Assembly (NCBI RefSeq): GCF_000802205.1
Contig: NZ_CP012850.1
Location: 496,001 to 560,000, forward strand
Source of the DNA: Candidatus Nitrosocosmicus oleophilus
GTDB taxonomy: Archaea > Thermoproteota > Nitrososphaeria > Nitrososphaerales > Nitrososphaeraceae
Direction of reading: 5' to 3'
Length of the DNA: 64,000 nucleotides
Made by a program: the position numbers and the translations under genes
Part shown: piece by piece, positions 1 to 64,000 of the stretch
How the letters are laid out: every line of letters starts with the position of its first letter
Position numbering within the stretch: position 1 is the first letter of the stretch
Notes under the pieces: generated by a model
Seen by the model: only the letters and a program-made list of their open reading frames with translations
What the model was told of the DNA's origin: nothing
Database searches by the model: none

Positions 1-3000
1 CACCTGCTTTTTAACTACATAATTCCGCTGATTGTAACTGAAGCGAGTCACCGTCCCACGTGCATCTATCATCGCTATCTTACGGCCACTCTTATCGTAA
101 ACTGTTTGAGAGATTATTTGACCCAGAGGATCAACTATGCTGGTCGGCTTGCCATCTAGGTTATATTCATAATATATAACATTACCTCGTCCATCTGTGA
201 GGCTTCTCGTTTCACCGTGCCGTGTCTTTGAAGTAGTTATTTGCCGTCCTTCTGGAGTGGTTACCATCACGATACGATTTGTCTCGTCATATGTATACAC
301 AGTCTCGTTTCTAAGTGCATCAATCAGGCGATACTCGCGACCGAAAGCATCAAAATCAGTGCGCATTACATGTTGCAACGGATCTTTTATCTCAACGCTT
401 CTACCATTATCAGGATAAAACTTTGTAGTTACCCAACCCAATGCGTCAATCGATCGAATAATACGACCGAAAGCATCAAATTCCAACCGTGTATTTGAGT
501 TAATTCCCCCCACATCTTCGGTCTGCGATACTAAGTGTCCGACCAGATCGTAATCGAACTGGCTGGTAGTGCTCTGACCTTTCTGAGTAGATTGCACTCT
601 GGCAACCAACTCTTGAAAGTCGTTATAGATATTCTCTGTAAATCCTTCTTCTGAATCTTCCTGTTTTACTAGCTGGCCACGACGATCATATTCATACCGG
701 GTGATCTGATCAGCACTTGGGTTGGCAATCAAAGACAACATATCAAATAAGGATTGATCGGCCAATCCACCACCCTCACCACTTCCGCTATCTCTATAGA
801 GTAACTGATTCATGTTAATATTGTTCAGAAGTGCAGCATAGCGATGAACCTGTTCTGGTTGCCCGAAACTGTTGTAAAAAGTTTCGGACACTTCACCGGC
901 AAGACTACTGTCCTCCTCATATCCAACGACATTAACCGAATGGGTTTGTCGATTCTCACGGTCATAATAATAAATAGTCAAGTTGCCATTAGCATCAATG
1001 CTTCGCACCAATTGACCTAGCGTGTCGTATGCGTAGGAAGTACCATATTCACGTATTGCCTGCTCTATTCTCTCCGGAGTTGGGTTCGCCCCTAGCCAGG
1101 CATCGCCTTCGCCTCCCAAACTCGCCGTTACCTCGTTATAGGCGTTATAAAAAGTACGCTGTGCGCGTTCTTCGTCAGTACCTCTTGCTGTGATCACACG
1201 GATAAGGCGACCAACCGGGTCGTACTCATTGTGTGTCAGCGTTGATCCGTCATGCCCTGTGACCTCTAGAATCCTCCCAAAGTTATCATATTGTACAAAG
1301 GATACAAGATGAGGTATCCCTGCCCTGTTTTTTAAGGAATCTAAAGAGTCCGTTTCTGTAACAACTACCGGCGACATGTATCGCAGTGTTCGCTGGGTAT
1401 TAAGCGCGTCATTGTATATCGTCTCAGTCAGAAATTGCTGCTCGTCTACGGATCCAGTTACACGGGCCTGTTTATCATAATATAGGTAACTTCGCAGCCC
1501 GCTTGTATCGACAGGTAGCCATGCCGAGACTTGATTGCTCCCCACAGACTGATTGGGGGTCACCATGGCCTGCTTGTGAATTCGTAATGACAGAGTTCTT
1601 TCAGTCGATTTACCGTTGGGATTAATGACCTGAAAACGAATGCTGTAGAATCCTTCATAGCTACAAGCTCCAGTAATCGACCGAGTAATGGCATCAAACG
1701 ATAGCCCAGGCGGCAATCCTCCAAGTACTCGATAGATGAGCATTGATCCAATCGCTTCTGGGATTACATGGTTCACAGGTACATTTGCTACCAAGTCCAA
1801 CGGAGATAGTGTAATCCATTCAGGCCCTGCTCCGCCTCCTGTTTCTCCCCCATCTACTGTCTGCTCGTCTGATGAAGGGACTGGAAGGAAATTGAAAGGT
1901 AAAGTAATATCAGAGGCTCCACCGCGGTCATCTTCGACACGCAGGGCTATGCTTTCATTAGTTACTGCTAAAGGAGGGTTTCCACGCAACGTACATTTAT
2001 CGGCGTCGAAATTCATCCAAGTGGGCAGATTACCAATCACGCTGAAGATAAGCCGGTTGCCATATGCACTATATGCAGCCATGCGACAACTAAAAGGTTG
2101 GCCAGCAACCAAGATTTGTTGAGTGGCACCTATCCAAACGGGCATAGAGTTAATTGTTGCTGCTGCTTCTGCCGCGGGACTCCGTTGGCTATATCGAACC
2201 GTTTCTATAAGTCGACCGCCCGCGTCATATTTGAATTCGGTTAAGAATCCAAGTGCATCAATTATTCCAACACGACGACCGTCTTTATCGTATAGGTATC
2301 GCGTCACGCGATTGCCAGTTTGTATCATAACCAAGCGGGAAAGATCATCATAGGAATTAATGGTGACAACCCCCAAGGAGTCAGTATAGACAGTTATTCG
2401 ACCTACCTCATCATATTCCATGGTTGTGCTGCGATCATTTGTAGTATCTACGATCACATCACTATCTGCTCCGCCTACTGTAAGAGTAGCCTTTGTCACG
2501 GTGTCTGTCGTGACGTCGTACCAGTCCGTGACATTTGCTGGGTTCTTATATAATGTCTGACGGAAGAGTAGTCCAGTCATATTGTACTCAAACCGTGTCA
2601 CTGCTCCGGTAGCGTCAACCTTGAACTCGAGATTACCTGCAGCATCATAAAATCGGTAGCGACGGCCTCCTTGTGAATCCTCAAGCATTTTAAGCCGGTC
2701 AGCATTGTCATACAAGTAACGCCTTTGTCGCGTACTGGTTCCGTCGGTTTGGCTAACCTCCGTTAGACGGCCGCGGATGTCATATTCGCGGGTTTCGATG
2801 AGGCCACTAGAATAGGCCACGATAACGCGCCGGTTAACATCGTCGTAGGTGACGGTTTGAGAACCATGAGGACTATTATTAGTTAGAACTCGGCCAATTC
2901 CATCAAATGTATTACTGTTTATGCTGGTGCGGATATTGCGAGAGGGACCCCGTACACTGATTGTATTCTTTAATTGGGCATAAGCATCGTATTTAAATTC

Positions 3001-4686
3001 AGTTACACTAGTCTGTTCGTCAAGCACGCCAGAACCAGACGAGCTGATCGTCGCGTAACTCGTTTGCTGACTCACATTGCCGCGTGAATCATATTTATAT
3101 TCAGTGAGCTGGACCTGTGTAACATCTGGGAGTCCCATCACCCAGTTTTTCATATTAACCTCCGTCAATTGATGAGCCGAATCAAGATTGGTTACGTCAT
3201 AGGTATTACCTATGTATAATAATACCTGAGTTAGCAATCCAAAGCCATTGTGCTGACCACCGTAACGATTTTCAGTCACGCGTCCTTCTGGGCTTACTAC
3301 AAAACGCAATCGCGCATTTGAGTCATATACATAACGCGTGGTGATAGGATTGATCCCCTGTTGAGATCCGTTGCCATCTGGCTCAGTAATTAGGTAGCGA
3401 GTCTCGTTCACGAGTTGGTTTAGAGGGTTGAATATGCGTCTAATAGTATTGCCGGCCGCATCACGCTCAAATTCGTTGTTACCCGCGCTATCATACTCGA
3501 AGCTAGTTTTATTATTTTGAGGGTCAGTTATAGATTGAATGTTCCCTGCATCGTCATATTCGAATTTCTTCGACATGTAAGAGCCTACCACAGGGGGCGT
3601 TAGAACCTCGGTTAGGCGGCCATTGGACCCATCGTGGCGATACGCCCAGACCTGACCATCGCCATCTGTGATCGTCGTTATATTCGTTGGAACCTCGTAG
3701 GCGATTGTCCATTGTGAGCTTGGTAGTCCACCCTGATCGGTGACGGCACTCACTCTGCCCAAGTGGTCATAGTTAAAAATCACTCCCACGCCGTCGCTCT
3801 GAGTTACACTTACAATGCGGTTACTCGTAGTATCATAGACATAGCTTGTGACAAAACCATCACCAACAGGGATACTACCGCTGTTAGGTGTTAGATATCT
3901 CGTGACTGTTGACAAGCGGCCAAGGTTATCGTAGTTGTAATCCACTAGTCTCAGTGGGTCGCTCAGTGTTGTGGATGGGTTGCCGCTAGAATCTTCAGTA
4001 AGTGGAATTGCTTCTAGGTGCTGCAGGCGGGTATGGCCACTGAATGAGTTATATGTAAGTTTGATCGCCTGTCGGCTTATAGCATCTTCAATAAACGTCA
4101 ACAACCCATTGCTGTCATAGGTTATGTTGATACTATTATTGCTAATATCAGTTTGGCGGACTAGACGTCCAATCATATCTGGGCCGTTTGAATTCGAATA
4201 CCTCTCCGTAGTGCGCAGAGAGCCATCTGTCCATACCCACTCAGTCATGGTATCGTCATAAGTCAGTTGGTCGTGTGCTCCACGGTCGTCGGTTGTTAAA
4301 AATACGTTATGAATGGAATTCCAAGAATAAGTTGTCTCGTGGCCGTCTCCATTGATTAATAAAATGGTCGCCTCTGGTTCGGGATGCAGAGGTGACCCAG
4401 GACCCTGAAATCTCAGAGTCTTTTCATAATTCCAACGCCAAACATCTTCATTACCAGCACTAGGTGTACCTAGAGAATTATATGTGTGTAATGCAAGCAG
4501 ATTCATTCCCCGACCCGCTAGTTGAATATCATGAGATTGGAGTACCAAGTTGCCATTAACAGCGTTGACGTTGGCTTGGATGCTTCCCCCACCGACGCTC
4601 GATTGTCCAAGTACTCCTGGAGTACCTATAGTATTTAGTGATGTATTCAGTAATCCTAAGCCGTTGCCTGCAACAATAGCTACCAT
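1..4686 (-). CDS. Giant RHS/YD-repeat protein, C-terminus outside window
   Basis: I read this frame codon by codon: it has no stop from the ATG at 4686 to base 1, so at least 1562 residues are present and the end is missing. The first in-frame stop upstream is at 4693-4695. The N-terminus has the entry motif of RHS proteins (GNLVLQSHDIQLAGRGMNL near residue 45). Dozens of YD repeats follow (pattern YDxxGR, for example YDEVGRI, YDKDGRR and YDAAGN). Around residues 860-1040 the repeats are interrupted by two Ig/cadherin-like He_PIG-type modules (LPTWMNFDA and LPPGLSFDA motifs), after which YD repeats resume. No signal peptide is obvious. In the family, the repeats build a shell enclosing a C-terminal toxin or adhesion domain; that end lies outside, so function is open. 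Base composition is clearly more GC-rich than neighbouring genes, which suggests transfer. The RHS identity is firm. Confidence 0.93.
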   Translation of the reverse strand, partial: MVAIVAGNGLGLLNTSLNTIGTPGVLGQSSVGGGSIQANVNAVNGNLVLQSHDIQLAGRGMNLLALHTYNSLGTPSAGNEDVWRWNYEKTLRFQGPGSPLHPEPEATILLINGDGHETTYSWNSIHNVFLTTDDRGAHDQLTYDDTMTEWVWTDGSLRTTERYSNSNGPDMIGRLVRQTDISNNSINITYDSNGLLTFIEDAISRQAIKLTYNSFSGHTRLQHLEAIPLTEDSSGNPSTTLSDPLRLVDYNYDNLGRLSTVTRYLTPNSGSIPVGDGFVTSYVYDTTSNRIVSVTQSDGVGVIFNYDHLGRVSAVTDQGGLPSSQWTIAYEVPTNITTITDGDGQVWAYRHDGSNGRLTEVLTPPVVGSYMSKKFEYDDAGNIQSITDPQNNKTSFEYDSAGNNEFERDAAGNTIRRIFNPLNQLVNETRYLITEPDGNGSQQGINPITTRYVYDSNARLRFVVSPEGRVTENRYGGQHNGFGLLTQVLLYIGNTYDVTNLDSAHQLTEVNMKNWVMGLPDVTQVQLTEYKYDSRGNVSQQTSYATISSSGSGVLDEQTSVTEFKYDAYAQLKNTISVRGPSRNIRTSINSNTFDGIGRVLTNNSPHGSQTVTYDDVNRRVIVAYSSGLIETREYDIRGRLTEVSQTDGTSTRQRRYLYDNADRLKMLEDSQGGRRYRFYDAAGNLEFKVDATGAVTRFEYNMTGLLFRQTLYKNPANVTDWYDVTTDTVTKATLTVGGADSDVIVDTTNDRSTTMEYDEVGRITVYTDSLGVVTINSYDDLSRLVMIQTGNRVTRYLYDKDGRRVGIIDALGFLTEFKYDAGGRLIETVRYSQRSPAAEAAATINSMPVWIGATQQILVAGQPFSCRMAAYSAYGNRLIFSVIGNLPTWMNFDADKCTLRGNPPLAVTNESIALRVEDDRGGASDITLPFNFLPVPSSDEQTVDGGETGGGAGPEWITLSPLDLVANVPVNHVIPEAIGSMLIYRVLGGLPPGLSFDAITRSITGACSYEGFYSIRFQVINPNGKSTERTLSLRIHKQAMVTPNQSVGSNQVSAWLPVDTSGLRSYLYYDKQARVTGSVDEQQFLTETIYNDALNTQRTLRYMSPVVVTETDSLDSLKNRAGIPHLVSFVQYDNFGRILEVTGHDGSTLTHNEYDPVGRLIRVITARGTDEERAQRTFYNAYNEVTASLGGEGDAWLGANPTPERIEQAIREYGTSYAYDTLGQLVRSIDANGNLTIYYYDRENRQTHSVNVVGYEEDSSLAGEVSETFYNSFGQPEQVHRYAALLNNINMNQLLYRDSGSGEGGGLADQSLFDMLSLIANPSADQITRYEYDRRGQLVKQEDSEEGFTENIYNDFQELVARVQSTQKGQSTTSQFDYDLVGHLVSQTEDVGGINSNTRLEFDAFGRIIRSIDALGWVTTKFYPDNGRSVEIKDPLQHVMRTDFDAFGREYRLIDALRNETVYTYDETNRIVMVTTPEGRQITTSKTRHGETRSLTDGRGNVIYYEYNLDGKPTSIVDPLGQIISQTVYDKSGRKIAMIDARGTVTRFSYNQRNYVVKKQV

Positions 4687-4697
4687 CACGTCTCACA

Positions 4698-4958
4698 TTA
4701 TGTTTTTGATGCTATAACGCCAAACCTGTTTACATCATTAGAAACCCCTTGTCCGATTCTAAAATTATTATGATAATAATTAAATAAATATGCCAATAAT
4801 ACCCAATGTTGTAATATACAGAGACCCTTGATTTTCACCACTGATGTAAAGTATAGAATCCCTAAAAAGATAGAATTGCTGAAAAATGGGCCTGAAATAC
4901 AAAGTGTTCTTAGAATACTTATTCGGCGTTCAAATTGATCATGCGTTGTCTTTGACAT
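4698..4958 (-). CDS. Small hydrophobic protein upstream of RHS gene, hypothetical
   Basis: This is an 86-residue open frame that ends 12 bases before the RHS start and is read in a different frame. The N-terminus is charged (residues 1-18), followed by two hydrophobic stretches (about 24-40 and 45-60) that could be membrane segments. Its position would fit a co-transcribed helper of the RHS protein, but I recognise no immunity, chaperone or secretion family in it. Its base composition resembles the AT-rich background rather than the RHS gene. It may be a chance frame. Confidence 0.35.
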   Translation of the reverse strand: MSKTTHDQFERRISILRTLCISGPFFSNSIFLGILYFTSVVKIKGLCILQHWVLLAYLFNYYHNNFRIGQGVSNDVNRFGVIASKT

Positions 4959-5135
4959 TATTTACAATAATGAATCACAAAAAATATATCTTATTTTTCC
5001 ATTAATTCTTAGAACTACATATTCTAATACTTTGAGAATTAATACTTTGTAACCAACTAGCATAAATTTACTGTCTAGATCGGTCGGAAATTCCTTCCAA
5101 GAAAAATGTCATACCACTTGTATTCATGAAGCCGT

Positions 5136-6455
5136 CTAAGATTTAGATATAACCGACAAACTTTGTAATTCATTCCAATACTTTTGGAATAGAATATCTT
5201 GAACTAATACATGAGTGTTGTTATGGGATATAGATAAGTGAATTCTGTTCATCACCGGATAAGTTATCTTGAGTATTTGTTTTGCATCACAAATCATCAA
5301 AAGCCCATTAATTTTTCCCAGTTTATTGGAATATCCTATTGTTATCCTCTTTCCTTTGAGGGAGGAATTTATCCTATTTATCTGTCGAACTATTTGAGAA
5401 TTGTATCCATCCATCAAAATCTTGATTACTACTCCCTTTTTAGAAAGATTCAGTAACTGGAGCCAAAAGCTGTTGTCTTCCCTAAAATATTTCAATATAT
5501 TGACAGAACTTAAAATTAGTAACTCCCTTTTTGATTGTTCAATGAAAGTGGCTATGTCTACTTTTGTATCTTTAATATGGCGAAATGACTTGTGAAAGAT
5601 TGCTGTCTTCCGATATTCTATCTCTGAATTTCTGTCCTTGAGAGGGATTGATATTTCCAAGATCTCTCTGTCCATTATTATGGTAATGCTTTTAGTTTGT
5701 GTTGATTTATTTAGATGATGTATTTCTATTTGAGGACATCCAATTAATATCTCTGAATCGTTAGCTTCGATCGGACTAGTTGTTTTAATTAGCATTCGAA
5801 TCAAAATCCCATTATTAGTTTTTTCTTTTACCACATCTAGCATCCCAAGTTCTTTATATAATTTTAGAGACTCTAGGGTCGAAAAGATGAGTTGTATTTC
5901 TGTAGTTGAAGATGACAGGAACTTCGTAATTATGGAAGCTACTTCATCAGAATCACGGATGGTTTCTGTGAACTCACTTTTCAAACTATCTTCAATTTCT
6001 TTTATTCTCTGCAATCCAGGTATGGATTTGTTCCATAAAGTATCAAAGAAACATTGTTGCTGTTGAACAAAAGCACTGATTGAATTTGATAGGAGTAATG
6101 GAGGTGCTGAGGATTTCCCAGATTCTGCTGTTGCTCTGTAATAAAGTCCATCCACAATTCCAAAATTTCCCTTAATCGCATCCATATGGCGTAGATCAGA
6201 TATTTCCCTGAGTTTCTTGCAATATTCGATGTTCTCTTTTGTGATCTCTGAAATGAATCTTAGCTGTATGCCTCTGGCTTTGGCATCTACATATACCCTG
6301 GTTATAGGATGATTGGGAATTACAAAGGTTGAAGGTGCATCAAAATCCATACATGCACATATGGTTTTTTTGGCTAATGAAATCAGTTTAACTGTGTCAT
6401 CGATAATATTTTGATCACCGTAGATAACCTTTGTTTTCTCTTCAATGTCCATCAT
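5136..6455 (-). CDS. Sensor-type protein with PLD-like sensing domains, no kinase
   Basis: A 439-residue soluble protein. The N-terminal half has the sensing module that, from memory, precedes histidine kinases in Nitrososphaeria: residues forming a PLD-like fold (RGIQLRFISEITKENIEYC), an RHMDAIKGNFGI motif and the closing FFDTLWNKSIPGLQRIKEIE segment that normally leads into the kinase. Instead of His-kinase and ATPase boxes, a second domain follows (about 180-439) with strands such as GVVIKILMDGYNSQ, similar to the sensing domain itself. It may be a stand-alone ligand or redox sensor, or a decoy partner. It is a paralogue of the gene at 6723-7703, with which it shares near-identical DNA (5394-5658). 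No dedicated neighbour suggests a partner. Family assignment is by recall; the coding call is firm. Confidence 0.8.
   Translation of the reverse strand: MMDIEEKTKVIYGDQNIIDDTVKLISLAKKTICACMDFDAPSTFVIPNHPITRVYVDAKARGIQLRFISEITKENIEYCKKLREISDLRHMDAIKGNFGIVDGLYYRATAESGKSSAPPLLLSNSISAFVQQQQCFFDTLWNKSIPGLQRIKEIEDSLKSEFTETIRDSDEVASIITKFLSSSTTEIQLIFSTLESLKLYKELGMLDVVKEKTNNGILIRMLIKTTSPIEANDSEILIGCPQIEIHHLNKSTQTKSITIIMDREILEISIPLKDRNSEIEYRKTAIFHKSFRHIKDTKVDIATFIEQSKRELLILSSVNILKYFREDNSFWLQLLNLSKKGVVIKILMDGYNSQIVRQINRINSSLKGKRITIGYSNKLGKINGLLMICDAKQILKITYPVMNRIHLSISHNNTHVLVQDILFQKYWNELQSLSVISKS
5394..5658. repeat. Near-identical block shared with 6981-7245 (copy 1)
   Basis: This 265-base segment matches 6981-7245 at a constant offset of 1587 bases. 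It is identical except for a short patch near 5606-5616. Flanking parts of the two genes are homologous but diverged, with another nearly identical stretch at about 5165-5230. The pattern points to recent gene conversion or recombination within a tandem duplication. Confidence 0.9.
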
Positions 6456-6722
6456 ATTCTATTACCGTCGTTTAATGCAAATAATGTTAATGCAATCTTC
6501 AATCGCAAGATAGATTTTCTTCAGATGACTTAATAACTTATGGATGACTGGTTATTAGATGACAAAATTGGGTATGTGGATTTGGTAAATGGTTAGGAAT
6601 GAAAAAATCTCAACAGCGGCATTTATATAATTTTACCATTGTGTAGTATATGACTGCTTGCTAAATCTGTTACATATTTATTCCGAAAAAATATAATAGA
6701 AACTCATACCCGCAAAGCTATT

Positions 6723-7703
6723 TTAGACTTGAGTATGCTCCGCCAAAATTAGTAATTCATTCCAATACTTTTGGAATAGAATATCTTGAACTAATACACG
6801 AGTTTTGTTATGGGATATAGATAAATCAATTCGATTCAACGCTAGACGTTTTATCTCGAGTATTTGTTTGTTATCACAAATCATCAAAAGTTCGTCTATT
6901 TTTCCCAGTTTATTGGAATATTTTATCATCACACCATCGTCTTTCATTGAGGAATTTATTCTGTATACTTGACGAATGACTTGAGAATTGTATCCATCCA
7001 TCAAAATCTTGATTACTACTCCCTTTTTAGAAAGATTCAGTAACTGGAGCCAAAAGCTGTTGTCTTCCCTAAAATATTTCAATATATTGACAGAACTTAA
7101 AATTAGTAACTCCCTTTTTGATTGTTCAATGAAAGTGGCTATGTCTACTTTTGTATCTTTAATATGGCGAAATGACTTGTGAAAGATTGCTTTCTGTAAA
7201 TACTCTATCTCTGAATTTCTGTCCTTGAGAGGGATTGATATTTCCCAGAGATTGTCAAATAGCAATTTCTGTTTTTCTACCAAAGATTTAAGATTGCTAA
7301 AAAGGGCCTGTGATGGTCTTTGTTCGTCCTTATGAAACATACAAATCATATATGTTCGATTGTCAGTAATTCCAAAATTACCTCTCAAATCATTAAGGTG
7401 TCTTATCTCGTATTTTCTGATTGAATTAACGAGTGCAACATTCTCAGGAGTAGTTTCTATTATTGTTCGTATTTTGATATTCCTTTCATCTATTAGTTTC
7501 TCCATTAGTATAAAACCATCCTTCAGAAAGGTGGAAATATAATCAAACATCTTGCCATCTAAAACTGAATCAACACTTAGAGTGGTCATATTAACAGAAT
7601 CTATGATTAACCTTTCCATTTGATGGATGTCGTATACCACATCTGTTATTTCAGGAAACCTGTGGTGAGTTTCTAATAGTTTATTGAATGTAACATCTTC
7701 CAA
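6723..7703 (-). CDS. Shortened paralogue of the kinase-less sensor protein
   Basis: A 326-residue protein related to the 5136-6455 product. The N-terminal part keeps the sensing-domain hallmarks (RHLDDLRGNFGITD, then LLFDNLWEISIP), but about 110 residues of the longer paralogue are missing. At the LWEISIP junction it passes straight into the C-terminal domain (PLKDRNSEIEY onward). This junction coincides with the start of the near-identical DNA block, so the gene looks like a recombination product joining an N-terminal half to a copied C-terminal half. No kinase, HTH or membrane segment is visible. It probably acts as a cytoplasmic sensor or partner, but no target can be named. Confidence 0.78.
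   Translation of the reverse strand: MEDVTFNKLLETHHRFPEITDVVYDIHQMERLIIDSVNMTTLSVDSVLDGKMFDYISTFLKDGFILMEKLIDERNIKIRTIIETTPENVALVNSIRKYEIRHLNDLRGNFGITDNRTYMICMFHKDEQRPSQALFSNLKSLVEKQKLLFDNLWEISIPLKDRNSEIEYLQKAIFHKSFRHIKDTKVDIATFIEQSKRELLILSSVNILKYFREDNSFWLQLLNLSKKGVVIKILMDGYNSQVIRQVYRINSSMKDDGVMIKYSNKLGKIDELLMICDNKQILEIKRLALNRIDLSISHNKTRVLVQDILFQKYWNELLILAEHTQV
6981..7245. repeat. Near-identical block shared with 5394-5658 (copy 2)
   Basis: Second copy of the 265-base block. It ends exactly where the encoded protein switches from the N-terminal sensing module to the C-terminal domain. Confidence 0.9.
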
Positions 7704-8202
7704 TTATTTCTACAATATATAGTGGCCAGATTAAAAATGTCATGGTAATTTCATCACAAAGGGTGAAAAAGTCAAAACAAATTTCAAACTTTAGTCGACA
7801 GCTTCTATTTTTTTGAAATATACTTAAATCATCATGACCGCAAGGTGAAAGTACAAATGTCGGTGACCAGAGGTTTATGAAACAAATTTGACATGAAATT
7901 TGATTCAATTTTGTTTGTTATTAAATGACGAGTTGAATTAATCGAATCTATATGATAACAGGAACAGAGGTTTCCGTTGTGCGATCACTGCTAAAAAAGG
8001 ATTCAATGCCTATACTGCTTACAAATAATTAAACCTTGTGAATTTGATCGATTTAACTTTAACGCAAGGAGACTGTAAGAATGGAAGGGAATTGGGGGCT
8101 TAATAACTTTCTTGTATTCAAAGGTTTAAACTTTGGATAGTAGAGATGTGATTCACCTATTTTTCTTGATGCCGCACATCGGATTCAAATTCTTGAGTAA
8201 AA
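7704..8202. other. Intergenic, nothing recognised
   Basis: About 500 bases between two minus-strand genes. A short frame at 7681-7908 overlaps the sensor gene start and does not look like a protein. No RNA gene, repeat or strong hairpin was seen. Confidence 0.5.
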
Positions 8203-9330
8203 TTATCGAATCAACTTTTTTTGAATATACTCCAAAGAATCCTTTGCTTGTACTTTTGAATCCATGTGATCTATCAGAGATCTATTCCTAATGTGCTTCC
8301 TAATTTCAAGGGCCTCATAACCATGTCTCTCTGCGTTATAAATTTTGATCATTTTCTTTGTATTATCAGAAAAGTCATCAAGGTATTTTTTATCTATTGA
8401 GGTATTTTTTTTGTCAGTTGTTATTCTAAATTCATCCATTGATGTCTTATGATATCCATAATCGATCCCATCAAATATATGAAAATCCTCAATATCCTTT
8501 TCCTCTTTCAGTTTCAGTTGAAGATCTGGAGGCAATGGTCTTTGAACATGAGATGATCCAAATGAATCAAATCCCATCACATAAGCCATTATGTCTTTAG
8601 CAGGGGCTACATCCCTTTTTTTCTGAATCCTCGTAAAAGGCACATTCAAAGCATGAATAAAAGTATCAATTTCATACTTTTCATTAATCGATTTTGATAG
8701 TCTTTTTAAATCATTCATCAATGAATAAAAATCTAGAGGGTTTTTTCCGTGACAATCCAACATAAAATTGGTAATCTTGTTATCATAATAGAATCGACAA
8801 AGTTCTTTAAATTCAACGGGAGCCAAAATAGGAAAAAATCCAAAAAAAACTGGGTCATCTCTAATATTTCTCACAGAATCATAGAATCTCCTTAAATACA
8901 GCTTGAGTTGATCTAAATCCAGCCCGCTTACTATAGGAGGTATAACAATCTCATTATAAGGAGTACATAATTCATTAGCTAAATAATCTATATTTTCGGA
9001 ATCGATTTTATCTGCTATATCAAAATTTACAATTAAGAAATTAATATCATTTTGACCATGTTTCCTAACCAAATTATTAATGCTTTGAGAGAATCTACTA
9101 TTTTCTTTCGTATCATTCTTAATTTTATGAAATTTTGAATTCGATAAATTTATGTGAATTTCATTGATTCCTCTTAACTTATTTTCTTTAATAATTCTCG
9201 ATTCGGACCTAGGATCTTTCAAGTGAAGAGCTCTAATAGGAGTACTGATTTGTTTTTGACCAAGTTGTATAGTCTGAGTTTTGCAAGAAAAGTTCTCGTC
9301 GTGTATCACTTTCTCTATTGAAAAATCCAT
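8203..9330 (-). CDS. Hypothetical protein, possibly TGT-like (tRNA-guanine transglycosylase fold)
   Basis: A 375-residue soluble protein I cannot place firmly. The N-terminus (about residues 1-40, with IQLGQKQISTPIRALHLKD) recalls the opening strand pair of archaeal and bacterial tRNA-guanine transglycosylases, where a small hairpin is followed by an ETP motif. Later segments (NFLIVNFDIAD, FFGFFPILAPVEF, NFMLDCHGKNP, YVMGFDSFGSSHV) look like alternating strands of a TIM barrel. The catalytic Asp pair and zinc-binding Cys/His set of true TGT enzymes could not be identified. It starts 47 bases from the divergent antitoxin-like gene at 9378, so the two probably share a promoter region. TGT-like proteins also occur in DNA-modification (DpdA) loci, but no other dpd gene is seen here. 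Confidence 0.6.
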   Translation of the reverse strand: MDFSIEKVIHDENFSCKTQTIQLGQKQISTPIRALHLKDPRSESRIIKENKLRGINEIHINLSNSKFHKIKNDTKENSRFSQSINNLVRKHGQNDINFLIVNFDIADKIDSENIDYLANELCTPYNEIVIPPIVSGLDLDQLKLYLRRFYDSVRNIRDDPVFFGFFPILAPVEFKELCRFYYDNKITNFMLDCHGKNPLDFYSLMNDLKRLSKSINEKYEIDTFIHALNVPFTRIQKKRDVAPAKDIMAYVMGFDSFGSSHVQRPLPPDLQLKLKEEKDIEDFHIFDGIDYGYHKTSMDEFRITTDKKNTSIDKKYLDDFSDNTKKMIKIYNAERHGYEALEIRKHIRNRSLIDHMDSKVQAKDSLEYIQKKLIR

Positions 9331-9377
9331 GAAATCATAAACAAAAATTATATTATTTACCTTTTCTATCTTTCATA

Positions 9378-9989
9378 ATGCCTGTGGATGATCCATTTTC
9401 TAAGTATTTTAGTACGAGTGACGATTCTTCGGATTTTAACTATTTATTATTGTTATTGTATTCTCCCACAATTGGCGGCCAAACGAATGTACCGATTAAA
9501 GGAAAAACACATTTGCATAAGGCTTTCTTTTTGATGTCGAAAGTCTATGATGATCTTGATCCATCACGTGAACATTTGTTCGGGCCAGAGAGCCCTGCTG
9601 CTGAATTGGCATATGTACAATGTAATAATTCGAATTTAGTCACAGAAGATCCAAGAAATGGAATAAGACTAAGTGAAAAGGGAATACCTATGGCTTCAAA
9701 ACTATGGATTAAAACAGATGAACCAAAGAGGAACTTCATCAAAAAAGTTAAAAATACGATTAGTAATATGACGGTGAATGAGCTCATAGACTATGTATAT
9801 TCCGCCTATCCTGAATCTACTAGTAATTCAATTATTTTGACAAAACACGAACAAACTCGATTCAACTCTGCGGTAAGTTTACATAAGAAAAAACTAATTT
9901 CACTGGAAAGAGCCGCGGAGATTGCAGGAAAAACATTGGAAAGTTTTCTTGAAGAAGTGGATAGAAGAAACATTGTTTTGTTCGAATAG
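9378..9989 (+). CDS. Antitoxin candidate: Panacea-like domain fused to UPF0175-like tail
   Basis: A 203-residue protein with two parts. Residues about 20-110 (GKTHLHKAFFLMSK, FGPESPAAELAYV, IRLSEKGIPMASKLW) resemble the Panacea/DUF4065 fold found in antitoxins, with the typical order of a KL-type helix, a GP motif and a terminal winged element. Residues about 155-203 (RFNSAVSLHKKKLISLERAAEIAG, then FLEEVDRRNI) match the UPF0175 pattern, in which a helix-turn-helix alternates Ala and Glu before a final short strand. UPF0175 proteins usually pair with PIN toxins. The next gene, 9 bases downstream on the same strand, is a PIN-domain protein, so the pair forms a classic toxin-antitoxin operon. 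Fusion of the two antitoxin modules is unusual. Assignments rest on motif recall. Confidence 0.72.
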   Translation: MPVDDPFSKYFSTSDDSSDFNYLLLLLYSPTIGGQTNVPIKGKTHLHKAFFLMSKVYDDLDPSREHLFGPESPAAELAYVQCNNSNLVTEDPRNGIRLSEKGIPMASKLWIKTDEPKRNFIKKVKNTISNMTVNELIDYVYSAYPESTSNSIILTKHEQTRFNSAVSLHKKKLISLERAAEIAGKTLESFLEEVDRRNIVLFE

Positions 9990-9998
9990 GATTCAAAT

Positions 9999-10532
9999 TT
10001 GAAATATATATTACCAGACGCAAATACTCTAATTAGTTTAAGACAGATCAAAGAAATCGATCTCCTGAACAAGATTTGTATTAAAAGTAAGCTAGATATT
10101 ATTCTTTCAGAGAAAGTAATGAACGAGGTGGATAAAGGGCGATTGGAACGAGAAATAGGAATGTCAAAATATGATCATGTAAAAAGTTATCCTACAGATC
10201 CATCCAGATACGAATCTATGAGGAGAAAAATAATTGAGAATTTTTTACTAAGTTTAGGCAAAGGAGAAATGGACATATTCGCAATAATAGATGCCTGCGA
10301 AGATCGCACCTTTTCCAATTATCTGATCATAACTGATGATCAAGAGGCTTCTCAAGTTAGCACATACCTGAAAATGAAATATTGCAATATTTGTGATTTT
10401 CTTAAATTAGCCCTAAGTAATGAGGTAATCATTAAAGAGAAATATTTGGATATAATAAGCAAGCTTAAATCCAATGGACGAATTAGTTCGGTGCGTCATG
10501 ATTACTGTAAAGAGTTGCTCAAAAAGGAATGA
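9999..10532 (+). CDS. PIN-domain ribonuclease, probable toxin
   Basis: A 177-residue protein with the ordered acidic residues of a PIN nuclease: DANTLISL at residues 7-14 (first Asp), a Glu in the EKVMNEVDKG region near 44, GKGEMD near 87-92 and ITDD near 112-115. PIN toxins cleave RNA with Mg2+ held by these residues. The TTG start lies 9 bases after the stop of the antitoxin-like gene, so the two are probably co-transcribed and translationally coupled. The fold resembles the DUF3368-type PIN proteins known to pair with UPF0175. A housekeeping RNA-processing PIN protein is less likely given the partner. Confidence 0.8.
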   Translation: MKYILPDANTLISLRQIKEIDLLNKICIKSKLDIILSEKVMNEVDKGRLEREIGMSKYDHVKSYPTDPSRYESMRRKIIENFLLSLGKGEMDIFAIIDACEDRTFSNYLIITDDQEASQVSTYLKMKYCNICDFLKLALSNEVIIKEKYLDIISKLKSNGRISSVRHDYCKELLKKE

Positions 10533-10741
10533 AAAAACAGCGTGTCTTGCACAAACCTGTGTTTGATATCCATCTAATTTTTTCTTCTAGGCTATTGAAT
10601 TACAGAAAGTGATTTGAAATCCTTATTCTTTCATAGTAGGTGTTAAACACTGTTAATGGCCTATAGCTCTTTATCAGAAATTGGACTTTTTCCTGGAAAA
10701 TATCATACAATCAAGCTTAATAACAAAATTTTTAGACTGCT

Positions 10742-11698
10742 ATGAGGAAATACTTTATGATTGAAAGGAAAGATGTCGAAAATCTTGGGAGTGCCTATAT
10801 TGACATTGACGGGATTAAGATAATAGAAGATACTGAAGGCATGTATGAGATATCAATTCCTTATCACTTTCCCATAGGAAAAGAGGAATTTATAAGAAAG
10901 GATTCCGCATTAGTAAAACCTTTTAAACAAATTCTATTAGAAGGTAAACCTTTGGAAAAAATTTCCTATTTTTTTTATGGAGAAGGTGACGAATATTGGT
11001 TAATTGGTTCTTTTGCATATACTAAAGCAAGAAGAATTCTTTTCTTTCCCGGCTTGAACTTATCCCGAGTAGTACATTCTCCAGATAATAAAGAGGTATT
11101 AGATGAAGTACATAACATCGATCATCTAACTTTAGAGAATAACTTAGAGAGCTGGCATGTAACTCTTAAGGAAAAAAATGATAGAGGTATCAAATATTCT
11201 AGAATGAAACCCGCAAAATTGAGTGAAAATGTGTTCCTATGGTTTGTCATGGCCATACCAAGTGCTAAGACACTAGAACCGATGCCAAAATCTCAAGAAT
11301 TTATAATAAAAGCAAACAAGAAAAAAGCTAATAGTATAGAAGAACTCACAAGGAGACTAGGCAACTTCTTCCAATCAAGACATCAATCTCTTTTTCCGGT
11401 CATAAAATGGAAACATGAATCCCCTTTACCTTGTTTCATTAATTTTGAAATTTTTATGTTGTTAGGTAACACGAGGGAAACCGATCTGCCTGACAAACTC
11501 TTCTTTGCATTGCCGCCACTCACTAAACCAGAGAAGATGGATGATGGTATTAGATCCAGAGCAGGTTATCCTTCTCCCTTAACTGATTCTATTTCTGTTT
11601 GCATTCGTGTTTCAAAAATCAAAGGATCATTAAATCAAGATGCAGGTTATGATGGAGGTTATTATTCTGGAGAGGAGATCATTAAATATTTTGAATAG
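10742..11698 (+). CDS. Conserved-looking hypothetical protein
   Basis: A 318-residue soluble protein with no signal peptide or membrane segment and no family I recognise. It has a mixed alpha/beta look, with a glycine-rich YFFYGEGDEYWLIGSF segment near residue 80 and a Tyr/Gly-rich tail (GYDGGYYSGEE). It stands alone, about 210 bases after the PIN gene on the same strand. It could belong to the accessory region between the toxin-antitoxin pair and the replication module. The coding call rests on length and codon pattern only. Confidence 0.6.
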   Translation: MRKYFMIERKDVENLGSAYIDIDGIKIIEDTEGMYEISIPYHFPIGKEEFIRKDSALVKPFKQILLEGKPLEKISYFFYGEGDEYWLIGSFAYTKARRILFFPGLNLSRVVHSPDNKEVLDEVHNIDHLTLENNLESWHVTLKEKNDRGIKYSRMKPAKLSENVFLWFVMAIPSAKTLEPMPKSQEFIIKANKKKANSIEELTRRLGNFFQSRHQSLFPVIKWKHESPLPCFINFEIFMLLGNTRETDLPDKLFFALPPLTKPEKMDDGIRSRAGYPSPLTDSISVCIRVSKIKGSLNQDAGYDGGYYSGEEIIKYFE

Positions 11699-11894
11699 GC
11701 ACGGCTCATTTTATTATATCATCTAGTTTTACATTTAGATCTATCTGAGACTGCCAACTGCGATAGAATTTAGGATTTTGAAGAGGTAAACTATTCTCTT
11801 CATACTGAGCTTTTTCTATTTTTGAATGGTCATTCCCTGTCCAATACCTTAGTATTCCATCTAGCAATCTACATATTTTACACGTAATCTATTT

Positions 11895-12416
11895 TTACAA
11901 GTTCCAATCCTTTAGAACTGAATTTACAAACTCTTCTCCTAACTCTCTTTTATAATCATCAATTTCTAAAATCTCTGTGTTGTCAATAAATTCTTTGACA
12001 ACTTGCTCATCCTCTATTCTTCCATTTTCTTCATAAAAAGGGCAATCTGGAACACAATGTTCTCCGTTACAGTAATTTGATTTTGCTCGGTCTTCCCAAT
12101 AAGCTAGTTTCTCCATTTCTATATATGATGGATGAAAATAGTACATTTCCTTTCTTTGATAATAACGACTTTCCGGAGCATAATCATTCAACATATGTGA
12201 TAAATGGTATTCGAATTCCTCTGCTGTCTGCTCATACGCATCTAGATTTCCAAAAGTTGGATCTCCTCCATTGCGAATATATTTCTCCATTCGAATAACA
12301 TGATAGACGTCAAATCGTTTCAGTTTTTCTTTTTCTTCTGCATTTAAATTAATTTCCTCTATCTCCTTTGTATGGTCTTCTGCAATTTTTATTTTATTGG
12401 ACAAGTCATCAAGCAT
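11895..12416 (-). CDS. Hypothetical protein co-transcribed with HTH protein
   Basis: A hydrophilic, highly charged protein of about 173 residues. Near its C-terminal third it has a small Cys/His cluster (CNGEHCVPDC) that may bind zinc. I chose the ATG at 12416, which overlaps the last codons of the upstream HTH gene (stop 12409-12411) by 8 bases; an alternative TTG lies at 12437. This tight overlap indicates one transcript and probable translational coupling. No known family was recognised. It probably belongs to the integrated element. Confidence 0.6.
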   Translation of the reverse strand: MLDDLSNKIKIAEDHTKEIEEINLNAEEKEKLKRFDVYHVIRMEKYIRNGGDPTFGNLDAYEQTAEEFEYHLSHMLNDYAPESRYYQRKEMYYFHPSYIEMEKLAYWEDRAKSNYCNGEHCVPDCPFYEENGRIEDEQVVKEFIDNTEILEIDDYKRELGEEFVNSVLKDWNL

Positions 12417-12789
12417 TTTCTTTTTTAAAATTCTCAATCTTTTCCAACCTCTCCTCTAATTCTTTCAAGTATACGAGACTTGGGCCTTCCGCTACTAGTT
12501 TAAACAATGATTCATTACATTCTTTGGCCAACTTTAATGAGTTTAGCTTATGAAGGTAGTTCATAGATGCATTATCACTCTCATAAATACTCCAACATTC
12601 TTTCAGTATACTCTTGATTCCTTCTATTGAAGTAGAATATAGAAATGGTAATGATTGTTGAACTAAATATTTCAAATTGTTACTAGATTCCTTTGAAAGA
12701 TAATTGATATCTCTACTTACCGTGCTTTGTGTAAGATTAAGTGCTCCTGCAATCTGGTATCCCTTTAGACCCTTAGTCAAAAGTATCAT
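12409..12789 (-). CDS. Helix-turn-helix DNA-binding protein of integrated element
   Basis: A 126-residue protein whose N-terminal HTH is clear: GLKGYQIAGALNLTQSTVSRD, a Trp-repressor/response-regulator type HTH. It is followed by a helical region ending in a coiled coil (YLKELEERLEKIENFKKE). Nitrososphaeria carry many such proteins on integrated plasmids, usually starting with an ERREKIMILL-like helix. Here the codons for ERREKI lie in frame directly upstream of the annotated ATG. The frame stays open to about 12863 without an ATG, GTG or TTG; a CTG sits at 12849. The true start is therefore uncertain: either a rare start codon is used or the N-terminus has been damaged. Confidence 0.75.
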   Translation of the reverse strand: MILLTKGLKGYQIAGALNLTQSTVSRDINYLSKESSNNLKYLVQQSLPFLYSTSIEGIKSILKECWSIYESDNASMNYLHKLNSLKLAKECNESLFKLVAEGPSLVYLKELEERLEKIENFKKENA

Positions 12790-12863
12790 AATCTTCTCTC
12801 TTCTCTCTGCTATTGTCTTGTTATCCGATCGATGCTTTGACTTTGACAGTTGTATTGCACTAA

Positions 12864-13807
12864 TTGCATATAATCATCCTCAGCTAAAAGGTTTATTGCA
12901 GAAAATTGACAATTACAAGCTGCTATCCTATCAATACGATGATATCGTTTATATAAAATAGTCGGCTGATTTGCCATTCGTAACCATCAATTAAGAGGTA
13001 TCCTGTATCGTTGTTGAACTTTTTCACTTCGATAGTCAGATCAGAATATTGAATATTGTTAACCCTCAAAGGTGAATCGTTAAATGCAATGAATTTTTTA
13101 TAATCTGGTTGAGTGTCGATGTACTATACATCATATAGCCCTTCAATTCTCTCAATGCTTTCTATTGTACTATTTGGATGAACTAGAACACCAAGTCAAA
13201 GTCAATCTAGTCTTACTGATTTTATAAAATAGATTTGCTTGGGCAATCCCTATTCCTTTTACGTCTATCTTGTACTTTATGTTTGAGTGATAAGTATTAG
13301 TACTAGTGAGGATTCTATTCTCGTTTAGCCCAGATTTTTGTTTCAATCAGATCCGATTGATGGCTATGAATTCCATCCAATTCCAATCGATATTCACTTA
13401 GGAATTATTAAAATTCCTACGAGAGATTCTTGACGTTGACTAGATTAACAATACCGAATCTATTATTGTTGGTACAGATAGAAAAGACATGTTAAATAGA
13501 ATACAAACAACATTTGCTAGAGAATTCCAGATACGGTAAACTCAAAGAGTCAGATATTTTACCTACGGATTACGCTACTAGACAAGCCTGGACCAGAATT
13601 AGAAACCATATTAAAAACTACCCTGTGGATAAAAATAGATTTTCACAGATGATTAAGAATTGACAACCAGCTTAACAAATACGCCTTACTATATGATTGA
13701 TTTATGACGGTTTGGCCGATCCTCTCTCTATCGTCAATAGCATCGTCAATCCATAGGGTTAAATTTTAGTCTTAATAGTGCTAATTTCGTTTCTTCGTGA
13801 GTGTTAT
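12864..13807. other. Intergenic of integrated element, few signals
   Basis: Long region without an intact gene. It holds one coding-like fragment (13496-13663) and copies of CGTCAAT near 13733 and 13744 that resemble half of the downstream repeats. No RNA gene was recognised. Confidence 0.4.
13496..13663 (+). pseudogene. Short coding-like fragment, possible decayed gene
   Basis: A frame of 55 codons with no start codon that follows a stop at 13493-13495. It encodes a basic, helical-looking stretch (DYATRQAWTRIRNHIKNY) that reads like real protein. The surrounding 12.8-14.0 kb region otherwise lacks genes. This could be the tail of a lost element gene. The family is not recognised. Confidence 0.3.
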
Positions 13808-13959
13808 TGGACGGTAGGACGGTGTTGACGGTATTTTTTTGTTATTCTTCCTTGTTAACAACGGTCACGATTGCAACTTCCAAATGGAATTGAATCCTCC
13901 ACTAAGAAGACCATCTTAGTTTTCAGACTAAATATCTATAATCACCGTCAACACCGTCA
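13808..13959. repeat. GACGGT repeat cluster and 15-bp inverted repeat, candidate origin
   Basis: Three GACGGT motifs follow each other at 8-9-base spacing (13810-13832). The 15-base sequence GACGGTGTTGACGGT (13818-13832) returns as a perfect inverted copy at 13944-13958, with about 110 bases between. Related GGACGGT and GCCGGT motifs continue at 14046-14063 in the end of the primase gene. Short phased repeats beside a replication gene are typical of plasmid iterons, so this is a candidate replication origin or control site of the element. The repeats are seen directly; the role is inferred. Confidence 0.6.
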
Positions 13960-14025
13960 AACTGTCAAGAAAATTCGGACTTTAGAAAATGAGAAATTTC
14001 GTGCGTAAATCGACAAGATATCTAA

Positions 14026-16638
14026 CTAGTTTGGCAAAAACGTTTGGACGGTGTTTTTGCCGGTGTTGTTAGAAGGATTGTCAAATTTCTTGCAAATATG
14101 CTTCTTCATAAAGTGAATGTCGTCTATTAGATTACAATGTTCGCATTCAAAATTGTCTGAATTACCTATTCTATGAATATATGTTTTGATATCATAATTG
14201 ATAGATGTTTGGTCAGAAGGTAAAGATGTATTGTTACTATCTTGTCCCTTTCCTTTGATCTTAGTTAGTCGAATACACCGCTTCCCAAAAGAATCCTTGA
14301 TCCCGGTAGTAACTTCAATATTTTTCTTTAATAAAATAGGTGCAAGTTCATTTAACTGACGAGTTAATTGATTGGTTGCTTTTGGCCAATACTTACTTTT
14401 AAGAATCGCAGTATCCACTTGGCATATAATATCTGCTAATTCCTTGTTTAGTAGTGAAGGGGTTTTCATCCACGAGCTCTTTTCTTCCATCAATAATATT
14501 ACAGCCTCGGCAACTGGATGCAATTCAATTAGTTCTTCATTTTGCAAGTCAATATTTTCTCTATAAGCGTTGATAAACTCATAGTCTTTGTATCCTAGAC
14601 ATCGAGAAACTATTTCTCCATATTCAGCAAAGTCGGCCATCCGAGGCAACTCTTTTAGTAACTTTTCTTTTGGATGTTCCTTTAGATATTTCTGAAATTT
14701 CACCAACACGTCAAAGATGTAGCCCAAAACATAAGGTCTCATGCGTTCAAATTGCTCTTTTATTTCCTGTTCTTTTCGTCTTTTGTTCTCGGGGATTCTG
14801 TCGACCTTCAAGGTGAGAGACCTGTCAAGTAAATCTTGTCTTGTAGTTACTATATTAATTCCGTTGATGCCGATAGTTCGCTTATATTTGTAAATAAAAT
14901 CTTCATCTGTAGTATACAGTTCCCTCTTGGAGTTTCCAGATCCAGTGACGGCCCTGCATAGTATGTCAGATACAGGTGCTGATATGTAAGATACGTTGTC
15001 AAAATAGTTTACATAATGGTGTTCCAAAGACTGTATCAAATCTTCCTTATAGGGACTGAAAGAGAGGAGGTCGATACTACTTGGATCAATGATGTTTTTT
15101 AATAGTGTAAACGTAGTTGTTTTTGCGCCTCCTCCGTTACCACTAATTATAAGTATTGGTTTCTGTATATCTGGAATAAAGGCCGAGACAAGATAGACTG
15201 AAAATAACAAAAAATCCTTTTCATTTCGCAGATTGAATAATGTCAGAAATTCTCTGAAATATTTCTCATTATCCTTATCTTCTAAAGGATAAATCTGAGG
15301 AATAGAGTTTCTTTCGTATCTTTTGAACATTGGTGTTTCGTTATTCTTGATGATCTCCCATCCTTCAGAAGTTATCTTGATGATCTCCCAAAAAGGATTT
15401 GTAAGGTCATAATAGAACACATCATCTTTATTAGCAACTCGCAATTGTAACTCTGTATGTTCGGTGTTTTCATCAAATAATTTCTGGGCTACTATCAGAC
15501 TTATTAATCGTTCTAGTTTTTCATCAGGTATGCTCGTATTATTGATTTCAAAGAATTCCTTTCTCAATAATAATTTAAATCTTTTACTTTCAATAGGAAT
15601 ACATTCGATATGATCATTTATTTTTATCATTATATGTAATTTGTTTAATTGATCATAAAAAATTGAGATGTACCTTTCCTTAATTTTGTTCAGAAAGTAT
15701 GATTCATCTCTATTAACCTCTGGATCATTGGAATCACTTTTCTTATTTTTTGCTACAAAGTTTTTTGCACCTTTCCATTGTTTTTCAAATTCTTTCTTCT
15801 CTAGGGATGGTTCTAAATGCTCTAGATTATATTGCCAAGCTAAATCTTTTATTCTATCTTCAGAATAAATGGTTCTTAGTCTTTGAATCAAAGACTCCAT
15901 TACTCTAAGTAAAGCTTCGTGTCTATTGTTGCCTTCCTTGACCTTAAATCTCTCCTTAAAAAGATCTTCTATTGGAGTCAATCCATCATTGTTTCTCATG
16001 GAGGAACCAAACTTTTGATATATCTGTCTAATGCAATTTTCCAATATTTCTGAGTTTTCTTTGTTTATTACGGTTGGCTTTGCAGTTCCAAATATACGAT
16101 ATGGATATCCGTTCTTGTGGAGTGAAGGGGTACAAAACATGATACCGTGACTTCCCTCTGATTTAACTTCGATCGCAGGAATTTCTGAGGTACTATTTGA
16201 TCCCACAATTCCGCTTCTTTTTGATAATGGTTGCTGTGCTACAAAGTAAATGTGAATCTTATTAGGATCATCGGCGTGGCCCTCGATGATAGTTCTTTGT
16301 GCAAGTTTATCTATATTATCAACTTGACCAAAATGAGATAGAAATTCTTTAATTCCTGAGGCATTATCAATATCTATGCAAACAAGATATTTACCTTGAT
16401 ATGGGCCTCTATGAATCTTACCTGCGATAATAGCCATCCCATTATTAAAGGCACCTTTAATTTTCCATTCAACATGCAGTTCCTCGGAGACAGAATCAAT
16501 TTGATATTTGGACCATTCTACGTTGGTGATTTTATTTTTTGTGTTAGCAGGAATAGGATCTACTCCGATTTTATACCTCCAGAAATCAGCCCAGTCATTT
16601 GGATTAATGCGTGTATCATCAATGAGATTAGTTGTCAA
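14026..16638 (-). CDS. Primase-helicase replication protein of integrated element
   Basis: An 870-residue replication protein. The N-terminal part resembles the bifunctional primase-polymerase fold, with CIDIDN at residues 87-92 as the likely metal-binding Asp pair and IHIYF and EVKSEG segments further on. The middle to C-terminal part is a P4/D5-like superfamily 3 helicase: Walker A variant SGNGGGAKTT around residues 498-507, YFDNVSYI as Walker B-like segment, and a sensor region VTTRQDLLDRSLTL. The residue before the Walker A lysine is Ala instead of Gly, as I recall for related proteins of archaeal mobile elements. The extreme C-terminus has a C2H2-like finger (CEHC...H...C). It probably starts replication of the element from a nearby origin; the GACGGT repeats lie just downstream. 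Confidence 0.85.
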   Translation of the reverse strand: MTTNLIDDTRINPNDWADFWRYKIGVDPIPANTKNKITNVEWSKYQIDSVSEELHVEWKIKGAFNNGMAIIAGKIHRGPYQGKYLVCIDIDNASGIKEFLSHFGQVDNIDKLAQRTIIEGHADDPNKIHIYFVAQQPLSKRSGIVGSNSTSEIPAIEVKSEGSHGIMFCTPSLHKNGYPYRIFGTAKPTVINKENSEILENCIRQIYQKFGSSMRNNDGLTPIEDLFKERFKVKEGNNRHEALLRVMESLIQRLRTIYSEDRIKDLAWQYNLEHLEPSLEKKEFEKQWKGAKNFVAKNKKSDSNDPEVNRDESYFLNKIKERYISIFYDQLNKLHIMIKINDHIECIPIESKRFKLLLRKEFFEINNTSIPDEKLERLISLIVAQKLFDENTEHTELQLRVANKDDVFYYDLTNPFWEIIKITSEGWEIIKNNETPMFKRYERNSIPQIYPLEDKDNEKYFREFLTLFNLRNEKDFLLFSVYLVSAFIPDIQKPILIISGNGGGAKTTTFTLLKNIIDPSSIDLLSFSPYKEDLIQSLEHHYVNYFDNVSYISAPVSDILCRAVTGSGNSKRELYTTDEDFIYKYKRTIGINGINIVTTRQDLLDRSLTLKVDRIPENKRRKEQEIKEQFERMRPYVLGYIFDVLVKFQKYLKEHPKEKLLKELPRMADFAEYGEIVSRCLGYKDYEFINAYRENIDLQNEELIELHPVAEAVILLMEEKSSWMKTPSLLNKELADIICQVDTAILKSKYWPKATNQLTRQLNELAPILLKKNIEVTTGIKDSFGKRCIRLTKIKGKGQDSNNTSLPSDQTSINYDIKTYIHRIGNSDNFECEHCNLIDDIHFMKKHICKKFDNPSNNTGKNTVQTFLPN

Positions 16639-16743
16639 TTTTTAAATCTCTCACTCTTACAGTTGCAATCATCAATACGATATTTAGGAAATAGCCGACC
16701 TGTTTATTTGGGAGATAGCATTACGATACATGACTGCAATTAG

Positions 16744-17199
16744 CTAGCGAGAAGCCTCGCCTGTTATTGTAGTTCCTCCTTGCCTATTTACCAGAACAAC
16801 TACAACTTCGCCCTTGATTTCATAAACAGGATTATATTCCGAAATCTCCCAGTCTTCATTCTTTAAAACATCATGAATTTTATCTAAAGGCACTAATTTG
16901 ATATCTACTATTCTCCGGCTACTTCTGTCATATCTGCTTAATTCCCTTTCTAGAATAATCTTTTTAGAGGACCTTGTATTATGCGAGTTTGATACATTTG
17001 TCATTTGTTTTCTAAATACCGGAATAGTTCCGTTGTCATTGACTTTAACTGAATATTCATAACCATTGTATTCGATCTTACATCCATCCTCAGGCTTCAG
17101 AATTGATAGTAACTCTTGATCAGTTATCTCTTCATACCAACACCAGCATGCACCCTTAGATGATATTTTCCAAGGCGGATCATTGGCATTATTGCTCAT
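16744..17199 (-). CDS. Hypothetical protein upstream of primase-helicase
   Basis: A 151-residue soluble protein on the same strand as the primase-helicase, ending 105 bases before it. The N-terminus is Trp/Cys-rich (KGACWCWYEEITDQELL), and the C-terminal part alternates beta strands (YEIKGEVVVVLVNR). No known domain was recognised. Its position suggests a replication accessory or regulatory protein of the integrated element. Confidence 0.55.
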   Translation of the reverse strand: MSNNANDPPWKISSKGACWCWYEEITDQELLSILKPEDGCKIEYNGYEYSVKVNDNGTIPVFRKQMTNVSNSHNTRSSKKIILERELSRYDRSSRRIVDIKLVPLDKIHDVLKNEDWEISEYNPVYEIKGEVVVVLVNRQGGTTITGEASR

Positions 17200-17531
17200 G
17201 GTTAAGGACAGAACCTCCTACAATCACAACCTTTTACTGTGCAAATCCCATAATTCATATGAAAATAGTCATAGTAATGATCTTCTTGCTGATGATCACA
17301 CCAACATATATCCGGCAATGCGAAACTATTATAGAAACTGTTTTTCAACTAGGTGATCCCTTCTTATTGAAATTTTCTTAAACAGTCAGAACAAAGGCTC
17401 AAGGTTAGAATACCAAATCTTCCTGCATTTAAGTCGATCTTCGTTGTTGATTTGTTATAGCAACCAAAGCCATAACAGATTTCTTTATTAATTTCTTTGG
17501 AGTAAAGTGATCTATTCAAGGCTTGATACAC
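17200..17531. other. Intergenic, nothing recognised
   Basis: About 330 bases upstream of the small element protein. A short plus-strand frame here (17160-17381) has no protein-like features. It probably contains the promoter of the 17199-14026 transcript, but I could not pick out a convincing TATA box. Confidence 0.4.
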
Positions 17532-17714
17532 CTATGAACGATCTAATTCGCTTGATGAGAAGTTTCCAGCATCTATCTCAAGCAAACCAACCCTATTTTT
17601 TGTTTCAATGAGTTCTCTAATTATTTGATCGTATGACTGATTTTTTCTTCCAATTTTGGAAAGCATCGATCTAGTCTCTTTATCAACTAGTATGGTGGAC
17701 TTATAGTCACGCAT
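17532..17714 (-). CDS. Ribbon-helix-helix (VapB/CopG-like) small DNA-binding protein
   Basis: A 60-residue protein from the preferred ATG at 17714; an upstream ATG at 17729 would add five residues. It has the layout of a ribbon-helix-helix repressor: a short strand (KSTILVD), helix (KETRSMLSKIG), turn and second helix (SYDQIIRELIE). Such proteins act as dimers that place the strand pair in the major groove, as antitoxins or plasmid copy-control repressors. It is divergent from the winged-helix gene at 17771, with only 56 bases between the starts, so it probably controls both. No PIN or other toxin follows it. Confidence 0.7.
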   Translation of the reverse strand: MRDYKSTILVDKETRSMLSKIGRKNQSYDQIIRELIETKNRVGLLEIDAGNFSSSELDRS

Positions 17715-17770
17715 ATTATAATATAACAACCTATAATAGATGTGTATAACTATATAGATTAGTATACTGG

Positions 17771-18844
17771 TTGATTAGCGAGGAAAGGATTAGACAAGTG
17801 GAGGAATTTATAGAACGAAATCCTGGTTCACACACTGAAAGCATAGTAGAGGCTATGAAATCTCTTTCATCTAGGATGGTAGTATATAAGATTATTGGGG
17901 AGTTGAAAAACACTGGAAGGATCGTACAAGTAAGGGAGAATCGACGAGAAATACTATATTTTTCAAATGATAAAAGCGAATATATCTTAATCAAAAGGCA
18001 AATCGATGTTTTTAAGAAAAGTTATTCGGATTTAATTAAGAAATCGTTCGATCATCCGCTAGTTGCAAATACTGTAAAAATTCTGAGTAACACTGTTGAT
18101 CATAAGGATAAAGTCAAGACAAGAGAAAACTTGCAAATACTAAAGTCGATACCATTTGAATATTTAATTGCAGAAGAGAATTACAAAGTAATCAGACTAG
18201 CCGTAGGTAAAATTGAGTATCTTTATTCCAATTTGTATAATTCTCTTTATCATCCATCTATTTACAAATTTGCAGCTAACAAAACGATGATCAAGTCGGA
18301 AGAGATAAATCAAATCGCAAGGGAAATTGATTCAATAACAATAAAGATAAGACCGGTAATCGATAAGTACTATGAAGTAGTTAAATCATCTATTTATTCA
18401 CGAATACATTTTTGGATCATTTATATTTTTTTAATGTTTGTTCACCTAATTAATTTAAGGAGTGTATCTATCTGGCCATATATTGTAAAGGATATGAAGG
18501 AGCAAGGCAAGGCTTTAGAAATTCTAAATAAACTATCATATGACGAGATACTCGAGATCAATTCTACAATAATAAAATCTTTTTCTGATAAGGGAAACCT
18601 TTTTTCTGAAATGCAGGAAATAATAGAAAGTACGCGCAGCACATTTCAATTCGTTGAAAAACAATCCATTATGCAAATGTCCTGTGATTTCAAATCCATT
18701 AACTTGGATAAGGAATTCGAGGTTGTTATGAAATCCCTTAGAAAGATAAGTAATGACGACAAAAGTATCATATCGCTGGAGTTTTATTTACAGAAGATTA
18801 ATGAGTTTTGTGCTGAAGTATTGAATTCAAAAAGTTTTCGATAG
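17771..18844 (+). CDS. Winged-helix protein with central hydrophobic segment
   Basis: A 357-residue protein starting at a TTG. Residues 1-70 form a winged-helix module (RIRQVEEFIERNPGSHTESIVEAM, then VVYKIIGELKNTGRIVQV and a wing strand). The middle is helical and charged, and residues about 213-232 (FWIIYIFLMFVHLINL) are strongly hydrophobic, a possible membrane anchor. The rest is helical again. The gene ends two bases before the integrase stop (convergent) and is divergent from the RHH gene. Comparable regulators occur beside integrases in thaumarchaeal elements. Whether it controls excision or replication is unknown. Confidence 0.65.
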   Translation: MISEERIRQVEEFIERNPGSHTESIVEAMKSLSSRMVVYKIIGELKNTGRIVQVRENRREILYFSNDKSEYILIKRQIDVFKKSYSDLIKKSFDHPLVANTVKILSNTVDHKDKVKTRENLQILKSIPFEYLIAEENYKVIRLAVGKIEYLYSNLYNSLYHPSIYKFAANKTMIKSEEINQIAREIDSITIKIRPVIDKYYEVVKSSIYSRIHFWIIYIFLMFVHLINLRSVSIWPYIVKDMKEQGKALEILNKLSYDEILEINSTIIKSFSDKGNLFSEMQEIIESTRSTFQFVEKQSIMQMSCDFKSINLDKEFEVVMKSLRKISNDDKSIISLEFYLQKINEFCAEVLNSKSFR

Positions 18845-18846
18845 AA

Positions 18847-20139
18847 TCAAAGTTTTTTTAGGATTTCCGGTTTGACATTTGCTAGTAATGGATTCTGTTG
18901 AATCAATATAAACATTTTATCCATGCCTTCTTTTAGTAATTTAACGTTATCCTCCAAATTTTTTATTTGATCATCCTTTTCTTGAAGCTTCCCCTTTATG
19001 ATGTATTCATTATTATGATTATCTTCTTTTAGTTGTTGAACTTGCTTTTTCAGAGTAACACCATCTGAATGTATTGTAAGCAAGTCAACAGCCTTTAGAT
19101 AATCATCTGAGACTTCTTTTACCGTAGGTCTATAGTAACAATCAGATAAGCCAATATTATGACCCATTGTAATTTCTACATTAATAGGTCGCATAACTTG
19201 TTCTGCTCTTGATTTATAGAATTTTCTAAAACCGTGTGCTGCTTTAAATTCGTGTCTTTTTGTTCCATCTTTAAGTTTATTTCGTATACCTTGGTCCCAT
19301 AGTGCTCGTTCTAACAGTCTCTTTATACCAGTATTTTTAATTTTCTTGGGTACAGTTGCAAGTCCCCATCTAGCACCATAGCTTACGTTAGTTGTTTGCC
19401 ACAAGTCTCTCATTAACCAACTCTCGTCATTAATGTTCTCTCCATAGGAAGCACGAAATTCCATCCATTCCTTTAATGCCTTGTATGCTTCAGGAGTAAC
19501 GAAAGAAAAATATTCTTCAATATCACCTTCGTAAACCTTTAGTTTGGCTGCTACCACTGTTTTATTATCATGATCGTAGACAGGAGTTACATGTTTCCAT
19601 TTTAGATAGTCCCAAGCACCTAGCCGTATTCCTGATGACACCATAGTATAGACAATGGGTTTAATCCGTCTATCTGGATATTCAATAAGTTTTTGGATTT
19701 CTTCCATCGTGGGTGCTCTGTCATTTGCCGCCTGTACTGCTCTGGGAAGACCTTTCATCAGTTTCTTCCACGGAATATTTAGGTCAGAAGAATCGCAGAA
19801 TAATTTTATTGCCTTAATAAAGTTCCTTAATGTAGAGGCAGTTATTTCTCCGTTATGGACTCTTTCCTTTTGAAATTGTAAAAATATTATTACCTGTGCA
19901 ATAGCCCAATTAGTATCGTTTTTTCCTTTGGTGGAAAAATTATTGCATCTTACTTCCATATTCTTGCTATTTTCCAAGTCAAAATTGATATGATTGAAGA
20001 AATGCCTAAGTCTTCTTTCATAGTATTTCCTAGTAACTTCAGATCTGATTGAAAACACAAACATTGTGTATGCATTTGTTAAATAGATGCTATCATTACT
20101 TCCCGTCAAAGAATTTATTTCAACGGTGGAATTTGACAC
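18847..20139 (-). CDS. Tyrosine recombinase/integrase of integrated element
   Basis: A 430-residue integrase. The N-terminal SAM-like core-binding part (residues 30-135) is followed by the catalytic domain with the expected residues: Arg172 in SGIRLGAWDYLKW, His302 and Arg305 in HGFRKFY, His327 in MGHN and the nucleophile Tyr335 or Tyr336 in DCYYRP. A long coiled coil follows (about 360-415), which is common in archaeal integrases of this group. Its 5' end lies 44 bases from the 3' end of the tRNA gene at 20184-20275, the standard arrangement for integration into a tRNA. The gene is uninterrupted, so it is not of the SSV type that splits upon integration. Confidence 0.93.
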   Translation of the reverse strand: MSNSTVEINSLTGSNDSIYLTNAYTMFVFSIRSEVTRKYYERRLRHFFNHINFDLENSKNMEVRCNNFSTKGKNDTNWAIAQVIIFLQFQKERVHNGEITASTLRNFIKAIKLFCDSSDLNIPWKKLMKGLPRAVQAANDRAPTMEEIQKLIEYPDRRIKPIVYTMVSSGIRLGAWDYLKWKHVTPVYDHDNKTVVAAKLKVYEGDIEEYFSFVTPEAYKALKEWMEFRASYGENINDESWLMRDLWQTTNVSYGARWGLATVPKKIKNTGIKRLLERALWDQGIRNKLKDGTKRHEFKAAHGFRKFYKSRAEQVMRPINVEITMGHNIGLSDCYYRPTVKEVSDDYLKAVDLLTIHSDGVTLKKQVQQLKEDNHNNEYIIKGKLQEKDDQIKNLEDNVKLLKEGMDKMFILIQQNPLLANVKPEILKKL

Positions 20140-20183
20140 AACCTATAAAGAAAGTGGTGCCTATTAAAGCGACAATATTGAAG

Positions 20184-20275
20184 TGGGGCCAGAGGGATTC
20201 GAACCCTCGACCGCCAGCGCCCCGGGCTTATACCCAAAAATTGGATGGTATCCTGCCAAGCTAGACGATAGCCCC
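20184..20275 (-). tRNA. tRNA gene with apparent intron, tentatively tRNA-Pro(GGG)
   Basis: The 92-base minus-strand sequence has a 7-bp acceptor stem (GGGGCTA pairing with TGGCCCC), a D-arm with the AGCTTGGCA loop and a perfect T-arm (GAGGG-TTCGAAT-CCCTC). It is about 18 bases too long between D- and T-arm. Removing the stretch after CCA (TCCAATTTTTGGGTATAA) would give the anticodon stem CCAGC/GCTGG with loop CCGGGGC, hence anticodon GGG. That needs a non-canonical intron position and a C at position 33, so the identity is tentative. The gene is the likely integration target of the adjacent integrase. Confidence 0.75.
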
Positions 20276-20388
20276 CTTATTTATTAAAAATAAACCTCTT
20301 ATTTTTAAACCTAAGTATACAACCAATTACAGAGAAAATCCAAAGATACATTTTAATAATTAGTTAAATGCTTTATAGCATATCATTT

Positions 20389-21381
20389 ATGCTGGTTAAT
20401 GAATTAGATGCCATAGACAAAGAAATACTTAATGATATTCAATGGTCTTTTCCTTTGGTTGAAAGACCGTTCTTAGAAATGGCAAATAAATACCAACTAA
20501 AGGAAGAAGAAGTTCTCTATAGAACTCAAAGATTAAAAGATATTGGGATTATTAGACAGATAAGTGCAATTTTTGATACTCGAAAGTTAGGATATAAGAG
20601 TGCGCTAGTAGCATTTTCAGTGGATAAGAATAAGATAGATTATGTCGCTAATGAAATAAACAAACACCCAGGTGTAAGTCACAACTACGAAAGAAATCAC
20701 GAATACAATGTTTGGTTTACGTTAGCAGTATCTCCGGATGCAGATATGAAAACCGATTTAGATAAAATGGCCTCCCTAGATGGAGTTTTAAAATATAGAG
20801 TTTTACCAACGCTAAAAATGTATAAAATAGGCGTGAAATTGGACATGGTAAATGATGATCCTGAAAAACCTAGTCCCACCGATGATGTAAAAAAAATGGA
20901 TGTAAAAGCAGAAAAAATATCAGAAGTGGATAAAGAATACATTAGACAGTTGCAAAAAGATATCAAGATAATTAGAGAACCGTTCAAAACAATCACGGAT
21001 GATTTGGGAATAAATTTGGAAGATCTCTTTAACAAAGTAAAGGAATATCAAAATATAGGCATCATGAGAAGATTTGCAGCAATTCTTAGGCATAGGCAAG
21101 CAGGCTTTACGGCAAATGGAATGATAGTTTGGAATGTGCCGGAGGAAAAAATAGATCAAGTAGGATTAAAAATCGCTTCTTTTCCGCAAGTAAGTCATTG
21201 TTATAGACGTCCCATATACCCAGACTGGGAGTTCAATCTTTTTAGTATGATTCATGCTAGAACAATTGATGCAGCTGAAAAAATAGCAAAGGAAATATCT
21301 GCAATAATTAAAATTGATAGATATAGAATATTGTTTAGTTCCAGAGAATTTAAAAAAGAAAGAGTAAAATATTTCGAGTAA
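20389..21381 (+). CDS. ahbAB: Fused siroheme decarboxylase AhbA/AhbB
   Basis: A two-module Lrp/AsnC-like protein, 330 residues from the ATG at 20389 (an upstream ATG at 20368 would add seven). Each half has a winged helix followed by the decarboxylase motifs of the AhbA/AhbB (NirDLGH) family. The first half has FPLVERPF, GIIRQISAIFDTRKLGY and HNYERNHEYNVWFTLA. The second has IREPF, GIMRRFAAILRHRQAGF and HCYRRPIYPDWEFNLFSMIHA. The enzyme decarboxylates siroheme to 12,18-didecarboxysiroheme, a step of the alternative haem pathway of archaea. The usual AhbA and AhbB subunits are fused into one chain. A haem-associated chlorite-dismutase family gene lies nearby on the other strand. Confidence 0.88.
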   Translation: MLVNELDAIDKEILNDIQWSFPLVERPFLEMANKYQLKEEEVLYRTQRLKDIGIIRQISAIFDTRKLGYKSALVAFSVDKNKIDYVANEINKHPGVSHNYERNHEYNVWFTLAVSPDADMKTDLDKMASLDGVLKYRVLPTLKMYKIGVKLDMVNDDPEKPSPTDDVKKMDVKAEKISEVDKEYIRQLQKDIKIIREPFKTITDDLGINLEDLFNKVKEYQNIGIMRRFAAILRHRQAGFTANGMIVWNVPEEKIDQVGLKIASFPQVSHCYRRPIYPDWEFNLFSMIHARTIDAAEKIAKEISAIIKIDRYRILFSSREFKKERVKYFE

Positions 21382-21407
21382 TTACGCTTTTGTTTAAAAA
21401 TTTTTAA

Positions 21408-22400
21408 TTATGCCAATAATTTAGGCATATCAAAGTTTTTTTCATACATTTGTTCAATTTGCAGTCTCTCATCTTCATTCAAATAATTACCATCAGAAAT
21501 TTGAGCGAACAAATCTATTTCTTCAATACTTGTGACAGTTGGTAAAAGAACGGAGATTTGTTTTTGCGATAGAATATACTTCATAGAAATTTCAGTAATA
21601 TCCCATCCATGAGAATTAGCAATGGGTTTGAGTTTTTCTATTTTTTGCATAGCTTGTATAATCCACTCTTTTTTTCTGTTATTTCTATGGTCATTCTTAT
21701 CAAATACTGTATGCTCGTTTACTTTGCCAGTTAAAACCCCCGATGCATCGGGTACCCTAACCATTATACCTACTGAATTATTTCTCTTATCCACAGCATC
21801 AAAAAATACTCTTCCAGGGTCCTGTTCTAATATATTATATACAGTTTGTAAACAAACTATATTCCTGTTTTCTATAGCATGAATTCCTTCCTTTTCCCAT
21901 CCTATTGCGGGCCCCAATGCAACGCCATGACTCTTAATTTTTCCAGAACTTACAAATTCATCTAGTTTGTGAAATAATGCATCATTTTCTATCGCATCCA
22001 TTTTGGGATTATGCAAACTATATACATCAATAAAATTGGTTTCTAATCTTTTCATGCTTTCTGACAAAGCATAATCTAAGAATTCTGGAGTATGTTTTTG
22101 GGGAATCTCGCCATGTCCTACTTGCTTTGCATTATACATATCATAACCCCATTTAGTGGAATAAATTACCTCATTGCGCATATCTTTAAAGGCTTTTGCT
22201 AATAACTTTTCACTCTTGCCCCTTCCATACATATCAGCGGTTTCATAAAAATTAATTCCTAAATCAAAAGCATGTTTTAACATCTTTATAGATTCATCTT
22301 CTTCAAGTTTTTTTCCCCACCAGTCTAAACCTAAGGTCCATGTTCCAAATCCAATTTCACTAACTTTAATGCCGGTATTTCCTAAGTTGCGATATTTCAT
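21408..22400 (-). CDS. Aldo/keto reductase
   Basis: A 330-residue NADPH-dependent oxidoreductase of the aldo/keto reductase superfamily. The N-terminus has the family opening (RNLGNTGIKVSEIGFGTWTLG), the catalytic Asp-Tyr pair (NFYETADMYGRGKSE), Lys in STKWGYD and His in DVYSLHNP, a complete tetrad. The TIM barrel length is normal. Its ATG overlaps the stop of the DUF1802 gene by one base, so it forms an operon with the DUF1802 and chlorite-dismutase family genes. The substrate cannot be told from sequence; a link to tetrapyrrole metabolism is only a guess from the neighbours. Confidence 0.9.
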   Translation of the reverse strand: MKYRNLGNTGIKVSEIGFGTWTLGLDWWGKKLEEDESIKMLKHAFDLGINFYETADMYGRGKSEKLLAKAFKDMRNEVIYSTKWGYDMYNAKQVGHGEIPQKHTPEFLDYALSESMKRLETNFIDVYSLHNPKMDAIENDALFHKLDEFVSSGKIKSHGVALGPAIGWEKEGIHAIENRNIVCLQTVYNILEQDPGRVFFDAVDKRNNSVGIMVRVPDASGVLTGKVNEHTVFDKNDHRNNRKKEWIIQAMQKIEKLKPIANSHGWDITEISMKYILSQKQISVLLPTVTSIEEIDLFAQISDGNYLNEDERLQIEQMYEKNFDMPKLLA

Positions 22401-23227
22401 TAAACTATACTCCTCACTTTTTCAGATAGTTTATTGAAATTATCGTCATCTATACAAGGTTTACTGATTGACTTTAGATATTCAAATGGCTTTTCGGGCA
22501 AATGATTTTCAAAATATGTGATCAAGTCTGGATCGTGAGAGTCGATTTGAATCCATGACTTACATCCTACCCATTCAGGTTTGTTCACTAATTTTATTGG
22601 TTTGTTTAATTTGTATACTCGTAACAACAATAAATAAAGTGGCTTTTTTGGATTATAATCAAACCGAGATTTGAGATAATCATCAGTCCATATATGGAAA
22701 TTCTCTAATTTTTTTAATGTAGTCAAATTGGGCACCTCACTAAAATGAGTTATCTCAACAAATGATGCAATCTCAGTTGTTTTATTAGAATCAGGCCGAG
22801 TTTCGGCATTGTCCAATCCATTTTTTCTGTTTAATTCATCCAGGGTTGTATGATAGTCCATACGGATTGATTCTTTAGCTTGATGTTCAAAAGTTGGGGA
22901 TAAGAAAAAATTCTTGAACTTTAGTTCAAATCCATTGCGAAATTCCATAATACCTCCTTTTCTAAACGATAAAATTTGATTTCCTGATTCTAGAGCTTTG
23001 CAAACTATAGCCCACTCTTTTAATGCCCCAAAAGTATTTGTGCTGGAGTTTGATTCATCATTAAAACTTTCTTGAGTATTATTGACTTGGGTTGCAGTTG
23101 CAGTATCAGAGGAAATCGCTGAATGTGTTCTTTCAGAATCATGACCGAACCTTTTTAATGGCATAGTTTTAGAATTGAAACTTACAATATCATTAAAACC
23201 ATTATCTAAAAAAGAGTTAGAAATCAC
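22400..23227 (-). CDS. DUF1802 family protein
   Basis: A 275-residue protein. After a low-complexity Ser/Thr/Asn-rich N-terminus (about 1-65), it shows the DUF1802 pattern: ALKEWAIVCKALESGNQILSFRKGGI near residue 70, then FFLSPTFEHQAKES and a C-terminal WVGCKSWIQID segment. The biochemical function of this family is unknown. It lies between the chlorite-dismutase family gene and the aldo/keto reductase on the same strand and overlaps the latter by one base, so it is co-transcribed with it. Confidence 0.78.
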   Translation of the reverse strand: MISNSFLDNGFNDIVSFNSKTMPLKRFGHDSERTHSAISSDTATATQVNNTQESFNDESNSSTNTFGALKEWAIVCKALESGNQILSFRKGGIMEFRNGFELKFKNFFLSPTFEHQAKESIRMDYHTTLDELNRKNGLDNAETRPDSNKTTEIASFVEITHFSEVPNLTTLKKLENFHIWTDDYLKSRFDYNPKKPLYLLLLRVYKLNKPIKLVNKPEWVGCKSWIQIDSHDPDLITYFENHLPEKPFEYLKSISKPCIDDDNFNKLSEKVRSIV

Positions 23228-23303
23228 ATAAACACCAGTTTACAATTGTATTGTTATTATAAATAAATATTATTAATTACTGATTTTAGAACAGAGATGC
23301 TTT

Positions 23304-24146
23304 TTAGCCCAAACTCTTAATTATTTCCTCTATATTTTTTAGGACACAGGGGATCATCGGTGTATCTTTAATGATATATTTACTAACTTGAGTTTCACGT
23401 AAGTCTATGATCAAGCTCTGGAATCTTGAAAGATTGTCAGTTTCAAAAGCCAACATGAAATCCTGATCATCAATTCCAAATGAATATGTGGTATTAAGTC
23501 GAATTTCAGGATATTTTCTTCCAACCCTTATATGTTCTTCCATCATTTCTTTTCTTTTCTCAAAGGGCAAAAGATACCATTCCCGAGATTTAATAAATGG
23601 ATATACTACCGCATACCGCAATGGCTCCTCTTCAGTTTCAAACCCAAGTTTAACCTGATTTGAATAAAATGATTTTCTAGTTAAAGAAAGATATGTGGAT
23701 GTAGGTTCGATATATTTTCCCAGTATAGTGGTGTAAATTTTTGAAGCTAGTACCTGAATATTTTCTAGTGATGGCGACATGGTCCAAATCATAAATTCAC
23801 TGTCGTGTCTTAAACCGATGGTAGAATAAGTTCTAATTTTTATTTTCTTGCGTGCAGCATTTAACAATTCAAGAAACTCGCGTGAAGCCTCATCTTTGCC
23901 CATCTCATTTAGCCAACGCCACTTGGGATCGACTTTATAAAATGTAAAAGTAAAGAATTTTTCAGGATTATTTTTATTATCGGATTCATCGGTCTTAGTA
24001 CCCGGAAGTTCAGAATCCTTGGTAGTTGTAGTTGTTGAAGTGCTCACACCATCATCTTCTCCTACATTATTTAAATTATCAATTTTATTTTTTTTAATTC
24101 TAGATAAACTATCAACTTCTGTAGGGTTTTTATTCTTGTTTCGCAT
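23304..24146 (-). CDS. Chlorite dismutase/HemQ family haem protein
   Basis: A 280-residue protein with a disordered charged N-terminus (1-60) and a Cld-type domain made of two ferredoxin-like halves. The family signature is clear: YPFIKSREWYLLPFEKR, then MMEEHIRVGRKYPEI containing the probable axial His, then TTYSFGIDDQDFMLAFETD. Members are either chlorite-degrading enzymes or coproheme decarboxylases (HemQ). Because the organism carries the fused siroheme decarboxylase next to this gene, a role in haem synthesis or haem handling is plausible. The distal Arg that marks true chlorite dismutases was not located, so HemQ-like is a safer label. Confidence 0.82.
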   Translation of the reverse strand: MRNKNKNPTEVDSLSRIKKNKIDNLNNVGEDDGVSTSTTTTTKDSELPGTKTDESDNKNNPEKFFTFTFYKVDPKWRWLNEMGKDEASREFLELLNAARKKIKIRTYSTIGLRHDSEFMIWTMSPSLENIQVLASKIYTTILGKYIEPTSTYLSLTRKSFYSNQVKLGFETEEEPLRYAVVYPFIKSREWYLLPFEKRKEMMEEHIRVGRKYPEIRLNTTYSFGIDDQDFMLAFETDNLSRFQSLIIDLRETQVSKYIIKDTPMIPCVLKNIEEIIKSLG

Positions 24147-24240
24147 GACTTGTATGCTATCTTAAATTAATAAATAGTTTAATACATTCGCTCGGCTCTG
24201 TTCATTTAAAGAAATATCGTATCTAGAATGTTCTTCATTT

Positions 24241-24760
24241 GTGACTATAAGAAAGAAACTCAGTATGCATGCATGGTTTGTAGTTGTACTTTCTAAATCT
24301 TCTAGCAAGATATTTGAAGGATTTTCCTATTTTATCAAGCGAATCATGTTTTATTTAGGCAAGATAGGAAACAGGATTCGGCAGTATCATCTTCAAAGAT
24401 TGCAAAAAGAAAGAAAACGTCTGACTTTTATGTAGATGGGATATTAAGCAAGGTGGGTTCTGTAGAATCCATTTGGATTTGGATAGGAACATAACTTACA
24501 AAGAGAAAATTCTCTTACCAAACTTGAGGAAGAGACACGTGCATATCAAAGCAACATTCATTGAAGCTTGGCCAAGATTCATGAATTGTCCTCTATCTCA
24601 CCAAGAGGGATGTACATAATTGATATCCACAAGCGTACAGATTTCCTAGATTGAATCCTCTTCGATTCTTTTGTGAGAAAAATCGGACAGAACCAGTATG
24701 ATTCATTTGTGATAGGAGACTCCACGCTAAAAGCTACTTTCTATATGACAGTATATTTTC
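24241..24760 (+). pseudogene. Decayed transposase (DDE-type insertion sequence relic)
   Basis: The reading frame is broken several times, but pieces resemble a DDE transposase common in Nitrososphaeria. They are RLQKERKRLTFYVDG and LSKVGSVESIWIWIGT near 24400-24490 (first catalytic Asp region), YPQAYRF near 24620 (second Asp region shortly before) and an EKNRTEPV stretch near 24680. No complete frame and no terminal repeats were found. The similarity is by recall and partial. Confidence 0.45.
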
Positions 24761-25784
24761 TGCTACAGACCTGCACATAGATTATAACTATAAACTGAAT
24801 AAACTGAATTGACAACCAAGAATAGCCAGATTTTGCTAGTTATTGAACACACCAGTAGAAATTCGTCATTATTGAGTTTTATTGTATAGTTTTTAGTAAT
24901 ATTTGGGTAGAAAGATGTTATTCCGGTCATTAATACATTCTTTTTAAAAATAAGTATACCAGTGCTGTGATATGCTGACCCATAAATCTAAACTAGAGAT
25001 GCTCTATGTTTGGTTGAACTTTCTATCTCATATATTAGACGAAGAGAATGTAATGTTATATAAGCAAATTCATGTATATGCATATATAAAAAGGAAAATT
25101 CCTGACATATTTGTGTCCCTTTGTGTCGCTTTTATAAAACAAATGACGAATTGACTGATAAACACTATAATTAGAATATATTCATAAACCACTTATAAAC
25201 AACTTGTGGTGACCATCGTGATCTGGTTGGGTTATCTAAATTACGCGATTAATATGCACTTTGCATTGTCCTCGTCAGACCAAAATATCATGATAGCAAG
25301 TACATCATTGAACTCATGTGTCCTTTTTTCATAAAAGATGGCATTGTCAATTGCTGTTTGCCAGGTTATGTGGTATTGTATATATTAGAACCTTCATTAT
25401 TTTACTTTCGTGGCCTAGCTCCAGCGTCATCTAAAGAAATACTATCGGCGATAATATAGTATTAGAATTATTGACCTTCGTACCCTTTTTAGTCCTATAT
25501 TGAATGTTAGCTCGTCCGAGAATTCTCTACTCGATAACCCCGTCAGATCCTAATAGATTTAACGTCTACCTCGAAATCCTCCATGGTATTTTTTAACTGA
25601 AGATCGGGAGTCTAACACACCGTTGACTTTACAATCATAAACTCAAAAACATGATTAGGATAGTATATAGATGTTTGGGAGGTATGTATCATAACCCTAT
25701 TTTTTGGCCGCCCATAGTCCCTTCCCATTTTCTTCTGGAAGAGTACGGAGCCACTATATCGACAGTAAACCATCATGACAAAAA
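24761..25784. other. Long non-coding stretch, nothing firm
   Basis: About 1 kb without a convincing gene. A 60-residue frame at 24972-25154 lacks protein-like features. The region follows a decayed transposase and may be debris of an old insertion. Confidence 0.4.
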
Positions 25785-26033
25785 TTATTCGTAAATCGAG
25801 GAGTGATTTCTTTGGGATGGGTTTATATATTTTAGACCACGGCTGGCATTATCTCTTTTATTCGAAACCTTTTTCTTTTTATCCTTATCTGTTAATTTTT
25901 CTCTAACTTGATCGTCTCTTTTGCTTTCCAAGTTAGTGTGGGCAGACTTAAAAGTCGCAGAATATGGATCATTAACAAATGTGCCTTGATTTTTTAACTC
26001 ATTGTTTTTTATTATTCTTACCTTCTTTTTCAT
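25785..26033 (-). CDS. Small basic hydrophilic protein, hypothetical
   Basis: An 82-residue frame rich in Lys, Asp, Asn and Ser, predicted largely disordered, with a run KDKKKK in the middle. An ATG start is present. No family was recognised. Small charged proteins like this are common in these archaea, but composition alone cannot prove that it is expressed. It stands alone between a gene-poor stretch and sufC. Confidence 0.4.
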   Translation of the reverse strand: MKKKVRIIKNNELKNQGTFVNDPYSATFKSAHTNLESKRDDQVREKLTDKDKKKKVSNKRDNASRGLKYINPSQRNHSSIYE

Positions 26034-26350
26034 ATCGAATACCTTTTCGTTCTGGACAACAGATTATCTAGGGATTACTCGCTCGCACCAACCGGATACC
26101 TAGATTGCAATTTGGTATAACCAAGTGAGAGGTAATAATAAAGTTATTTTAATTCATAAAATCAAAATAAGAATTCCGTAAATTATATTAATTCACCTAA
26201 ACTAGTCCTAAAGTTATTCTTTTGCATACTTTTTTGATAAATGGAAGTTTCAATAAGCCAACTGTTTTATTAGAAATGGCTTCCTCGTTGACCCAGCTCG
26301 GTTAAAAGTGGGTCATTGCCCGGTTTTAGTTAACTCCGCATAGATATCTT
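26034..26350. other. Intergenic, nothing firm
   Basis: Just over 300 bases. At 26280-26320 a short GC-richer stretch (CCCAGCTCGG, GTGGGTC, GCCCGG) stands out from the AT-rich surroundings and might be part of a small structured RNA, but no known RNA pattern fits. Confidence 0.3.
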
Positions 26351-27142
26351 TTAAACAGCATCTACTGATTCATCAGACAGTCCAAGCCAAGCATAACCTT
26401 TGGACTCTAATTCCTCCGATAGCTCCTTTCCGGCTGTTTTTATTATTTTTCCTTTTGACATCACATGAACCTTATCTAGTTTTTTCAAATAACGCAAAAT
26501 CCTTGCATAGTGAGTAATAACTATTACTCCCGCACCAGTTTCAATTAATTTATTGATGGCTTCAGCAACAGACTTTACAGCGTCTATATCCAATCCAGAA
26601 TCAGGCTCGTCAAGAATAGCAAGATTGGGTCTTAAGACCAGCATTTGCATTACTTCAGATCTCTTTTTTTCTCCTCCAGAAAAACCTTCGTTAAGATATC
26701 TGCTTAAAAAGCTTGGATCTAGACCCACATTATCAAGATTTCTTTTTAGATATTCGTGGAATTCTTTTACGGTTATGAAAACTTCTCGATCCTTTTGTTC
26801 GGCCGTCAGAGATTTACTTAATAAATTATAAGCATTGCGTAAGAAATGACTATATCCTACTCCAGATACTTCAGTCGGATATTGAAATCCTAAAAATAAT
26901 CCCTTTCTTGCTCTTTCGTCTGTTTTTAAATTAATTATGCTTTCATTATTAACTAAAATATCACCTGAAGTTATGGAATAACGCGGATGACCCAATAAAA
27001 CGTTGGCTAATGTGCTTTTTCCAGAACCATTTAATCCCATAATGGCATGGACTTCACCTTTATTGACATCCAAATTAACACCGTTAAGTATTTTTTTATC
27101 TTCAATATTGACATTTAGATCTTTGATGGTTAAGAATGACAT
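26351..27142 (-). CDS. sufC: Fe-S cluster assembly ATPase SufC
   Basis: A 263-residue ABC-type ATPase that serves the SufBCD scaffold in iron-sulphur cluster assembly. Walker A is GLNGSGKST near residue 36, the SufC-type signature is FSGGEKKRSEVMQML near 154, Walker B is NLAILDEPDSGLDIDA near 173 and the switch His is in VIVITHYARIL near 205. The length and the SufC-specific GFQYPTEVSGV segment are normal. sufB and sufD are not adjacent; its neighbours are a small hypothetical gene and a cupredoxin gene, so sufC stands alone here. Confidence 0.94.
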   Translation of the reverse strand: MSFLTIKDLNVNIEDKKILNGVNLDVNKGEVHAIMGLNGSGKSTLANVLLGHPRYSITSGDILVNNESIINLKTDERARKGLFLGFQYPTEVSGVGYSHFLRNAYNLLSKSLTAEQKDREVFITVKEFHEYLKRNLDNVGLDPSFLSRYLNEGFSGGEKKRSEVMQMLVLRPNLAILDEPDSGLDIDAVKSVAEAINKLIETGAGVIVITHYARILRYLKKLDKVHVMSKGKIIKTAGKELSEELESKGYAWLGLSDESVDAV

Positions 27143-27310
27143 AAAATTTTATATATCAATACATAATATAAATATTCGTCAAAATAACACTGTTATAAAT
27201 ATAAAATTTATATATTTTGTGTAAATTTTGGTTAATTAATTGATTAAAGTATAATATTTTATATGAATTTTTAAAAAAGAATACAAAGAAAATGAATTTT
27301 TAAAAAAAAA

Positions 27311-27832
27311 TTAGGTTATTGTTATTGTTCCTTTCATGAATGGATGAACGGTACAATGGTAACTATGTTCACCTGGACCCATTTTTTCTGCAGGGACGCT
27401 AGCTTTAGCAGCTGGCATTATAATACTTGTATCCCATAGTTTTCCGGTTTCTGGGTCTTCAGGTCCGGTTCCGCTAGTAGCTGTGTGTGGAACAGTATCG
27501 TCGTTAACCCAAGTCACTAATGCATCACTAGAGGCACTAGCAGGGTCAGGTCCATAGGCAGGATTTCCTTGTGTTGATGAACCCTTTAATATTTGCACTT
27601 CAACCTTATTGGCAAATGCAGATTCATCTACAGCCTCAGATGATGAATCTCCAGCTGCATCGGTAGCACTAGCCGCAGGTGCTGGTGGAAGTTCTTGTCT
27701 GTAAATAGAATCAACTACACCCGCTTTTGGTGTAGCTGCAGTAAACAAATAATAAGCAATTATTCCGACAATAACCGCCATTCCCATAAGCGTTAAAAAA
27801 GCTCTTTTGTCAGTCTTATCAGCTTCAACCAT
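27311..27832 (-). CDS. Membrane-anchored plastocyanin-like cupredoxin
   Basis: A 173-residue blue-copper protein. Residues about 13-33 (LTLMGMAVIVGIIAYYLF) form an N-terminal membrane anchor, followed by an Ala/Ser/Pro-rich linker. The cupredoxin domain (about 75-173) carries the type 1 copper ligands His in VPHTATSGTG and Cys, His and Met in YHCTVHPFMKG. It faces the outside of the cell and probably shuttles electrons, as proposed for the many plastocyanins that replace cytochrome c in ammonia-oxidising archaea. Two other copper domains of this type lie in the window (32846-33826 and the end of 47125-48804). Confidence 0.9.
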   Translation of the reverse strand: MVEADKTDKRAFLTLMGMAVIVGIIAYYLFTAATPKAGVVDSIYRQELPPAPAASATDAAGDSSSEAVDESAFANKVEVQILKGSSTQGNPAYGPDPASASSDALVTWVNDDTVPHTATSGTGPEDPETGKLWDTSIIMPAAKASVPAEKMGPGEHSYHCTVHPFMKGTITIT

Positions 27833-28004
27833 ATTGACAACAAATTGTATAAAACGCCCTTATTAATTTCTTTTATGATCTTATTTGACCAAAAAGACTG
27901 TAATTTCATATTTATTTACTATTAATGGAAAATGGAAAATCAGCTTGCGAATCCAAATGAATAACTTTTATTTCTGGTTTCTGTACTTTTATTGCAACGA
28001 GAGA

Positions 28005-28181
28005 ATGCTGAAAGGGAGAGAAAAAATCAACTGTAGTATATGTAATGACAGAATTGGTGATTTTAAATACGAGGCAATGCCACAATGGAATATTTCAGGA
28101 TTCTTATGTAGCAAATGTTATTCAAAGAAGATATCAGAATACTATATAAAACAAAACCCAGAAGAAAAAAAATTAAAGTAA
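28005..28181 (+). CDS. Small zinc-ribbon protein
   Basis: A 58-residue protein from the preferred ATG at 28005; the frame is open further upstream, but that part does not look like protein. Two CxxC pairs (CSICNDRIG and CSKC) would bind one zinc ion. The remaining part is charged. Such mini zinc ribbons are abundant in these archaea and their function is unknown. It is convergent with the GINS gene. Confidence 0.6.
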   Translation: MLKGREKINCSICNDRIGDFKYEAMPQWNISGFLCSKCYSKKISEYYIKQNPEEKKLK

Positions 28182-28271
28182 AAGCACACTATATTAGACT
28201 AGCGGGGGCTTGGCAGGATTGGACAAAGCTGAAATCAAAACTAGCGGAATCATGAAATTATTAATTAATAA

Positions 28272-28874
28272 TTAATCGACTTTACGGATTTCGACGGCCT
28301 TATTGTTTTCTATTATAGATCTAGCATTCTCAAAAGGTAAAATTGCCACATCATCTCTCTGATAAGGACCATATTTATTCATATTAACTCCTACAAATTG
28401 CTCCATGGAATCTAAGAACCTTATAATTACAAAATTCTGATTTATTGAAGATACGATCTTTTCTAAAGTTTTCGATTTTCCATCAAGTAGCATTTTTAGT
28501 ACTATGTTAATTCTTTGCTCTCTTTCTCTATTTCCAAAAAACACGTATTTTTCTTCATCTGTAAGATTAGAATATTCAAACATATTTTGTGATTTTGAAC
28601 TATCGAAAATTTTCTTGCATCTTAATACGAATATCAAAGTCGTTAATTTAACAACCAAATTTATCAAATTGGAACTAATTTCTTTGGAAATTTTCTCCGT
28701 AGCCCCATTATTCTCTTTTTCATTTTGATCTTTTAACAAAGAAACAAGATTTGAAATATTTTGATAAAAATTGTGAGGAACAGGCTGAGGTCCATTATCA
28801 AGATGGATCTCTGCTTTTAAGATATTAAAAATTTCATCTATTTTTATTAAATTTGTTGGCTTTCTTTGATCCAT
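28272..28874 (-). CDS. Archaeal GINS complex subunit (Gins15/51-like)
   Basis: A 200-residue protein. The helical A-domain (about 1-140) has the INIVLKMLLDGK segment. The small beta-rich B-domain at the C-terminus is typical of archaeal GINS: IIRFLDSMEQFVGVN, then YGPYQRDDVAILPFENARSII and a short final strand. With the domain order A-B it corresponds to the Sld5/Psf1-type (Gins15/51) subunit. GINS links MCM helicase to Cdc45/RecJ and polymerase at the replication fork. The gene is divergent from glutamine synthetase, with 72 bases between the starts. The family is recognised from the B-domain; the length is normal. Confidence 0.75.
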   Translation of the reverse strand: MDQRKPTNLIKIDEIFNILKAEIHLDNGPQPVPHNFYQNISNLVSLLKDQNEKENNGATEKISKEISSNLINLVVKLTTLIFVLRCKKIFDSSKSQNMFEYSNLTDEEKYVFFGNREREQRINIVLKMLLDGKSKTLEKIVSSINQNFVIIRFLDSMEQFVGVNMNKYGPYQRDDVAILPFENARSIIENNKAVEIRKVD

Positions 28875-28946
28875 CAGTTCTCACACAATTTGTATACATG
28901 ATAAGCTTAATTAGAGGTTTTTATTTTACTATATCGAATATTTCAT

Positions 28947-30413
28947 TTGCCTTATAAAGTTATAGATGGAAAAATTGAATCTTTGAATTTTACCGCAGAA
29001 CAAATAATGATGAGATTAAAGGATGAAGAAATTAAATTTCTAGATTTACAGTTTACAGGTTTAACTGGTAGATTCCATCATACTACAATGGCTTCCAATA
29101 TGTTCAAAAAGGAAGATTTTGAATATGGATTGCCAAAATTGGATGGTTCTTCAATTAGAGGTTTTACTGAGATCCACGAATCTGATTTGATAATAAGACC
29201 AGACCCTTCTACGTATGCAATAATACCATGGATAAAAGAAGACAAAACAGCTAGACTAATTTGTGACATATTATCAGGAGGAGAAAATAGAAAACAATTC
29301 AAAAAAGATCCTCGAGGTATCGCAAGAAAGGCAGAAGAGTATGTCAGACATCAAGGTTATTATAATTCATTTTGGGGACCTGAGGTAGAATTCTTTGTTT
29401 TTGATAAACTAGAAGTGAACACAATGACGCCATATAGATCCCAAAGTTATAACATTATATCAAAAGAAGCGCCATGGTCAACAGAAGGTGTAGGGTATGC
29501 ACTCAGATTAAAAGAAGGATACCTCCCAAGCGCCCCAGGTGACACATTAATGCAGTATCGTAATGAATGCGTTGATGTTTTGAGTAATAATTTTGGTATT
29601 ATTTGCGATGCCCATCATCATGAAGTAGCAACAGCGGGACAATGTGAAATCGATATAAGATTTGATACTTTAGTTAATGCCGCAGACTCTGTTCAAAGCT
29701 ATAAATATATTGTTAAAAATATAGCCAAGAAGCAGGGCATGATTGCAACTATGATGCCTAAACCAATCGCACTTGATAACGGTTCAGGAATGCATGTAAA
29801 TGTGAGTTTATGGGACAAAGAAAAAAATCTATTTTATGATATTAATGATTCATATGCAGAAATGTCTCAACTAGCCCGATATTTTATGGCCGGAGTATTA
29901 AACCACGCTCCTGCATTGGCGGCAATAGTTGCTCCTACAACTAATTCTTATAGAAGACTGGTGCCTGGATACGAAGCACCCGTGTACATTGCATGGAGTA
30001 CTGGCAACAGATCTGCGATAATTAGAAATCCAGCTCATTATAGGGGCGAAAGGTTTGCACACATGAAAAGGATAGAATTCCGAGCTCCTGATCCCTCATG
30101 CAATCCATATTTAGCATTTTCAGCAATAATATCAGCTGGTCTAGATGGGATAAAGAAAAAAACATCGATACCTGACCCAATAGACGAAGATATTTTCAAA
30201 ATGGCACCACAGCGCAGACGTGAATTGGGAATTAGACAATTGCCACCTTCACTTAGAGAAGCATACGAGGAATTAAATATTGACAGAGAATTTTTAAAGC
30301 CGATATTTGACGATGAAATTATAGATTCAATAATCTTGCAGGAAGCTAAGGATCATCAAGACGTTACCATAAGACCCCATCCACATGAGTTCTCTCTATA
30401 TGCAGATGTATGA
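28947..30413 (+). CDS. glnA: Glutamine synthetase, type I
   Basis: A 488-residue GSI enzyme that joins ammonia and glutamate with ATP and so assimilates nitrogen. The beta-grasp N-domain ends with GLTGRFHHTTM. The catalytic domain has FWGPEVEFFVFDK (about 148), HHEVATAGQCEIDIRF (about 226), MPKPIALDNGSGMHVNVSLW (about 270), NSYRRLVPGYEAPVYIAWS with NRSAIIRNP (about 330-360) and RIEFRAPDPSCNPYLAF (about 374). Where the regulatory adenylylated Tyr lies in bacterial GSI-beta, the sequence reads EDIFKM, so that control is probably absent. The start is TTG, placed about 25 bases after a T/A-rich promoter-like stretch, which suggests a leaderless transcript. A tRNA-Val gene follows. Confidence 0.95.
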   Translation: MPYKVIDGKIESLNFTAEQIMMRLKDEEIKFLDLQFTGLTGRFHHTTMASNMFKKEDFEYGLPKLDGSSIRGFTEIHESDLIIRPDPSTYAIIPWIKEDKTARLICDILSGGENRKQFKKDPRGIARKAEEYVRHQGYYNSFWGPEVEFFVFDKLEVNTMTPYRSQSYNIISKEAPWSTEGVGYALRLKEGYLPSAPGDTLMQYRNECVDVLSNNFGIICDAHHHEVATAGQCEIDIRFDTLVNAADSVQSYKYIVKNIAKKQGMIATMMPKPIALDNGSGMHVNVSLWDKEKNLFYDINDSYAEMSQLARYFMAGVLNHAPALAAIVAPTTNSYRRLVPGYEAPVYIAWSTGNRSAIIRNPAHYRGERFAHMKRIEFRAPDPSCNPYLAFSAIISAGLDGIKKKTSIPDPIDEDIFKMAPQRRRELGIRQLPPSLREAYEELNIDREFLKPIFDDEIIDSIILQEAKDHQDVTIRPHPHEFSLYADV

Positions 30414-30503
30414 AATATGGGTTGAAATGGTAGCCCAGACCAACGGCATGAGATAAAACAAAGGTTAATAACACTGGATTAACACAGTTCTAAATAATTT
30501 TTT

Positions 30504-30578
30504 GGAGGGGTTGTCTAGACTGGTTAGGATACCTGCCTTACACGCAGGTGGTCATGGGTTCAAATCCCATTCCCTCCA
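30504..30578 (+). tRNA. tRNA-Val(TAC)
   Basis: A complete 75-base cloverleaf: acceptor GGAGGGG pairing with TCCCTCC, D-loop with AGACTGGTTA, anticodon stem CCTGC/GCAGG with loop CTTACAC giving anticodon TAC, T-arm ATGGG-TTCAAAT-CCCAT and discriminator A. No intron and no encoded CCA. Confidence 0.95.
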
Positions 30579-30637
30579 CTGTATTCACGGGTATTGACAT
30601 AGAGTTTTGAATTAAAAAATAGAAAATAGTTTAGTTA

Positions 30638-30784
30638 ATGCTCCATACCATTACTAGCACCACCGCTGTCACTATCAATAATGAAAATCAAAATCAAATA
30701 GTTGAGGCAGAGAAATTTAATTTGCTTCAATGGATGCGAAAATGGTCAAATAATCAATTATTCTTAAATTATAAGACTAATTGA
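30638..30784 (+). CDS. 48-residue small protein or truncated paralogue, uncertain
   Basis: A short ATG-started frame whose middle (EAEKFNLLQWMRKWSNNQ) resembles the start of the domain in the 39871-40461 protein (KFYELIDWLKKWGYE). It may be a truncated copy of that family. It stands alone after tRNA-Val. The rest of the 30579-30984 gap shows nothing recognisable. Confidence 0.3.
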   Translation: MLHTITSTTAVTINNENQNQIVEAEKFNLLQWMRKWSNNQLFLNYKTN

Positions 30785-30984
30785 ATTTATTCATTGGAAT
30801 TTCATCTTTACTAATTATAGTTTCTTTGGATACTATTTTTGAAGGATATTCTAAAAATTTTGCATTTTTTTGTCAGACTCATATCATCTAAATCTGCACT
30901 ACTCCCCCATCAACAAACAACTCTATCGGTGTAATGTAACTACTATCTTCTGAAACAAACAATAAAAAAATTAATAGTATAACT

Positions 30985-32775
30985 CTAATATACTGAGATA
31001 TGCAAATCAATTATTTTTGAGTAAGTTATTTCATTATTATATCTTGCACTAACTGTCAGAGTATAATTTCCTGGAACAACAGTTTCAGTGGGACTGATAT
31101 ATAATGTTGTTTTGAGTGGCAGTAAAGATGATATCGGAAGGTCGGATACCGAAAATGTGCGTTTGTCAAAATTGCTGGTAAGATTCCATAACTGACCATT
31201 TTTGGCAATTGAAGATGTTGCAAACATGGTAATATTGAACGGTTTATCTGACAAATTGTCAAAAGACGACATTTTCGATGATGATTCATAACCATTGTAA
31301 GAGGAGATATCATCTGAATTGTTTAATTTGTTTCGAGAAACAAACACATCCACAGAATCTCCTATGTTTGCCTTGCTATCGATAATTATCTTATCTTTTG
31401 AAGTAGATAGCGAAATGGGTATGTTATTCATGTTCTCCTTTGAAATACGTCCGATTTTATTTTCAGTCCATTCTGTAAACCACACAGAACCATTATTGTC
31501 AATTGTGAACTTGAGAGGATTAGACGTGTTACCCCATGCAATGTTTCTTGTCGCTATATGATACTCAATCAATGTCTTGTTTTTTATGTCGTATTGAGCT
31601 ATTGCATTTCCCTCATGTTCGTTAAACCATATCTTACCATCATAATATTGATTGTAATAGGGCAGTGTTGTTGTGTTTCTTGTTGATGCAGGTGAGGTTG
31701 CATACTGTTTTACTTGATTTGTTTTAGGATCAAGTACTAAGAAAAGATTTGATGCATGGTCGTTTGTCCAAACTCTTCCTTTATCATCTTGGGCTATGCT
31801 AATTGGAAGGCTCTTTGTCTTATTCAGATCATATATTGTATAGTTCTGTGTTTGCATATTGAACTTGACTATCTGTCCGCCGTATGGGAAGTCTACTGTA
31901 GAGAACCACATAGTATCGGCATCTTCCTTTTCTTCTGTATCGTTAAAATTAACTGTAACATTAGAACTGCTTGAATTTCTTTCTAAAAGGGTATTAGTTT
32001 TGCTCTTGTCAGTAGGACTGAAACTCATCGAAGATGGTCCCATTGTCTCAAAGTTGATCCTTTTGCCCAAATCTATTTCTCTAATCCCCATTGTTGTATT
32101 GTTTTTAACCTCTTCGGGATTTAGAATTCCTAGTTTCTTTCCAAAAACATTTGTAAACCATACCAAACCATTTGAGTCAAAAGTTAGAGATAAAGGGTAT
32201 GAAGAATTAGTTGGCGATATGTATCTTTCAAATTTATTTTGCTTGACAAGATATTTCCAGACAGAACTGCTTTGCTCATCAGTAAACCAAAGATCTCCAT
32301 TCTTATCAAATTTGAGATCCCACATCATTGAACCAAATGTAGTCTTTGGATTCCAGTTTGGAATCGATATATTTTTTATAAAATTGTTTGTCGATGTATC
32401 AAAGACCAAAAAACGTCCTATCCAGTTTGCAGCAATCCAGATGTTGTTATTTTTATCTGCTGTTAGCCCGACCGGCTGGCTACATGGAAATGGTATAACA
32501 AACTCTGTGATATAGTCGTTTGAGTTTGCCATGCTGTCCCCACAGACATATTTTTTATCTCTTTCTGCTACTGGTGTTATAACAGATCCTTTATCTAATT
32601 GAGAGGATAATGTATCATCCTCTTTTGTTGATGAGAAAAGCCTGTCAAATGATTTATCTATATTTAGAAGGCTACTAAAGAAAATACTATTTGTAAATAA
32701 GTAATTAAGAGAAAGATACGTTACAGTAGCCACAACAACTACTGAAATTATCATATTTCTAACGTATTTATCCAT
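30985..32775 (-). CDS. Secreted beta-propeller protein, streptogramin-lyase-like (Vgb/SMP-30 type)
   Basis: A 596-residue protein with an N-terminal membrane anchor (about 8-30) and a propeller built of repeating blades with LWFTD/VWFTN/IWFNEH motifs (for example GDLWFTDEQSSSVWKY and GSVWFTEWTENKIGRI). A C-terminal beta-sandwich with a TVVPGNYTLTVSARY segment follows. This is the Vgb/SMP-30-like propeller fold, but whether it is a lyase is not shown; in ammonia-oxidising archaea such proteins are abundant and probably sit on the cell surface. It is paralogous to the gene at 34425-36128, and both share the order anchor, CGD...N motif, propeller, sandwich. A cupredoxin gene follows upstream on the same strand. 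Confidence 0.82.
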   Translation of the reverse strand: MDKYVRNMIISVVVVATVTYLSLNYLFTNSIFFSSLLNIDKSFDRLFSSTKEDDTLSSQLDKGSVITPVAERDKKYVCGDSMANSNDYITEFVIPFPCSQPVGLTADKNNNIWIAANWIGRFLVFDTSTNNFIKNISIPNWNPKTTFGSMMWDLKFDKNGDLWFTDEQSSSVWKYLVKQNKFERYISPTNSSYPLSLTFDSNGLVWFTNVFGKKLGILNPEEVKNNTTMGIREIDLGKRINFETMGPSSMSFSPTDKSKTNTLLERNSSSSNVTVNFNDTEEKEDADTMWFSTVDFPYGGQIVKFNMQTQNYTIYDLNKTKSLPISIAQDDKGRVWTNDHASNLFLVLDPKTNQVKQYATSPASTRNTTTLPYYNQYYDGKIWFNEHEGNAIAQYDIKNKTLIEYHIATRNIAWGNTSNPLKFTIDNNGSVWFTEWTENKIGRISKENMNNIPISLSTSKDKIIIDSKANIGDSVDVFVSRNKLNNSDDISSYNGYESSSKMSSFDNLSDKPFNITMFATSSIAKNGQLWNLTSNFDKRTFSVSDLPISSLLPLKTTLYISPTETVVPGNYTLTVSARYNNEITYSKIIDLHISVY

Positions 32776-32845
32776 TGAATATTTTCTCCTTTATAATATC
32801 ATTATGAACTATCTTGATAATCTTTATGAATATTTTGCTTCCTAC

Positions 32846-33826
32846 TCAAATTTTTTTCTTCTTGTATAGTATTACAACTGCAGTCACGGCAAGTGGTAAC
32901 ACTATGATGATTATATATACAAAGTATACAAGGGTTAATGGAGATAAGTGACTAAAAGAGTTTGATACATTTTGAAACTCACTAGTTGTATTATATGGAT
33001 TTTCATAAACAAAGGTTCCAAACTGTACAAATGCACTCTTATTGTCTGCACTTTCAACTTTGATAATAGTGGGTCCAGTGGAACTAAAGGCATATGTTTG
33101 AGAAGAGGAACCGATCTGAGCTATACCGCTTGTCCTAAATAATTCAGTGTTATTCTGTAAGATTACAAAATTGTATGGCCACAAATGCATTCGAGTATTG
33201 GCGGGGTACTCAAAAAAATCCATTATAAAATGTATAGGCTCGTTTGTTATAATGGAAGTGGGAGTCCATGAAAGTCCAATCTCAACTTTACTATCATCTG
33301 TGAAGTTGTATAGAGGAAAATCGTTGATCTTCTTTTGAGATTCATCGACTGCATATGAAGGAATGTTCATGTTATTGTCTTGAACATGGATTATACCCTC
33401 CATCCATGGATGTATCGTACAAAAATAATGATATGTTCCTGACTGATTAAACTTGATCGAGGTAGTACCTTTTGGATCAAATAACCCACTATCAAATAAA
33501 CCATCAGGTTCGCCTCTAGAATTTGATAATAAACTGTTTAATCCGCCACCAGTACCGCTAGTTACAGTATGAGGTTCCGTGTCATTGTTGGTCCATACTA
33601 TAGTATCATTTACGTCCACAGAGATTTCTGTTGGGTCATACCATTGTTTGGGCGTTAGATTTGTTATATCTACTTCGGGATTCGCAGATCCTTTTGGGAT
33701 TGTAACTATAGTTTGATTTGATCGTTGCGCTTGAGCAGATAAAAAAGATAATAATTCAATATTACTATAAACATAAAAAATACTATACAATAGCAAAAAA
33801 GTAAATAAGACTTTAAAAATCGTCAA
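32846..33826 (-). CDS. Two-domain membrane protein with plastocyanin-like copper domain
   Basis: A 326-residue protein. It has an N-terminal hydrophobic signal or anchor (5-30), a cupredoxin domain (about 40-155) with ligands His in PHTVTSGTG and Cys, His and Met in FCTIHPWMEG, a second beta-sandwich domain (about 165-280) and a C-terminal membrane helix (about 297-318) followed by KKKK. It would be held outside the membrane at both ends. The copper site suggests electron transfer. The gene lies 70 bases upstream of the propeller gene at 30985 on the same strand, a probable operon. Confidence 0.85.
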   Translation of the reverse strand: MTIFKVLFTFLLLYSIFYVYSNIELLSFLSAQAQRSNQTIVTIPKGSANPEVDITNLTPKQWYDPTEISVDVNDTIVWTNNDTEPHTVTSGTGGGLNSLLSNSRGEPDGLFDSGLFDPKGTTSIKFNQSGTYHYFCTIHPWMEGIIHVQDNNMNIPSYAVDESQKKINDFPLYNFTDDSKVEIGLSWTPTSIITNEPIHFIMDFFEYPANTRMHLWPYNFVILQNNTELFRTSGIAQIGSSSQTYAFSSTGPTIIKVESADNKSAFVQFGTFVYENPYNTTSEFQNVSNSFSHLSPLTLVYFVYIIIIVLPLAVTAVVILYKKKKI

Positions 33827-34424
33827 ATCATGTTACTTTAGATATTGTTATTTATATGTAGTTTAGATAAAGCAGATCGAGTTCCTTTTTCTACGCGTTT
33901 TTAGCTTTGTAATATATGGATAATTATTAATTGAAATCTGATTTAGCATTAGAGTAAGTATTATGGAAGAATAGATATCAAGTATCCTCAACTGTTATTC
34001 TCACAATATTCTTAATTTTGTCAATCATGATACATACTGATAACATTTTGAATTATACGAAGGATCGTTGGCTAAAATTGTGATATACGGTTCTGATTCA
34101 TCTAGTTCACAGATGAGTGATATACCATTTTCCAAGATTGTGACTCCGTTCATGAAATTATATTCAGATTACGAACTAACTCAAAGATCATGTTCATTTC
34201 TCATCATCTAAAAAAGTTAGAGTATGCGACTATAATTAATCCAAATATTGGCGTCACATGAACTAATTAATCAAAGTAAAGGCATACATCACACTAAAAA
34301 TTAAAGAAATAATACCTGCATTGAAATATGGTGATATCAGATATATTTCATATTCTATTGTTATGAACTTCTATAGTTGTACAACAATAGATATTAATTC
34401 TATAAGATATACTTTCAAACCATA
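33827..34424. other. Divergent intergenic between cupredoxin and propeller genes
   Basis: About 600 bases separating two divergent surface-protein transcripts. No gene, RNA or strong palindrome was recognised. Regulatory sites for both directions are expected here. Confidence 0.4.
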
Positions 34425-36128
34425 ATGCTATTAACCAAATGCAGTATTGCAGGAATTTCTATTATTTCTAGTGTAATAATAATTGGACTATATATTTTCT
34501 CTATGAATAGTAGTTTACTAACTTTAACCAATCCTTTAGTTGTTTATGCAATGACTAATGCTGCTTCTCATTCAGAACATATGTCAGAAATGAACCATGA
34601 TCCATCCAATACGACGACTTCAGAAGAAGACAAAAAGAGATTTTGTGGAGATGACATTCCAAACTCTAACCTGTACGTTAGTGAATATACCCTCCCTATT
34701 CAGTGTAGCCAGCCTGTAGGAATAGCTGTGGATAAGGATAACAACATCTGGATAGCATCTGGAAAGTTAGGAAGTTTATTGGTTTTTAATACAAAAACCT
34801 TAGAATTTGACAAAATTATAAAAATACCAAACTGGCCAGAACAAAAAAGAATTATTGGATCTATGATATGGGAAATGAAATTTGATAAGAACGGTAATTT
34901 GTGGTTTACTGATGAACTTAGCAATTCAATTTGGAAGTATTTTACCAAGGATGGAAAGTTTGAGAATTACAGACTATTAGAGGAAGGCGGATATCCACAA
35001 TCGATCTCATTTGATTCTGATGGCAATGTATGGTTTACACAATTTTTTGGGAAGAGACTCGGATTTATTGATCCGTCAAAGGTAATAACAAACACCACAG
35101 AAGGCATTTCAGAATTGGATATGTCCAAACAAATCGATTTTCAAACTATGGGACCTATTTCAAATGGTTTTGGATTTACCAATACCAATACCAATACCAC
35201 TAACACAAATGAGACACTATGGTTTTCAACTGCTATCTTTCCAATGGGAGGACAGATTATCAAGTATGATATACCTTCAGAGTCTCTGACCATTCATGAT
35301 GTGACATATACTCATAGTGTTCCCTTCAGTATAGCAGAGGATGAAAACGGTATGCTTTGGGCTAACAGTCATATTGCAAATCTTTTCTTCTCATTAGATC
35401 CCAATACAGGTGCGGTAAAACAGTATGCCACATCCAATCCTTCTGCCTCTGGTAATTTAACCACTTTGCCTTATTATAATGAATATAGAGATGGAAAAGT
35501 TTGGTTTAATGAACACTATGGAAATGCTATAGCATCCTATGATCCTGAAAATAAAACCCTGGTGGAATATTATGTTCCATCTCAAAATCCATTATGGGTT
35601 AATTCCTCAAATCCACTTAGGTTTACATTTGATAATAATGGTTCTGTGTGGTTTACAGAATGGACTGAAAATAAATTGGGAGTTATTACAAAAGACAGAT
35701 TAGATCAGATACCTATAACATTGGGGGTATCGAAGAATAAATTAGTCTTAGATAGTAAAAACAACAAGAGTGATTCTATAGACATTTACATTCATGAAAA
35801 TATTTTAAACGCTAGTAAGATTATAAATTCTACTACTGGTAATGAGGCTGCAAATAGTATAAACAAGTCTCTGAATATAACTATGGATGTAACATCTTCT
35901 ATCGCTAAAAATGGAAAACTAACTAACCTTACTAGTAGTTTTAGTCAAGACAATATAACATCTGGAAAAAAACCAGCAGATGAAACCGGACCATCGCCAC
36001 AATTAAACACGACATTAACGATTGCTCCAACAAAAGACGTGATTCCAGGAAACTACACATTGACAGTTAGTGCAAAACCGAATAAAGACATCACTGTCTC
36101 AAAAATTGTGGATATAGAAATTAAATGA
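34425..36128 (+). CDS. Secreted beta-propeller protein, paralogue of 30985-32775
   Basis: A 567-residue protein with a signal or anchor (about 8-32), a short Thr/Ser-rich linker, then the same CGDDIPNSN motif and propeller as the other copy: IWIASGKLGSLLVF, GNLWFTDELSNSIWKY, GKVWFNEHYGNAIASY and GSVWFTEWTENKLGVI. A C-terminal beta-sandwich with DVIPGNYTLTVSAKPN follows. It contains a short Asn/Thr repeat (NTNTNTTNTNE) near residue 255. The function is presumably structural or binding at the cell surface, with enzyme activity unproven. It is divergent from the cupredoxin-propeller pair, so the locus holds two versions of the same protein. Confidence 0.82.
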   Translation: MLLTKCSIAGISIISSVIIIGLYIFSMNSSLLTLTNPLVVYAMTNAASHSEHMSEMNHDPSNTTTSEEDKKRFCGDDIPNSNLYVSEYTLPIQCSQPVGIAVDKDNNIWIASGKLGSLLVFNTKTLEFDKIIKIPNWPEQKRIIGSMIWEMKFDKNGNLWFTDELSNSIWKYFTKDGKFENYRLLEEGGYPQSISFDSDGNVWFTQFFGKRLGFIDPSKVITNTTEGISELDMSKQIDFQTMGPISNGFGFTNTNTNTTNTNETLWFSTAIFPMGGQIIKYDIPSESLTIHDVTYTHSVPFSIAEDENGMLWANSHIANLFFSLDPNTGAVKQYATSNPSASGNLTTLPYYNEYRDGKVWFNEHYGNAIASYDPENKTLVEYYVPSQNPLWVNSSNPLRFTFDNNGSVWFTEWTENKLGVITKDRLDQIPITLGVSKNKLVLDSKNNKSDSIDIYIHENILNASKIINSTTGNEAANSINKSLNITMDVTSSIAKNGKLTNLTSSFSQDNITSGKKPADETGPSPQLNTTLTIAPTKDVIPGNYTLTVSAKPNKDITVSKIVDIEIK

Positions 36129-36334
36129 TAGGGTTGTTGTGATGATGTAAAACTACTATTATTCCGTAATAGCCTATATTTTACTTTCTGACAATGACGA
36201 CATTTCCTATAATATTAGTTTTTGAGAATATGCTAAATAGTTATACGCTAGAATGATTCGATGTCTAAAGATATGTAATCCCTCTTATATTTTAGAATAA
36301 ATATAAGATGATATTATAAACGAGTAAATTCCTT

Positions 36335-37339
36335 TTGCATAATAATACAACAGAGATAATAAAGAGTAATGTAAAAATCAGAAAATTAAAAATTGTATTG
36401 GTTTTGATTTCTACCTACCTTGTTATAGAAATCCTGGCTGGGTTCTATACAGGGAGTTTGGCACTACTAGCAGACGCTGGACACATGTTTACTGACACTT
36501 TTGGAATAGGTATTGCTTTGATAGCCGCCATATACAGCAGAAAGGAAGCGACTCCAGTTCATACCTTTGGCTTTTTTAGGACTGAAATATTAGCATCTCT
36601 TCTCAACAGTATAATATTATCGCTATTGTCTATTATCATAATCTATGAAGCTTATAGACGCATATTCGAGCCTGTAGATATTCAAAGTTTGCCTATGATC
36701 ATAGTAGCTATGATTGGATTAATTGTAAATGTTACAGGAATGTATATTCTACGTGGAGAACACGTTCACGATCATGGAAGTAGGAATAAAATCAATGACA
36801 ATAATATTAAAAAATCACTCTCCATAAAGGAGCACCCAGATAGATCAAGTGATCCTATACACAAGGAACATTCAGATCAAGAAGAAGATCTAAACATAAA
36901 AGGAGCACGTCTAGAGCTACTAAGTGATACTATCGGTTCTATTGGTGTTATAGGTGGAGGAATAGCGATTGCAATAACCAATATTACAATAATAGATCCT
37001 ATTTTAAGTATTGGACTAGCAATATTCATTTTACCTCGGGTATGGGGTTTACTAAAGAAATCTGTACACATATTAATGGAAGGAGTACCGTCAAATATTT
37101 CGTACGAAGTAATTCAACAAGCATTACTCCAAACTAAAGGGGTTACAGGCGTATTCGATTTACATATTTGGACCATAACTTCTGGATATCATGCTTTATC
37201 TGCTCACATAGTTGTAATGGATACAAGCAATTCTTATCAAGTTCTGCACGACATCAGTTCAGTACTTGAGAAAAGATTCAACATAATCCACTCTACTATC
37301 CAAATCGAAAAATTTCATCCAACAGATATTGATGAATGA
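36335..37339 (+). CDS. CDF family metal cation exporter (CzcD/ZitB-like)
   Basis: A 334-residue six-helix cation diffusion facilitator that removes zinc or a similar divalent metal in exchange for protons. The transport-site motif in helix II is ALLADAGHMFTDTFG (HxxxD), and the second in helix V is ARLELLSDTIGSIGVI, where an Asp remains and the usual partner residue is Leu-Ser. The His-rich cytoplasmic loop (HVHDHGSRN to KEHPDR) lies between helices IV and V, and the C-terminal ferredoxin-like domain (HDISSVLEKRFNIIHSTIQIE) is complete. The start is TTG at 36335. It fits the metal-rich gene set of the window. Confidence 0.88.
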   Translation: MHNNTTEIIKSNVKIRKLKIVLVLISTYLVIEILAGFYTGSLALLADAGHMFTDTFGIGIALIAAIYSRKEATPVHTFGFFRTEILASLLNSIILSLLSIIIIYEAYRRIFEPVDIQSLPMIIVAMIGLIVNVTGMYILRGEHVHDHGSRNKINDNNIKKSLSIKEHPDRSSDPIHKEHSDQEEDLNIKGARLELLSDTIGSIGVIGGGIAIAITNITIIDPILSIGLAIFILPRVWGLLKKSVHILMEGVPSNISYEVIQQALLQTKGVTGVFDLHIWTITSGYHALSAHIVVMDTSNSYQVLHDISSVLEKRFNIIHSTIQIEKFHPTDIDE

Positions 37340-37632
37340 ATAATGAATTTATAGATAAAGATAATTGCAATAAAATAATTGTGGATATGATCATTACAAA
37401 TTAGCTGATGTTTTTATAAGAAGGCCTCTCTTTTGTTAAAAATACACTCTCCGTATGAAGATTGGATGGAATATCCATTTCATCAATAAGATGTCTGATT
37501 TTGACAGATGAAACTTTGGATATTTATTGTTCAAACACACCTCGAAATATTCCTCGTCATTTTATTGCAATATATGCAATTATTTATTATTAAGACTTCA
37601 TTCTAAAGATTTCATTTTTTAGTTTTTTCAAT
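37340..37632. other. Intergenic, nothing recognised
   Basis: Nearly 300 bases after the CDF gene and before the broken YtkA-like gene, which is convergent with it. I see no RNA or repeat. Confidence 0.35.
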
Positions 37633-38343
37633 TCATTTATCGAACTTTTCATTCACTCTTTTTACATCTTTACGTGTCTTTGATTTCATAACAATAGATA
37701 ATCCAATCAATGCGATTAATGGAATGTAAAAGTAGTAGTAATTCATAAAAAATGCTTTCAATAAATTGAGGATTCTTTCTGTTACTGGTAGTACGACATC
37801 AACCTCAAACATAAAATTTACGATATCTAAGATATAGAAAATGTCCTTGATATCCATATAAATAAAAGATATTTTCCGGGCTCACTGAAGGTATAATTAA
37901 AATCGTAATGCCCTTGACTAACCAGAGTAAAATTATTTGGATTTGAGAATACCGGCTTTCCGTCTTTAAAAAAATAAAAAGAAACAGGAAGTTTTATTAA
38001 TACATCTCCGGCGTTGGAAGTAAGACGAAAAAGAAAAGATGTAGTTCTGTCAATAATGGGTTTTGATGAGTTTACTAAAAACTCTACAGTGTAATTTCCT
38101 ATTGACTTAGTTTGAGTGCCATTAAAACTGGCATCATTACCTCCAAAAAAAATGTGCAAAAGCTAGTGGCTCAATGTTAAGTGGGGAGAAATAAATCACC
38201 ATAAACAAAGAAAAGAAAGAGACAAATAACAATAACCAAATTTTTGACGTTTGAAAACGTCCAGAGATTCTGACTAATGAGGAATGATGGTTATTTACAA
38301 TAGATGTTAAACCTGAAAAAATAACATATTTAGAAAAATACAA
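37633..38343 (-). pseudogene. Frameshifted membrane protein with YtkA-like domain
   Basis: Three overlapping frames together make one sensible protein. Frame A (38343-38137) has a membrane segment and ends in LAFAHFFWR. Frame B (38159-37827) continues as HIFFGGNDASFNG with a beta-sandwich ending in GHYDFNYTFSEPGKYLLF, similar to YtkA-like domains. Frame C (37857-37633) supplies a second membrane helix (NYYYFYIPLIALIGLSIVM). The A/B shift coincides with a run of eight A on the plus strand (38147-38154 region). Either the gene is broken, or sequencing errors in homopolymers split it. Its function is unknown; it lies next to a metal exporter. Confidence 0.6.
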
Positions 38344-38678
38344 AATTTAATTAGATTTTTGGACAGTTTAAATAGGAGAACCACAAATGTCAGCTTTATC
38401 ATAATTTTGATAACAATAGAGATAATAATCAAATTATTGGTTCAAATCAAATCAAATCCTCTAATATATTATCCATTAATGAAGAAAACTTCAACAACGC
38501 AGCGAAAGGAAAAATTGAAATTGTTTCAAAGGATCTTAAATCTCACATATCAAAAATTATTGAATAAAGTTCCACAGATTAATTAAAACAATGCGAAAAC
38601 AACTATTTTTGCAGTAAATGAAATGAATTATTCAAATGTAAAGATAATATATAAAAAGTCTTATTGTAAACATAGTTC

Positions 38679-38978
38679 ATGATACTTAACTTAAAAGTCG
38701 ACCTCGGTAATGGTTATATTCATGGAATAGCATCAAATAATCAAAAATCTTTTAAAATAAATATTCAGGAAGGATCAGAAATTCATATGGTTATTCCAGA
38801 GGAGTTGCAAGTAAATTCCAAAGAAGGATCGATTTTTTTTACAACTGAAGCAGGATATGATATTTCTCTACAATTAAGTTTTAAAAAATTGGAAACAGAT
38901 ATGATTTTAATTTATACAGATATAGATACGTTAATGAAGTTAGCCAAAGATCTCCCTATTCAGATGGAGATAAAATAA
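38679..38978 (+). CDS. Small soluble hypothetical protein
   Basis: A 99-residue protein rich in beta strands and without membrane segments (LKVDLGNGYIHGIAS, GSIFFTTEAGYDISLQLSF). A clear ATG start follows an AT-rich promoter-like stretch. No family was recognised and the neighbours give no hint. Codon pattern and regular amino acid composition favour a real gene. Confidence 0.5.
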   Translation: MILNLKVDLGNGYIHGIASNNQKSFKINIQEGSEIHMVIPEELQVNSKEGSIFFTTEAGYDISLQLSFKKLETDMILIYTDIDTLMKLAKDLPIQMEIK

Positions 38979-39108
38979 TACAAAATAAATATCTTTTTTT
39001 GGTAATGCAATACTCTCACATGATATATCATATCATAACTAGATTCTATAATTACTAAGATATGTATCATAAATCTAAAAAGTATTGGTCAAAGTATACT
39101 ACAATAAA

Positions 39109-39390
39109 TCATTCCATTTCTTTCCCTGTAATTTCGAACAAATATCGATAACCATTTCTTGTTCCGAGATATTTATAATCCTCTAGATTCTCTACTATAT
39201 CGCCATCCATGATCCACTGAAAAGTTCTTTTCTCCTTTTCACTCATCGAATCATCTTCGATGCAAACTAGCGTATCATGTTGCTCTATGTTGAAATTGTA
39301 ACCAATTACCTTAGTTCCCTTGGTTAAGAGAAGGGTAAAGGGACTTTGCTCAGTAGGTCCAGGATCAAATCTATGTACTTTTAATTTCAT
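39109..39390 (-). CDS. Small soluble hypothetical protein
   Basis: A 93-residue protein (KLKVHRFDPGPTEQSPF at the N-terminus, a Tyr-rich YKYLGTRNGYRYLFEI strand pair at the C-terminus). It has no signal or metal-binding motif and no recognised family. It stands alone, convergent with the 38679 gene. Confidence 0.5.
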   Translation of the reverse strand: MKLKVHRFDPGPTEQSPFTLLLTKGTKVIGYNFNIEQHDTLVCIEDDSMSEKEKRTFQWIMDGDIVENLEDYKYLGTRNGYRYLFEITGKEME

Positions 39391-39870
39391 AAGATAAAAT
39401 AACGATGTCTCTTAATTATTGTATTGTCCTAAACATAAGCTGATAAGTTTGATAATGATATATGATAAAGATTATTGTCTAATTAAATTGAACAGATTTT
39501 GTGATAATTAATAAGCTAACATGATAAATCAATGTTACAGTATTATAATTCATATAGATGAAAAATATTGAAGAAATAAACCGAAATATTATCCAACAAT
39601 CTTACAACATCAATAAGCTTGCCAATACGATCAAAATTGATTACAAGGCGTATTATTTCACATACATGTATTAAAGAACAATCTAGTCACTGACTCTGGA
39701 GAAAAATATAGTATTCTTTAATCTATATTGAACCCTACAGACAAACACAGTTGCACTCATAGAAGTCAATAACTATTTCTATCTTTTGATCTTACTAATT
39801 CATTTTAGTTCCAAATAGAAAATCATAATAGTCATCAGATGGTAAACCATATTCTGTTGTTTTCATTCAG
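39391..39870. other. Intergenic, nothing recognised
   Basis: About 480 AT-rich bases without a protein-like frame, tRNA or clear hairpin. Confidence 0.4.
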
Positions 39871-40461
39871 TTAACTAGCAGAGTCAACTTGTTGAGACTT
39901 TTCGTGACTTTTTTGGTTCCATTTTCCCGTTACAATTGACATTGAACTAATCAGAGCAGTAACAGCATCTAAAAAGAACTGTTTACTCAAACCATCATAA
40001 AATATTACCTTATATAAGTTAATTAACGGGGGAGACTTGATCATAGAGATATTCTTAGGTAATATGAGACTGTCTAACTCTATATATGTTAAATCTAGTT
40101 CTTTTCCAGTAATTTGGCTTTCAATATTTTTGTCCAGTTCAAAGGTTGTTCGGATTATAAAACCATCATCTAAATCCTTCTGAAATTCCAAAAAGAATGG
40201 AGTAGACAACCCCGACGAATAAGGCAATTGTGGAGATATTTGTGCTTGAAATTCGATACCTTCAGTTTTATTTTCCTTTGTTGCATCCTTTGTTTCATAG
40301 CCCCATTTTTTTAACCAATCAATTAACTCATAAAATTTTGATTCTTTTAATTTCATCAATTCAGTTCCATCTTTACCTGCGTCTTTTTCAACCGTTATCT
40401 CCTTACTTACATTACTAGAGGTAGATTCAGCCGCACTATCGGTTTTGTTCGATGTAGACAT
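39871..40461 (-). CDS. Hypothetical protein with DUF2299-like domain
   Basis: A 196-residue soluble protein with a disordered Ser/Thr/Lys-rich N-terminus (1-35) and an alpha/beta domain beginning FYELIDWLKKWGYET. Strand-rich segments follow (GIEFQAQISPQ, FFLEFQKDLDDGFIIRTTFEL) and then a helix that closes the domain. It resembles the family of small archaeal proteins that includes DUF2299, which are related to type III secretion chaperone-like folds, but that link is tentative. It is the only complete member in the window; a possible truncated relative is at 30638-30784. Confidence 0.55.
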   Translation of the reverse strand: MSTSNKTDSAAESTSSNVSKEITVEKDAGKDGTELMKLKESKFYELIDWLKKWGYETKDATKENKTEGIEFQAQISPQLPYSSGLSTPFFLEFQKDLDDGFIIRTTFELDKNIESQITGKELDLTYIELDSLILPKNISMIKSPPLINLYKVIFYDGLSKQFFLDAVTALISSMSIVTGKWNQKSHEKSQQVDSAS

Positions 40462-41114
40462 CTTCTTAATTAAAATTAGAATATTATATAAATAATGATT
40501 TCAATCTCAATTATGAGACTAACGTTTAGTTCAATATCATAAAAGAAACTTAGTTGTTCCTTATCAAAGTAGTCGCTCTTGCTAATTGAAGTGAGAGAGA
40601 AGGAATATTAAGATCGCTAGTATGATAAACATATAGAACCAATTAAGAATTAACAGAGTTGATCATGTTCTTATTTCGATTTGGATCCGTATCTCTTCAT
40701 TCCAAATAGTCTATTATGAGGCTAATAACATAGATAAAACCTCTGTTACTAAGGTAATATACTGCAATCAAGGATTAATTGTAAGTTGCCAGCACTATTT
40801 AATAATGATCTTTATTATCGGTTTCGATTCTACATTTTAAAAATCACTGAAAGTCAACTGATAGTATTTCTAAATATTAGGAATTAGATGTTATAATAGT
40901 TAATTGGCATGGATGCTAACAGGAAATTTTGTTAGATCATTGGTTTTAAAGAATTGCAACCTCGTAAATTCATCATGCAAAGATTTTATGGACATATTGT
41001 GACAATTGGTTCTCATTGCATCAGACAAGAACTAATCAATGAATGATTAATTGTCAGTATTTGAATAGATTATAGAAGAGTTTGAAGGAAGTAGACATGG
41101 AAAGCAAAAAAACG
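40462..41114. other. Intergenic, nothing recognised
   Basis: About 650 bases between divergent genes. No protein-like frame or RNA was seen until the three 21-bp repeats that begin at 41115. Confidence 0.4.
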
Positions 41115-41177
41115 TTAATTTGTACTAATATTTCATTAATTTGTACTAATATTTCATTAATCTGTACTAATATTTTA
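41115..41177. repeat. Three tandem 21-bp repeats upstream of ferritin-like gene
   Basis: A 21-base unit with core TTTGTACTAATATTT occurs three times without gaps (41115-41135, 41136-41156, 41157-41177). The first two are identical; the third differs at two positions. With 21 bases per unit, all copies face the same side of the DNA helix. The array ends about 25 bases upstream of a TATA box, where archaeal activators or repressors bind, so it is a strong candidate operator. Confidence 0.85.
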
Positions 41178-41200
41178 TAATTTTTCATATAAAATTAAAA

Positions 41201-41215
41201 TATTTATATAAAAGA
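41201..41215 (+). promoter_or_regulatory. TATA-box promoter of ferritin-like gene
   Basis: The sequence TTTATATAAA at 41203-41212 matches an archaeal TATA box. Transcription would start about 25 bases downstream, near 41234, next to the ATG at 41239. That implies a leaderless or nearly leaderless mRNA. Confidence 0.6.
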
Positions 41216-41238
41216 ACTGTATAATATATTTGATCAAT

Positions 41239-41724
41239 ATGGGTAAAATGTCAAAAGAAATTGCTGGGCCTGGTGTTGAAGGTACAGTACAAATGCTCAA
41301 AAAAGCATATGGCGCTGAATTATCTGCATTTCATTACTTTTGGTTCGTATCACAGAATATAGAAGGATTAGGAGTGTTACATCAAGGTTTCTTTGAAGAT
41401 AGAGCAAAGGAAGAACTAGGACATGCAAAAAAAGTTGCATTCAGGTTAATGCAGTTGGAAACACAACCAACCGATGAACCATCACAATGGGAACAAGACA
41501 GCGGTCTTGGAAAGCTACAACCTTCAAGATATTTAACACTTAGGAGTGCATTGGAAAAAGCATTAGAATTTGAAAGGGCTGTGATTAAACATTATAATGA
41601 TTTGGCAAATAATGTAAAAGATAAAGACCATGCAACATACCATCTTGCATTAGAACTATTAGATGCAGAATTAGAAGATGAACAAAACATAGAAGATATT
41701 TTAGCAAAGCTAGAAATCCAATAA
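41239..41724 (+). CDS. Ferritin-like DPSL/Dps-type iron protein
   Basis: A four-helix ferritin-like protein of about 160 residues that probably stores iron or uses it to remove peroxide. Di-iron ligands are visible: Glu in AELSAFHYF, ExxH in KEELGHAKK, Glu and His in EFERAVIKHY and Glu residues in LLDAELEDEQ. The fold and length fit Dps-like (DPSL) and bacterioferritin relatives. I prefer the ATG at 41239; TTG at 41230 and ATG at 41248 are alternatives. Expression is probably controlled by the three 21-bp repeats directly upstream, which would suit a metal- or stress-responsive regulator. A small zinc-ribbon gene follows after 67 bases. Confidence 0.85.
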   Translation: MGKMSKEIAGPGVEGTVQMLKKAYGAELSAFHYFWFVSQNIEGLGVLHQGFFEDRAKEELGHAKKVAFRLMQLETQPTDEPSQWEQDSGLGKLQPSRYLTLRSALEKALEFERAVIKHYNDLANNVKDKDHATYHLALELLDAELEDEQNIEDILAKLEIQ

Positions 41725-41791
41725 AATATTTTTCTTTTATTTTTTGATTTAAAACAATAATATAAATATATTGTAAAAGTACTTAGTCAGG

Positions 41792-42043
41792 TTGACTGAC
41801 ACTATTTCTAAATATTCTACCTATTGTACAGTGTGTAAGATTAGCGTAAATTTATCAGATATTAGATTTGTTAGATTAGCAAATAATATGGCGACAATTG
41901 AAGGCAATTGTACTATTTGTGGTCTTAGGTTGATGAAGGGAAAGATTATGCCAAAAGCAGGAAAAAATCCTCTCCAAAAGAGTAAAAGAAAAAATAATAA
42001 GAGAAAATCAAATCCCTATAATTTGTTAAAGTCGAAGAAATAA
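41792..42043 (+). CDS. Small zinc-ribbon protein, DUF5679-like
   Basis: An 83-residue protein beginning at a TTG. Two CxxC pairs (CTVC and CTIC) frame a short strand-rich segment, as in DUF5679 proteins, and the tail is strongly basic (KSKRKNNKRKSN). It probably binds zinc and may contact nucleic acid. It follows the ferritin-like gene on the same strand but has its own TATA-like stretch. Confidence 0.65.
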   Translation: MTDTISKYSTYCTVCKISVNLSDIRFVRLANNMATIEGNCTICGLRLMKGKIMPKAGKNPLQKSKRKNNKRKSNPYNLLKSKK

Positions 42044-42121
42044 TTTTGAATAATTTGTAGTAAATAAAATGGTAAGGAAAGCAATATTATGTTTTGAAAT
42101 TCATTTCATCAAATACGTTAA

Positions 42122-42403
42122 TTAGCCATTATTTTCTCTTTTTCTGTTAGATGGAAGCTCCAAACCGATAATGCCCATCATTGACTCACCGATGGGTTCA
42201 AATATAGTTCTTAGAGATTCATCATCATAATACTTTGCTATATCAGACAACTTTGATTCGATTTTCTTTTGTTCAATTTTTAATAAAACATATCTAGCTA
42301 TAAGGGCCTTAACCTCGTCTGCTTTATCTTCCTGAATTGGGTGCTTTCCTGATGAAGTAGAATTTGATGTATTAGTAGAAGTGGTTTTAGTAGGCAATAC
42401 CAA
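42122..42403 (-). CDS. Small coiled-coil protein, hypothetical
   Basis: A 93-residue protein with a Thr/Ser-rich N-terminus and a long charged helix (VKALIARYVLLKIEQKKIESKL) that may form a coiled coil. It lies 22 bases after the gene at 42426-42638 on the same strand, so the two are probably co-transcribed. No family was recognised; the helix pair layout has a distant look of prefoldin-type proteins, which I cannot support further. Confidence 0.5.
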   Translation of the reverse strand: MVLPTKTTSTNTSNSTSSGKHPIQEDKADEVKALIARYVLLKIEQKKIESKLSDIAKYYDDESLRTIFEPIGESMMGIIGLELPSNRKRENNG

Positions 42404-42425
42404 TTTTATTAGTTACTTCCTGATA

Positions 42426-42638
42426 CTATGGTGCATCTTTGAGAACTACGATAGGACCATATCTTATGGCTGTCTCATTTAATGCAAAAGTCATTTGGTC
42501 GATTGAGTCAAGTATTCCATCTGTGTTTTCGCAAATATAGGTTATGAAATTGTCTTCAGACTCTTTTTCTTCATTTTCATTTATGAGTGACGATGACGAT
42601 GGCGATAAGGATTGTTGGTGGTGGTCGGTAGCAGACAT
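42426..42638 (-). CDS. Small acidic protein, hypothetical
   Basis: A 70-residue protein with a Ser-rich, acidic N-terminal half and a conserved-looking C-terminal part (CENTDGILDSIDQMTFALNE). It probably forms an operon with the coiled-coil gene downstream. The function is unknown. Confidence 0.45.
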   Translation of the reverse strand: MSATDHHQQSLSPSSSSLINENEEKESEDNFITYICENTDGILDSIDQMTFALNETAIRYGPIVVLKDAP

Positions 42639-43534
42639 TAGTATGGCCTAATTAATCCAGCCTAATATTTAAATTGTTTCATAACAAAGAAAATCAAAAT
42701 TATTTCTATTATTATGCGTACAAAATTTATTCAAAATAATGGAATGTTGTCATATTTCCATATCATTGCGTCTTTGTATAGATTAATTAGTTCGATTTTA
42801 TTAACACTAAAAATAACCAGTCCATAATTGTAGAAAACGCTAAAAAGAAAACGAAATGGATGTTTCATTGAAGCTAATAATTTCTTGAATTTCTAATTTT
42901 TGTTCATTTTGTAACTTAGTTTTACATCATATACCCAGAACTAAATCTCATTTTTGAAAATCGAGATCAGGATTAAATAAAACTTTATCTCAAGTTACAG
43001 AAAAGTTCCAATGGACCTATTGGTTGACTTTGAATCGGTAAGAAAGGCTACAATCATGACATAAGTTCACATACCACTTCTCGGAGCAATATGTAACAAA
43101 ATCATGAGTAGGTCATCCGTACCTAAAATGATGCCTTGATTACTGTTTTAGTGACAAACATTTCTATTTGATGTGTATATTTAATCAACCATGAATATTA
43201 CCCAGAATTTTTCTTGACCTGTAGAATCAAAAACGAAAATCTAGATCAGGATTAAATAAGTATTAGAGCAATTCAATGATACTACTCGGAACTCAATAGT
43301 TCAAAGGATTTCCTCCAGTCAAACCTAACGTGATATTTGGGGAGTAATAAGGCTACAATCATGCGATAAGTATCTTCTATTGAAGAGTGTTTATGACTGA
43401 ATGAAAGCAATATCATCCATACGGATTTATTGATGTTTTTGAGACCTTATTGACGCCTTCATTACTCTTCTATGTATCAAAATTTAAGAAAAAGTTGGAT
43501 AAATCAATTACTATATGAATATATCAACAGGTCC
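42639..43534. other. Gene-free region with imperfect long direct repeat
   Basis: No gene was seen. Two related segments lie about 280-300 bases apart. GAAAATCxAGATCAGG occurs at 42956 and 43235, and AAGGCTACAATCATG at 43045 and 43349, with further matching patches (GAxxTxTTGATGCCTTxATTAC-like) up to about 43160 and 43470. The copies differ by substitutions and indels. They may be duplicated relics or a duplicated untranslated RNA; no coding frame is kept. Confidence 0.5.
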
Positions 43535-43571
43535 GAACAAAAAACCAAATAGTCTAGAAATCCAGACTATT
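43535..43571 (-). terminator. Hairpin terminator of small secreted protein gene
   Basis: Directly after the stop codon at 43572-43574 lies a perfect 8-bp stem (AATAGTCT at 43548-43555 and AGACTATT at 43564-43571). On the minus strand it is followed by a run of six T, a typical transcription end. Confidence 0.7.
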
Positions 43572-43850
43572 CTATTGTTGACCTAATGCGTTGTTACCAT
43601 CATTCAAGTTGAATGACAAAGCAACGTTGTTACCGGATGCTGTAGAATTCCCATTTTCAGAGAATACTTCGCTAGATTGTCCAGTAAACTGATCTTGTAA
43701 AACTCCTTGGGTCGAGTTGTTTGATTTGATCTTTTTTGCAAAAACACTTTGGTTATCGGTGTTCACATTTAACCCACCTGCAACTAGCAGTGTGGTAGCA
43801 AAAGTAATTACTACTGCAAGAATCATTGATTTATTTTTAATTATAGACAT
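43572..43850 (-). CDS. Small secreted protein
   Basis: A 92-residue protein with a signal peptide (ILAVVITFATTLLVAGG, about residues 10-26) and a Ser/Asn/Gln-rich mature part ending in VALSFNLNDGNNALGQQ. Small secreted proteins with this end are common in these archaea as I remember, with no known role. A clear hairpin terminator follows immediately. Confidence 0.65.
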   Translation of the reverse strand: MSIIKNKSMILAVVITFATTLLVAGGLNVNTDNQSVFAKKIKSNNSTQGVLQDQFTGQSSEVFSENGNSTASGNNVALSFNLNDGNNALGQQ

Positions 43851-44384
43851 CTTAATTATATTTCACATCAAATAATCGGAATATTTAGATTATCGAGTAA
43901 AAAAACTGTAAAATAATTCTATAACCTAACTAATTTTACATCCTAAATTTGCATGTCAAGTATTGCATCAATTATTCCCTTGCATTTTGCAGTCAATGGC
44001 TAACAAAATTCAAATTCATGTGCTTATTAAAACCCATTTTCTATAAAAAGATACTAAAAAGCAAAATATCATTTTTGGAAAAAAATGTCTACGTATAATG
44101 AAATATTAAATAGCATGACTAGATAATCTAGATCCTCAATTCATTTACTTTATTTTGGTTAAAGAAAATCAGGTTTGTATAATTTTGTCTGAAGAGGTTA
44201 TTTACATCGACCATTGCCATAGGGTAAAAGAAACATCAGTGTTTCTCTAGTCAGTTAGCGTTACCTTCATAAAAATCCTAATAACTAAAAACTAGAAATT
44301 AACTTGCAATATACCAGTAAACAGTAATTATGTATTTTGATTTATTTATATTACCTAGTAATTTATTTTCATGATACAAAATAA
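43851..44384. other. Intergenic before insertion sequence, nothing recognised
   Basis: About 530 bases without a gene. The IS5-like element begins at its end. Confidence 0.35.
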
Positions 44385-45400
44385 AGATAAGATCTGCTTT
44401 GTTGCATAATTCCTTATTCTCCGGTTATCATCATGATCATCATGTTATATTCTTCTAAAAATGTTATACAATGATACTTTTATCATGATCTCCTTTACCA
44501 TGTTTTGAAACCTGTTTGCTGATGTGTATTCACCAAACATTCTCTTTATAGCTGAGAACACAGTTTCAGATATCCATCTCTGTCCGTATTTTCTTTTTGT
44601 CTTCCATTTCAACAGATCCTTTGCTTGTAACTTTACTTCGTTGTTCCTTAACCTATTGTTTTTAGGAGAAACAATAGAGTTCCTTCTTACCTTTATACCT
44701 GGATTGATCTTTTTGTCCTCAAGATACACAAAGTTTGGATTTGAATCATAGGCTCCATCAGCTAGTACCGATTTTATCTTTACAGTGTTTGGTTCTCTCG
44801 AATCCAAAACATGATTGACTAGTTTCTTTAGCATTTTCCCATCATGTACCTTCTCATCTGTCACTTCCAAAGCAATGATTTTCCTGGTCTTTATGTCTAC
44901 AGCAACGTGGATCTTGAGATATCCTTTTCTATTTTGTGTATTCCATTTCTCATCCATCCACTGACCTCTGTTAGTAATCTTGATACCTGTACTGTCTATT
45001 GATATTATTAGGTCATCATCGTCATCCATCTTGTCTCTTTTAATATCGATGTTTAGCTTGTTGATTCGTTTACAGATGTGACCATAACTTGGTGGATTAG
45101 CAGGTAACCTTTTTCCTGTGGCCTTAATTATACCTTGGGTTTGTCTGTATGGTAGGTGAAATAAATAGCGAATGTAACCAATGGCCAAGATGAAAGAATC
45201 TGGAAATACAAATGGTTTACCCTTTTTGTTTATATTCATATTCTCTATCTCTGAACCCCAACCATCAAGGAAATCATACGAGAAGAGGATCTCACCGCGT
45301 TGAACTAATGAGCGATTGTAAGAGGGCCAGTCTATCACAAATAATCAATCTGTTCATTCCAGCTAAATATGTTGAGTTAGGCGACAAAGCAGATAAGATC
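44385..45400 (-). mobile_element. IS5-like insertion sequence, intact
   Basis: The element carries one transposase gene. Its ends are inverted repeats of 18 bases with 16 matches: ATCTGCTTTGTTGCATAA at 44392-44409 and, inverted, at 45377-45394. A 10-base direct repeat AGATAAGATC flanks or overlaps the ends (44385-44394 and 45391-45400), consistent with target duplication, although the exact border is uncertain. Everything needed for movement seems present. Confidence 0.85.
44445..45338 (-). CDS. IS5 family DDE transposase
   Basis: A 297-residue transposase with an intact frame. The N-terminal part has the IS5-type DNA-binding region (WPSYNRSLVQRGEI, SFILAIGYIRYLFHLPYRQTQG). The DDE catalytic residues are Asp in IISIDSTGIKI (about 115), Asp in SVLADGAYDSN (about 195) and Glu in QRWISETVFSAIKR (about 258), the last within the YREK-like region. 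The IS5 group is clear from this spacing. It lies between the terminal repeats at 44392 and 45394. It may still be active. Confidence 0.93.
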   Translation of the reverse strand: MIDWPSYNRSLVQRGEILFSYDFLDGWGSEIENMNINKKGKPFVFPDSFILAIGYIRYLFHLPYRQTQGIIKATGKRLPANPPSYGHICKRINKLNIDIKRDKMDDDDDLIISIDSTGIKITNRGQWMDEKWNTQNRKGYLKIHVAVDIKTRKIIALEVTDEKVHDGKMLKKLVNHVLDSREPNTVKIKSVLADGAYDSNPNFVYLEDKKINPGIKVRRNSIVSPKNNRLRNNEVKLQAKDLLKWKTKRKYGQRWISETVFSAIKRMFGEYTSANRFQNMVKEIMIKVSLYNIFRRI

Positions 45401-45438
45401 CACCTATTGAGTTAGTAGATGGTCTCCCATAGCAAGTT

Positions 45439-46365
45439 TTAATGGGTAATAACACCTAATTTACCATTCCTATAATCTTCGATTGCCCGATATATCTCCT
45501 GTTTTGTATTCATTACAAAAGGACCATATCTTGCTACTGGTTCGTTTAGAGGAACACCTGCAATGAAAAGAAATTGTAATGGTTCCTTAACATCTTTGGA
45601 TGACTTTATCTTTATGTTCTCCCCGTCATTATTAAAAATAATTACGTTTCCTCTTTTTGTATATTTTTCATCATCTCCAAAAGTACCCTCACCTGATATG
45701 ACATATACAAACGCATTATAGTTACTTTGAAGTTGATGGATAATTTCAGACCCGGAGCTTAAGGTAAAATGCAAATACTGAATTGGAATTTTTGTCTTGA
45801 TGACTGATTTGACATCAAAAGCCTCTCCAGCAATTACCTTTACATGTCCACTATCCTCTGATAATTTGACAACTGGAATTTCTGAAGAAGGAATGTCTTG
45901 ATAATATGGATTAATCATTTTATCTTTCTGAGGCAAATTTACCCACAATTGAAATCCGTGCAATCTTCCCCCTTTCTTCCTGAACTCCACTTCGGGCATC
46001 TCTGAATGGATTACCCCTGATCCGGCAGTCATCCATTGAATATCTCCGGCATTGAGCTTTCCCGAATTCCCTGACGAATCCTTATGTTCAAAAATACCCT
46101 CTATCAAATATGTTACCGTTTCAAATCCTCTATGTGGATGATCTGGTGCTCCCTTGGCTTCCCCAGGTTTGAAGTCCATTGGGCCCATTTCATCGAGAAG
46201 TAAAAAAGGATCTATATAAGATATAGAATTAGTCGGAAATGATCTATTAACTATAAACCCTTCACCTTCACTAGTCTTTAGACTGGTTATTATTTTATTT
46301 ATAGAACGATTTTTGTTGACAGATTCTTTTGGATTTAGCTGCTGTTGTTGTATTTTTTCCACCAT
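45439..46365 (-). CDS. Pirin family protein
   Basis: A 308-residue bicupin of the pirin (YhhW-like) family. The N-terminal cupin has the metal-binding set HPHRGFETVTYLIEG (two His) and GVIHSEMPE (His and Glu). The C-terminal cupin with FGDDEKYTKRGNVIIFN and the final AGVPLNEPVARYGPFVMNT motif are typical. Some pirins act as quercetin dioxygenases, others as transcription cofactors; which applies cannot be told. A divergent HxlR-type regulator starts 215 bases away, and a 14-bp palindrome lies 33 bases upstream of the start, so repression by that regulator is likely. Confidence 0.92.
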   Translation of the reverse strand: MVEKIQQQQLNPKESVNKNRSINKIITSLKTSEGEGFIVNRSFPTNSISYIDPFLLLDEMGPMDFKPGEAKGAPDHPHRGFETVTYLIEGIFEHKDSSGNSGKLNAGDIQWMTAGSGVIHSEMPEVEFRKKGGRLHGFQLWVNLPQKDKMINPYYQDIPSSEIPVVKLSEDSGHVKVIAGEAFDVKSVIKTKIPIQYLHFTLSSGSEIIHQLQSNYNAFVYVISGEGTFGDDEKYTKRGNVIIFNNDGENIKIKSSKDVKEPLQFLFIAGVPLNEPVARYGPFVMNTKQEIYRAIEDYRNGKLGVITH

Positions 46366-46397
46366 ATTATTTCGTTAATCTGGTATATAACTCTAGT

Positions 46398-46411
46398 AGT
46401 AATTTATTACT
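46398..46411. promoter_or_regulatory. 14-bp palindrome, candidate HxlR operator
   Basis: AGTAAT at 46398-46403 and ATTACT at 46406-46411 form a perfect inverted repeat with two bases between. It lies 33 bases upstream of the pirin start, between it and the divergent HxlR-like gene. HxlR-type dimers bind such sites. The AT-rich background makes this tentative. Confidence 0.4.
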
Positions 46412-46580
46412 TAGTTAGTTATTATTAGTATTAAACCATGATTTGGTGAATTCTTGTTTGTTACCTAAATTAATATACATGATAACAAAACCCGATGGAG
46501 TGTATTAGATACCCAAATAGCAATAAGATTTTAAAATTTTAATACCTGAAAAGCCATTATAATTTGGAAAGGAAATTCTT

Positions 46581-46952
46581 ATGAAAGAAGAAAAATGTGA
46601 TGTAGTGGACATATGGGAGGTATTAGGAAAAAGATGGTCACTACATATTCTAAAGAATTTGAGCACAAATGGAATAATCAGATTCAATGAACTTAAAAGA
46701 TTGATACCAGAAATTAGTAGTACCGTTTTATCTCAAAGATTACTAGAGCTAGAAAGGGAAGGTCTAATATCAAAAAAAATTTATTCAGAAATTCCCGTTC
46801 GGGTAGAGTATAGTTTAACACCTAGAACGAAAGAATTAGAGACAATTTTGCAACAGCTTAATGATTGGATAAACAGATGGAAAGGATATGAGAAAAGAAA
46901 AGAAATCAAGAGTGTGACGGCTACCATATCAAAATCTACTTCAACATCATAA
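46581..46952 (+). CDS. HxlR-type winged-helix transcription regulator
   Basis: A 123-residue dimeric winged-helix repressor or activator. The HxlR hallmark is clear: VVDIWEVLGKRWSLHILKNL, then IRFNELKRLIPEISSTVLSQRLLELEREGLI as recognition helix region and a wing with VRVEYSLTPRTKEL. It lacks a Cys in the first helix region where oxidant-sensing members have one, although CDVVD at residues 5-9 offers one nearby. It is divergent from the pirin gene, a classic regulator-target arrangement. A short C-rich/G-rich hairpin sequence (46972-46983) follows its stop. Confidence 0.9.
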   Translation: MKEEKCDVVDIWEVLGKRWSLHILKNLSTNGIIRFNELKRLIPEISSTVLSQRLLELEREGLISKKIYSEIPVRVEYSLTPRTKELETILQQLNDWINRWKGYEKRKEIKSVTATISKSTSTS

Positions 46953-47124
46953 AGATTATAGAAGAAATTAATCCCCCAGGGGACGAGTAATTCTTTATTC
47001 TAGTAATTTAACATCTTTTCATTATTCCATTATGAAATAGATCTTTGTACTAAACTTTATACTCATTATAATAGTCATATCGTTGTTAAGATTCATTCAT
47101 AAACTTAATTAATTTACAAAAACG

Positions 47125-48804
47125 ATGGTATTTACTGACAAAATCATGCATGAACGCAAAGTCTTGACTTTTTGTACTTTTATGTTAATCATTTTTTCTT
47201 CAACATTTTCATCATATATCCAATTTTCTTATGGGGCTTATGCTAAAGCACCCCTGTCTCCTTATGGACCAACCGTAAATGACGATAATCTTACAGTCGA
47301 AAAGGTAACTGAAGGTCTTGACTTTCCTACAAGTATGTCTTTTCTTGGAAATAACGATATTTTAGTTACTGAGAAAGAAACCGGTATTGTCAAGAGGGTA
47401 CTAAATGGTCAAATACAAGATACACCCGCACTAGATGTGTCCGTCGCCAATAGTATAGAGCGCGGGCTCTTAGGAATCGCAGTATCTAAACAACCCGATG
47501 GCAAAACATACGTTTTCTTGTCTTACACTGAATCCGGTGATGATGCAGACGGTAGTGATGTTGAAGACAACGTTGACCCGTCAGGCAACAAACTATATCG
47601 CTACGATTATGTTGATGGCAAATTGATAAACCCTGTCCTTTTGTTTGATTTAACTGCTATCCCCGAAAATGAAAGAGGAGAACATAATGGTGGTAAAATT
47701 CGCATTGGACCTGATAATAATGTGTACTTCATAGTTGGAGAGGTAGGAGGTCATCGAACTCAAGCTCAAAACATCGCTGATGGTCCGGCCCCTAATGGGC
47801 TTGGAGGTGTTTTAAGAATCTCCCAGGATGGTGGAATAGTGGACCCGGACAATCCTATTTTTGGAGAGGGGTTACCATTGAATGTATACTATGCTATGGG
47901 TATTCGAAATAGTTTCGGGTTTGACTTTGATCCTTTAACAGGTAATTTATGGGACACAGAAAACGGGCCTACAGTGGCAGATGAAATCAATCTTATTTTG
48001 CCAGGCTTTAATGGTGGTTGGTCTCAGGTTCAAGGCTATTTTGACCAGGATTTACTAGGACGAGGAATTACATCTGTAGACGAACTTGTAACTTTTGGGA
48101 ACAGCAAATACACTGATCCAAAGTTTGTATGGGTTACCACAATTGGAGCCACAGCATTAAAATTCTTGAATTCTGAGAAATTGGGTAAAGAATATGCAAA
48201 CGATATGTTTACAGGAGACATCAACAATGGCTTGTTATATCGATTTACTCTGAATGAGGCACGGGACAATATACTAATTAATGATACTTCTCTAGGTAAT
48301 GTCAATCTACTAGCTGACAATCAGGTTGATGAGACCACCGAAAATCGACCTTTAATATTTGGTCAAGGTTTTGGAGGTATAACTGATCTTCAGGTGGGCC
48401 CAGACGGTTACCTTTATGTATTAAGTTATACCGGTGCGTTATATAGAATAGTACCCTTATCTGAAAGTAATACTCCCAAAAATCAACCCGCTTTAGCCGC
48501 TCAAAATGAAACCCAAAGTGCAAACTCTATACCTGTGGTCATTGTTGGATTAAAAGGTGATCAGTCATATTCACCTAACCCTATTAACATAGAAGCTGGC
48601 CAAACCATAACGTGGTACAATGGTGATTCCATATCGCATACTGTAACGTCAGGACAGGATAATGACGGGGATGAGGGTGCTGAATTTGATTCGAATGCAA
48701 TCATACCTAATCAACAATATAGTCTGACATTTGATAGATCTGGAGAATACCCATATTATTGCATATACCACCCTACAATGGTCGGCGAGGTAATAGTAGA
48801 ATAG
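47125..48804 (+). CDS. Secreted PQQ-type sugar dehydrogenase fused to cupredoxin domain
   Basis: A 559-residue exported protein with a signal peptide (about 15-40). Residues about 50-450 form the six-bladed glucose/sorbosone dehydrogenase propeller, with LDFPTSMSFLGNNDILVTEK, RGLLGIAVS, EHNGGKIRIGPDN, GIRNSFGFDFDP, LWDTENGPTVADEINLI and FNGGWSQV in the known order. The C-terminal 95 residues are a cupredoxin with copper ligands His in SHTVTSGQD and Cys, His and Met in YYCIYHPTMVG. The fusion suggests that electrons from oxidised sugar or alcohol pass straight to the copper site. Whether PQQ is present in this organism is not visible; the propeller may have another role. Confidence 0.88.
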   Translation: MVFTDKIMHERKVLTFCTFMLIIFSSTFSSYIQFSYGAYAKAPLSPYGPTVNDDNLTVEKVTEGLDFPTSMSFLGNNDILVTEKETGIVKRVLNGQIQDTPALDVSVANSIERGLLGIAVSKQPDGKTYVFLSYTESGDDADGSDVEDNVDPSGNKLYRYDYVDGKLINPVLLFDLTAIPENERGEHNGGKIRIGPDNNVYFIVGEVGGHRTQAQNIADGPAPNGLGGVLRISQDGGIVDPDNPIFGEGLPLNVYYAMGIRNSFGFDFDPLTGNLWDTENGPTVADEINLILPGFNGGWSQVQGYFDQDLLGRGITSVDELVTFGNSKYTDPKFVWVTTIGATALKFLNSEKLGKEYANDMFTGDINNGLLYRFTLNEARDNILINDTSLGNVNLLADNQVDETTENRPLIFGQGFGGITDLQVGPDGYLYVLSYTGALYRIVPLSESNTPKNQPALAAQNETQSANSIPVVIVGLKGDQSYSPNPINIEAGQTITWYNGDSISHTVTSGQDNDGDEGAEFDSNAIIPNQQYSLTFDRSGEYPYYCIYHPTMVGEVIVE

Positions 48805-49023
48805 GATAAACAAAACATATTTTTTAGAAATAGTATATTAATTACATCAGAACATGTTTAGTCCTTGGTAAAATCAGTTATAGTAACTAATTCAGCTACT
48901 CTAATTGGAGTACGATAATTGTAAAGAAATCCAACATGCTTGTAATTAATAATTGTTTAGAATATCAAAATTAATCGACTGTAAATTTATCATATATATA
49001 TAATATTTGACTAAAGAGAAAAT

Positions 49024-50217
49024 GTGAAAATCTCTGTATCGTTGATTTCGAAGTCTGTTGTGCTAGTTTTCACTATTTATACTTTTTTGTCCTTAGTTTT
49101 AGAATACGAAGCACAAGATGTTTCTAGCACAATTATCAACGAATCTTCATTTACGTCGATAAATCCGTCTATTTTGATAAATACGACCAAGGTGTCTAAC
49201 TGCATACCGCAAGACACTACCAATAATAATGGTAGCGATAATTCAACCGCATTACTTAAGACCGAATCCAACAAAACAAATGAAGTAAATATCAATAATG
49301 AGACTACAGGTATTTGTAAAATTCTTAGAGTATCAGATTCGATTTCCTGCGCTGAATATAATGGTAATAGAACTGAAATACCCTGTGAATCAAACGATTC
49401 TGACGAAGAGGGTCTTAAGATAGATAATTTTGGCGACAATGGTCATCTATTAGCCGACACAAGATTTGATCAACAATATTCATTTGAATTAAATGATCCC
49501 GTGGGTCAAGACAAAAAATTCAGGGTAACTATGGACTTTGATAAACACACACAAAGCGAAAATAACGATATAAACTCACCTCGATTAGAGATAGTGAGAG
49601 AAGATTCAGAAGGAGTACCAGATATGTCTGCTGCAAAGAATCAGGAAATAATATGGCATGGAAACATACATGAGTATTTTAAAGAACCTAAGGATAAATT
49701 TGAAAATGAAACTTATATATCTCTTCAATTTAATACCGGGCGTCACGGAAGCAATGACCCAGATGAAGAGCGTGGCTTTGGAATATTGTTTGATGTTTCT
49801 GGCAGTAGTAACCCTAACCTATTAGAATACCGGGATGATGGCAAATATGTAAAATATGATTTCAATACTACAAAGGAATTAGCACAAGATAGTTTTATTT
49901 TCCATCAATTGGATAAGAAAGGTAATCCCATATTTAATAACAATTTGACAAACAAAGAAAATGTAGAACTTAAAGTAAGAACATTGTTGACAGATAACGA
50001 TACTAGAATGGTCGAAACATTTATTGATAATGGCTCGGGTAAGGAAATCCCCTATTGGACCTTAAATAATCTCTCCAAGTTAAAGGAACAAGAAGATGTT
50101 GATGACCAAAACGGATTCATGGAGACTATAAATCAAGGGTCTGGATATATTATTGCACGTACTGATAACATTGATACAAGGCCTTCGTCCTTTAAGTCAT
50201 TTTCTTTTGATTTATAG
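49024..50217 (+). CDS. Secreted hypothetical protein, probable beta-sandwich
   Basis: A 397-residue protein starting at GTG, with a signal peptide (about 5-28) and an Asn/Thr-rich linker that may be glycosylated. The C-terminal two thirds show strand-rich segments (FRVTMDFDKHTQSEN, YISLQFNTGRHGSND, VELKVRTLLTDNDTRMVETFIDNG) like a jelly-roll carbohydrate-binding or polysaccharide-lyase-like fold. The protein at 57995-58870 has a similar layout. It is probably attached to or released from the cell surface. The name is descriptive only. Confidence 0.6.
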   Translation: MKISVSLISKSVVLVFTIYTFLSLVLEYEAQDVSSTIINESSFTSINPSILINTTKVSNCIPQDTTNNNGSDNSTALLKTESNKTNEVNINNETTGICKILRVSDSISCAEYNGNRTEIPCESNDSDEEGLKIDNFGDNGHLLADTRFDQQYSFELNDPVGQDKKFRVTMDFDKHTQSENNDINSPRLEIVREDSEGVPDMSAAKNQEIIWHGNIHEYFKEPKDKFENETYISLQFNTGRHGSNDPDEERGFGILFDVSGSSNPNLLEYRDDGKYVKYDFNTTKELAQDSFIFHQLDKKGNPIFNNNLTNKENVELKVRTLLTDNDTRMVETFIDNGSGKEIPYWTLNNLSKLKEQEDVDDQNGFMETINQGSGYIIARTDNIDTRPSSFKSFSFDL

Positions 50218-50240
50218 TAAACCGTATATCTTAATTTTAT

Positions 50241-50275
50241 GAGTTTTTTTTTTGGTTGTACAAAAATCAACCAAA
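50241..50275 (+). terminator. Hairpin between convergent genes
   Basis: A perfect 8-bp stem (TTTGGTTG at 50251-50258 and CAACCAAA at 50268-50275) lies right after a run of ten T (50244-50253) that itself can stop archaeal polymerase. A second T-run follows near 50290. It sits between the genes ending at 50217 (plus) and 50372 (minus). Confidence 0.6.
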
Positions 50276-50371
50276 GTCATAAACCAAAATTTTTTTGCCA
50301 TAGGATGAGTTAATCAGTCAAATAATCGGAATGATATAATATTTAATAAGAAATATCATATTTAGTCTGGA

Positions 50372-50638
50372 CTATTCAAAATCAAACATATCATCAGGGG
50401 AGGCATCTTTACGATATTCATCCTTGTAAAAATAATAACCCTCATCTTGCCCATCACAAACATTGTTTTTTTCTGATTGATTTCTTTCATGAAGTTCAAT
50501 TCCAAAGTTGTTATTAGCAGTTATTTTTTCGATTTCGCCGCTGTCTAACCAAATACCTTCACATTCTGGACATTTATCTAATTCCACGCAGAATCTGGAG
50601 GTCAAGACCATTTCTGAAAAACAATTAGGGCATTTCAA
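50372..50638 (-). CDS. TFIIB-type zinc-finger small protein
   Basis: An 88-residue protein with the zf-TFIIB domain at its N-terminus: CPNC, then CPEC followed by EGIWLDSGEIEKI, the family motif. The C-terminal part is acidic with a Tyr-rich YYFYKDEY segment. The domain is shared with many small bacterial and archaeal proteins, and the role is unknown. It stands alone. Confidence 0.8.
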   Translation of the reverse strand: MKCPNCFSEMVLTSRFCVELDKCPECEGIWLDSGEIEKITANNNFGIELHERNQSEKNNVCDGQDEGYYFYKDEYRKDASPDDMFDFE

Positions 50639-50880
50639 AATATTAATTGATTTTTGTTAATGATATATATAAAATGATCTTATTAATTAAATTCTTAGAA
50701 TAATTATTGTTATTTTATTAGATAATACAATTTCTATAAGTTCACTTCTATAACACTAGAAAAATTGGATTGAGAATCCAGATCTATTGCTACAACTAGC
50801 TTCTGTAATTATTTTCATGGGTTAATATCATAATAGATGTCAATCAATAATCTTATTTACTATAGAGATAAATTTAATTA

Positions 50881-51168
50881 ATGAGCGAATCTACGAAATT
50901 TAATTATTCGATAGTTAGAGAGAATTCAATTAATAATTTCATTAAGGATCTGCTAGAGGACAGGATTGAATTTGATTATTCAAAGGGTATTAAGGAAGAT
51001 AAAAATGAAGTTTTTAATGCTGCTATGGATTTAAAGACAAAAATAATTCCATATCTGGCTGTTGAAAAGGACTATGCCAATAAAGAATATCATAAGCTTC
51101 AAGAAAACATATTTTCTTGTTATCTGACCTTAAAAATTTTTGGAGTAATACGTCCAAAATTAAGTTAA
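50881..51168 (+). CDS. Small helical hypothetical protein
   Basis: A 95-residue soluble protein with a clear ATG and an all-helical look (ENSINNFIKDLLEDRIEFDY, EVFNAAMDLKTKIIPYL, EYHKLQENIFSCYLTLKIF). No domain was recognised. Possibly a small regulatory or scaffold protein; its neighbours give no hint. Confidence 0.55.
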   Translation: MSESTKFNYSIVRENSINNFIKDLLEDRIEFDYSKGIKEDKNEVFNAAMDLKTKIIPYLAVEKDYANKEYHKLQENIFSCYLTLKIFGVIRPKLS

Positions 51169-51487
51169 GTTACGTATCTTTCATATGTTTTATGAAAGAG
51201 AATCATCACATTATTCAACTGACATAGACAGTTTAGTTTTATGATGACCATCCTTCCTTACGTCTTTTGTTTGATATTAAGTAATCGAAACTAATTTTCT
51301 ACTCTGACTAAATATTCCTCTAAAAGACATACAGTCCAACTAATTAGTAAGTAAAAATCGTAACCAACTGGATGAATTTTTTTTGTGTAGTATTATGATC
51401 AACAAACAAATTTCTAATTGGTAATATTTATGGATAATATTTCCTGTATTTAACATTAAAGTACAAGATTTATTTACAGATGTTATT
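51169..51487. other. Intergenic, nothing recognised
   Basis: About 320 AT-rich bases before the esterase gene. No RNA or repeat was seen. Confidence 0.35.
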
Positions 51488-52459
51488 ATGACTAATAATT
51501 TCATTGGTGTTGAAAAAACTACAAAAAGTTTTTTAGATAAACTACAAAAAAATCCTGGTCCCCCTATTTACAAATTATCACCTACCGATGCGCGAAATGT
51601 GTTGTCAGGTCTTCAATCAGTACCAGTTGCAAAGCCTGCAGCTGACATACAGGATCTCTCCATCTCCGGCAAATCTAATGAAAAAATAGATATTCAAATT
51701 GTGAGACCGTCTAATAGCGGCGATAAAACCCTCCCGGTTGTGATGTATTTTCATGGTGGTGGATGGGTTTTAGGAGGAATAGATACTCACGATAGACTTG
51801 TAAGAGAATTGACCAATTCCATTAATGCGGCAATTGTATTTGTTAAATATAGTAGATCTCCTGAAGCTAAATATCCAACAGCTCTAGAAGAAGCCTATGA
51901 TTCAATAAAATGGATTTCAGAAAATGGTAAATCATTGAATTTAGACCCTTCTAGAATGGCTGTGGTAGGAGACAGTGTTGGCGGCAACATGGCAACTGCC
52001 GTTGCGATGCTTGCCAAGGAGCGTCAGGGACCAAAAATTCTTTATCAGGTTCTTTTCTATCCGGTTACCGAAGCAAATTTTGATACCGAGTCATATCAAT
52101 CTTTTCAAGAGGGTTACTTCTTGACTAGAGAAGCTATGAAATGGTTTTGGGAAAGTTATGTTTCAAATAAAGCCGATTTGAAAAAGCCCACGGTTTCTCC
52201 GTTGCTATCTTCAGTAGAGCAGCTCAACGGATTACCACCAGCACTTGTAATAACAGGCGAATTTGATGTATTAAGGGATGAGGGGGAAGCTTATGCACAT
52301 AAGATGATGGAAGCTGGCATAAACGTAACTGCGTGTAGATATCAAGGCACCATTCATGATTTCGTAATGTTAAACGAAATTACAGGTACGCCCGCAGCTA
52401 GAGGTGCAATTGAACAGGCATCTGATAAATTAAGAAAGGTATTATGGGAAGGAGAATAG
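51488..52459 (+). CDS. Alpha/beta hydrolase, HSL-family esterase
   Basis: A 323-residue esterase of the hormone-sensitive lipase family (family IV). It has the oxyanion motif HGGGWVLGG (about 90), the nucleophile elbow GDSVGGN (about 161), the acid Asp in ITGEFDVLRDEGEAYA (about 260) and the final His in GTIHDFVML (about 292), a complete triad. Such enzymes cut short-chain esters in the cytoplasm. The substrate is unknown. The gene stands alone with its own promoter region. Confidence 0.92.
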   Translation: MTNNFIGVEKTTKSFLDKLQKNPGPPIYKLSPTDARNVLSGLQSVPVAKPAADIQDLSISGKSNEKIDIQIVRPSNSGDKTLPVVMYFHGGGWVLGGIDTHDRLVRELTNSINAAIVFVKYSRSPEAKYPTALEEAYDSIKWISENGKSLNLDPSRMAVVGDSVGGNMATAVAMLAKERQGPKILYQVLFYPVTEANFDTESYQSFQEGYFLTREAMKWFWESYVSNKADLKKPTVSPLLSSVEQLNGLPPALVITGEFDVLRDEGEAYAHKMMEAGINVTACRYQGTIHDFVMLNEITGTPAARGAIEQASDKLRKVLWEGE

Positions 52460-52843
52460 ATATTTTAGACTATTCTCATTTCAAATTATTTACTGAAGAG
52501 AGAAAGACGATTATTTTCAATAGTTTTGTTATACCCCATAAAGTATGTATTTCTATTTAGAAGACTAGAAAGAACACGTTACTAAACATTATTGTTATTA
52601 TTTTCAATATTTTTGAAGTACCTAATGATAGTTGTTTAAAGGATATAATGTAATTGGATTGGATTTTATCAAAAGGGGGTAATACCTGTAAAGATGGCTA
52701 ATTGATCTAAATGTTCAGATTTAAAATCCCATTTGTTGATGGATGTATGTTTATGAATATCATTTTTCAAGTTTTTCATACAGGATTTAAATCGACATGA
52801 TGAATTTATTAAATATCAAGACAACAAATAGGTAGAAAACATA
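52460..52843. other. Intergenic, nothing recognised
   Basis: About 380 bases between the esterase and the VIT1-like transporter, both on the plus strand. No gene or RNA was seen. Confidence 0.35.
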
Positions 52844-53581
52844 TTGGATAAAGTACAAAGTTATCACGTTGAACCTCACATAAAAGAAAGTAACTACATT
52901 AGAGACATTGTTTTTGGCTTTGGTGATGGAGTTAATACTTCTTTAGGAATAGTAGCCGGCATAGGTGGTGCCTCTGTAGGTGTTGATATAGTCATTTTAG
53001 CGGCGATAATAGGAATGTTTACTGGTGCTAAAGCCATGGCCGTACAAAATTATCTTGCTGTTAAATCTCAAATAGAAATTTTACAATCTGAAATCAAAAG
53101 AGAAGAATATGAAATTGAAAATACTCCTGAGGACGAAAGAAAAGAGATAGAAGAAATCTACAAATCCAAAGGGTTTGCCGGTGAAGAATTGAACATGGTT
53201 GTAAATAAGATTACATCCAATAAGGGAGTTTGGTTGAAAACGATGCTAACAGAGGAGTTGGGTCTGAATCTAGAAATCCTAGGCAATCCTATAAAGGGGG
53301 CTATTGTTATGTTCATTTCATTTTTAATAGGAGGTATATTACCAATACTACCATATTTCATAGTCAAAACTGGTTTAATCAACAATTTTACGGCACTACT
53401 AATAGCCATTTCTATGAGTTTAACGTCATCTTTCATGATTGGTGCAATCAAAGGTAGATTAGCTAAGAAAAGCTGGGTAAAAGGAGGATTAGAAATGTCT
53501 CTATTAGGAACAGGCATTGCGTTACTCGGTTACGGAATTGGATCTGAAATGAATAACCTAGGAGTAGTTAACTTTGAATAA
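52844..53581 (+). CDS. VIT1/CCC1 family iron/manganese transporter
   Basis: A 245-residue membrane protein starting at TTG. It has five predicted membrane segments (about 25-45, 50-65, 150-170, 175-195 and 215-235). The first helix region shows the family motif FGFGDGVNTSLGIVAGIGGAS and the second GMFTGAKAMAVQNYLAVKSQ. Between them and the third helix lies the cytosolic metal-binding domain rich in Glu (KREEYEIENTPEDERKEIEEIY). Plant and yeast members load iron into vacuoles; archaeal ones probably export or balance Fe2+ or Mn2+. It fits with the ferritin-like gene of the window. Confidence 0.85.
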   Translation: MDKVQSYHVEPHIKESNYIRDIVFGFGDGVNTSLGIVAGIGGASVGVDIVILAAIIGMFTGAKAMAVQNYLAVKSQIEILQSEIKREEYEIENTPEDERKEIEEIYKSKGFAGEELNMVVNKITSNKGVWLKTMLTEELGLNLEILGNPIKGAIVMFISFLIGGILPILPYFIVKTGLINNFTALLIAISMSLTSSFMIGAIKGRLAKKSWVKGGLEMSLLGTGIALLGYGIGSEMNNLGVVNFE

Positions 53582-53642
53582 CTGGTATGTGTGATGCTGA
53601 GGCCTTACAATTTAGATATATATGTAACAGATGAGAAATAAT

Positions 53643-55784
53643 TTAAGAGGAATATTTTTTTTTCAATTTCTTAGCTAGTTTTGGACCTATTTTTGGGATC
53701 ATAGATAGTTTTGATTCTGAAATTAGTAGGAGATCGTTAGGTACGTTGATTCCAGCCCCATGAAGTGATCGCGCTCTTGCCCTTCCGATATCTTTAATCT
53801 GTACCAATGGAACAAGCTCTGCCTTTACTCCATGCTTAATTCGACTTTCGAGTGAAAAAAGAACGGGTAAAAGATCGTTTCTGTTTAACAATTTACATAT
53901 TTCGAATATTGAAGAGACTAACCAATTGGACACTTCGACAATTCTATGGATATCGCCTGGCTCCACACCAATTCTCTCATTCATCCTTTTTTCTGTAGAC
54001 TCATTGATCCATTCGTAAAGAGTCCATAGACTTCTAGAACAATCCATTATGTCTACGTCTGAAAAAAAGTCATCATAATTGTTATAAAATAGATAACTGA
54101 ATTCTTCGATGTCTTGTTTTCTGAACGAGAGTTTAGGATAAAAGTCTGGGCAAGTGGTAATCATATGAAGGAAACCAAATACATTGTTGATTTTTACAGA
54201 CTTTGGTTTTATATCATTGATGGTGTTTCTAAACGCAACAGCAGTCTCAGGATTAAGATATAAATTTGAAACTAATTTTCCAAATCCAGTCACATTATAC
54301 ATATTGTTTTGCAATCGAATTAGATCTTCCTCTAGAAAATAATCTAAAGATGAATCTATTTTATCAAATAGGGAAGTATTGTTACTATCTTGAAATGAAT
54401 AAAATGTCTTTGAGAACAGGTCATAGATATCATCCAGACTAATTCCGTTAAATGAAGCAATTACCCCCAGTAGATGGATTTTAATCGCTATTATATTTCC
54501 AAGGTTTGAATTTAGAGGCTCGGGAATCCCTAATATATAATGATCATACAAATCTTCATAAGATGTTCTTGAATCTGAAATAATTATGGATTCTCCATAA
54601 GCATCATATTGAGGTCGTCCAGCTCTGCCACAAAGTTGTTTATATTCAAGCACACTAATAGGAACTGAAGCACCGTATACAAAATCATACCGGGTTACGT
54701 TTGTTATTATGACCCTACGTGCAGGGAGGTTGACGCCAGCAGCTAGTGTGGGTGTTGCAAACAAGGATTTTATGATTCCATTTTTGAATGCCTCTTCAAC
54801 AACCCCTCTACTTGAAAGACTTAATCCTGCATGATGAAACCCTATACCAGTAGATATCAAATTTGACAAATTTTTAGTTAAATCCGTGTCATCACCCTCC
54901 TCCAAAATTTGTTTAGAAACCTTTAAGGTATTTTTCTTTTCTTCTGGCGATAGGGTCTTGGATACAACCTCTGAAACCTTCTTAGCTAAGGATACGGCTC
55001 GTTTTCTTGTTTCAACAAAAATAAGATTTTGTCCATTACTATTTAGAGAATTCATGATTAAATCGATAGCCATCGAAGTGGTGTCCTTACCTGACTCAGA
55101 AACTTTAATTCTGGAATCGTCATTAGAATATATTACTCCATCAGAATATACCCCCTCTATCAATTTTGTTGGCCTCCAAGTGCTTTCTATTAATCTTGAT
55201 CCTAACCATCCTGCAATTTCGGAGGCATTAGTGATTGTAGCGCTTAAGCCAAGGATCTGAGATGAGGAATAGTATTTCTTTATTTTCGTTAGGACCATTT
55301 CTAAAACCGGTCCCCTATCTTGATCGCCGATTAAATGAATTTCGTCTGAAATAAATAATCCAACATTTGATAACCATGAAGCATTATGTCTAAGAATCGA
55401 GTCAATTTTTTCGTTTGTCATAATAATTATGTCGGCTGAACTTAAATCGGCGTTTGAAGTATTAAAATCGCCAGTGCTAATCTTTATTCTTATTTTTCTG
55501 GAAAATATACCAGATTTATCTATAGAAGTAAATTCTAAATATTTTTCATAAGCTAATGCTCTTAATGGTGTAAGATATACTACTTTCTTATTTTTTTCTA
55601 GGGATTTAATTGCAGCCAGTATGGCAATTAATGTTTTTCCGCTTGCGGTAGGAGTAGTAATTAAAATATTGGAATCCTCTAACAAGCCTTTTTCTATAGC
55701 CAATTGCTGTGGAGGATATAGAGAGGTATAACCTAAAAATGAAAGATAAGAAGAAATCCTATCATCATCTAACTTCAATTGCAT
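53643..55784 (-). CDS. hel308: Hel308-type DNA helicase (Ski2-like superfamily 2)
   Basis: A 713-residue ATP-dependent DNA helicase. Motif Q-like PPQQLAIEKG precedes motif I TTPTASGKT (Lys50), Ia TPLRALAYEK, motif II DEIH (147-150) and motif III GLSATI. In the second RecA domain are GFHHAGLS, TPTLAAGVNLPARRVII and the QLCGRAGRPQYD motif VI. A winged helix, the ratchet domain and the final helix-hairpin-helix (IKDIGRARARSLHGAGI, then IPKIGPKLAKKL) complete the Hel308 layout. The protein works at stalled replication forks. The ATG is at 55784; a long intergenic region separates it from the zinc-uptake genes. Confidence 0.92.
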   Translation of the reverse strand: MQLKLDDDRISSYLSFLGYTSLYPPQQLAIEKGLLEDSNILITTPTASGKTLIAILAAIKSLEKNKKVVYLTPLRALAYEKYLEFTSIDKSGIFSRKIRIKISTGDFNTSNADLSSADIIIMTNEKIDSILRHNASWLSNVGLFISDEIHLIGDQDRGPVLEMVLTKIKKYYSSSQILGLSATITNASEIAGWLGSRLIESTWRPTKLIEGVYSDGVIYSNDDSRIKVSESGKDTTSMAIDLIMNSLNSNGQNLIFVETRKRAVSLAKKVSEVVSKTLSPEEKKNTLKVSKQILEEGDDTDLTKNLSNLISTGIGFHHAGLSLSSRGVVEEAFKNGIIKSLFATPTLAAGVNLPARRVIITNVTRYDFVYGASVPISVLEYKQLCGRAGRPQYDAYGESIIISDSRTSYEDLYDHYILGIPEPLNSNLGNIIAIKIHLLGVIASFNGISLDDIYDLFSKTFYSFQDSNNTSLFDKIDSSLDYFLEEDLIRLQNNMYNVTGFGKLVSNLYLNPETAVAFRNTINDIKPKSVKINNVFGFLHMITTCPDFYPKLSFRKQDIEEFSYLFYNNYDDFFSDVDIMDCSRSLWTLYEWINESTEKRMNERIGVEPGDIHRIVEVSNWLVSSIFEICKLLNRNDLLPVLFSLESRIKHGVKAELVPLVQIKDIGRARARSLHGAGINVPNDLLLISESKLSMIPKIGPKLAKKLKKKYSS

Positions 55785-56081
55785 GTATAAATTACTAATA
55801 TTAAGAAATCATATTACATATTAAATTTCTTTCATTGGTATACAAGCTATTGTTATTAAGGATAGGTAAGGATGTGATCGATAAATTTTTTGCTTGTTTC
55901 ATGAAGTGTTTTTGAATCTTGCTCGTCTTTGATTGACTAAAATGAACTAAAAAATGCTTATGATCACTATGATTACAATAATTGACACATTTTCCGTCTG
56001 TTGAATATTATTATAATATTACCAATAAATTAATAACAATTAATAAGTAAACTTTATATTATTAATAACCAAATTATTTTC

Positions 56082-57041
56082 ATGCGAGAGAATTATAAGA
56101 CTTGGATCTCTTTTTGCTTTATTGTTTTAACTATAACTTTATTTTCTTCAATCATACCAAAGTCTATTGCTACCACTAATTTATCTCAAAATAATAATAA
56201 TATTATCAATGAATCAAAGGGTCAGGGCGTAATTACATCAAATAATACAAACCTAAAAATTTTCGCATCTTTTTATCCGATTTATGATTTTGTCAAGAAA
56301 ATAGGCAAAGACAGAGTAGATGTTTCAACTATAGTACCTGCCAGTATAGAACCCCATGATTTTGAACCCACAGCCAGACAAATAATTGAACTACAAAAAG
56401 CTGATGTAATTTTTATTAATGGAGCTGGATTTGAATCCTGGATTAACAAGATAGGAAATGCAGCAATAGTTGACTTGAGTAAGGATCTTCCAATTGAAAG
56501 TATAGGATCTACTCCAGATCCCCATATTTGGCTTGATCCCAATTTGGTTAAAGCATATTCAAAAACCATATTTGAAAAATTAGTATCTTTAGATCCTCAA
56601 AATACAGATTATTATACAAACAATCTTAATGAATTTAATAGCAAACTAGAACTATTAAATTCAGATATTAATACGAACTTGACTAATTGTAATCTGAATG
56701 ATTTTATAGCATTTCATGATGCTTTTGGCTATTTTGCAAAAAGATACGGGTTAACTCAGCATTCAATTAGTGGTCCATCACCTGAAGGAGACATTAACCC
56801 TCAAAAAATTGCAGATGCAATAAAATTAGCTAAGCAACTAGGTGTAAACATTATTTTTTCAGAAGATAATGTTGAGCCTAGACTTTCAAACACAATAGCA
56901 AATGAAATAGGAGGGAAGGTAATGATATTGAGCCCGATCGAAATGATTACACAGGAAGAACAAACTTCAGATAAAGATTATTTCTCAAAAATGTACGATA
57001 ATTTAGATAATTTGAAAATAGCGCTCAGATGTGAAAATTAA
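56082..57041 (+). CDS. Zinc/manganese ABC transporter, substrate-binding protein (ZnuA-like)
   Basis: A 319-residue lipoprotein-like or anchored binding protein of cluster A-I, which captures Zn2+ or Mn2+ outside the cell. A signal or anchor segment (about 8-28) is followed by the ligand motifs: His in ASIEPHDFEPTARQI, His in DPHIWLDP, His in IAFHDAFGYFAKRYG and an acidic residue in IIFSEDNVEP. The His-rich loop that marks many ZnuA proteins is absent, so manganese is also possible. The permease gene follows after 42 bases. The expected ATPase gene is not in this window. Confidence 0.9.
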   Translation: MRENYKTWISFCFIVLTITLFSSIIPKSIATTNLSQNNNNIINESKGQGVITSNNTNLKIFASFYPIYDFVKKIGKDRVDVSTIVPASIEPHDFEPTARQIIELQKADVIFINGAGFESWINKIGNAAIVDLSKDLPIESIGSTPDPHIWLDPNLVKAYSKTIFEKLVSLDPQNTDYYTNNLNEFNSKLELLNSDINTNLTNCNLNDFIAFHDAFGYFAKRYGLTQHSISGPSPEGDINPQKIADAIKLAKQLGVNIIFSEDNVEPRLSNTIANEIGGKVMILSPIEMITQEEQTSDKDYFSKMYDNLDNLKIALRCEN

Positions 57042-57083
57042 TTATTTGAATTATATAGAATATGAAAAAAGAATTGAATAGCA

Positions 57084-57923
57084 ATGATTGAAATTCTCCA
57101 GTATGAGTTCATGCAACGTGCCCTTATTTCTGGAATAGCAATTTCTATAAGTTGTTCGCTGATTGGATTGTTTCTTATATTAAAAAGATTTTCTTTGTTT
57201 GGTGATGCAATGTCGCATGTTGCTTTTGGAGGGATTGCATTAGGATTGTTTCTAAAATCTAATCCTATTTGGGTATCATTAATTGTTTCAATAATTGGAG
57301 CATTAGCAATCATAAAATTGAATTCAAGCAAAAGAATCTATTCAGATTCATCTATCTCAGTTCTATTATCTCTTGGGCTAGCGATGGGATTGGTATTAAT
57401 CAGCTTATCTGGAGGAATTTCTATAGATATAACAAGCTATCTTTTTGGAAGTATATTATTAGTCAATATCGAAGAAACAGTTAGTACCGTACTTTTAAGC
57501 GTTATAGTTATTGCATTTGTTATATTATATTACAAAAAATTAATATATCTTGTATTTAATGAGGAACAAGCATTAGTAAATGGCATCAATACAGTTGTAT
57601 TAAATATTTTATTCATTACTTTGGCAACCATTGCAATTGTAATGTCCATTAGATTGATAGGAGTACTAATGGTTTCGTCTCTCTTAATAATTCCTAATGT
57701 TTCTTCGTTGCTACTTGGATATGGATTCAAGAAAACCATACTATTCTCGATTTGTTTTTCTTTGATATCTGTTATTTTGGGTATAATATTAGCATTTGAA
57801 TGGAATATTACACCTAGTGGAATGATAGTGATAACCTCTGCTGGAATATTCTTTGGAGTAAATGTATTAAAGTTTTTTTCTTCAAAAATAAAAATCAAGA
57901 CCGAAACAAAGATAAGATCTTGA
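57084..57923 (+). CDS. Zinc/manganese ABC transporter permease (ZnuB-like)
   Basis: A 279-residue ABC-3 type membrane permease with about eight hydrophobic segments. The typical motif after helix two is LFGDAMSHVAFGGIALG, followed by the conserved ALAIIKL and DSSISVLLSLGLAMG segments. It forms the channel for the metal delivered by the upstream binding protein. Both lie in one operon; the stop overlaps the TTG of the next frame (57920). No ZnuC-like ATPase (Walker A) is seen on either side, so the energy-coupling subunit must be encoded elsewhere. Confidence 0.9.
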   Translation: MIEILQYEFMQRALISGIAISISCSLIGLFLILKRFSLFGDAMSHVAFGGIALGLFLKSNPIWVSLIVSIIGALAIIKLNSSKRIYSDSSISVLLSLGLAMGLVLISLSGGISIDITSYLFGSILLVNIEETVSTVLLSVIVIAFVILYYKKLIYLVFNEEQALVNGINTVVLNILFITLATIAIVMSIRLIGVLMVSSLLIIPNVSSLLLGYGFKKTILFSICFSLISVILGIILAFEWNITPSGMIVITSAGIFFGVNVLKFFSSKIKIKTETKIRS

Positions 57924-57994
57924 CAATTAATAGTTTTTATCAGCTATTACCCGATATTATTATGTACTTGTATAACCAGTATGTTTTTAAAGAA

Positions 57995-58870
57995 ATGAAT
58001 TTTGGTATGAAATTTACATTTGTCTTTCTTTTTGCTTCATCACTTTTGTTTTTTACTTGCTTACTTATTTTTGATAATATCACAGTATCTGCTCAACAGG
58101 AAAATAAAACAACAACAACCATAAATGCAGATGATCAATTCGGTATTGAAAAAATATATCCTACCAAATCCGATGGCAGGGAATGGTATGTTAACATGTC
58201 GAACCCCAAAAATGATCCAAATGTAACTTTTACCTTTAACCCTAGATTAGCCAAACAGGATGATGGATCTTGGAAAATAAGGGATGACAAAATTCGAATT
58301 AATGTAGACACATTAAATGGGACAGAAGAATGGAAAAATGTTGAAATTACTGGATATGTAAAAATAGACTCGATAATCAACCCGCGTAAAAGTGTTATTA
58401 CAGATATTGACTGGGTAGCAAGAACTGATCAACATAATGAAGACTTTCCGTGTCACGGCTTGTCCCTTCATGGTGGCATTTATCCCGATGGTTCTGCAGC
58501 ATGGAAAAAAGAAATTTGGTTTACCGGAGGATATACTAAAGAAAAATCAGTTCCTAAAATAACCGACTCATTGATGAATAGATGGATTGGTTGGAAAACT
58601 GTGATCTACAATACAAATAATGATTCCGCGGTAAAAATGGAATCATATTTAGATAACTCAAATTCTAATCATTGGGTCAAAGTTTTTGAAATTACGGATA
58701 ACGGGGGCTGGTATGCAAGTAGTTCAGATAAAGTATTCTATAGTGCAAATTGTGGTAGATCCAAAGATCATATGGTTTTGAATTCAGGACCTATTGTTAC
58801 TTTTCGTGCAGATAATGTGGTTTTGAACTTTAAAGATTTGAGCATAAGAGAAATAGAGCCACCAAAGTAG
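57995..58870 (+). CDS. Secreted jelly-roll-like protein, hypothetical
   Basis: A protein of about 291 residues from the ATG at 57995; the frame is open from a TTG at 57920 that overlaps the permease stop, but only the shorter form starts directly with a signal peptide (FTFVFLFASSLLFFTCLLIF). The mature part is rich in aromatic strands (VNMSNPKNDPNVTFTFNP, NVEITGYVKID, CHGLSLHGGIYPDGSAAWKKE, WIGWKTVIYN, VVLNFKDLSIRE). This layout recalls concanavalin-type lectin or polysaccharide-lyase folds, and it resembles the protein at 49024-50217. A role at the cell surface is likely. Confidence 0.68.
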   Translation: MNFGMKFTFVFLFASSLLFFTCLLIFDNITVSAQQENKTTTTINADDQFGIEKIYPTKSDGREWYVNMSNPKNDPNVTFTFNPRLAKQDDGSWKIRDDKIRINVDTLNGTEEWKNVEITGYVKIDSIINPRKSVITDIDWVARTDQHNEDFPCHGLSLHGGIYPDGSAAWKKEIWFTGGYTKEKSVPKITDSLMNRWIGWKTVIYNTNNDSAVKMESYLDNSNSNHWVKVFEITDNGGWYASSSDKVFYSANCGRSKDHMVLNSGPIVTFRADNVVLNFKDLSIREIEPPK

Positions 58871-58954
58871 GATAATGATGATACGGATTTATACAATGGA
58901 AACCATTCGTAAATGGAAAAAACAAATATTATGAAATGATCATAATAGAAAACA

Positions 58955-59338
58955 TTGCCAATCATAAGCATTTCACTGAATGAAAACATAATCCAAGAAC
59001 TAGATAAATTGCAAAAGTTTTTGGGGTTTTCAGGCAGATCAGAAATCGTAAGAGCTAGTGTTAGAAACCTACTTTTAGAAGAGAAAAGAATAGACGAATT
59101 GTCAGGAGTTCTACATTCAGTTCTTCTGGTAATACATGATGAAAAATCTGATCAAGAAATTAGTGAAATTCGACATGGATTTGATAAAATAATTAATACC
59201 CACATTCACAATAAGATAGACAAAGACAGATGCCTTGAAATTTTTGTACTTTATGGTGATGCAAGAGAGATTAAAAATATTACAAAGAAATTTCAAGGGA
59301 ACAGAAAAATGGATCAAGTTAGGTTAGTGGTAACATAG
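58955..59338 (+). CDS. NikR-like ribbon-helix-helix metal regulator
   Basis: A 127-residue regulator starting at TTG. The N-terminal ribbon-helix-helix (IISISLNENIIQELDKLQ, FSGRSEIVRASVRNLL) binds DNA, and the C-terminal ACT-like domain has the metal pattern of NikR: HIH near residue 88-90 and Cys in DRCLEIFVLYG near 96, with a further His near 67. NikR represses nickel uptake when nickel binds. Here it lies after a Zn/Mn-type uptake operon without ATPase, which may be its target; urease or hydrogenase genes are not in the window. The metal could therefore be nickel or zinc. Confidence 0.85.
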   Translation: MPIISISLNENIIQELDKLQKFLGFSGRSEIVRASVRNLLLEEKRIDELSGVLHSVLLVIHDEKSDQEISEIRHGFDKIINTHIHNKIDKDRCLEIFVLYGDAREIKNITKKFQGNRKMDQVRLVVT

Positions 59339-59360
59339 TAGTTCAACATATTAATTTGAA

Positions 59361-59434
59361 AGCCATAAGTGGGATTTGAACCCACGGCCTAAGGTTTACG
59401 AAACCTTCGCTCTGCCAGGCTGAGCTACTATGGC
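59361..59434 (-). tRNA. tRNA-Thr(CGT)
   Basis: A complete 74-base cloverleaf on the minus strand: acceptor GCCATAG pairing with TTATGGC, D-loop with AGCCTGGCA, anticodon stem AAGGT/ACCTT with loop TTCGTAA giving anticodon CGT, T-arm GTGGG-TTCAAAT-CCCAC and discriminator T. No intron. Confidence 0.95.
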
Positions 59435-59518
59435 GGCAGCGTTAGAACCAATCTGCAAATAATTTCCAAGTATTAGAAGTATGAAAAAGTTAAATAATAA
59501 TGTATTTTTTTCTATGAT

Positions 59519-59839
59519 GTGACAAAATGCAACATACATGAATTTTTTTTTGACTGGAATTGTAATGATTGCAAAGAAGAATATAAGAATTTGAAGGGAA
59601 CTAACAAAATTGATGAAGAGTCACATGAGGAAGTAGAACCAATAAAGGCAAAGAAAACAAAGAAGATTAATGATTACAAAGAATTCACAGAGGAGAGAGC
59701 TAAAAAACTCTATGAAGAAATTTTTTTGCAGTATTTAAAAAAGGGTAACATAAGTGAAGCAGAATCCATTGAACGCTCAAAGAAAATAATAAGAAAACAA
59801 TGTTTAATGCGCAACATTGAGCCCTGGTCATGGGTTTAA
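59519..59839 (+). CDS. Small hypothetical protein with Cys/His N-terminus
   Basis: A 106-residue protein starting at GTG. The N-terminal CNIHEFFFDWNCNDC may bind a metal ion. A charged linker (EEVEPIKAKKTKK) and a helical C-terminal domain follow (EERAKKLYEEIFLQYLKKG, ending in RNIEPWSWV). No family name can be given. It lies upstream of the LSm gene on the same strand, 63 bases apart, so co-transcription is possible. Confidence 0.6.
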   Translation: MTKCNIHEFFFDWNCNDCKEEYKNLKGTNKIDEESHEEVEPIKAKKTKKINDYKEFTEERAKKLYEEIFLQYLKKGNISEAESIERSKKIIRKQCLMRNIEPWSWV

Positions 59840-59902
59840 TCTATATTCAGAAATAAATAGTTAAGTTAAACCTAAATAACAAAAAAAAGTTATTTAACTT
59901 TA

Positions 59903-60130
59903 TTGTCGTCACCGAATAATCAATCCAATATCTTACAAGGAAGTGTAAATAAGGACATCCTTCTAAAACTAAAAGGAAAGAGAACTATCAAGGGAAAGCT
60001 GAAAAGTTTTGATCAATACATGAACCTAACACTGGAAAATGCAACTGAAGTTTTAGAGGGAGATAAAGTTCAACAAATGGGAGAAATATTCATCAAAGGC
60101 GAAAACATTGTTATCATAGCAACAGATTGA
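59903..60130 (+). CDS. LSm (Sm-like archaeal) RNA-binding protein
   Basis: A 75-residue Sm-fold protein starting at TTG. Sm motif 1 is GKRTIKGKLKSFDQYMNLTLENA, including the typical F-D-x-x-M-N-L core, and Sm motif 2 is IFIKGENIVII, where the usual RG of IRG is replaced by KG. Such proteins form heptameric rings that bind U-rich RNA and act in RNA processing or turnover. Length and layout are normal for a SmAP. A perfect palindrome with T-run terminates the transcript. Confidence 0.93.
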   Translation: MSSPNNQSNILQGSVNKDILLKLKGKRTIKGKLKSFDQYMNLTLENATEVLEGDKVQQMGEIFIKGENIVIIATD

Positions 60131-60172
60131 TTATATATAGAATAGTGAATCCTGATAATGATTATAATCACT

Positions 60173-60197
60173 AACTTGATTATAATCAAGTTTTTCA
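60173..60197 (+). terminator. 20-bp perfect palindrome plus T-run, terminator
   Basis: AACTTGATTATAATCAAGTT at 60173-60192 is a perfect 20-base palindrome followed by T residues, and a smaller palindrome GATTATAATC precedes it at 60160-60169. It lies between the convergent LSm gene (stop 60130) and the repeat-protein gene (stop 60215) and can serve the former, or both. Confidence 0.75.
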
Positions 60198-60214
60198 AAA
60201 AAAATTAAGTTAAA

Positions 60215-61504
60215 TTATTTGAAACTGTCTCGATCTTTGGCACATTCAATAATTTCCGAGTCAGATAAATAGTTATCAATGCTAAATGCTCTATCAAAAC
60301 ATGCAGAGATTTCCTTTGAATGTTTGTTATCAGTCTTACCGTCATTGTCATTATTCTTTATGTTGTCGCTTAAAGCATAATTGTGAAGGCTATTTTGAGA
60401 ATAACTGTCTCGATCTTTGGCACATTCAATAATTTCCGAGTCAGATAAATAGTTATCAATGCTAAATGCTCTATCAAAACATGCAGAGATTTCCTTTGAA
60501 TGTTTGTTTTTGCCATCTAGAGACTCGCCTAATTCACTACTAGTTGGATTAGTATAGATATTTTTGTTGATTGATGTATGGAATGACTGGAATGAATACG
60601 GGTTAGATACTGGTTGATTCATATTTTGCTGTTGTAACCCCGAAAAGGTCGAAGGGTTAGATACTGGTTGATTCATATTTTGCTGTTGTAACCCCGAAAA
60701 GGTCGAAGGTTTGTCTTGGGGTGGAGACTTGACGAAGGTCGAAGGTTTGTCTTGGGGTGGAGACTTGACGAAGGTCGAAGGTTTGTCTTGGGGTGGAGAC
60801 TTGAAGGTATCCATATAATTACCATTAGCTGAATTTGATGAATCAGAAGTAAAAGTGGGAGTACTGACGTCACCGTCAACAGTATTTTTGCTCTGAAATT
60901 CATGATAGAATGGATTGTTCTTACTTAAATTGTATGGATTGCTACTAGAGGAGGAAGATACAGAAGTGGTACTATCAGGGGCTTTGTCTGAAGAAGATAC
61001 AGAAGTGGTACTATCAGGGGCTTTGTCTGAAGAAGATACAGAAGTGGTACTATCAGGGGCTTTGTCTGAAGAAGATACAGAAGTGGTACTATCAGGGGCT
61101 TTGTCTGAAGAAGATACAGAAGTGGTACTATCAGGGGCTTTGTCTGAAGAAGATACAGAAGTGGTAATATCAGGGGCTTTGTCTGAAGAAGATACAGAAG
61201 TGGTACTATCAGGGGCTTTGTCTGAAGAAGATACAGAAGTGGTACTATCAGGGGCTTTGTCTGAAGCTGTTGAATTTGTTTTATCTAGGTTGTCAGTACA
61301 ATCAGAATTTATACCAATAAGCGCACTAGTCATCATACTCGTAATACAGTCAGTAGTTTGGGCGATCAATGAATTATCAGGAACCAAACTTATTTGACCG
61401 TACGAAGGAGTAAATTTTGCATATATAGTTGAAAACGATATCAATAAAAACACCATTAGAATGGGACTGATTTTATTTGCTATGTGCACGAAAAAATAAA
61501 ACAA
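60215..61504 (-). CDS. Secreted repeat protein with Ser/Thr-rich and Cys-containing repeats
   Basis: A 429-residue protein with a signal peptide (ISPILMVFLLISFSTIYA, about 12-29). From residue about 80 it consists of eight copies of a 13-residue unit (DKAPDSTTSVSSS), one of them with DITTSV. Later come two copies of an 18-residue unit (GLQQQNMNQPVSNPSTFS order) and three of a 12-residue unit (SPPQDKPSTFVK). The end is a duplicated 35-residue segment with HSKEISACFDRAFSIDNY and IIECAKDRDS, each containing two Cys that may form a disulphide. It is probably a flexible, glycosylated surface protein. The repeats are almost identical at DNA level, so unit number probably varies between strains. Confidence 0.8.
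   Translation of the reverse strand: MFYFFVHIANKISPILMVFLLISFSTIYAKFTPSYGQISLVPDNSLIAQTTDCITSMMTSALIGINSDCTDNLDKTNSTASDKAPDSTTSVSSSDKAPDSTTSVSSSDKAPDITTSVSSSDKAPDSTTSVSSSDKAPDSTTSVSSSDKAPDSTTSVSSSDKAPDSTTSVSSSDKAPDSTTSVSSSSSSNPYNLSKNNPFYHEFQSKNTVDGDVSTPTFTSDSSNSANGNYMDTFKSPPQDKPSTFVKSPPQDKPSTFVKSPPQDKPSTFSGLQQQNMNQPVSNPSTFSGLQQQNMNQPVSNPYSFQSFHTSINKNIYTNPTSSELGESLDGKNKHSKEISACFDRAFSIDNYLSDSEIIECAKDRDSYSQNSLHNYALSDNIKNNDNDGKTDNKHSKEISACFDRAFSIDNYLSDSEIIECAKDRDSFK
60223..60508. repeat. Identical 106-bp duplication encoding Cys-containing C-terminal module
   Basis: The segments 60223-60328 and 60403-60508 are identical and lie exactly 180 bases (60 codons) apart, so the duplication keeps the frame. 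Confidence 0.92.
60601..60708. repeat. 54-bp tandem repeat, two copies
   Basis: An 18-codon unit starting GGTTAGATACTGG at 60601 and again at 60655, inside the repeat-protein gene. Confidence 0.88.
60699..60804. repeat. 36-bp tandem repeat, about three copies
   Basis: A 12-codon unit with core TTTGTCTTGGGGTGGAGACT occurs three times in a row and codes for the SPPQDKPSTFVK-type unit. Confidence 0.88.
60951..61262. repeat. 39-bp tandem repeat, eight copies
   Basis: A 13-codon unit with core GTGGTACTATCAGGGGCTTT is repeated eight times without gaps (312 bases). Nearly all copies are identical; one has GTAATATC instead of GTACTATC. Such arrays change length by slippage or recombination. Confidence 0.95.
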
Positions 61505-61772
61505 TCATACTTTATAATGAGCACTTTAGAATGCTAGTATTAACTTAACAATATATCTATTATACATAAATAAGATAGATTTTTTTTATAAATTAAAAGG
61601 GATGGTTTAGTATGTATATGATGATCTTAGGCGGCCATATTCTTCTTTTATGTGTAAAGTGTTAAGGCGATACCTCGATAGAATCAATTTTGTACTATCT
61701 TTAAAAACAAAATTGTAGTTTTTTGGTTAAATTGACCCATATTATATATATAGATAATCTATAATAAAATAG

Positions 61773-62783
61773 TTGTTTTTGCCTAATTTTGAAGAGTTAG
61801 TAATAGGCACCGTTATCGCATCTATTATCGCTTTTCTAATAAATCTATTTTTGATGCCAAGTTTTATTAAATTTCTAAAACTCAAAGGAAAGGTTGTAAA
61901 TGATAATCACAAACCAAATAAACCCAAGGTTCCTAGACCCGGGGGGCCGATATTATTATTAAGCATTGTCATTGGTGAGCTAATTTTATATTTTGTTACC
62001 GGGAATCTCGAGATAATAAGCATTTTACTTACTACGACTATTGCCTTCATAATAGGAATTATTGACGATTTTAGAATAATGCCAGGATGGTTTAAACCTG
62101 GGGCATTGATTTTAGCCTCAATACCTTTAATTATTTTTCACATATACGACAACGAATTAAACGTGATTTTTGGGAGTGTGTTTATCCCAATCCTATACAT
62201 CCCATTAATATTAATATCAATACCACTAGCAGGAAATACAGTAAACTCGATAGACGTATTCAACGGAGTAGCAACAGGTTTCATGATTATAACGATGTTT
62301 CCAATAATTATTAGTACCTTTTTGTTTGGAGATCTAGAAATTCTTATGATCGAGATACCATTTTTAGCGGCTTTATTAGGATTTTATATGTTTCATAAAT
62401 ATCCCAGTAAAATATTTCCAGGAGATTCAGGTACGCTATTGATGGGAGCAATGTATGGGGCATTAGCAATTGCGTCAAAATCAGAAATAATTGCAATCAT
62501 AGCATTATTACCAGCAATAATGAACTCATTTTTGTTCTTGAGTAGTGTAAGAAAGATTGTTGAACACAGAGAATTGAAATCTAGACCAACTATACTAAAT
62601 GAAGATTTTACGCTACAGGCTTCAAAAGATAAGAATGCGCCTATCACTCTAGTTAGGTTAATTTTGTTAGATGGAAAACTTTCTGAAAGAGAAATAGTTA
62701 TGAAAATTTATAAATTAGCTACCTTTTCGTCATCACTTGCACTAATAACAATATTATTGCAATTTATTATATCCAGTGGATAG
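61773..62783 (+). CDS. Glycan-lipid phosphotransferase, WecA/MraY/GPT type (glycosyltransferase family 4)
   Basis: A 336-residue polytopic membrane enzyme with about ten hydrophobic segments, starting at TTG. It transfers a sugar-1-phosphate from a UDP-sugar to a polyprenyl or dolichyl phosphate, the first step of glycan assembly. Signature motifs are present in order: DNHKPNKPKVPRPGGP near residue 44, IIDDFRIMPGWFKPG (Asp pair) near 92, NTVNSIDVFNGVATG near 152 and HKYPSKIFPGDSGTLLMG near 210, with the C-terminal HREL motif near 268. In archaea such enzymes begin protein N-glycosylation (AglH-like). The next gene overlaps or directly follows it. Confidence 0.9.
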   Translation: MFLPNFEELVIGTVIASIIAFLINLFLMPSFIKFLKLKGKVVNDNHKPNKPKVPRPGGPILLLSIVIGELILYFVTGNLEIISILLTTTIAFIIGIIDDFRIMPGWFKPGALILASIPLIIFHIYDNELNVIFGSVFIPILYIPLILISIPLAGNTVNSIDVFNGVATGFMIITMFPIIISTFLFGDLEILMIEIPFLAALLGFYMFHKYPSKIFPGDSGTLLMGAMYGALAIASKSEIIAIIALLPAIMNSFLFLSSVRKIVEHRELKSRPTILNEDFTLQASKDKNAPITLVRLILLDGKLSEREIVMKIYKLATFSSSLALITILLQFIISSG

Positions 62784-62802
62784 AGTAGGAGTAGGAGAAG
62801 AA

Positions 62803-63057
62803 ATGAATTTTCTAGATCTCAAATTCTTTATCTTGTTTATGTGGGTACTGGTCATGACAGCATGTATTTTTATTATTTTTGTTATAGCCCCAATCAGCAA
62901 ATTTCAAATAGATCAAAATGATTCTCTATCTTTTCTAAAGACTTCATTTATTCAGGCAACATTAGCAGTTATTATAGTTGGAATTTTAATAATTGTACTG
63001 AATAAATTTAAGAAAGTATATTTGTTAAAAAAACTGTCGGGAAAAAAAAATGGTTAA
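62803..63057 (+). CDS. Small membrane protein, hypothetical
   Basis: A protein of about 84 residues from the ATG at 62803, which is preceded by a GGAG-type ribosome site; a GTG at 62776 would overlap the upstream stop. Two hydrophobic helices (KFFILFMWVLVMTACIFIIF and TLAVIIVGILIIVL) and a basic tail follow. It is coupled to the glycan-lipid transferase gene and may assist it. The family is unknown. Confidence 0.6.
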   Translation: MNFLDLKFFILFMWVLVMTACIFIIFVIAPISKFQIDQNDSLSFLKTSFIQATLAVIIVGILIIVLNKFKKVYLLKKLSGKKNG

Positions 63058-63263
63058 TCTATTTCCGCAGTATAAACCTGGATTAAATTAGAAAATCCCT
63101 TTTTCTCTACAAAATTCCAAATCTTTCCACAAATTGAACATGTTATTATATTGTCTTTAGATGAATACTCTAAGCTATAATGGCTACAACGAATTTGATA
63201 TTCGTATTTGAGCGACTCCAATTCTTTAATCGTATCTATATGCCTGACAGAATTTTCTGTCAA
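63054..63263 (-). CDS. Small zinc-ribbon protein, hypothetical
   Basis: A 69-residue protein with a charged helical N-terminus (IDTIKELESLKYEYQIRC) and metal-binding residues Cys, His and CSIC in CSHYSLEYSSKD and ITCSICGKIW. It overlaps the end of the membrane-protein gene on the opposite strand by four bases. The function is unknown. Confidence 0.55.
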   Translation of the reverse strand: MTENSVRHIDTIKELESLKYEYQIRCSHYSLEYSSKDNIITCSICGKIWNFVEKKGFSNLIQVYTAEID

Positions 63264-63439
63264 TATTATTCTTTAGAATCAACATAATATAATCTATTAA
63301 TCAAGAAAATTAATATAGTTTGGGAAAGAAGTATATGATGATGGTCTGATTCATATAGATATAACAATAGTATTGAATTATAATGTAATAACTATTATTA
63401 TTAAGAATCTATATATATCAATAATAGATAGGTATATTA

Positions 63440-64000
63440 TTGAATAAATTGAATTCGGACATTAGAAAAATTCAATTTACAGGTAGATCCACATACATTT
63501 TATCATTACCAAAAAAATGGATTGAAGAAATGAATCTTAAAGCAGGTGACCATGTTTCTATCTCGAGAGGTTCAAACAATTCGCTATGTATTACTCCAGA
63601 GCAAGAGAAGAGATTACAGGACTCTACAAACGAAGTTAGTACTCAGGTATTGATTGATGAAGGTCCCAATACCCTAAAGAGAAAAATTGTTTCAATGTAT
63701 TTATCAGGATATAACCTAATAAATCTAAAAGCGAAATCGGCAAGAATTCAACCTATACAAAGAGAGGCCGTTAGAGAAGTAGTAAGAAGAAGTTTGATAG
63801 GAACTGAAATTATTGCGGATTCCTCCGATATAATTACCATTCAAGTTTTATTAACACTACCAGAATTATCAGTTAACACGGCTGTACGGAGGATGTTTTT
63901 GATTGCTTCATCAATGCATAGAGATGCCTTGGTGGCGTTAAAAGAAAAAAATTATGATATAGCGATGGGAGTGATCAGATCGGATGATGAGGTGGATAGA
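63440..64000 (+). CDS. AbrB-PhoU family regulator, C-terminus outside window
   Basis: The first 187 codons of a longer protein, running off the right edge, with TTG as start. Residues 5-50 form an AbrB/SpoVT-type DNA-binding domain (RKIQFTGRSTYILSLPKKWIEEMNLKAGDHVSISR), and a PhoU-like helical domain begins after about residue 80 (REAVREVVRRSLIGTEIIAD, ELSVNTAVRRMFLIASSMHRDAL). Such fusions are archaeal phosphate-uptake regulators in which PhoU senses the PstB transporter. The frame is open to the last base. No pst genes are visible inside the window. Confidence 0.88.
   Translation, partial: MNKLNSDIRKIQFTGRSTYILSLPKKWIEEMNLKAGDHVSISRGSNNSLCITPEQEKRLQDSTNEVSTQVLIDEGPNTLKRKIVSMYLSGYNLINLKAKSARIQPIQREAVREVVRRSLIGTEIIADSSDIITIQVLLTLPELSVNTAVRRMFLIASSMHRDALVALKEKNYDIAMGVIRSDDEVDR

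What the first reader, a model, noticed from the sequence alone, without database searches (positions are those of the whole stretch)
1..4686. Giant RHS/YD-repeat gene with foreign base composition in a thaumarchaeon
An RHS protein of at least 1562 residues is open from 4686 to the edge, and its DNA is visibly richer in G+C than all neighbouring genes. RHS proteins are mainly bacterial toxin or adhesion shells; a complete archaeal one next to an integrated element would suggest transfer and a possible inter-microbial weapon.
Basis: partly seen in the sequence, partly recalled or inferred. Interest (0 to 1): 0.7.

Follow-up and report, generated by a model that had tools for sequence, protein, structure and literature searches.

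The report
Bacterial giant toxin-type gene in archaeon
A soil-type archaeon carries a very large (5,160-residue) intact gene taken from Proteobacteria, whose bacterial relatives are modular toxins used between microbes; the archaeal copy keeps the shell but has an unrecognised tip and no neighbouring immunity gene, so it may be a captured weapon or a repurposed one.

Summary
Left of the window the frame stays open: the gene is one uninterrupted 5,160-codon ORF (G000:485204-500686; window 1-4686 is its first 1,562 codons), 45.6% G+C against 32-34% outside, single copy, absent from the 14 other genomes of the genus. It belongs to a family of giant (about 3,700-8,600 residues) RHS proteins that I found otherwise only in Proteobacteria. 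Its closest relative, from Microvirga massiliensis, is 56% identical over the first 420 residues (tree support 100/99), so transfer from bacteria is well supported. The family layout is shared N-terminus, YD repeats, LysM domain, proline hinge, variable C-terminus; in three relatives the C-terminus is a recognised toxin. The archaeal protein keeps this layout, including a pre-toxin linker found in bacterial RNase-toxin proteins, but its last 205 residues match nothing. The canonical RHS core motif is absent, as in the relatives checked. All ten bacterial relatives checked have a small gene right after the toxin; the archaeon has none for 444 bp. The gene lies in a roughly 30-kb segment missing from a 94%-identical sister, with a recombinase beside tRNA-Lys. 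Best reading: a captured, selectively maintained polymorphic-toxin-type RHS protein of unknown payload and delivery route.

The parts
1..4686 (-). First 1,562 codons of the giant RHS gene; the CDS continues outside the window to a stop at G000:C1:485204 (L006:1204), 5,160 codons in all. ATG start at 4686 (an in-frame GTG at 4689 is one codon upstream).
   Evidence: start by alignment to bacterial relatives
3430..4686 (-). Family-specific N-terminal block (residues 1-419; MVAIVAGNGLGLLNTSLN...), 56% identical to Microvirga massiliensis, 30-42% to other Proteobacteria
4327..4572 (-). DUF6531 (residues 39-120), typical of RHS protein N-termini
   Evidence: E 6.4e-06
1921..2124 (-). Putative Ig domain He_PIG (residues 855-922) inserted between YD-repeat blocks; among 13 relatives compared, clearly shared with Microvirga (37%) only, with one weak match in Pseudoalteromonas
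18847..20139 (-). Tyrosine recombinase (XerA-like, weak match) ending 44 bp from tRNA-Lys; marks the integrated element in the same strain-specific segment as the RHS gene
20183..20275 (-). tRNA-Lys(ttt), probable integration site; no duplicated att copy of 14 bp or more found within G000:446001-560000 (only scattered 13-bp matches)
14026..16638 (-). Prim-Pol-type primase protein (870 aa) of the integrated element
   Evidence: E 9.7e-05
4687..19247 (.). Right part of the segment absent from sister genome G333 (left limit G000:484932, about 270 bp beyond the RHS stop; right limit where G333 contig C7 begins)

Best explanation
It is a horizontally acquired, intact, selectively maintained giant RHS protein of the polymorphic-toxin kind, from a proteobacterial family (N-terminal block, YD-repeat shell of about 4,000 residues, LysM, proline hinge, variable C-terminal effector). 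Most likely the YD repeats fold into a closed beta-cage that holds the C-terminal region, the protein reaches the outside by an unknown route, and the C-terminal tip acts on a neighbouring cell. The LysM domain either grips bacterial peptidoglycan or docks to a delivery machine. Shown: transfer, integrity, family layout, toxin tips in relatives, absence of an adjacent immunity gene. Inferred: cage, export, target and toxicity.
For: N-terminal tree: sister to Microvirga 100/99, nested in an all-proteobacterial set. Giant colinear relatives (5,026 aa Eleftheria, 4,897 aa B. ubonensis, 4,851 aa Microvirga). Tips of relatives: YwqJ-deaminase 9e-8, colicin/pyocin DNase 4e-28, Scabin-like 1e-17. Identity to Microvirga falls from 56-58% (1-840) to 31% (2000-4000) to nothing after about 4600, the polymorphic-toxin pattern. 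Residues 4831-4932 match a pre-toxin linker in two bacterial proteins (L087, L099); L099 ends in RNAse_A_bac. LysM: 22 of 23 family members by Pfam; the archaeal one models as LysM, pLDDT over 90 in the core, best PDB neighbours contractile-injection and phage baseplate LysM proteins. Shell part matches solved Rhs cages 7q97, 7pq5, 8h8a. Selection: 73% of four-fold sites at conserved residues differ from Microvirga, but only 30-32% of first and second codon positions; 1,936 single-base changes would create a stop and none is present.
Against: The tip (residues 4956-5160) has no relative in Pfam, NCBIfam, PADLOC, PHROGs, PDB, plasmids, phages, viral contigs or the genomes sampled. There is no adjacent immunity gene. 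No Rhs core/autocleavage motif of the DPxGL type was found by simple motif scan. No signal peptide-like N-terminus (hydropathy), and a secretion system was not searched for.
Confidence: 0.58

Rival explanations
1. The protein was captured and repurposed as a surface, adhesion or aggregation protein: the shell and LysM domain do the work and the C-terminal tip is no longer a toxin, so no immunity gene is kept.
For: No immunity gene and no recognisable toxin; a fresh in-frame tandem repeat expansion (four 66-bp units, 90-95% alike) in the linker; Ig-like insert retained.
Against: The tip and the pre-toxin linker remain in frame and complete to a stop codon; the linker is specifically a toxin-side module in bacteria. 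No signal peptide or membrane anchor seen at the N-terminus.
Confidence: 0.27
2. It is a selectively neutral passenger of the integrated element, not yet decayed.
For: It lies in a segment missing from the sister genome and absent from 14 other genus members; composition still foreign.
Against: Third codon positions have largely moved (GC3 0.41 against 0.74 in Microvirga) and four-fold sites are near saturation, yet 5,160 codons hold no stop. Part of that divergence may predate the transfer.
Confidence: 0.1
3. Bacterial contamination or misassembly.
For: Bacterial sequence in an archaeal genome.
Against: Embedded in a single 3.43-Mb contig with archaeal flanks on both sides; composition intermediate (45.6%), not that of the GC-rich Microvirga contig (60.5%); left flank colinear with sister G333 at about 94% identity up to 270 bp from the stop.
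Confidence: 0.02

Closest known systems
Giant RHS-LysM (DUF6531) proteins of Proteobacteria, e.g. Microvirga massiliensis NZ_LN811359.1, Eleftheria terrae WP_301261020, Burkholderia ubonensis WP_069240722
   Same: Same start motif, size class, YD-repeat body, LysM plus proline hinge, variable C-terminus
   Different: Archaeal host; unidentifiable tip; no adjacent immunity gene; C-terminal 560 residues not shared with the sister
T6SS/T7SS Rhs polymorphic toxins (Tse5, Tre23, TseI; PDB 8cp6, 7pq5)
   Same: YD-repeat shell homologous by sequence; C-terminal effector position
   Different: Three to four times longer, no PAAR domain found, no DPxGL-type core/autocleavage motif, LysM near the C-terminus
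CdiA-CT / RNAse_A_bac toxin proteins of Burkholderiales and relatives (L087, L099)
   Same: Pre-toxin linker at archaeal residues 4831-4932 (35% identity)
   Different: The archaeal protein lacks the RNase domain and the following CdiI-like gene
Archaeal weapons already reported: peptidoglycan hydrolases (PMC12352652), haloarchaeal contractile injection system (PMC11566945), rare archaeal polymorphic toxins (PMC3482391)
   Same: Bacterial-type armament in archaea, often acquired from bacteria
   Different: Those papers, as far as read here, do not describe a giant RHS-LysM protein in an archaeon of this group

Membership tests
Giant proteobacterial RHS-LysM family | Homologous N-terminal block starting M-V-A-I-V-x-G-x-G-L-G | tested here: met
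Giant proteobacterial RHS-LysM family | LysM domain followed by a proline hinge after the YD repeats | tested here: met
   22 of 23 members hit Pfam LysM; the archaeal one does not reach the 0.01 E-value limit but aligns and models as LysM
Polymorphic toxins | Conserved N-terminal part with C-termini that differ between close relatives | tested here: met
   Identity gradient and unrelated tips
Polymorphic toxins | C-terminal toxin domain | tested here: inconclusive
   Met in three relatives; archaeal tip unassigned; single-sequence AlphaFold model too poor to use (pLDDT 42)
Polymorphic toxins | Immunity gene directly downstream | tested here: not met
   10 of 10 bacterial relatives have an 89-196 aa ORF starting -56 to +26 nt from the stop; none in the archaeon within 444 nt
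Canonical Rhs | YDPxxGRF...DPxGL core motif before the toxin | tested here: not met
   Absent by regular-expression scan from the archaeal protein and from all 13 relatives compared, some of them partial
Canonical Rhs | Dedicated delivery system (T6SS, T7SS, contractile injection) | not tested
Canonical Rhs | YD repeats forming a beta-cage | tested here: inconclusive
   Sequence homology to solved cages only; the protein is too long for the folding tool

The most novel reading that the evidence does not exclude
An archaeon uses a captured bacterial giant RHS shell to deliver an effector of a new family to bacteria, without an immunity gene because the target does not exist in its own cell.
Probability: 0.25. 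Interest if true: 0.78.

Novelty: new member of a known kind. Interest (0 to 1): 0.52.

Why it matters
If active, it would be a trans-domain acquisition of a polymorphic toxin in what appears to be an ammonia-oxidising archaeon, and a way to ask how archaea fight bacteria. Even if repurposed, a 15.5-kb bacterial gene kept intact while its codons drift towards host composition is a clear case of selected gene capture. The missing immunity gene makes a simple prediction: the tip should be harmless to the producer.

Tried and rejected
Searches for relatives of the tip in plasmids, phages, viral contigs, 300 genomes of the archaeal order, about 400 Pseudomonadota and 297 genomes of the Microvirga order gave only chance matches; the hits inspected (L108, L109, L113, L116) lie in unrelated genes or on the wrong frame. 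A guess from memory that the tip resembles a PD-(D/E)XK-type nuclease could not be tested and is not claimed. Structure of the tip: too low confidence. First genome-contig scan with the archaeal protein alone found nothing; the small alignment worked. RHS loci of other archaea of the class show only ordinary YD-repeat similarity to the N-terminal block, none aligning over its start. No att duplication found.

Full report
What is there. The window lies at 496001-560000 of a single-contig genome of 3,430,706 bases. That ATG rather than the GTG one codon upstream is the start, because bacterial relatives begin at the same residue. GC is 45.6% over the gene and drops to about 32% at both ends. GC by codon position is 0.54/0.42/0.41; 66 neighbouring host ORFs average 0.42/0.34/0.28 (third-position s.d. 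0.037), and the Microvirga relative has 0.59/0.50/0.74.

Distribution. Only one RHS gene is present in this genome; none of the 14 other genomes of its genus has a match to its N-terminal 402 residues. RHS repeats occur in 16 of 400 sampled genomes of the class, but none of those loci matches this family's N-terminal start. The family scan of bacterial and archaeal species genomes returned 32 loci, all Proteobacteria, the best being Microvirga massiliensis at 56% identity over 419 residues, then a Moraxellaceae MAG and Pseudomonas at 41-42%. The maximum-likelihood tree places the archaeal sequence with Microvirga (100/99), inside a seven-member clade (99/92) with Pseudomonas and Moraxellaceae. 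Its letter make-up is flagged as unusual and its branch is long (0.64 against 0.16), but pairwise identity alone gives the same neighbour over residues 1-4000. The direct donor is not identified.

Anatomy. Residues 1-419 form the family N-terminus, with DUF6531 at 39-120. YD repeats continue to about residue 4200, interrupted by an Ig-like He_PIG domain (855-922) that among the relatives compared is clearly shared with Microvirga only. A LysM domain lies at 4307-4360, followed by a PPPPP hinge; 22 of 23 family members score as LysM, and the archaeal one, below the Pfam limit on its own, models with pLDDT above 90 in the core and finds LysM proteins of contractile-injection and phage baseplates as its nearest solved folds (Foldseek E-values are weak, 0.02 and up, probabilities near 1). 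Then come a hydrophobic stretch near 4400-4420, a 22-residue tandem repeat in four near-identical copies, a helical linker, a pre-toxin region 4831-4932 shared with two bacterial proteins, one of which ends in an RNase A-like CdiA toxin domain by Pfam, and a unique tip of about 205 residues.

Function by family. Close and distant relatives carry different C-termini. Three are recognised toxins: YwqJ-like deaminase in Microvirga, colicin/pyocin-type DNase in Sphingomonas, Scabin-like ADP-ribosyltransferase in Pseudomonas uvaldensis; six other tips were not assigned. All ten bacterial relatives examined have a same-strand ORF of 89-196 residues starting between 56 nt before and 26 nt after the toxin stop, the usual place of an immunity gene; the archaeon has no ORF of 60 codons or more there for 444 nt, in AT-rich DNA. 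The adjacent small genes in bacteria were not themselves tested as immunity genes.

Is it alive? Compared with Microvirga over the first 1,017 aligned codons, 73% of four-fold sites at conserved residues differ, close to saturation, but only 32% and 30% of first and second positions. The gene offers 1,936 single-base routes to a stop and has taken none. Selection has therefore acted on the protein along this path, although the part of it spent in an unsampled bacterial donor cannot be separated.

Setting. In sister genome G333 the left flank is colinear at about 94% identity up to G000:484932, 270 bp from the RHS stop, and then continues into different DNA. Similarity resumes at about window 19247, at the end of a G333 contig, beside a tyrosine recombinase (18847-20139) and tRNA-Lys. 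The RHS gene thus lies in a segment of about 30 kb absent from the sister that also holds a Prim-Pol protein. Whether the RHS gene travelled on that element or sits next to it is open; no att repeat of 14 bp or more was found, and G333 is an 84%-complete draft.

Comparison with what is known. Polymorphic toxins are common in bacteria and reported in few archaea, probably from bacteria (PMC3482391, read). Rhs shells enclose and release a C-terminal toxin by aspartyl autocleavage (PMC8636562). The DPxGL-type core motif was not found in the archaeal protein or in the relatives compared, so release, if any, must differ. Archaea that attack bacteria with peptidoglycan hydrolases are shown in PMC12352652. 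A 2019 review of archaeal polymorphic toxins (Makarova et al., cited there) was not held, so I cannot say that this gene is unlisted.

Verdict. Transfer of an intact giant RHS protein of the polymorphic-toxin kind: about 0.95. Active effector against other cells: about 0.55. New member of a known kind, with two features worth following: an unassigned tip and no immunity gene.

Noticed in passing
window 5136-6455(-) and 6723-7703(-): Two adjacent PLD-like paralogues share a 3' half at 81-83% identity (recent duplication or conversion); the genome has at least 23 matches to this family, and every genus member searched has several.
   Followed up: partly
window 9378-9989(+) and 9999-10532(+): UPF0175-like protein followed 10 bp later by a 177-aa protein that looks PIN-like by eye: probable toxin-antitoxin pair inside the strain-specific segment.
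   Followed up: no
window 14026-20275: Integrated element: Prim-Pol protein (870 aa), regulator-like 357-aa protein, XerA-like tyrosine recombinase ending 44 bp from tRNA-Lys.
   Followed up: partly
L006:2520-2781: 66-bp tandem repeat, near-identical units (90-95%) inside the RHS coding region, encoding LSDEEVLSLSEQNPILIHGTVP: recent in-frame expansion.
   Followed up: partly
L135:601-1995: Sister genome G333 carries a different 464-aa gene next to the same left junction, with no counterpart found in G000: the junction looks like a variable site.
   Followed up: partly
window 4698-4958(-): 86-codon ORF with a hydrophobic stretch ending 11 bp before the RHS start; may be chance or a small partner gene.
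   Followed up: no
G323:C143 (L023): RHS matches in a 400-contig genome of the same family on short frames; could be a decayed copy or contamination.
   Followed up: no

What the first reader, a model, noticed from the sequence alone, without database searches (positions are those of the whole stretch)
60215..61504. Secreted protein with four independent sets of exact repeats
Repeats of 39 bp (8x), 36 bp (3x), 54 bp (2x) and a 106-bp duplication all keep the frame. Such a gene can change length quickly and may produce surface variation between cells, a trait hardly described in ammonia-oxidising archaea.
Basis: partly seen in the sequence, partly recalled or inferred. Interest (0 to 1): 0.6.

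Follow-up and report, generated by a model that had tools for sequence, protein, structure and literature searches.

The report
Repeat-rich secreted protein of Nitrosocosmicus archaea
This gene makes an exported protein with strongly conserved cysteine-bearing ends and a middle built of repeats that each related species has rewritten and kept identical within its own genome, which makes it a candidate coat protein for soil ammonia-oxidising archaea that lack the usual protein shell.

Summary
The minus-strand gene at 60215-61504 (429 aa) carries 39 bp x 8, 36 bp x 3 and 54 bp x 2 arrays plus an exact 106-bp duplication, all in frame. The host is a complete 3.43-Mb Nitrosocosmicus genome. The family occurs in 14 of 15 Nitrosocosmicus genomes and in none of the 46 other genomes searched. 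Both ends are conserved: a signal peptide with a C-X15-C region, and a C-terminal C-X18-C module present once or more. The middle is labile. Each species has its own repeat unit at the same place, unit lengths stay multiples of three, and one ortholog (211 aa) has no arrays. The 106-bp duplication is an old module pair evolving in concert: copies differ at 0-1 codons within a genome, while synonymous divergence between species is often near saturation. The same unnamed module caps a second genus-wide repeat protein and several secreted proteins of a neighbouring genus. Most likely it is a length-adjustable Ser/Thr-rich extracellular spacer, perhaps part of the glycocalyx-like coat reported for these S-layer-less archaea. 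On/off phase variation is not supported. Copy number differs between genomes with 98-99% identical flanks (8 vs 5, one a draft MAG), but variation between cells is untested.

The parts
60215..61504 (-). Gene of 429 aa (TTG start at 61504; alternative GTG start at 61489 gives 424 aa)
   Evidence: NTG at the first position in all 14 genus genomes (ATG in G001 and G008), and an invariant GTG at codon 6.
61505..61527 (-). Conserved promoter element AAAGTGCTCATTATAAAGTATGA with TATA box
   Evidence: Nearly identical upstream of the gene in all 14 Nitrosocosmicus genomes; unique in the window and, for its 18-bp core, in the genome at 0-1 mismatches.
61394..61504 (-). Signal peptide region (residues 1-37, to SYGQ)
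   Evidence: Basic start, hydrophobic core ILMVFLLISFSTIY, conserved S(Y/F)GQ in all orthologs aligned; cleavage site inferred.
61289..61378 (-). N-terminal C-X15-C region (DNSLIAQTTDCITSMMTSALIGINSDCTD)
   Evidence: Both cysteines invariant in all orthologs aligned; dN 0-0.07 against dS up to more than 1.
60954..61266 (-). 8 x 39 bp Ser/Thr-rich array (DKAPDSTTSVSSS)
   Evidence: The homologous position holds 30-, 33-, 36-, 42-, 45- or 54-bp units in other species.
60893..60931 (-). Conserved island NLSKNNPFYHEFQ, with an N-glycosylation sequon NLS in the main clade
   Evidence: SKNNPFY-EFQ nearly invariant across orthologs; NLS sequon listed (absent in G011, G008, G001).
60699..60806 (-). 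3 x 36 bp array (KSPPQDKPSTFV)
   Evidence: a 36-bp array of about 3 units also occurs in G010, G003, G002 and G007.
60600..60709 (-). 2 x 54 bp array (PSTFSGLQQQNMNQPVSN)
   Evidence: doubled also in G012 and G013 (54 bp) and G006 (60 bp), single in G010, G014 and G007.
60403..60508 (-). C-terminal C-X18-C module, copy 1 (106-bp exact repeat)
   Evidence: profile E 6e-23.
60223..60328 (-). C-terminal C-X18-C module, copy 2 (106-bp exact repeat)
   Evidence: profile E 2e-23.

Best explanation
The gene encodes a Sec-exported, acidic, Ser/Thr-rich extracellular protein. Two small cysteine-bearing segments at the ends (a C-X15-C region after the signal peptide and one or more C-X18-C modules at the C-terminus, each probably a disulfide-clasped helical hairpin) are held constant. 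They are joined by a disordered spacer that grows and shrinks in whole codons through exchange between exact direct repeats. The same exchange, as gene conversion or unequal crossing-over, keeps the two C-terminal module copies identical within each genome. The likely role is a length-adjustable, probably glycosylated, surface or matrix protein that contributes to the S-layer-free cell coat or to attachment. Shown here: the repeats, the conserved ends, frame preservation, turnover between species, concerted evolution, and sharing of the module with other proteins that bear signal peptides. Inferred: secretion, disulfides, helical hairpin fold, glycosylation, surface location and function.
For: Observation. 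Orthologs in 14 of 15 genus genomes and in none of the 46 other genomes at E below 0.05. Same architecture with different units per species, and G004 with no arrays. Conserved ends. Concerted evolution: within-genome codon differences 0,0,0,1,1,0,0, all synonymous, against up to 15 synonymous codon differences between species; random pairing P about 5e-5; exact tract of 104-108 bp in the same register in six species. Module also in a second genus-wide repeat protein and in g5 and g6 proteins. Mature protein 32% Ser+Thr, pI 4.5. Predicted helix-loop-helix at each C-terminal module (low confidence). Literature: Nitrosocosmicus lacks S-layer genes, and hair-like surface structures were seen on MY3 and N. 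franklandus (PMC11559005).
Against: There is no transmembrane or known anchor motif at the C-terminus, so the protein could be freely secreted. No proteomic or glycan evidence was found. Structure models are low confidence (mean pLDDT 38.5 and 54.5). No within-strain repeat data exist; the closest comparison (G013) is a draft MAG with a suspicious local assembly. The family is absent from G009 (96% complete), so it may not be essential. The number of sequons is small (2 in the window protein).
Confidence: 0.6

Rival explanations
1. Contingency (phase-variable) locus: repeat slippage or recombination switches the protein on and off or swaps epitopes between cells, for example to escape viruses.
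For: Exact repeats in an exported protein; units turn over between species; the G013 copy carries a 1-bp deletion and an in-frame stop.
Against: All units are multiples of three in about 20 arrays of 10 genomes, so gain or loss of units does not switch the frame; G013 is a draft MAG and its copy has a chimeric-looking junction.
Confidence: 0.12
2. Neutral repeat turnover: the spacer is unconstrained, and recombination adds and removes units without effect; only the two ends matter.
For: G004 keeps both ends without arrays at 211 aa; unit sequence is not conserved between species; strong purifying selection is demonstrated only in the ends.
Against: Arrays recur at the same two positions in most species with Ser/Thr/Pro-rich content, and the second family has arrays too, which suggests that length or composition is maintained. 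This reading is compatible with the favoured one for the molecular mechanism and differs only on function.
Confidence: 0.25
3. Assembly artefact, with repeat numbers created or collapsed by assemblers.
For: Tandem repeats do cause such errors (PMC6868369 addresses this); N gaps fall inside the arrays of G001, G008 and G012, and G013 looks chimeric.
Against: Three one-contig genomes (G000, G005, G007) show the same architecture with clearly different unit sequences, which no assembler can invent; draft isolate and MAG assemblies (G003, G010, G014) also resolve both modules.
Confidence: 0.03

Closest known systems
Ser/Thr-rich repeat adhesins with intragenic repeats (yeast Flo11, staphylococcal SD-repeat adhesins)
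   Same: Exported, Ser-rich disordered stalk of in-frame repeats whose number varies, between conserved ends (papers found: PMC8617999, PMC3324548; details from general knowledge).
   Different: No sequence relation, no GPI, sortase or other recognisable anchor, cysteine modules at both ends, archaeal host; no adhesion shown.
Archaeal tandem-repeat surface proteins (e.g. Methanosarcina, PMC2447325)
   Same: Exported archaeal proteins with tandem repeats.
   Different: Those include repeats of 42-45 aa with conserved motifs; here the repeats are 10-28 aa low-complexity units that differ between species.
Second Nitrosocosmicus repeat family found here (G000:C1 about 349.9 kb, 325 aa; L097)
   Same: Signal peptide, N-terminal cysteine pair, exact in-frame repeat array (48 bp x 6.7), C-terminal C-X18-C module.
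   Different: Array is Asp/Asn-rich, not Ser/Thr-rich; single C-terminal module; different N-terminal sequence.

Membership tests
Intragenic tandem-repeat surface/adhesin-like protein (by analogy) | Signal peptide | tested here: met
   Basic start plus hydrophobic core and conserved S(Y/F)GQ in all orthologs aligned; no dedicated predictor was run.
Intragenic tandem-repeat surface/adhesin-like protein (by analogy) | Exact in-frame tandem repeats, Ser/Thr-rich | tested here: met
Intragenic tandem-repeat surface/adhesin-like protein (by analogy) | Repeat number varies between strains | tested here: inconclusive
   Varies between species and against a near relative with 98.4-98.8% identical flanks (8 vs 5 copies), but that relative is a draft MAG.
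Intragenic tandem-repeat surface/adhesin-like protein (by analogy) | Anchor to the cell surface | tested here: inconclusive
   The C-terminus ends in the hydrophilic cysteine module; no hydrophobic tail is seen in the sequence. An uncleaved N-terminal helix could anchor it.
Phase-variable contingency locus | Repeat-unit change shifts the reading frame or promoter spacing | tested here: not met
   All units are multiples of three in all orthologs; the promoter element is conserved and repeat-free.
Canonical S-layer protein of ammonia-oxidising archaea | Sequence homology to known slp genes | not tested
   No slp sequence was at hand for a direct comparison. No Pfam or NCBIfam family passes its cut-off, and the literature reports no slp homologs in Nitrosocosmicus (PMC11559005).
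New C-X18-C extracellular module family | Gapless C-X18-C with invariant Leu and near-invariant Ala and Glu | tested here: met
   17 sequences from three protein types aligned without internal gaps.
New C-X18-C extracellular module family | Disulfide-clasped helical hairpin | not testable with these tools
   Helix-loop-helix predicted at low confidence.

The most novel reading that the evidence does not exclude
This protein and its Asp/Asn-rich counterpart are main structural components of the S-layer-replacing coat of Nitrosocosmicus, with coat thickness tuned by repeat-number change and the terminal C-X18-C modules acting as a lineage-specific docking device, also used by exported proteins of sister genera.
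Probability: 0.2. Interest if true: 0.8.

Novelty: new variant of a known kind. Interest (0 to 1): 0.55.

Why it matters
Nitrosocosmicus species are soil ammonia oxidisers whose outer layer has no S-layer and an unknown composition (PMC11559005). A genus-specific exported protein with conserved capping modules, fast-changing spacers and ongoing concerted evolution gives a concrete, testable candidate for that layer. It is also a clear archaeal example of recombination-driven length evolution in an extracellular protein. The C-X18-C module is an unnamed domain that links several exported proteins of three genera.

Tried and rejected
Antisense ORF 60915-61397 (+, 160 aa): judged a mirror of the 39-bp array without stops; not searched further. 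Mobile-element or plasmid origin: no plasmid match, and the gene sits next to the same GT4 gene in most of the genus. Membership of a Pfam or NCBIfam family: none. Fold search: not run because both AlphaFold models were below a useful confidence. The glycosidase-like protein fused to the module in g5 looked GH5-like by eye, but neither Pfam nor a profile search of PDB sequences supported this, so its enzyme class is left open. The sigma-70 promoter scan is uninformative for archaea. Literature on repeat or phase variation of surface proteins in ammonia-oxidising archaea: nothing relevant found. The reference strain's annotation was not available.

Full report
OBSERVATION. On the minus strand at 60215-61504 lies an open frame of 429 codons with an 8-unit 39-bp array, a 3-unit 36-bp array, a 2-unit 54-bp array and an exact 106-bp duplication with 180-bp spacing. 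The three arrays score 619, 212 and 220 in TRF, and nothing else in the window scores above 117. Small corrections: one 39-bp unit carries a substitution, and the 36- and 54-bp arrays share a 9-bp junction. The window lies in a one-contig 3,430,706-bp genome. The named relatives of this gene are Candidatus Nitrosocosmicus or Nitrososphaeraceae records (two are labelled Nitrosopumilus MAGs), and the genome size suggests Ca. N. oleophilus MY3 (inference from memory; the accession could not be opened).

THE FAMILY. The protein has relatives in 14 of the 15 Nitrosocosmicus genomes held (all but G009) and none in the 46 genomes of other genera searched, where E was never below 0.05. In most of the genus the gene is divergent from the same glycosyltransferase-4 (PF00953) gene (coordinates). 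No Pfam or NCBIfam family is hit above its cut-off. The orthologs read: signal peptide; C-X15-C region (DCITSMMTSALIGINSDC); Ser/Thr-rich array; conserved island SKNNPFYHEFQ; Pro/Gln-rich array (SPPQDNPSTF); C-terminal C-X18-C module once, twice or, in G011, with a third copy past a stop. The array units differ by species at the same place: DKAPDSTTSVSSS x8 here, DKAPDSSSTSVSSS x3 in G010, NKSPDSTTSISS x4 in G003, NHNPDSTTTPASSSS x4 in G007, VITPENDTSD x4 in G011. G004 keeps both ends but has no arrays at 211 aa. Every array period in every ortholog is a multiple of three: about 20 arrays in 10 genomes, leaving out G013 (minor low-scoring sub-periods within arrays set aside). Repeat change is therefore filtered for frame and does not act as an on/off switch.

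CONCERTED EVOLUTION OF THE 106-BP REPEAT. In the seven genomes with a homologous module pair, the linker between the modules is recognisably orthologous, so the pair is older than the species. Yet the two copies within a genome differ at 0, 0, 0, 1, 1, 0 and 0 of 35 codons, all synonymous, while copies of different species differ at up to 15 synonymous codons, with dS from 0.05 to well over 1 and dN at most 0.08. Random pairing of copies gives a mean summed difference of 84 against 2 observed (P about 5e-5, limited by 20,000 trials). A tree groups copies by genome, not by position. The exact tract is 104-108 bp in the same register in six species. This is gene conversion or repeated unequal exchange together with strong purifying selection. 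G002, G006 and G012 have one module with the end of copy 2, which fits deletion between the copies, but these are short-read MAGs. In the more distant G008 the two modules differ at 25 of 102 bases, so homogenisation is not universal.

NEAREST RELATIVE. G013 (WA-bin7) has flanks 98.4-98.8% identical to the window genome but about 5 units of 39 bp against 8 and 2 units of 36 bp against 3. It also has a partial internal duplication, a 1-bp deletion in the array and an in-frame stop. It is a draft MAG with a chimeric-looking junction, so I count it as suggestive only.

THE MODULE IS SHARED. A profile of the C-terminal module finds it elsewhere (extended profile). (i) A second genus-wide family (325 aa in this genome at about 349.9 kb, L097) has a signal peptide, an N-terminal cysteine pair, an exact Asp/Asn-rich array (48 bp x 6.7 here, 51 bp x 5.9 in G003) and one C-terminal module; it is present in G009 too. 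(ii) In genus g5 (1-9 matches per genome) it sits at the C-terminus of proteins of about 560-600 aa of unconfirmed enzyme class and on both sides of Ser/Thr arrays in L103 and L108. (iii) There is one match in g6. In 300 genomes drawn from the class it was found in these three genera only. Seventeen modules align without an internal gap, with invariant Cys, Leu and Cys. AlphaFold models are weak (mean pLDDT 38.5 for the whole protein, 54.5 for the C-terminal 107 residues) but both show helix-loop-helix at each C-terminal module. A disulfide between the two helices is my inference.

START AND PROMOTER. A 23-bp element (AAAGTGCNCANTATAAAGTATGA) lies directly upstream in all 14 genomes, nearly unchanged, and is unique in the window. 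The TATA box lies about 24 bp from an invariant GTG at codon 6, which fits a leaderless transcript starting there; the upstream NTG is also conserved. Both starts leave the signal peptide intact.

MECHANISM. Favoured reading: an exported protein with two constant capping segments and a disordered, Ser/Thr-rich, acidic spacer (32% Ser+Thr, pI 4.5) whose length is set by recombination between exact repeats. Nitrosocosmicus lacks S-layer genes, and cryo-tomography of MY3 and N. franklandus shows thin hair-like surface structures interpreted as a possible glycocalyx of unknown composition (PMC11559005). A genus-specific, exported, mucin-like protein is a reasonable candidate component, but no proteomic, glycan or localisation evidence was found. 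The sequence part of this account is well supported (about 0.9), the extracellular spacer role moderately (about 0.6), and the coat role weakly (about 0.2-0.3).

NOVELTY. Repeat-length-variable surface proteins are well known in yeasts and bacteria; the kind is known. The family, its C-X18-C module, its genus-wide spread in ammonia-oxidising archaea and the module's concerted evolution were not found described in the papers searched.

Noticed in passing
G000:C1:349903-350004 (-), locus L097 (outside the window): Second exported repeat protein with the same module and an exact 48-bp Asp/Asn-rich array (6.7 copies); orthologs across the genus with other unit lengths, and a strongly conserved stretch of about 90 bp upstream of the ATG.
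   Followed up: partly
L100, L101, L102, L120 (genus g5): Exported proteins of about 560 aa with a glycosidase-like body (motifs LSEPHVD, PLYIGEWNN) fused to the C-X18-C module; no Pfam or PDB sequence match to the body.
   Followed up: partly
L103 and L108 (genus g5): C-X18-C modules on both sides of Ser/Thr repeat arrays, suggesting that the module flanks spacers in general.
   Followed up: partly
window 61505-61527 (-): Very strongly conserved 23-bp promoter element abutting the start codon, nearly unchanged even where the protein is only 40% identical; unusual for such a variable gene.
   Followed up: partly
L040 (G013, WA-bin7) about 1809-3257: Draft-MAG copy with a partial internal duplication, a 1-bp deletion in the 39-bp array and an in-frame stop: either a real broken allele or a misassembly.
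   Followed up: partly
window 41115-41213: Short AT-rich tandem array (21 bp x 3.3 followed by 20 bp x 2).
   Followed up: no
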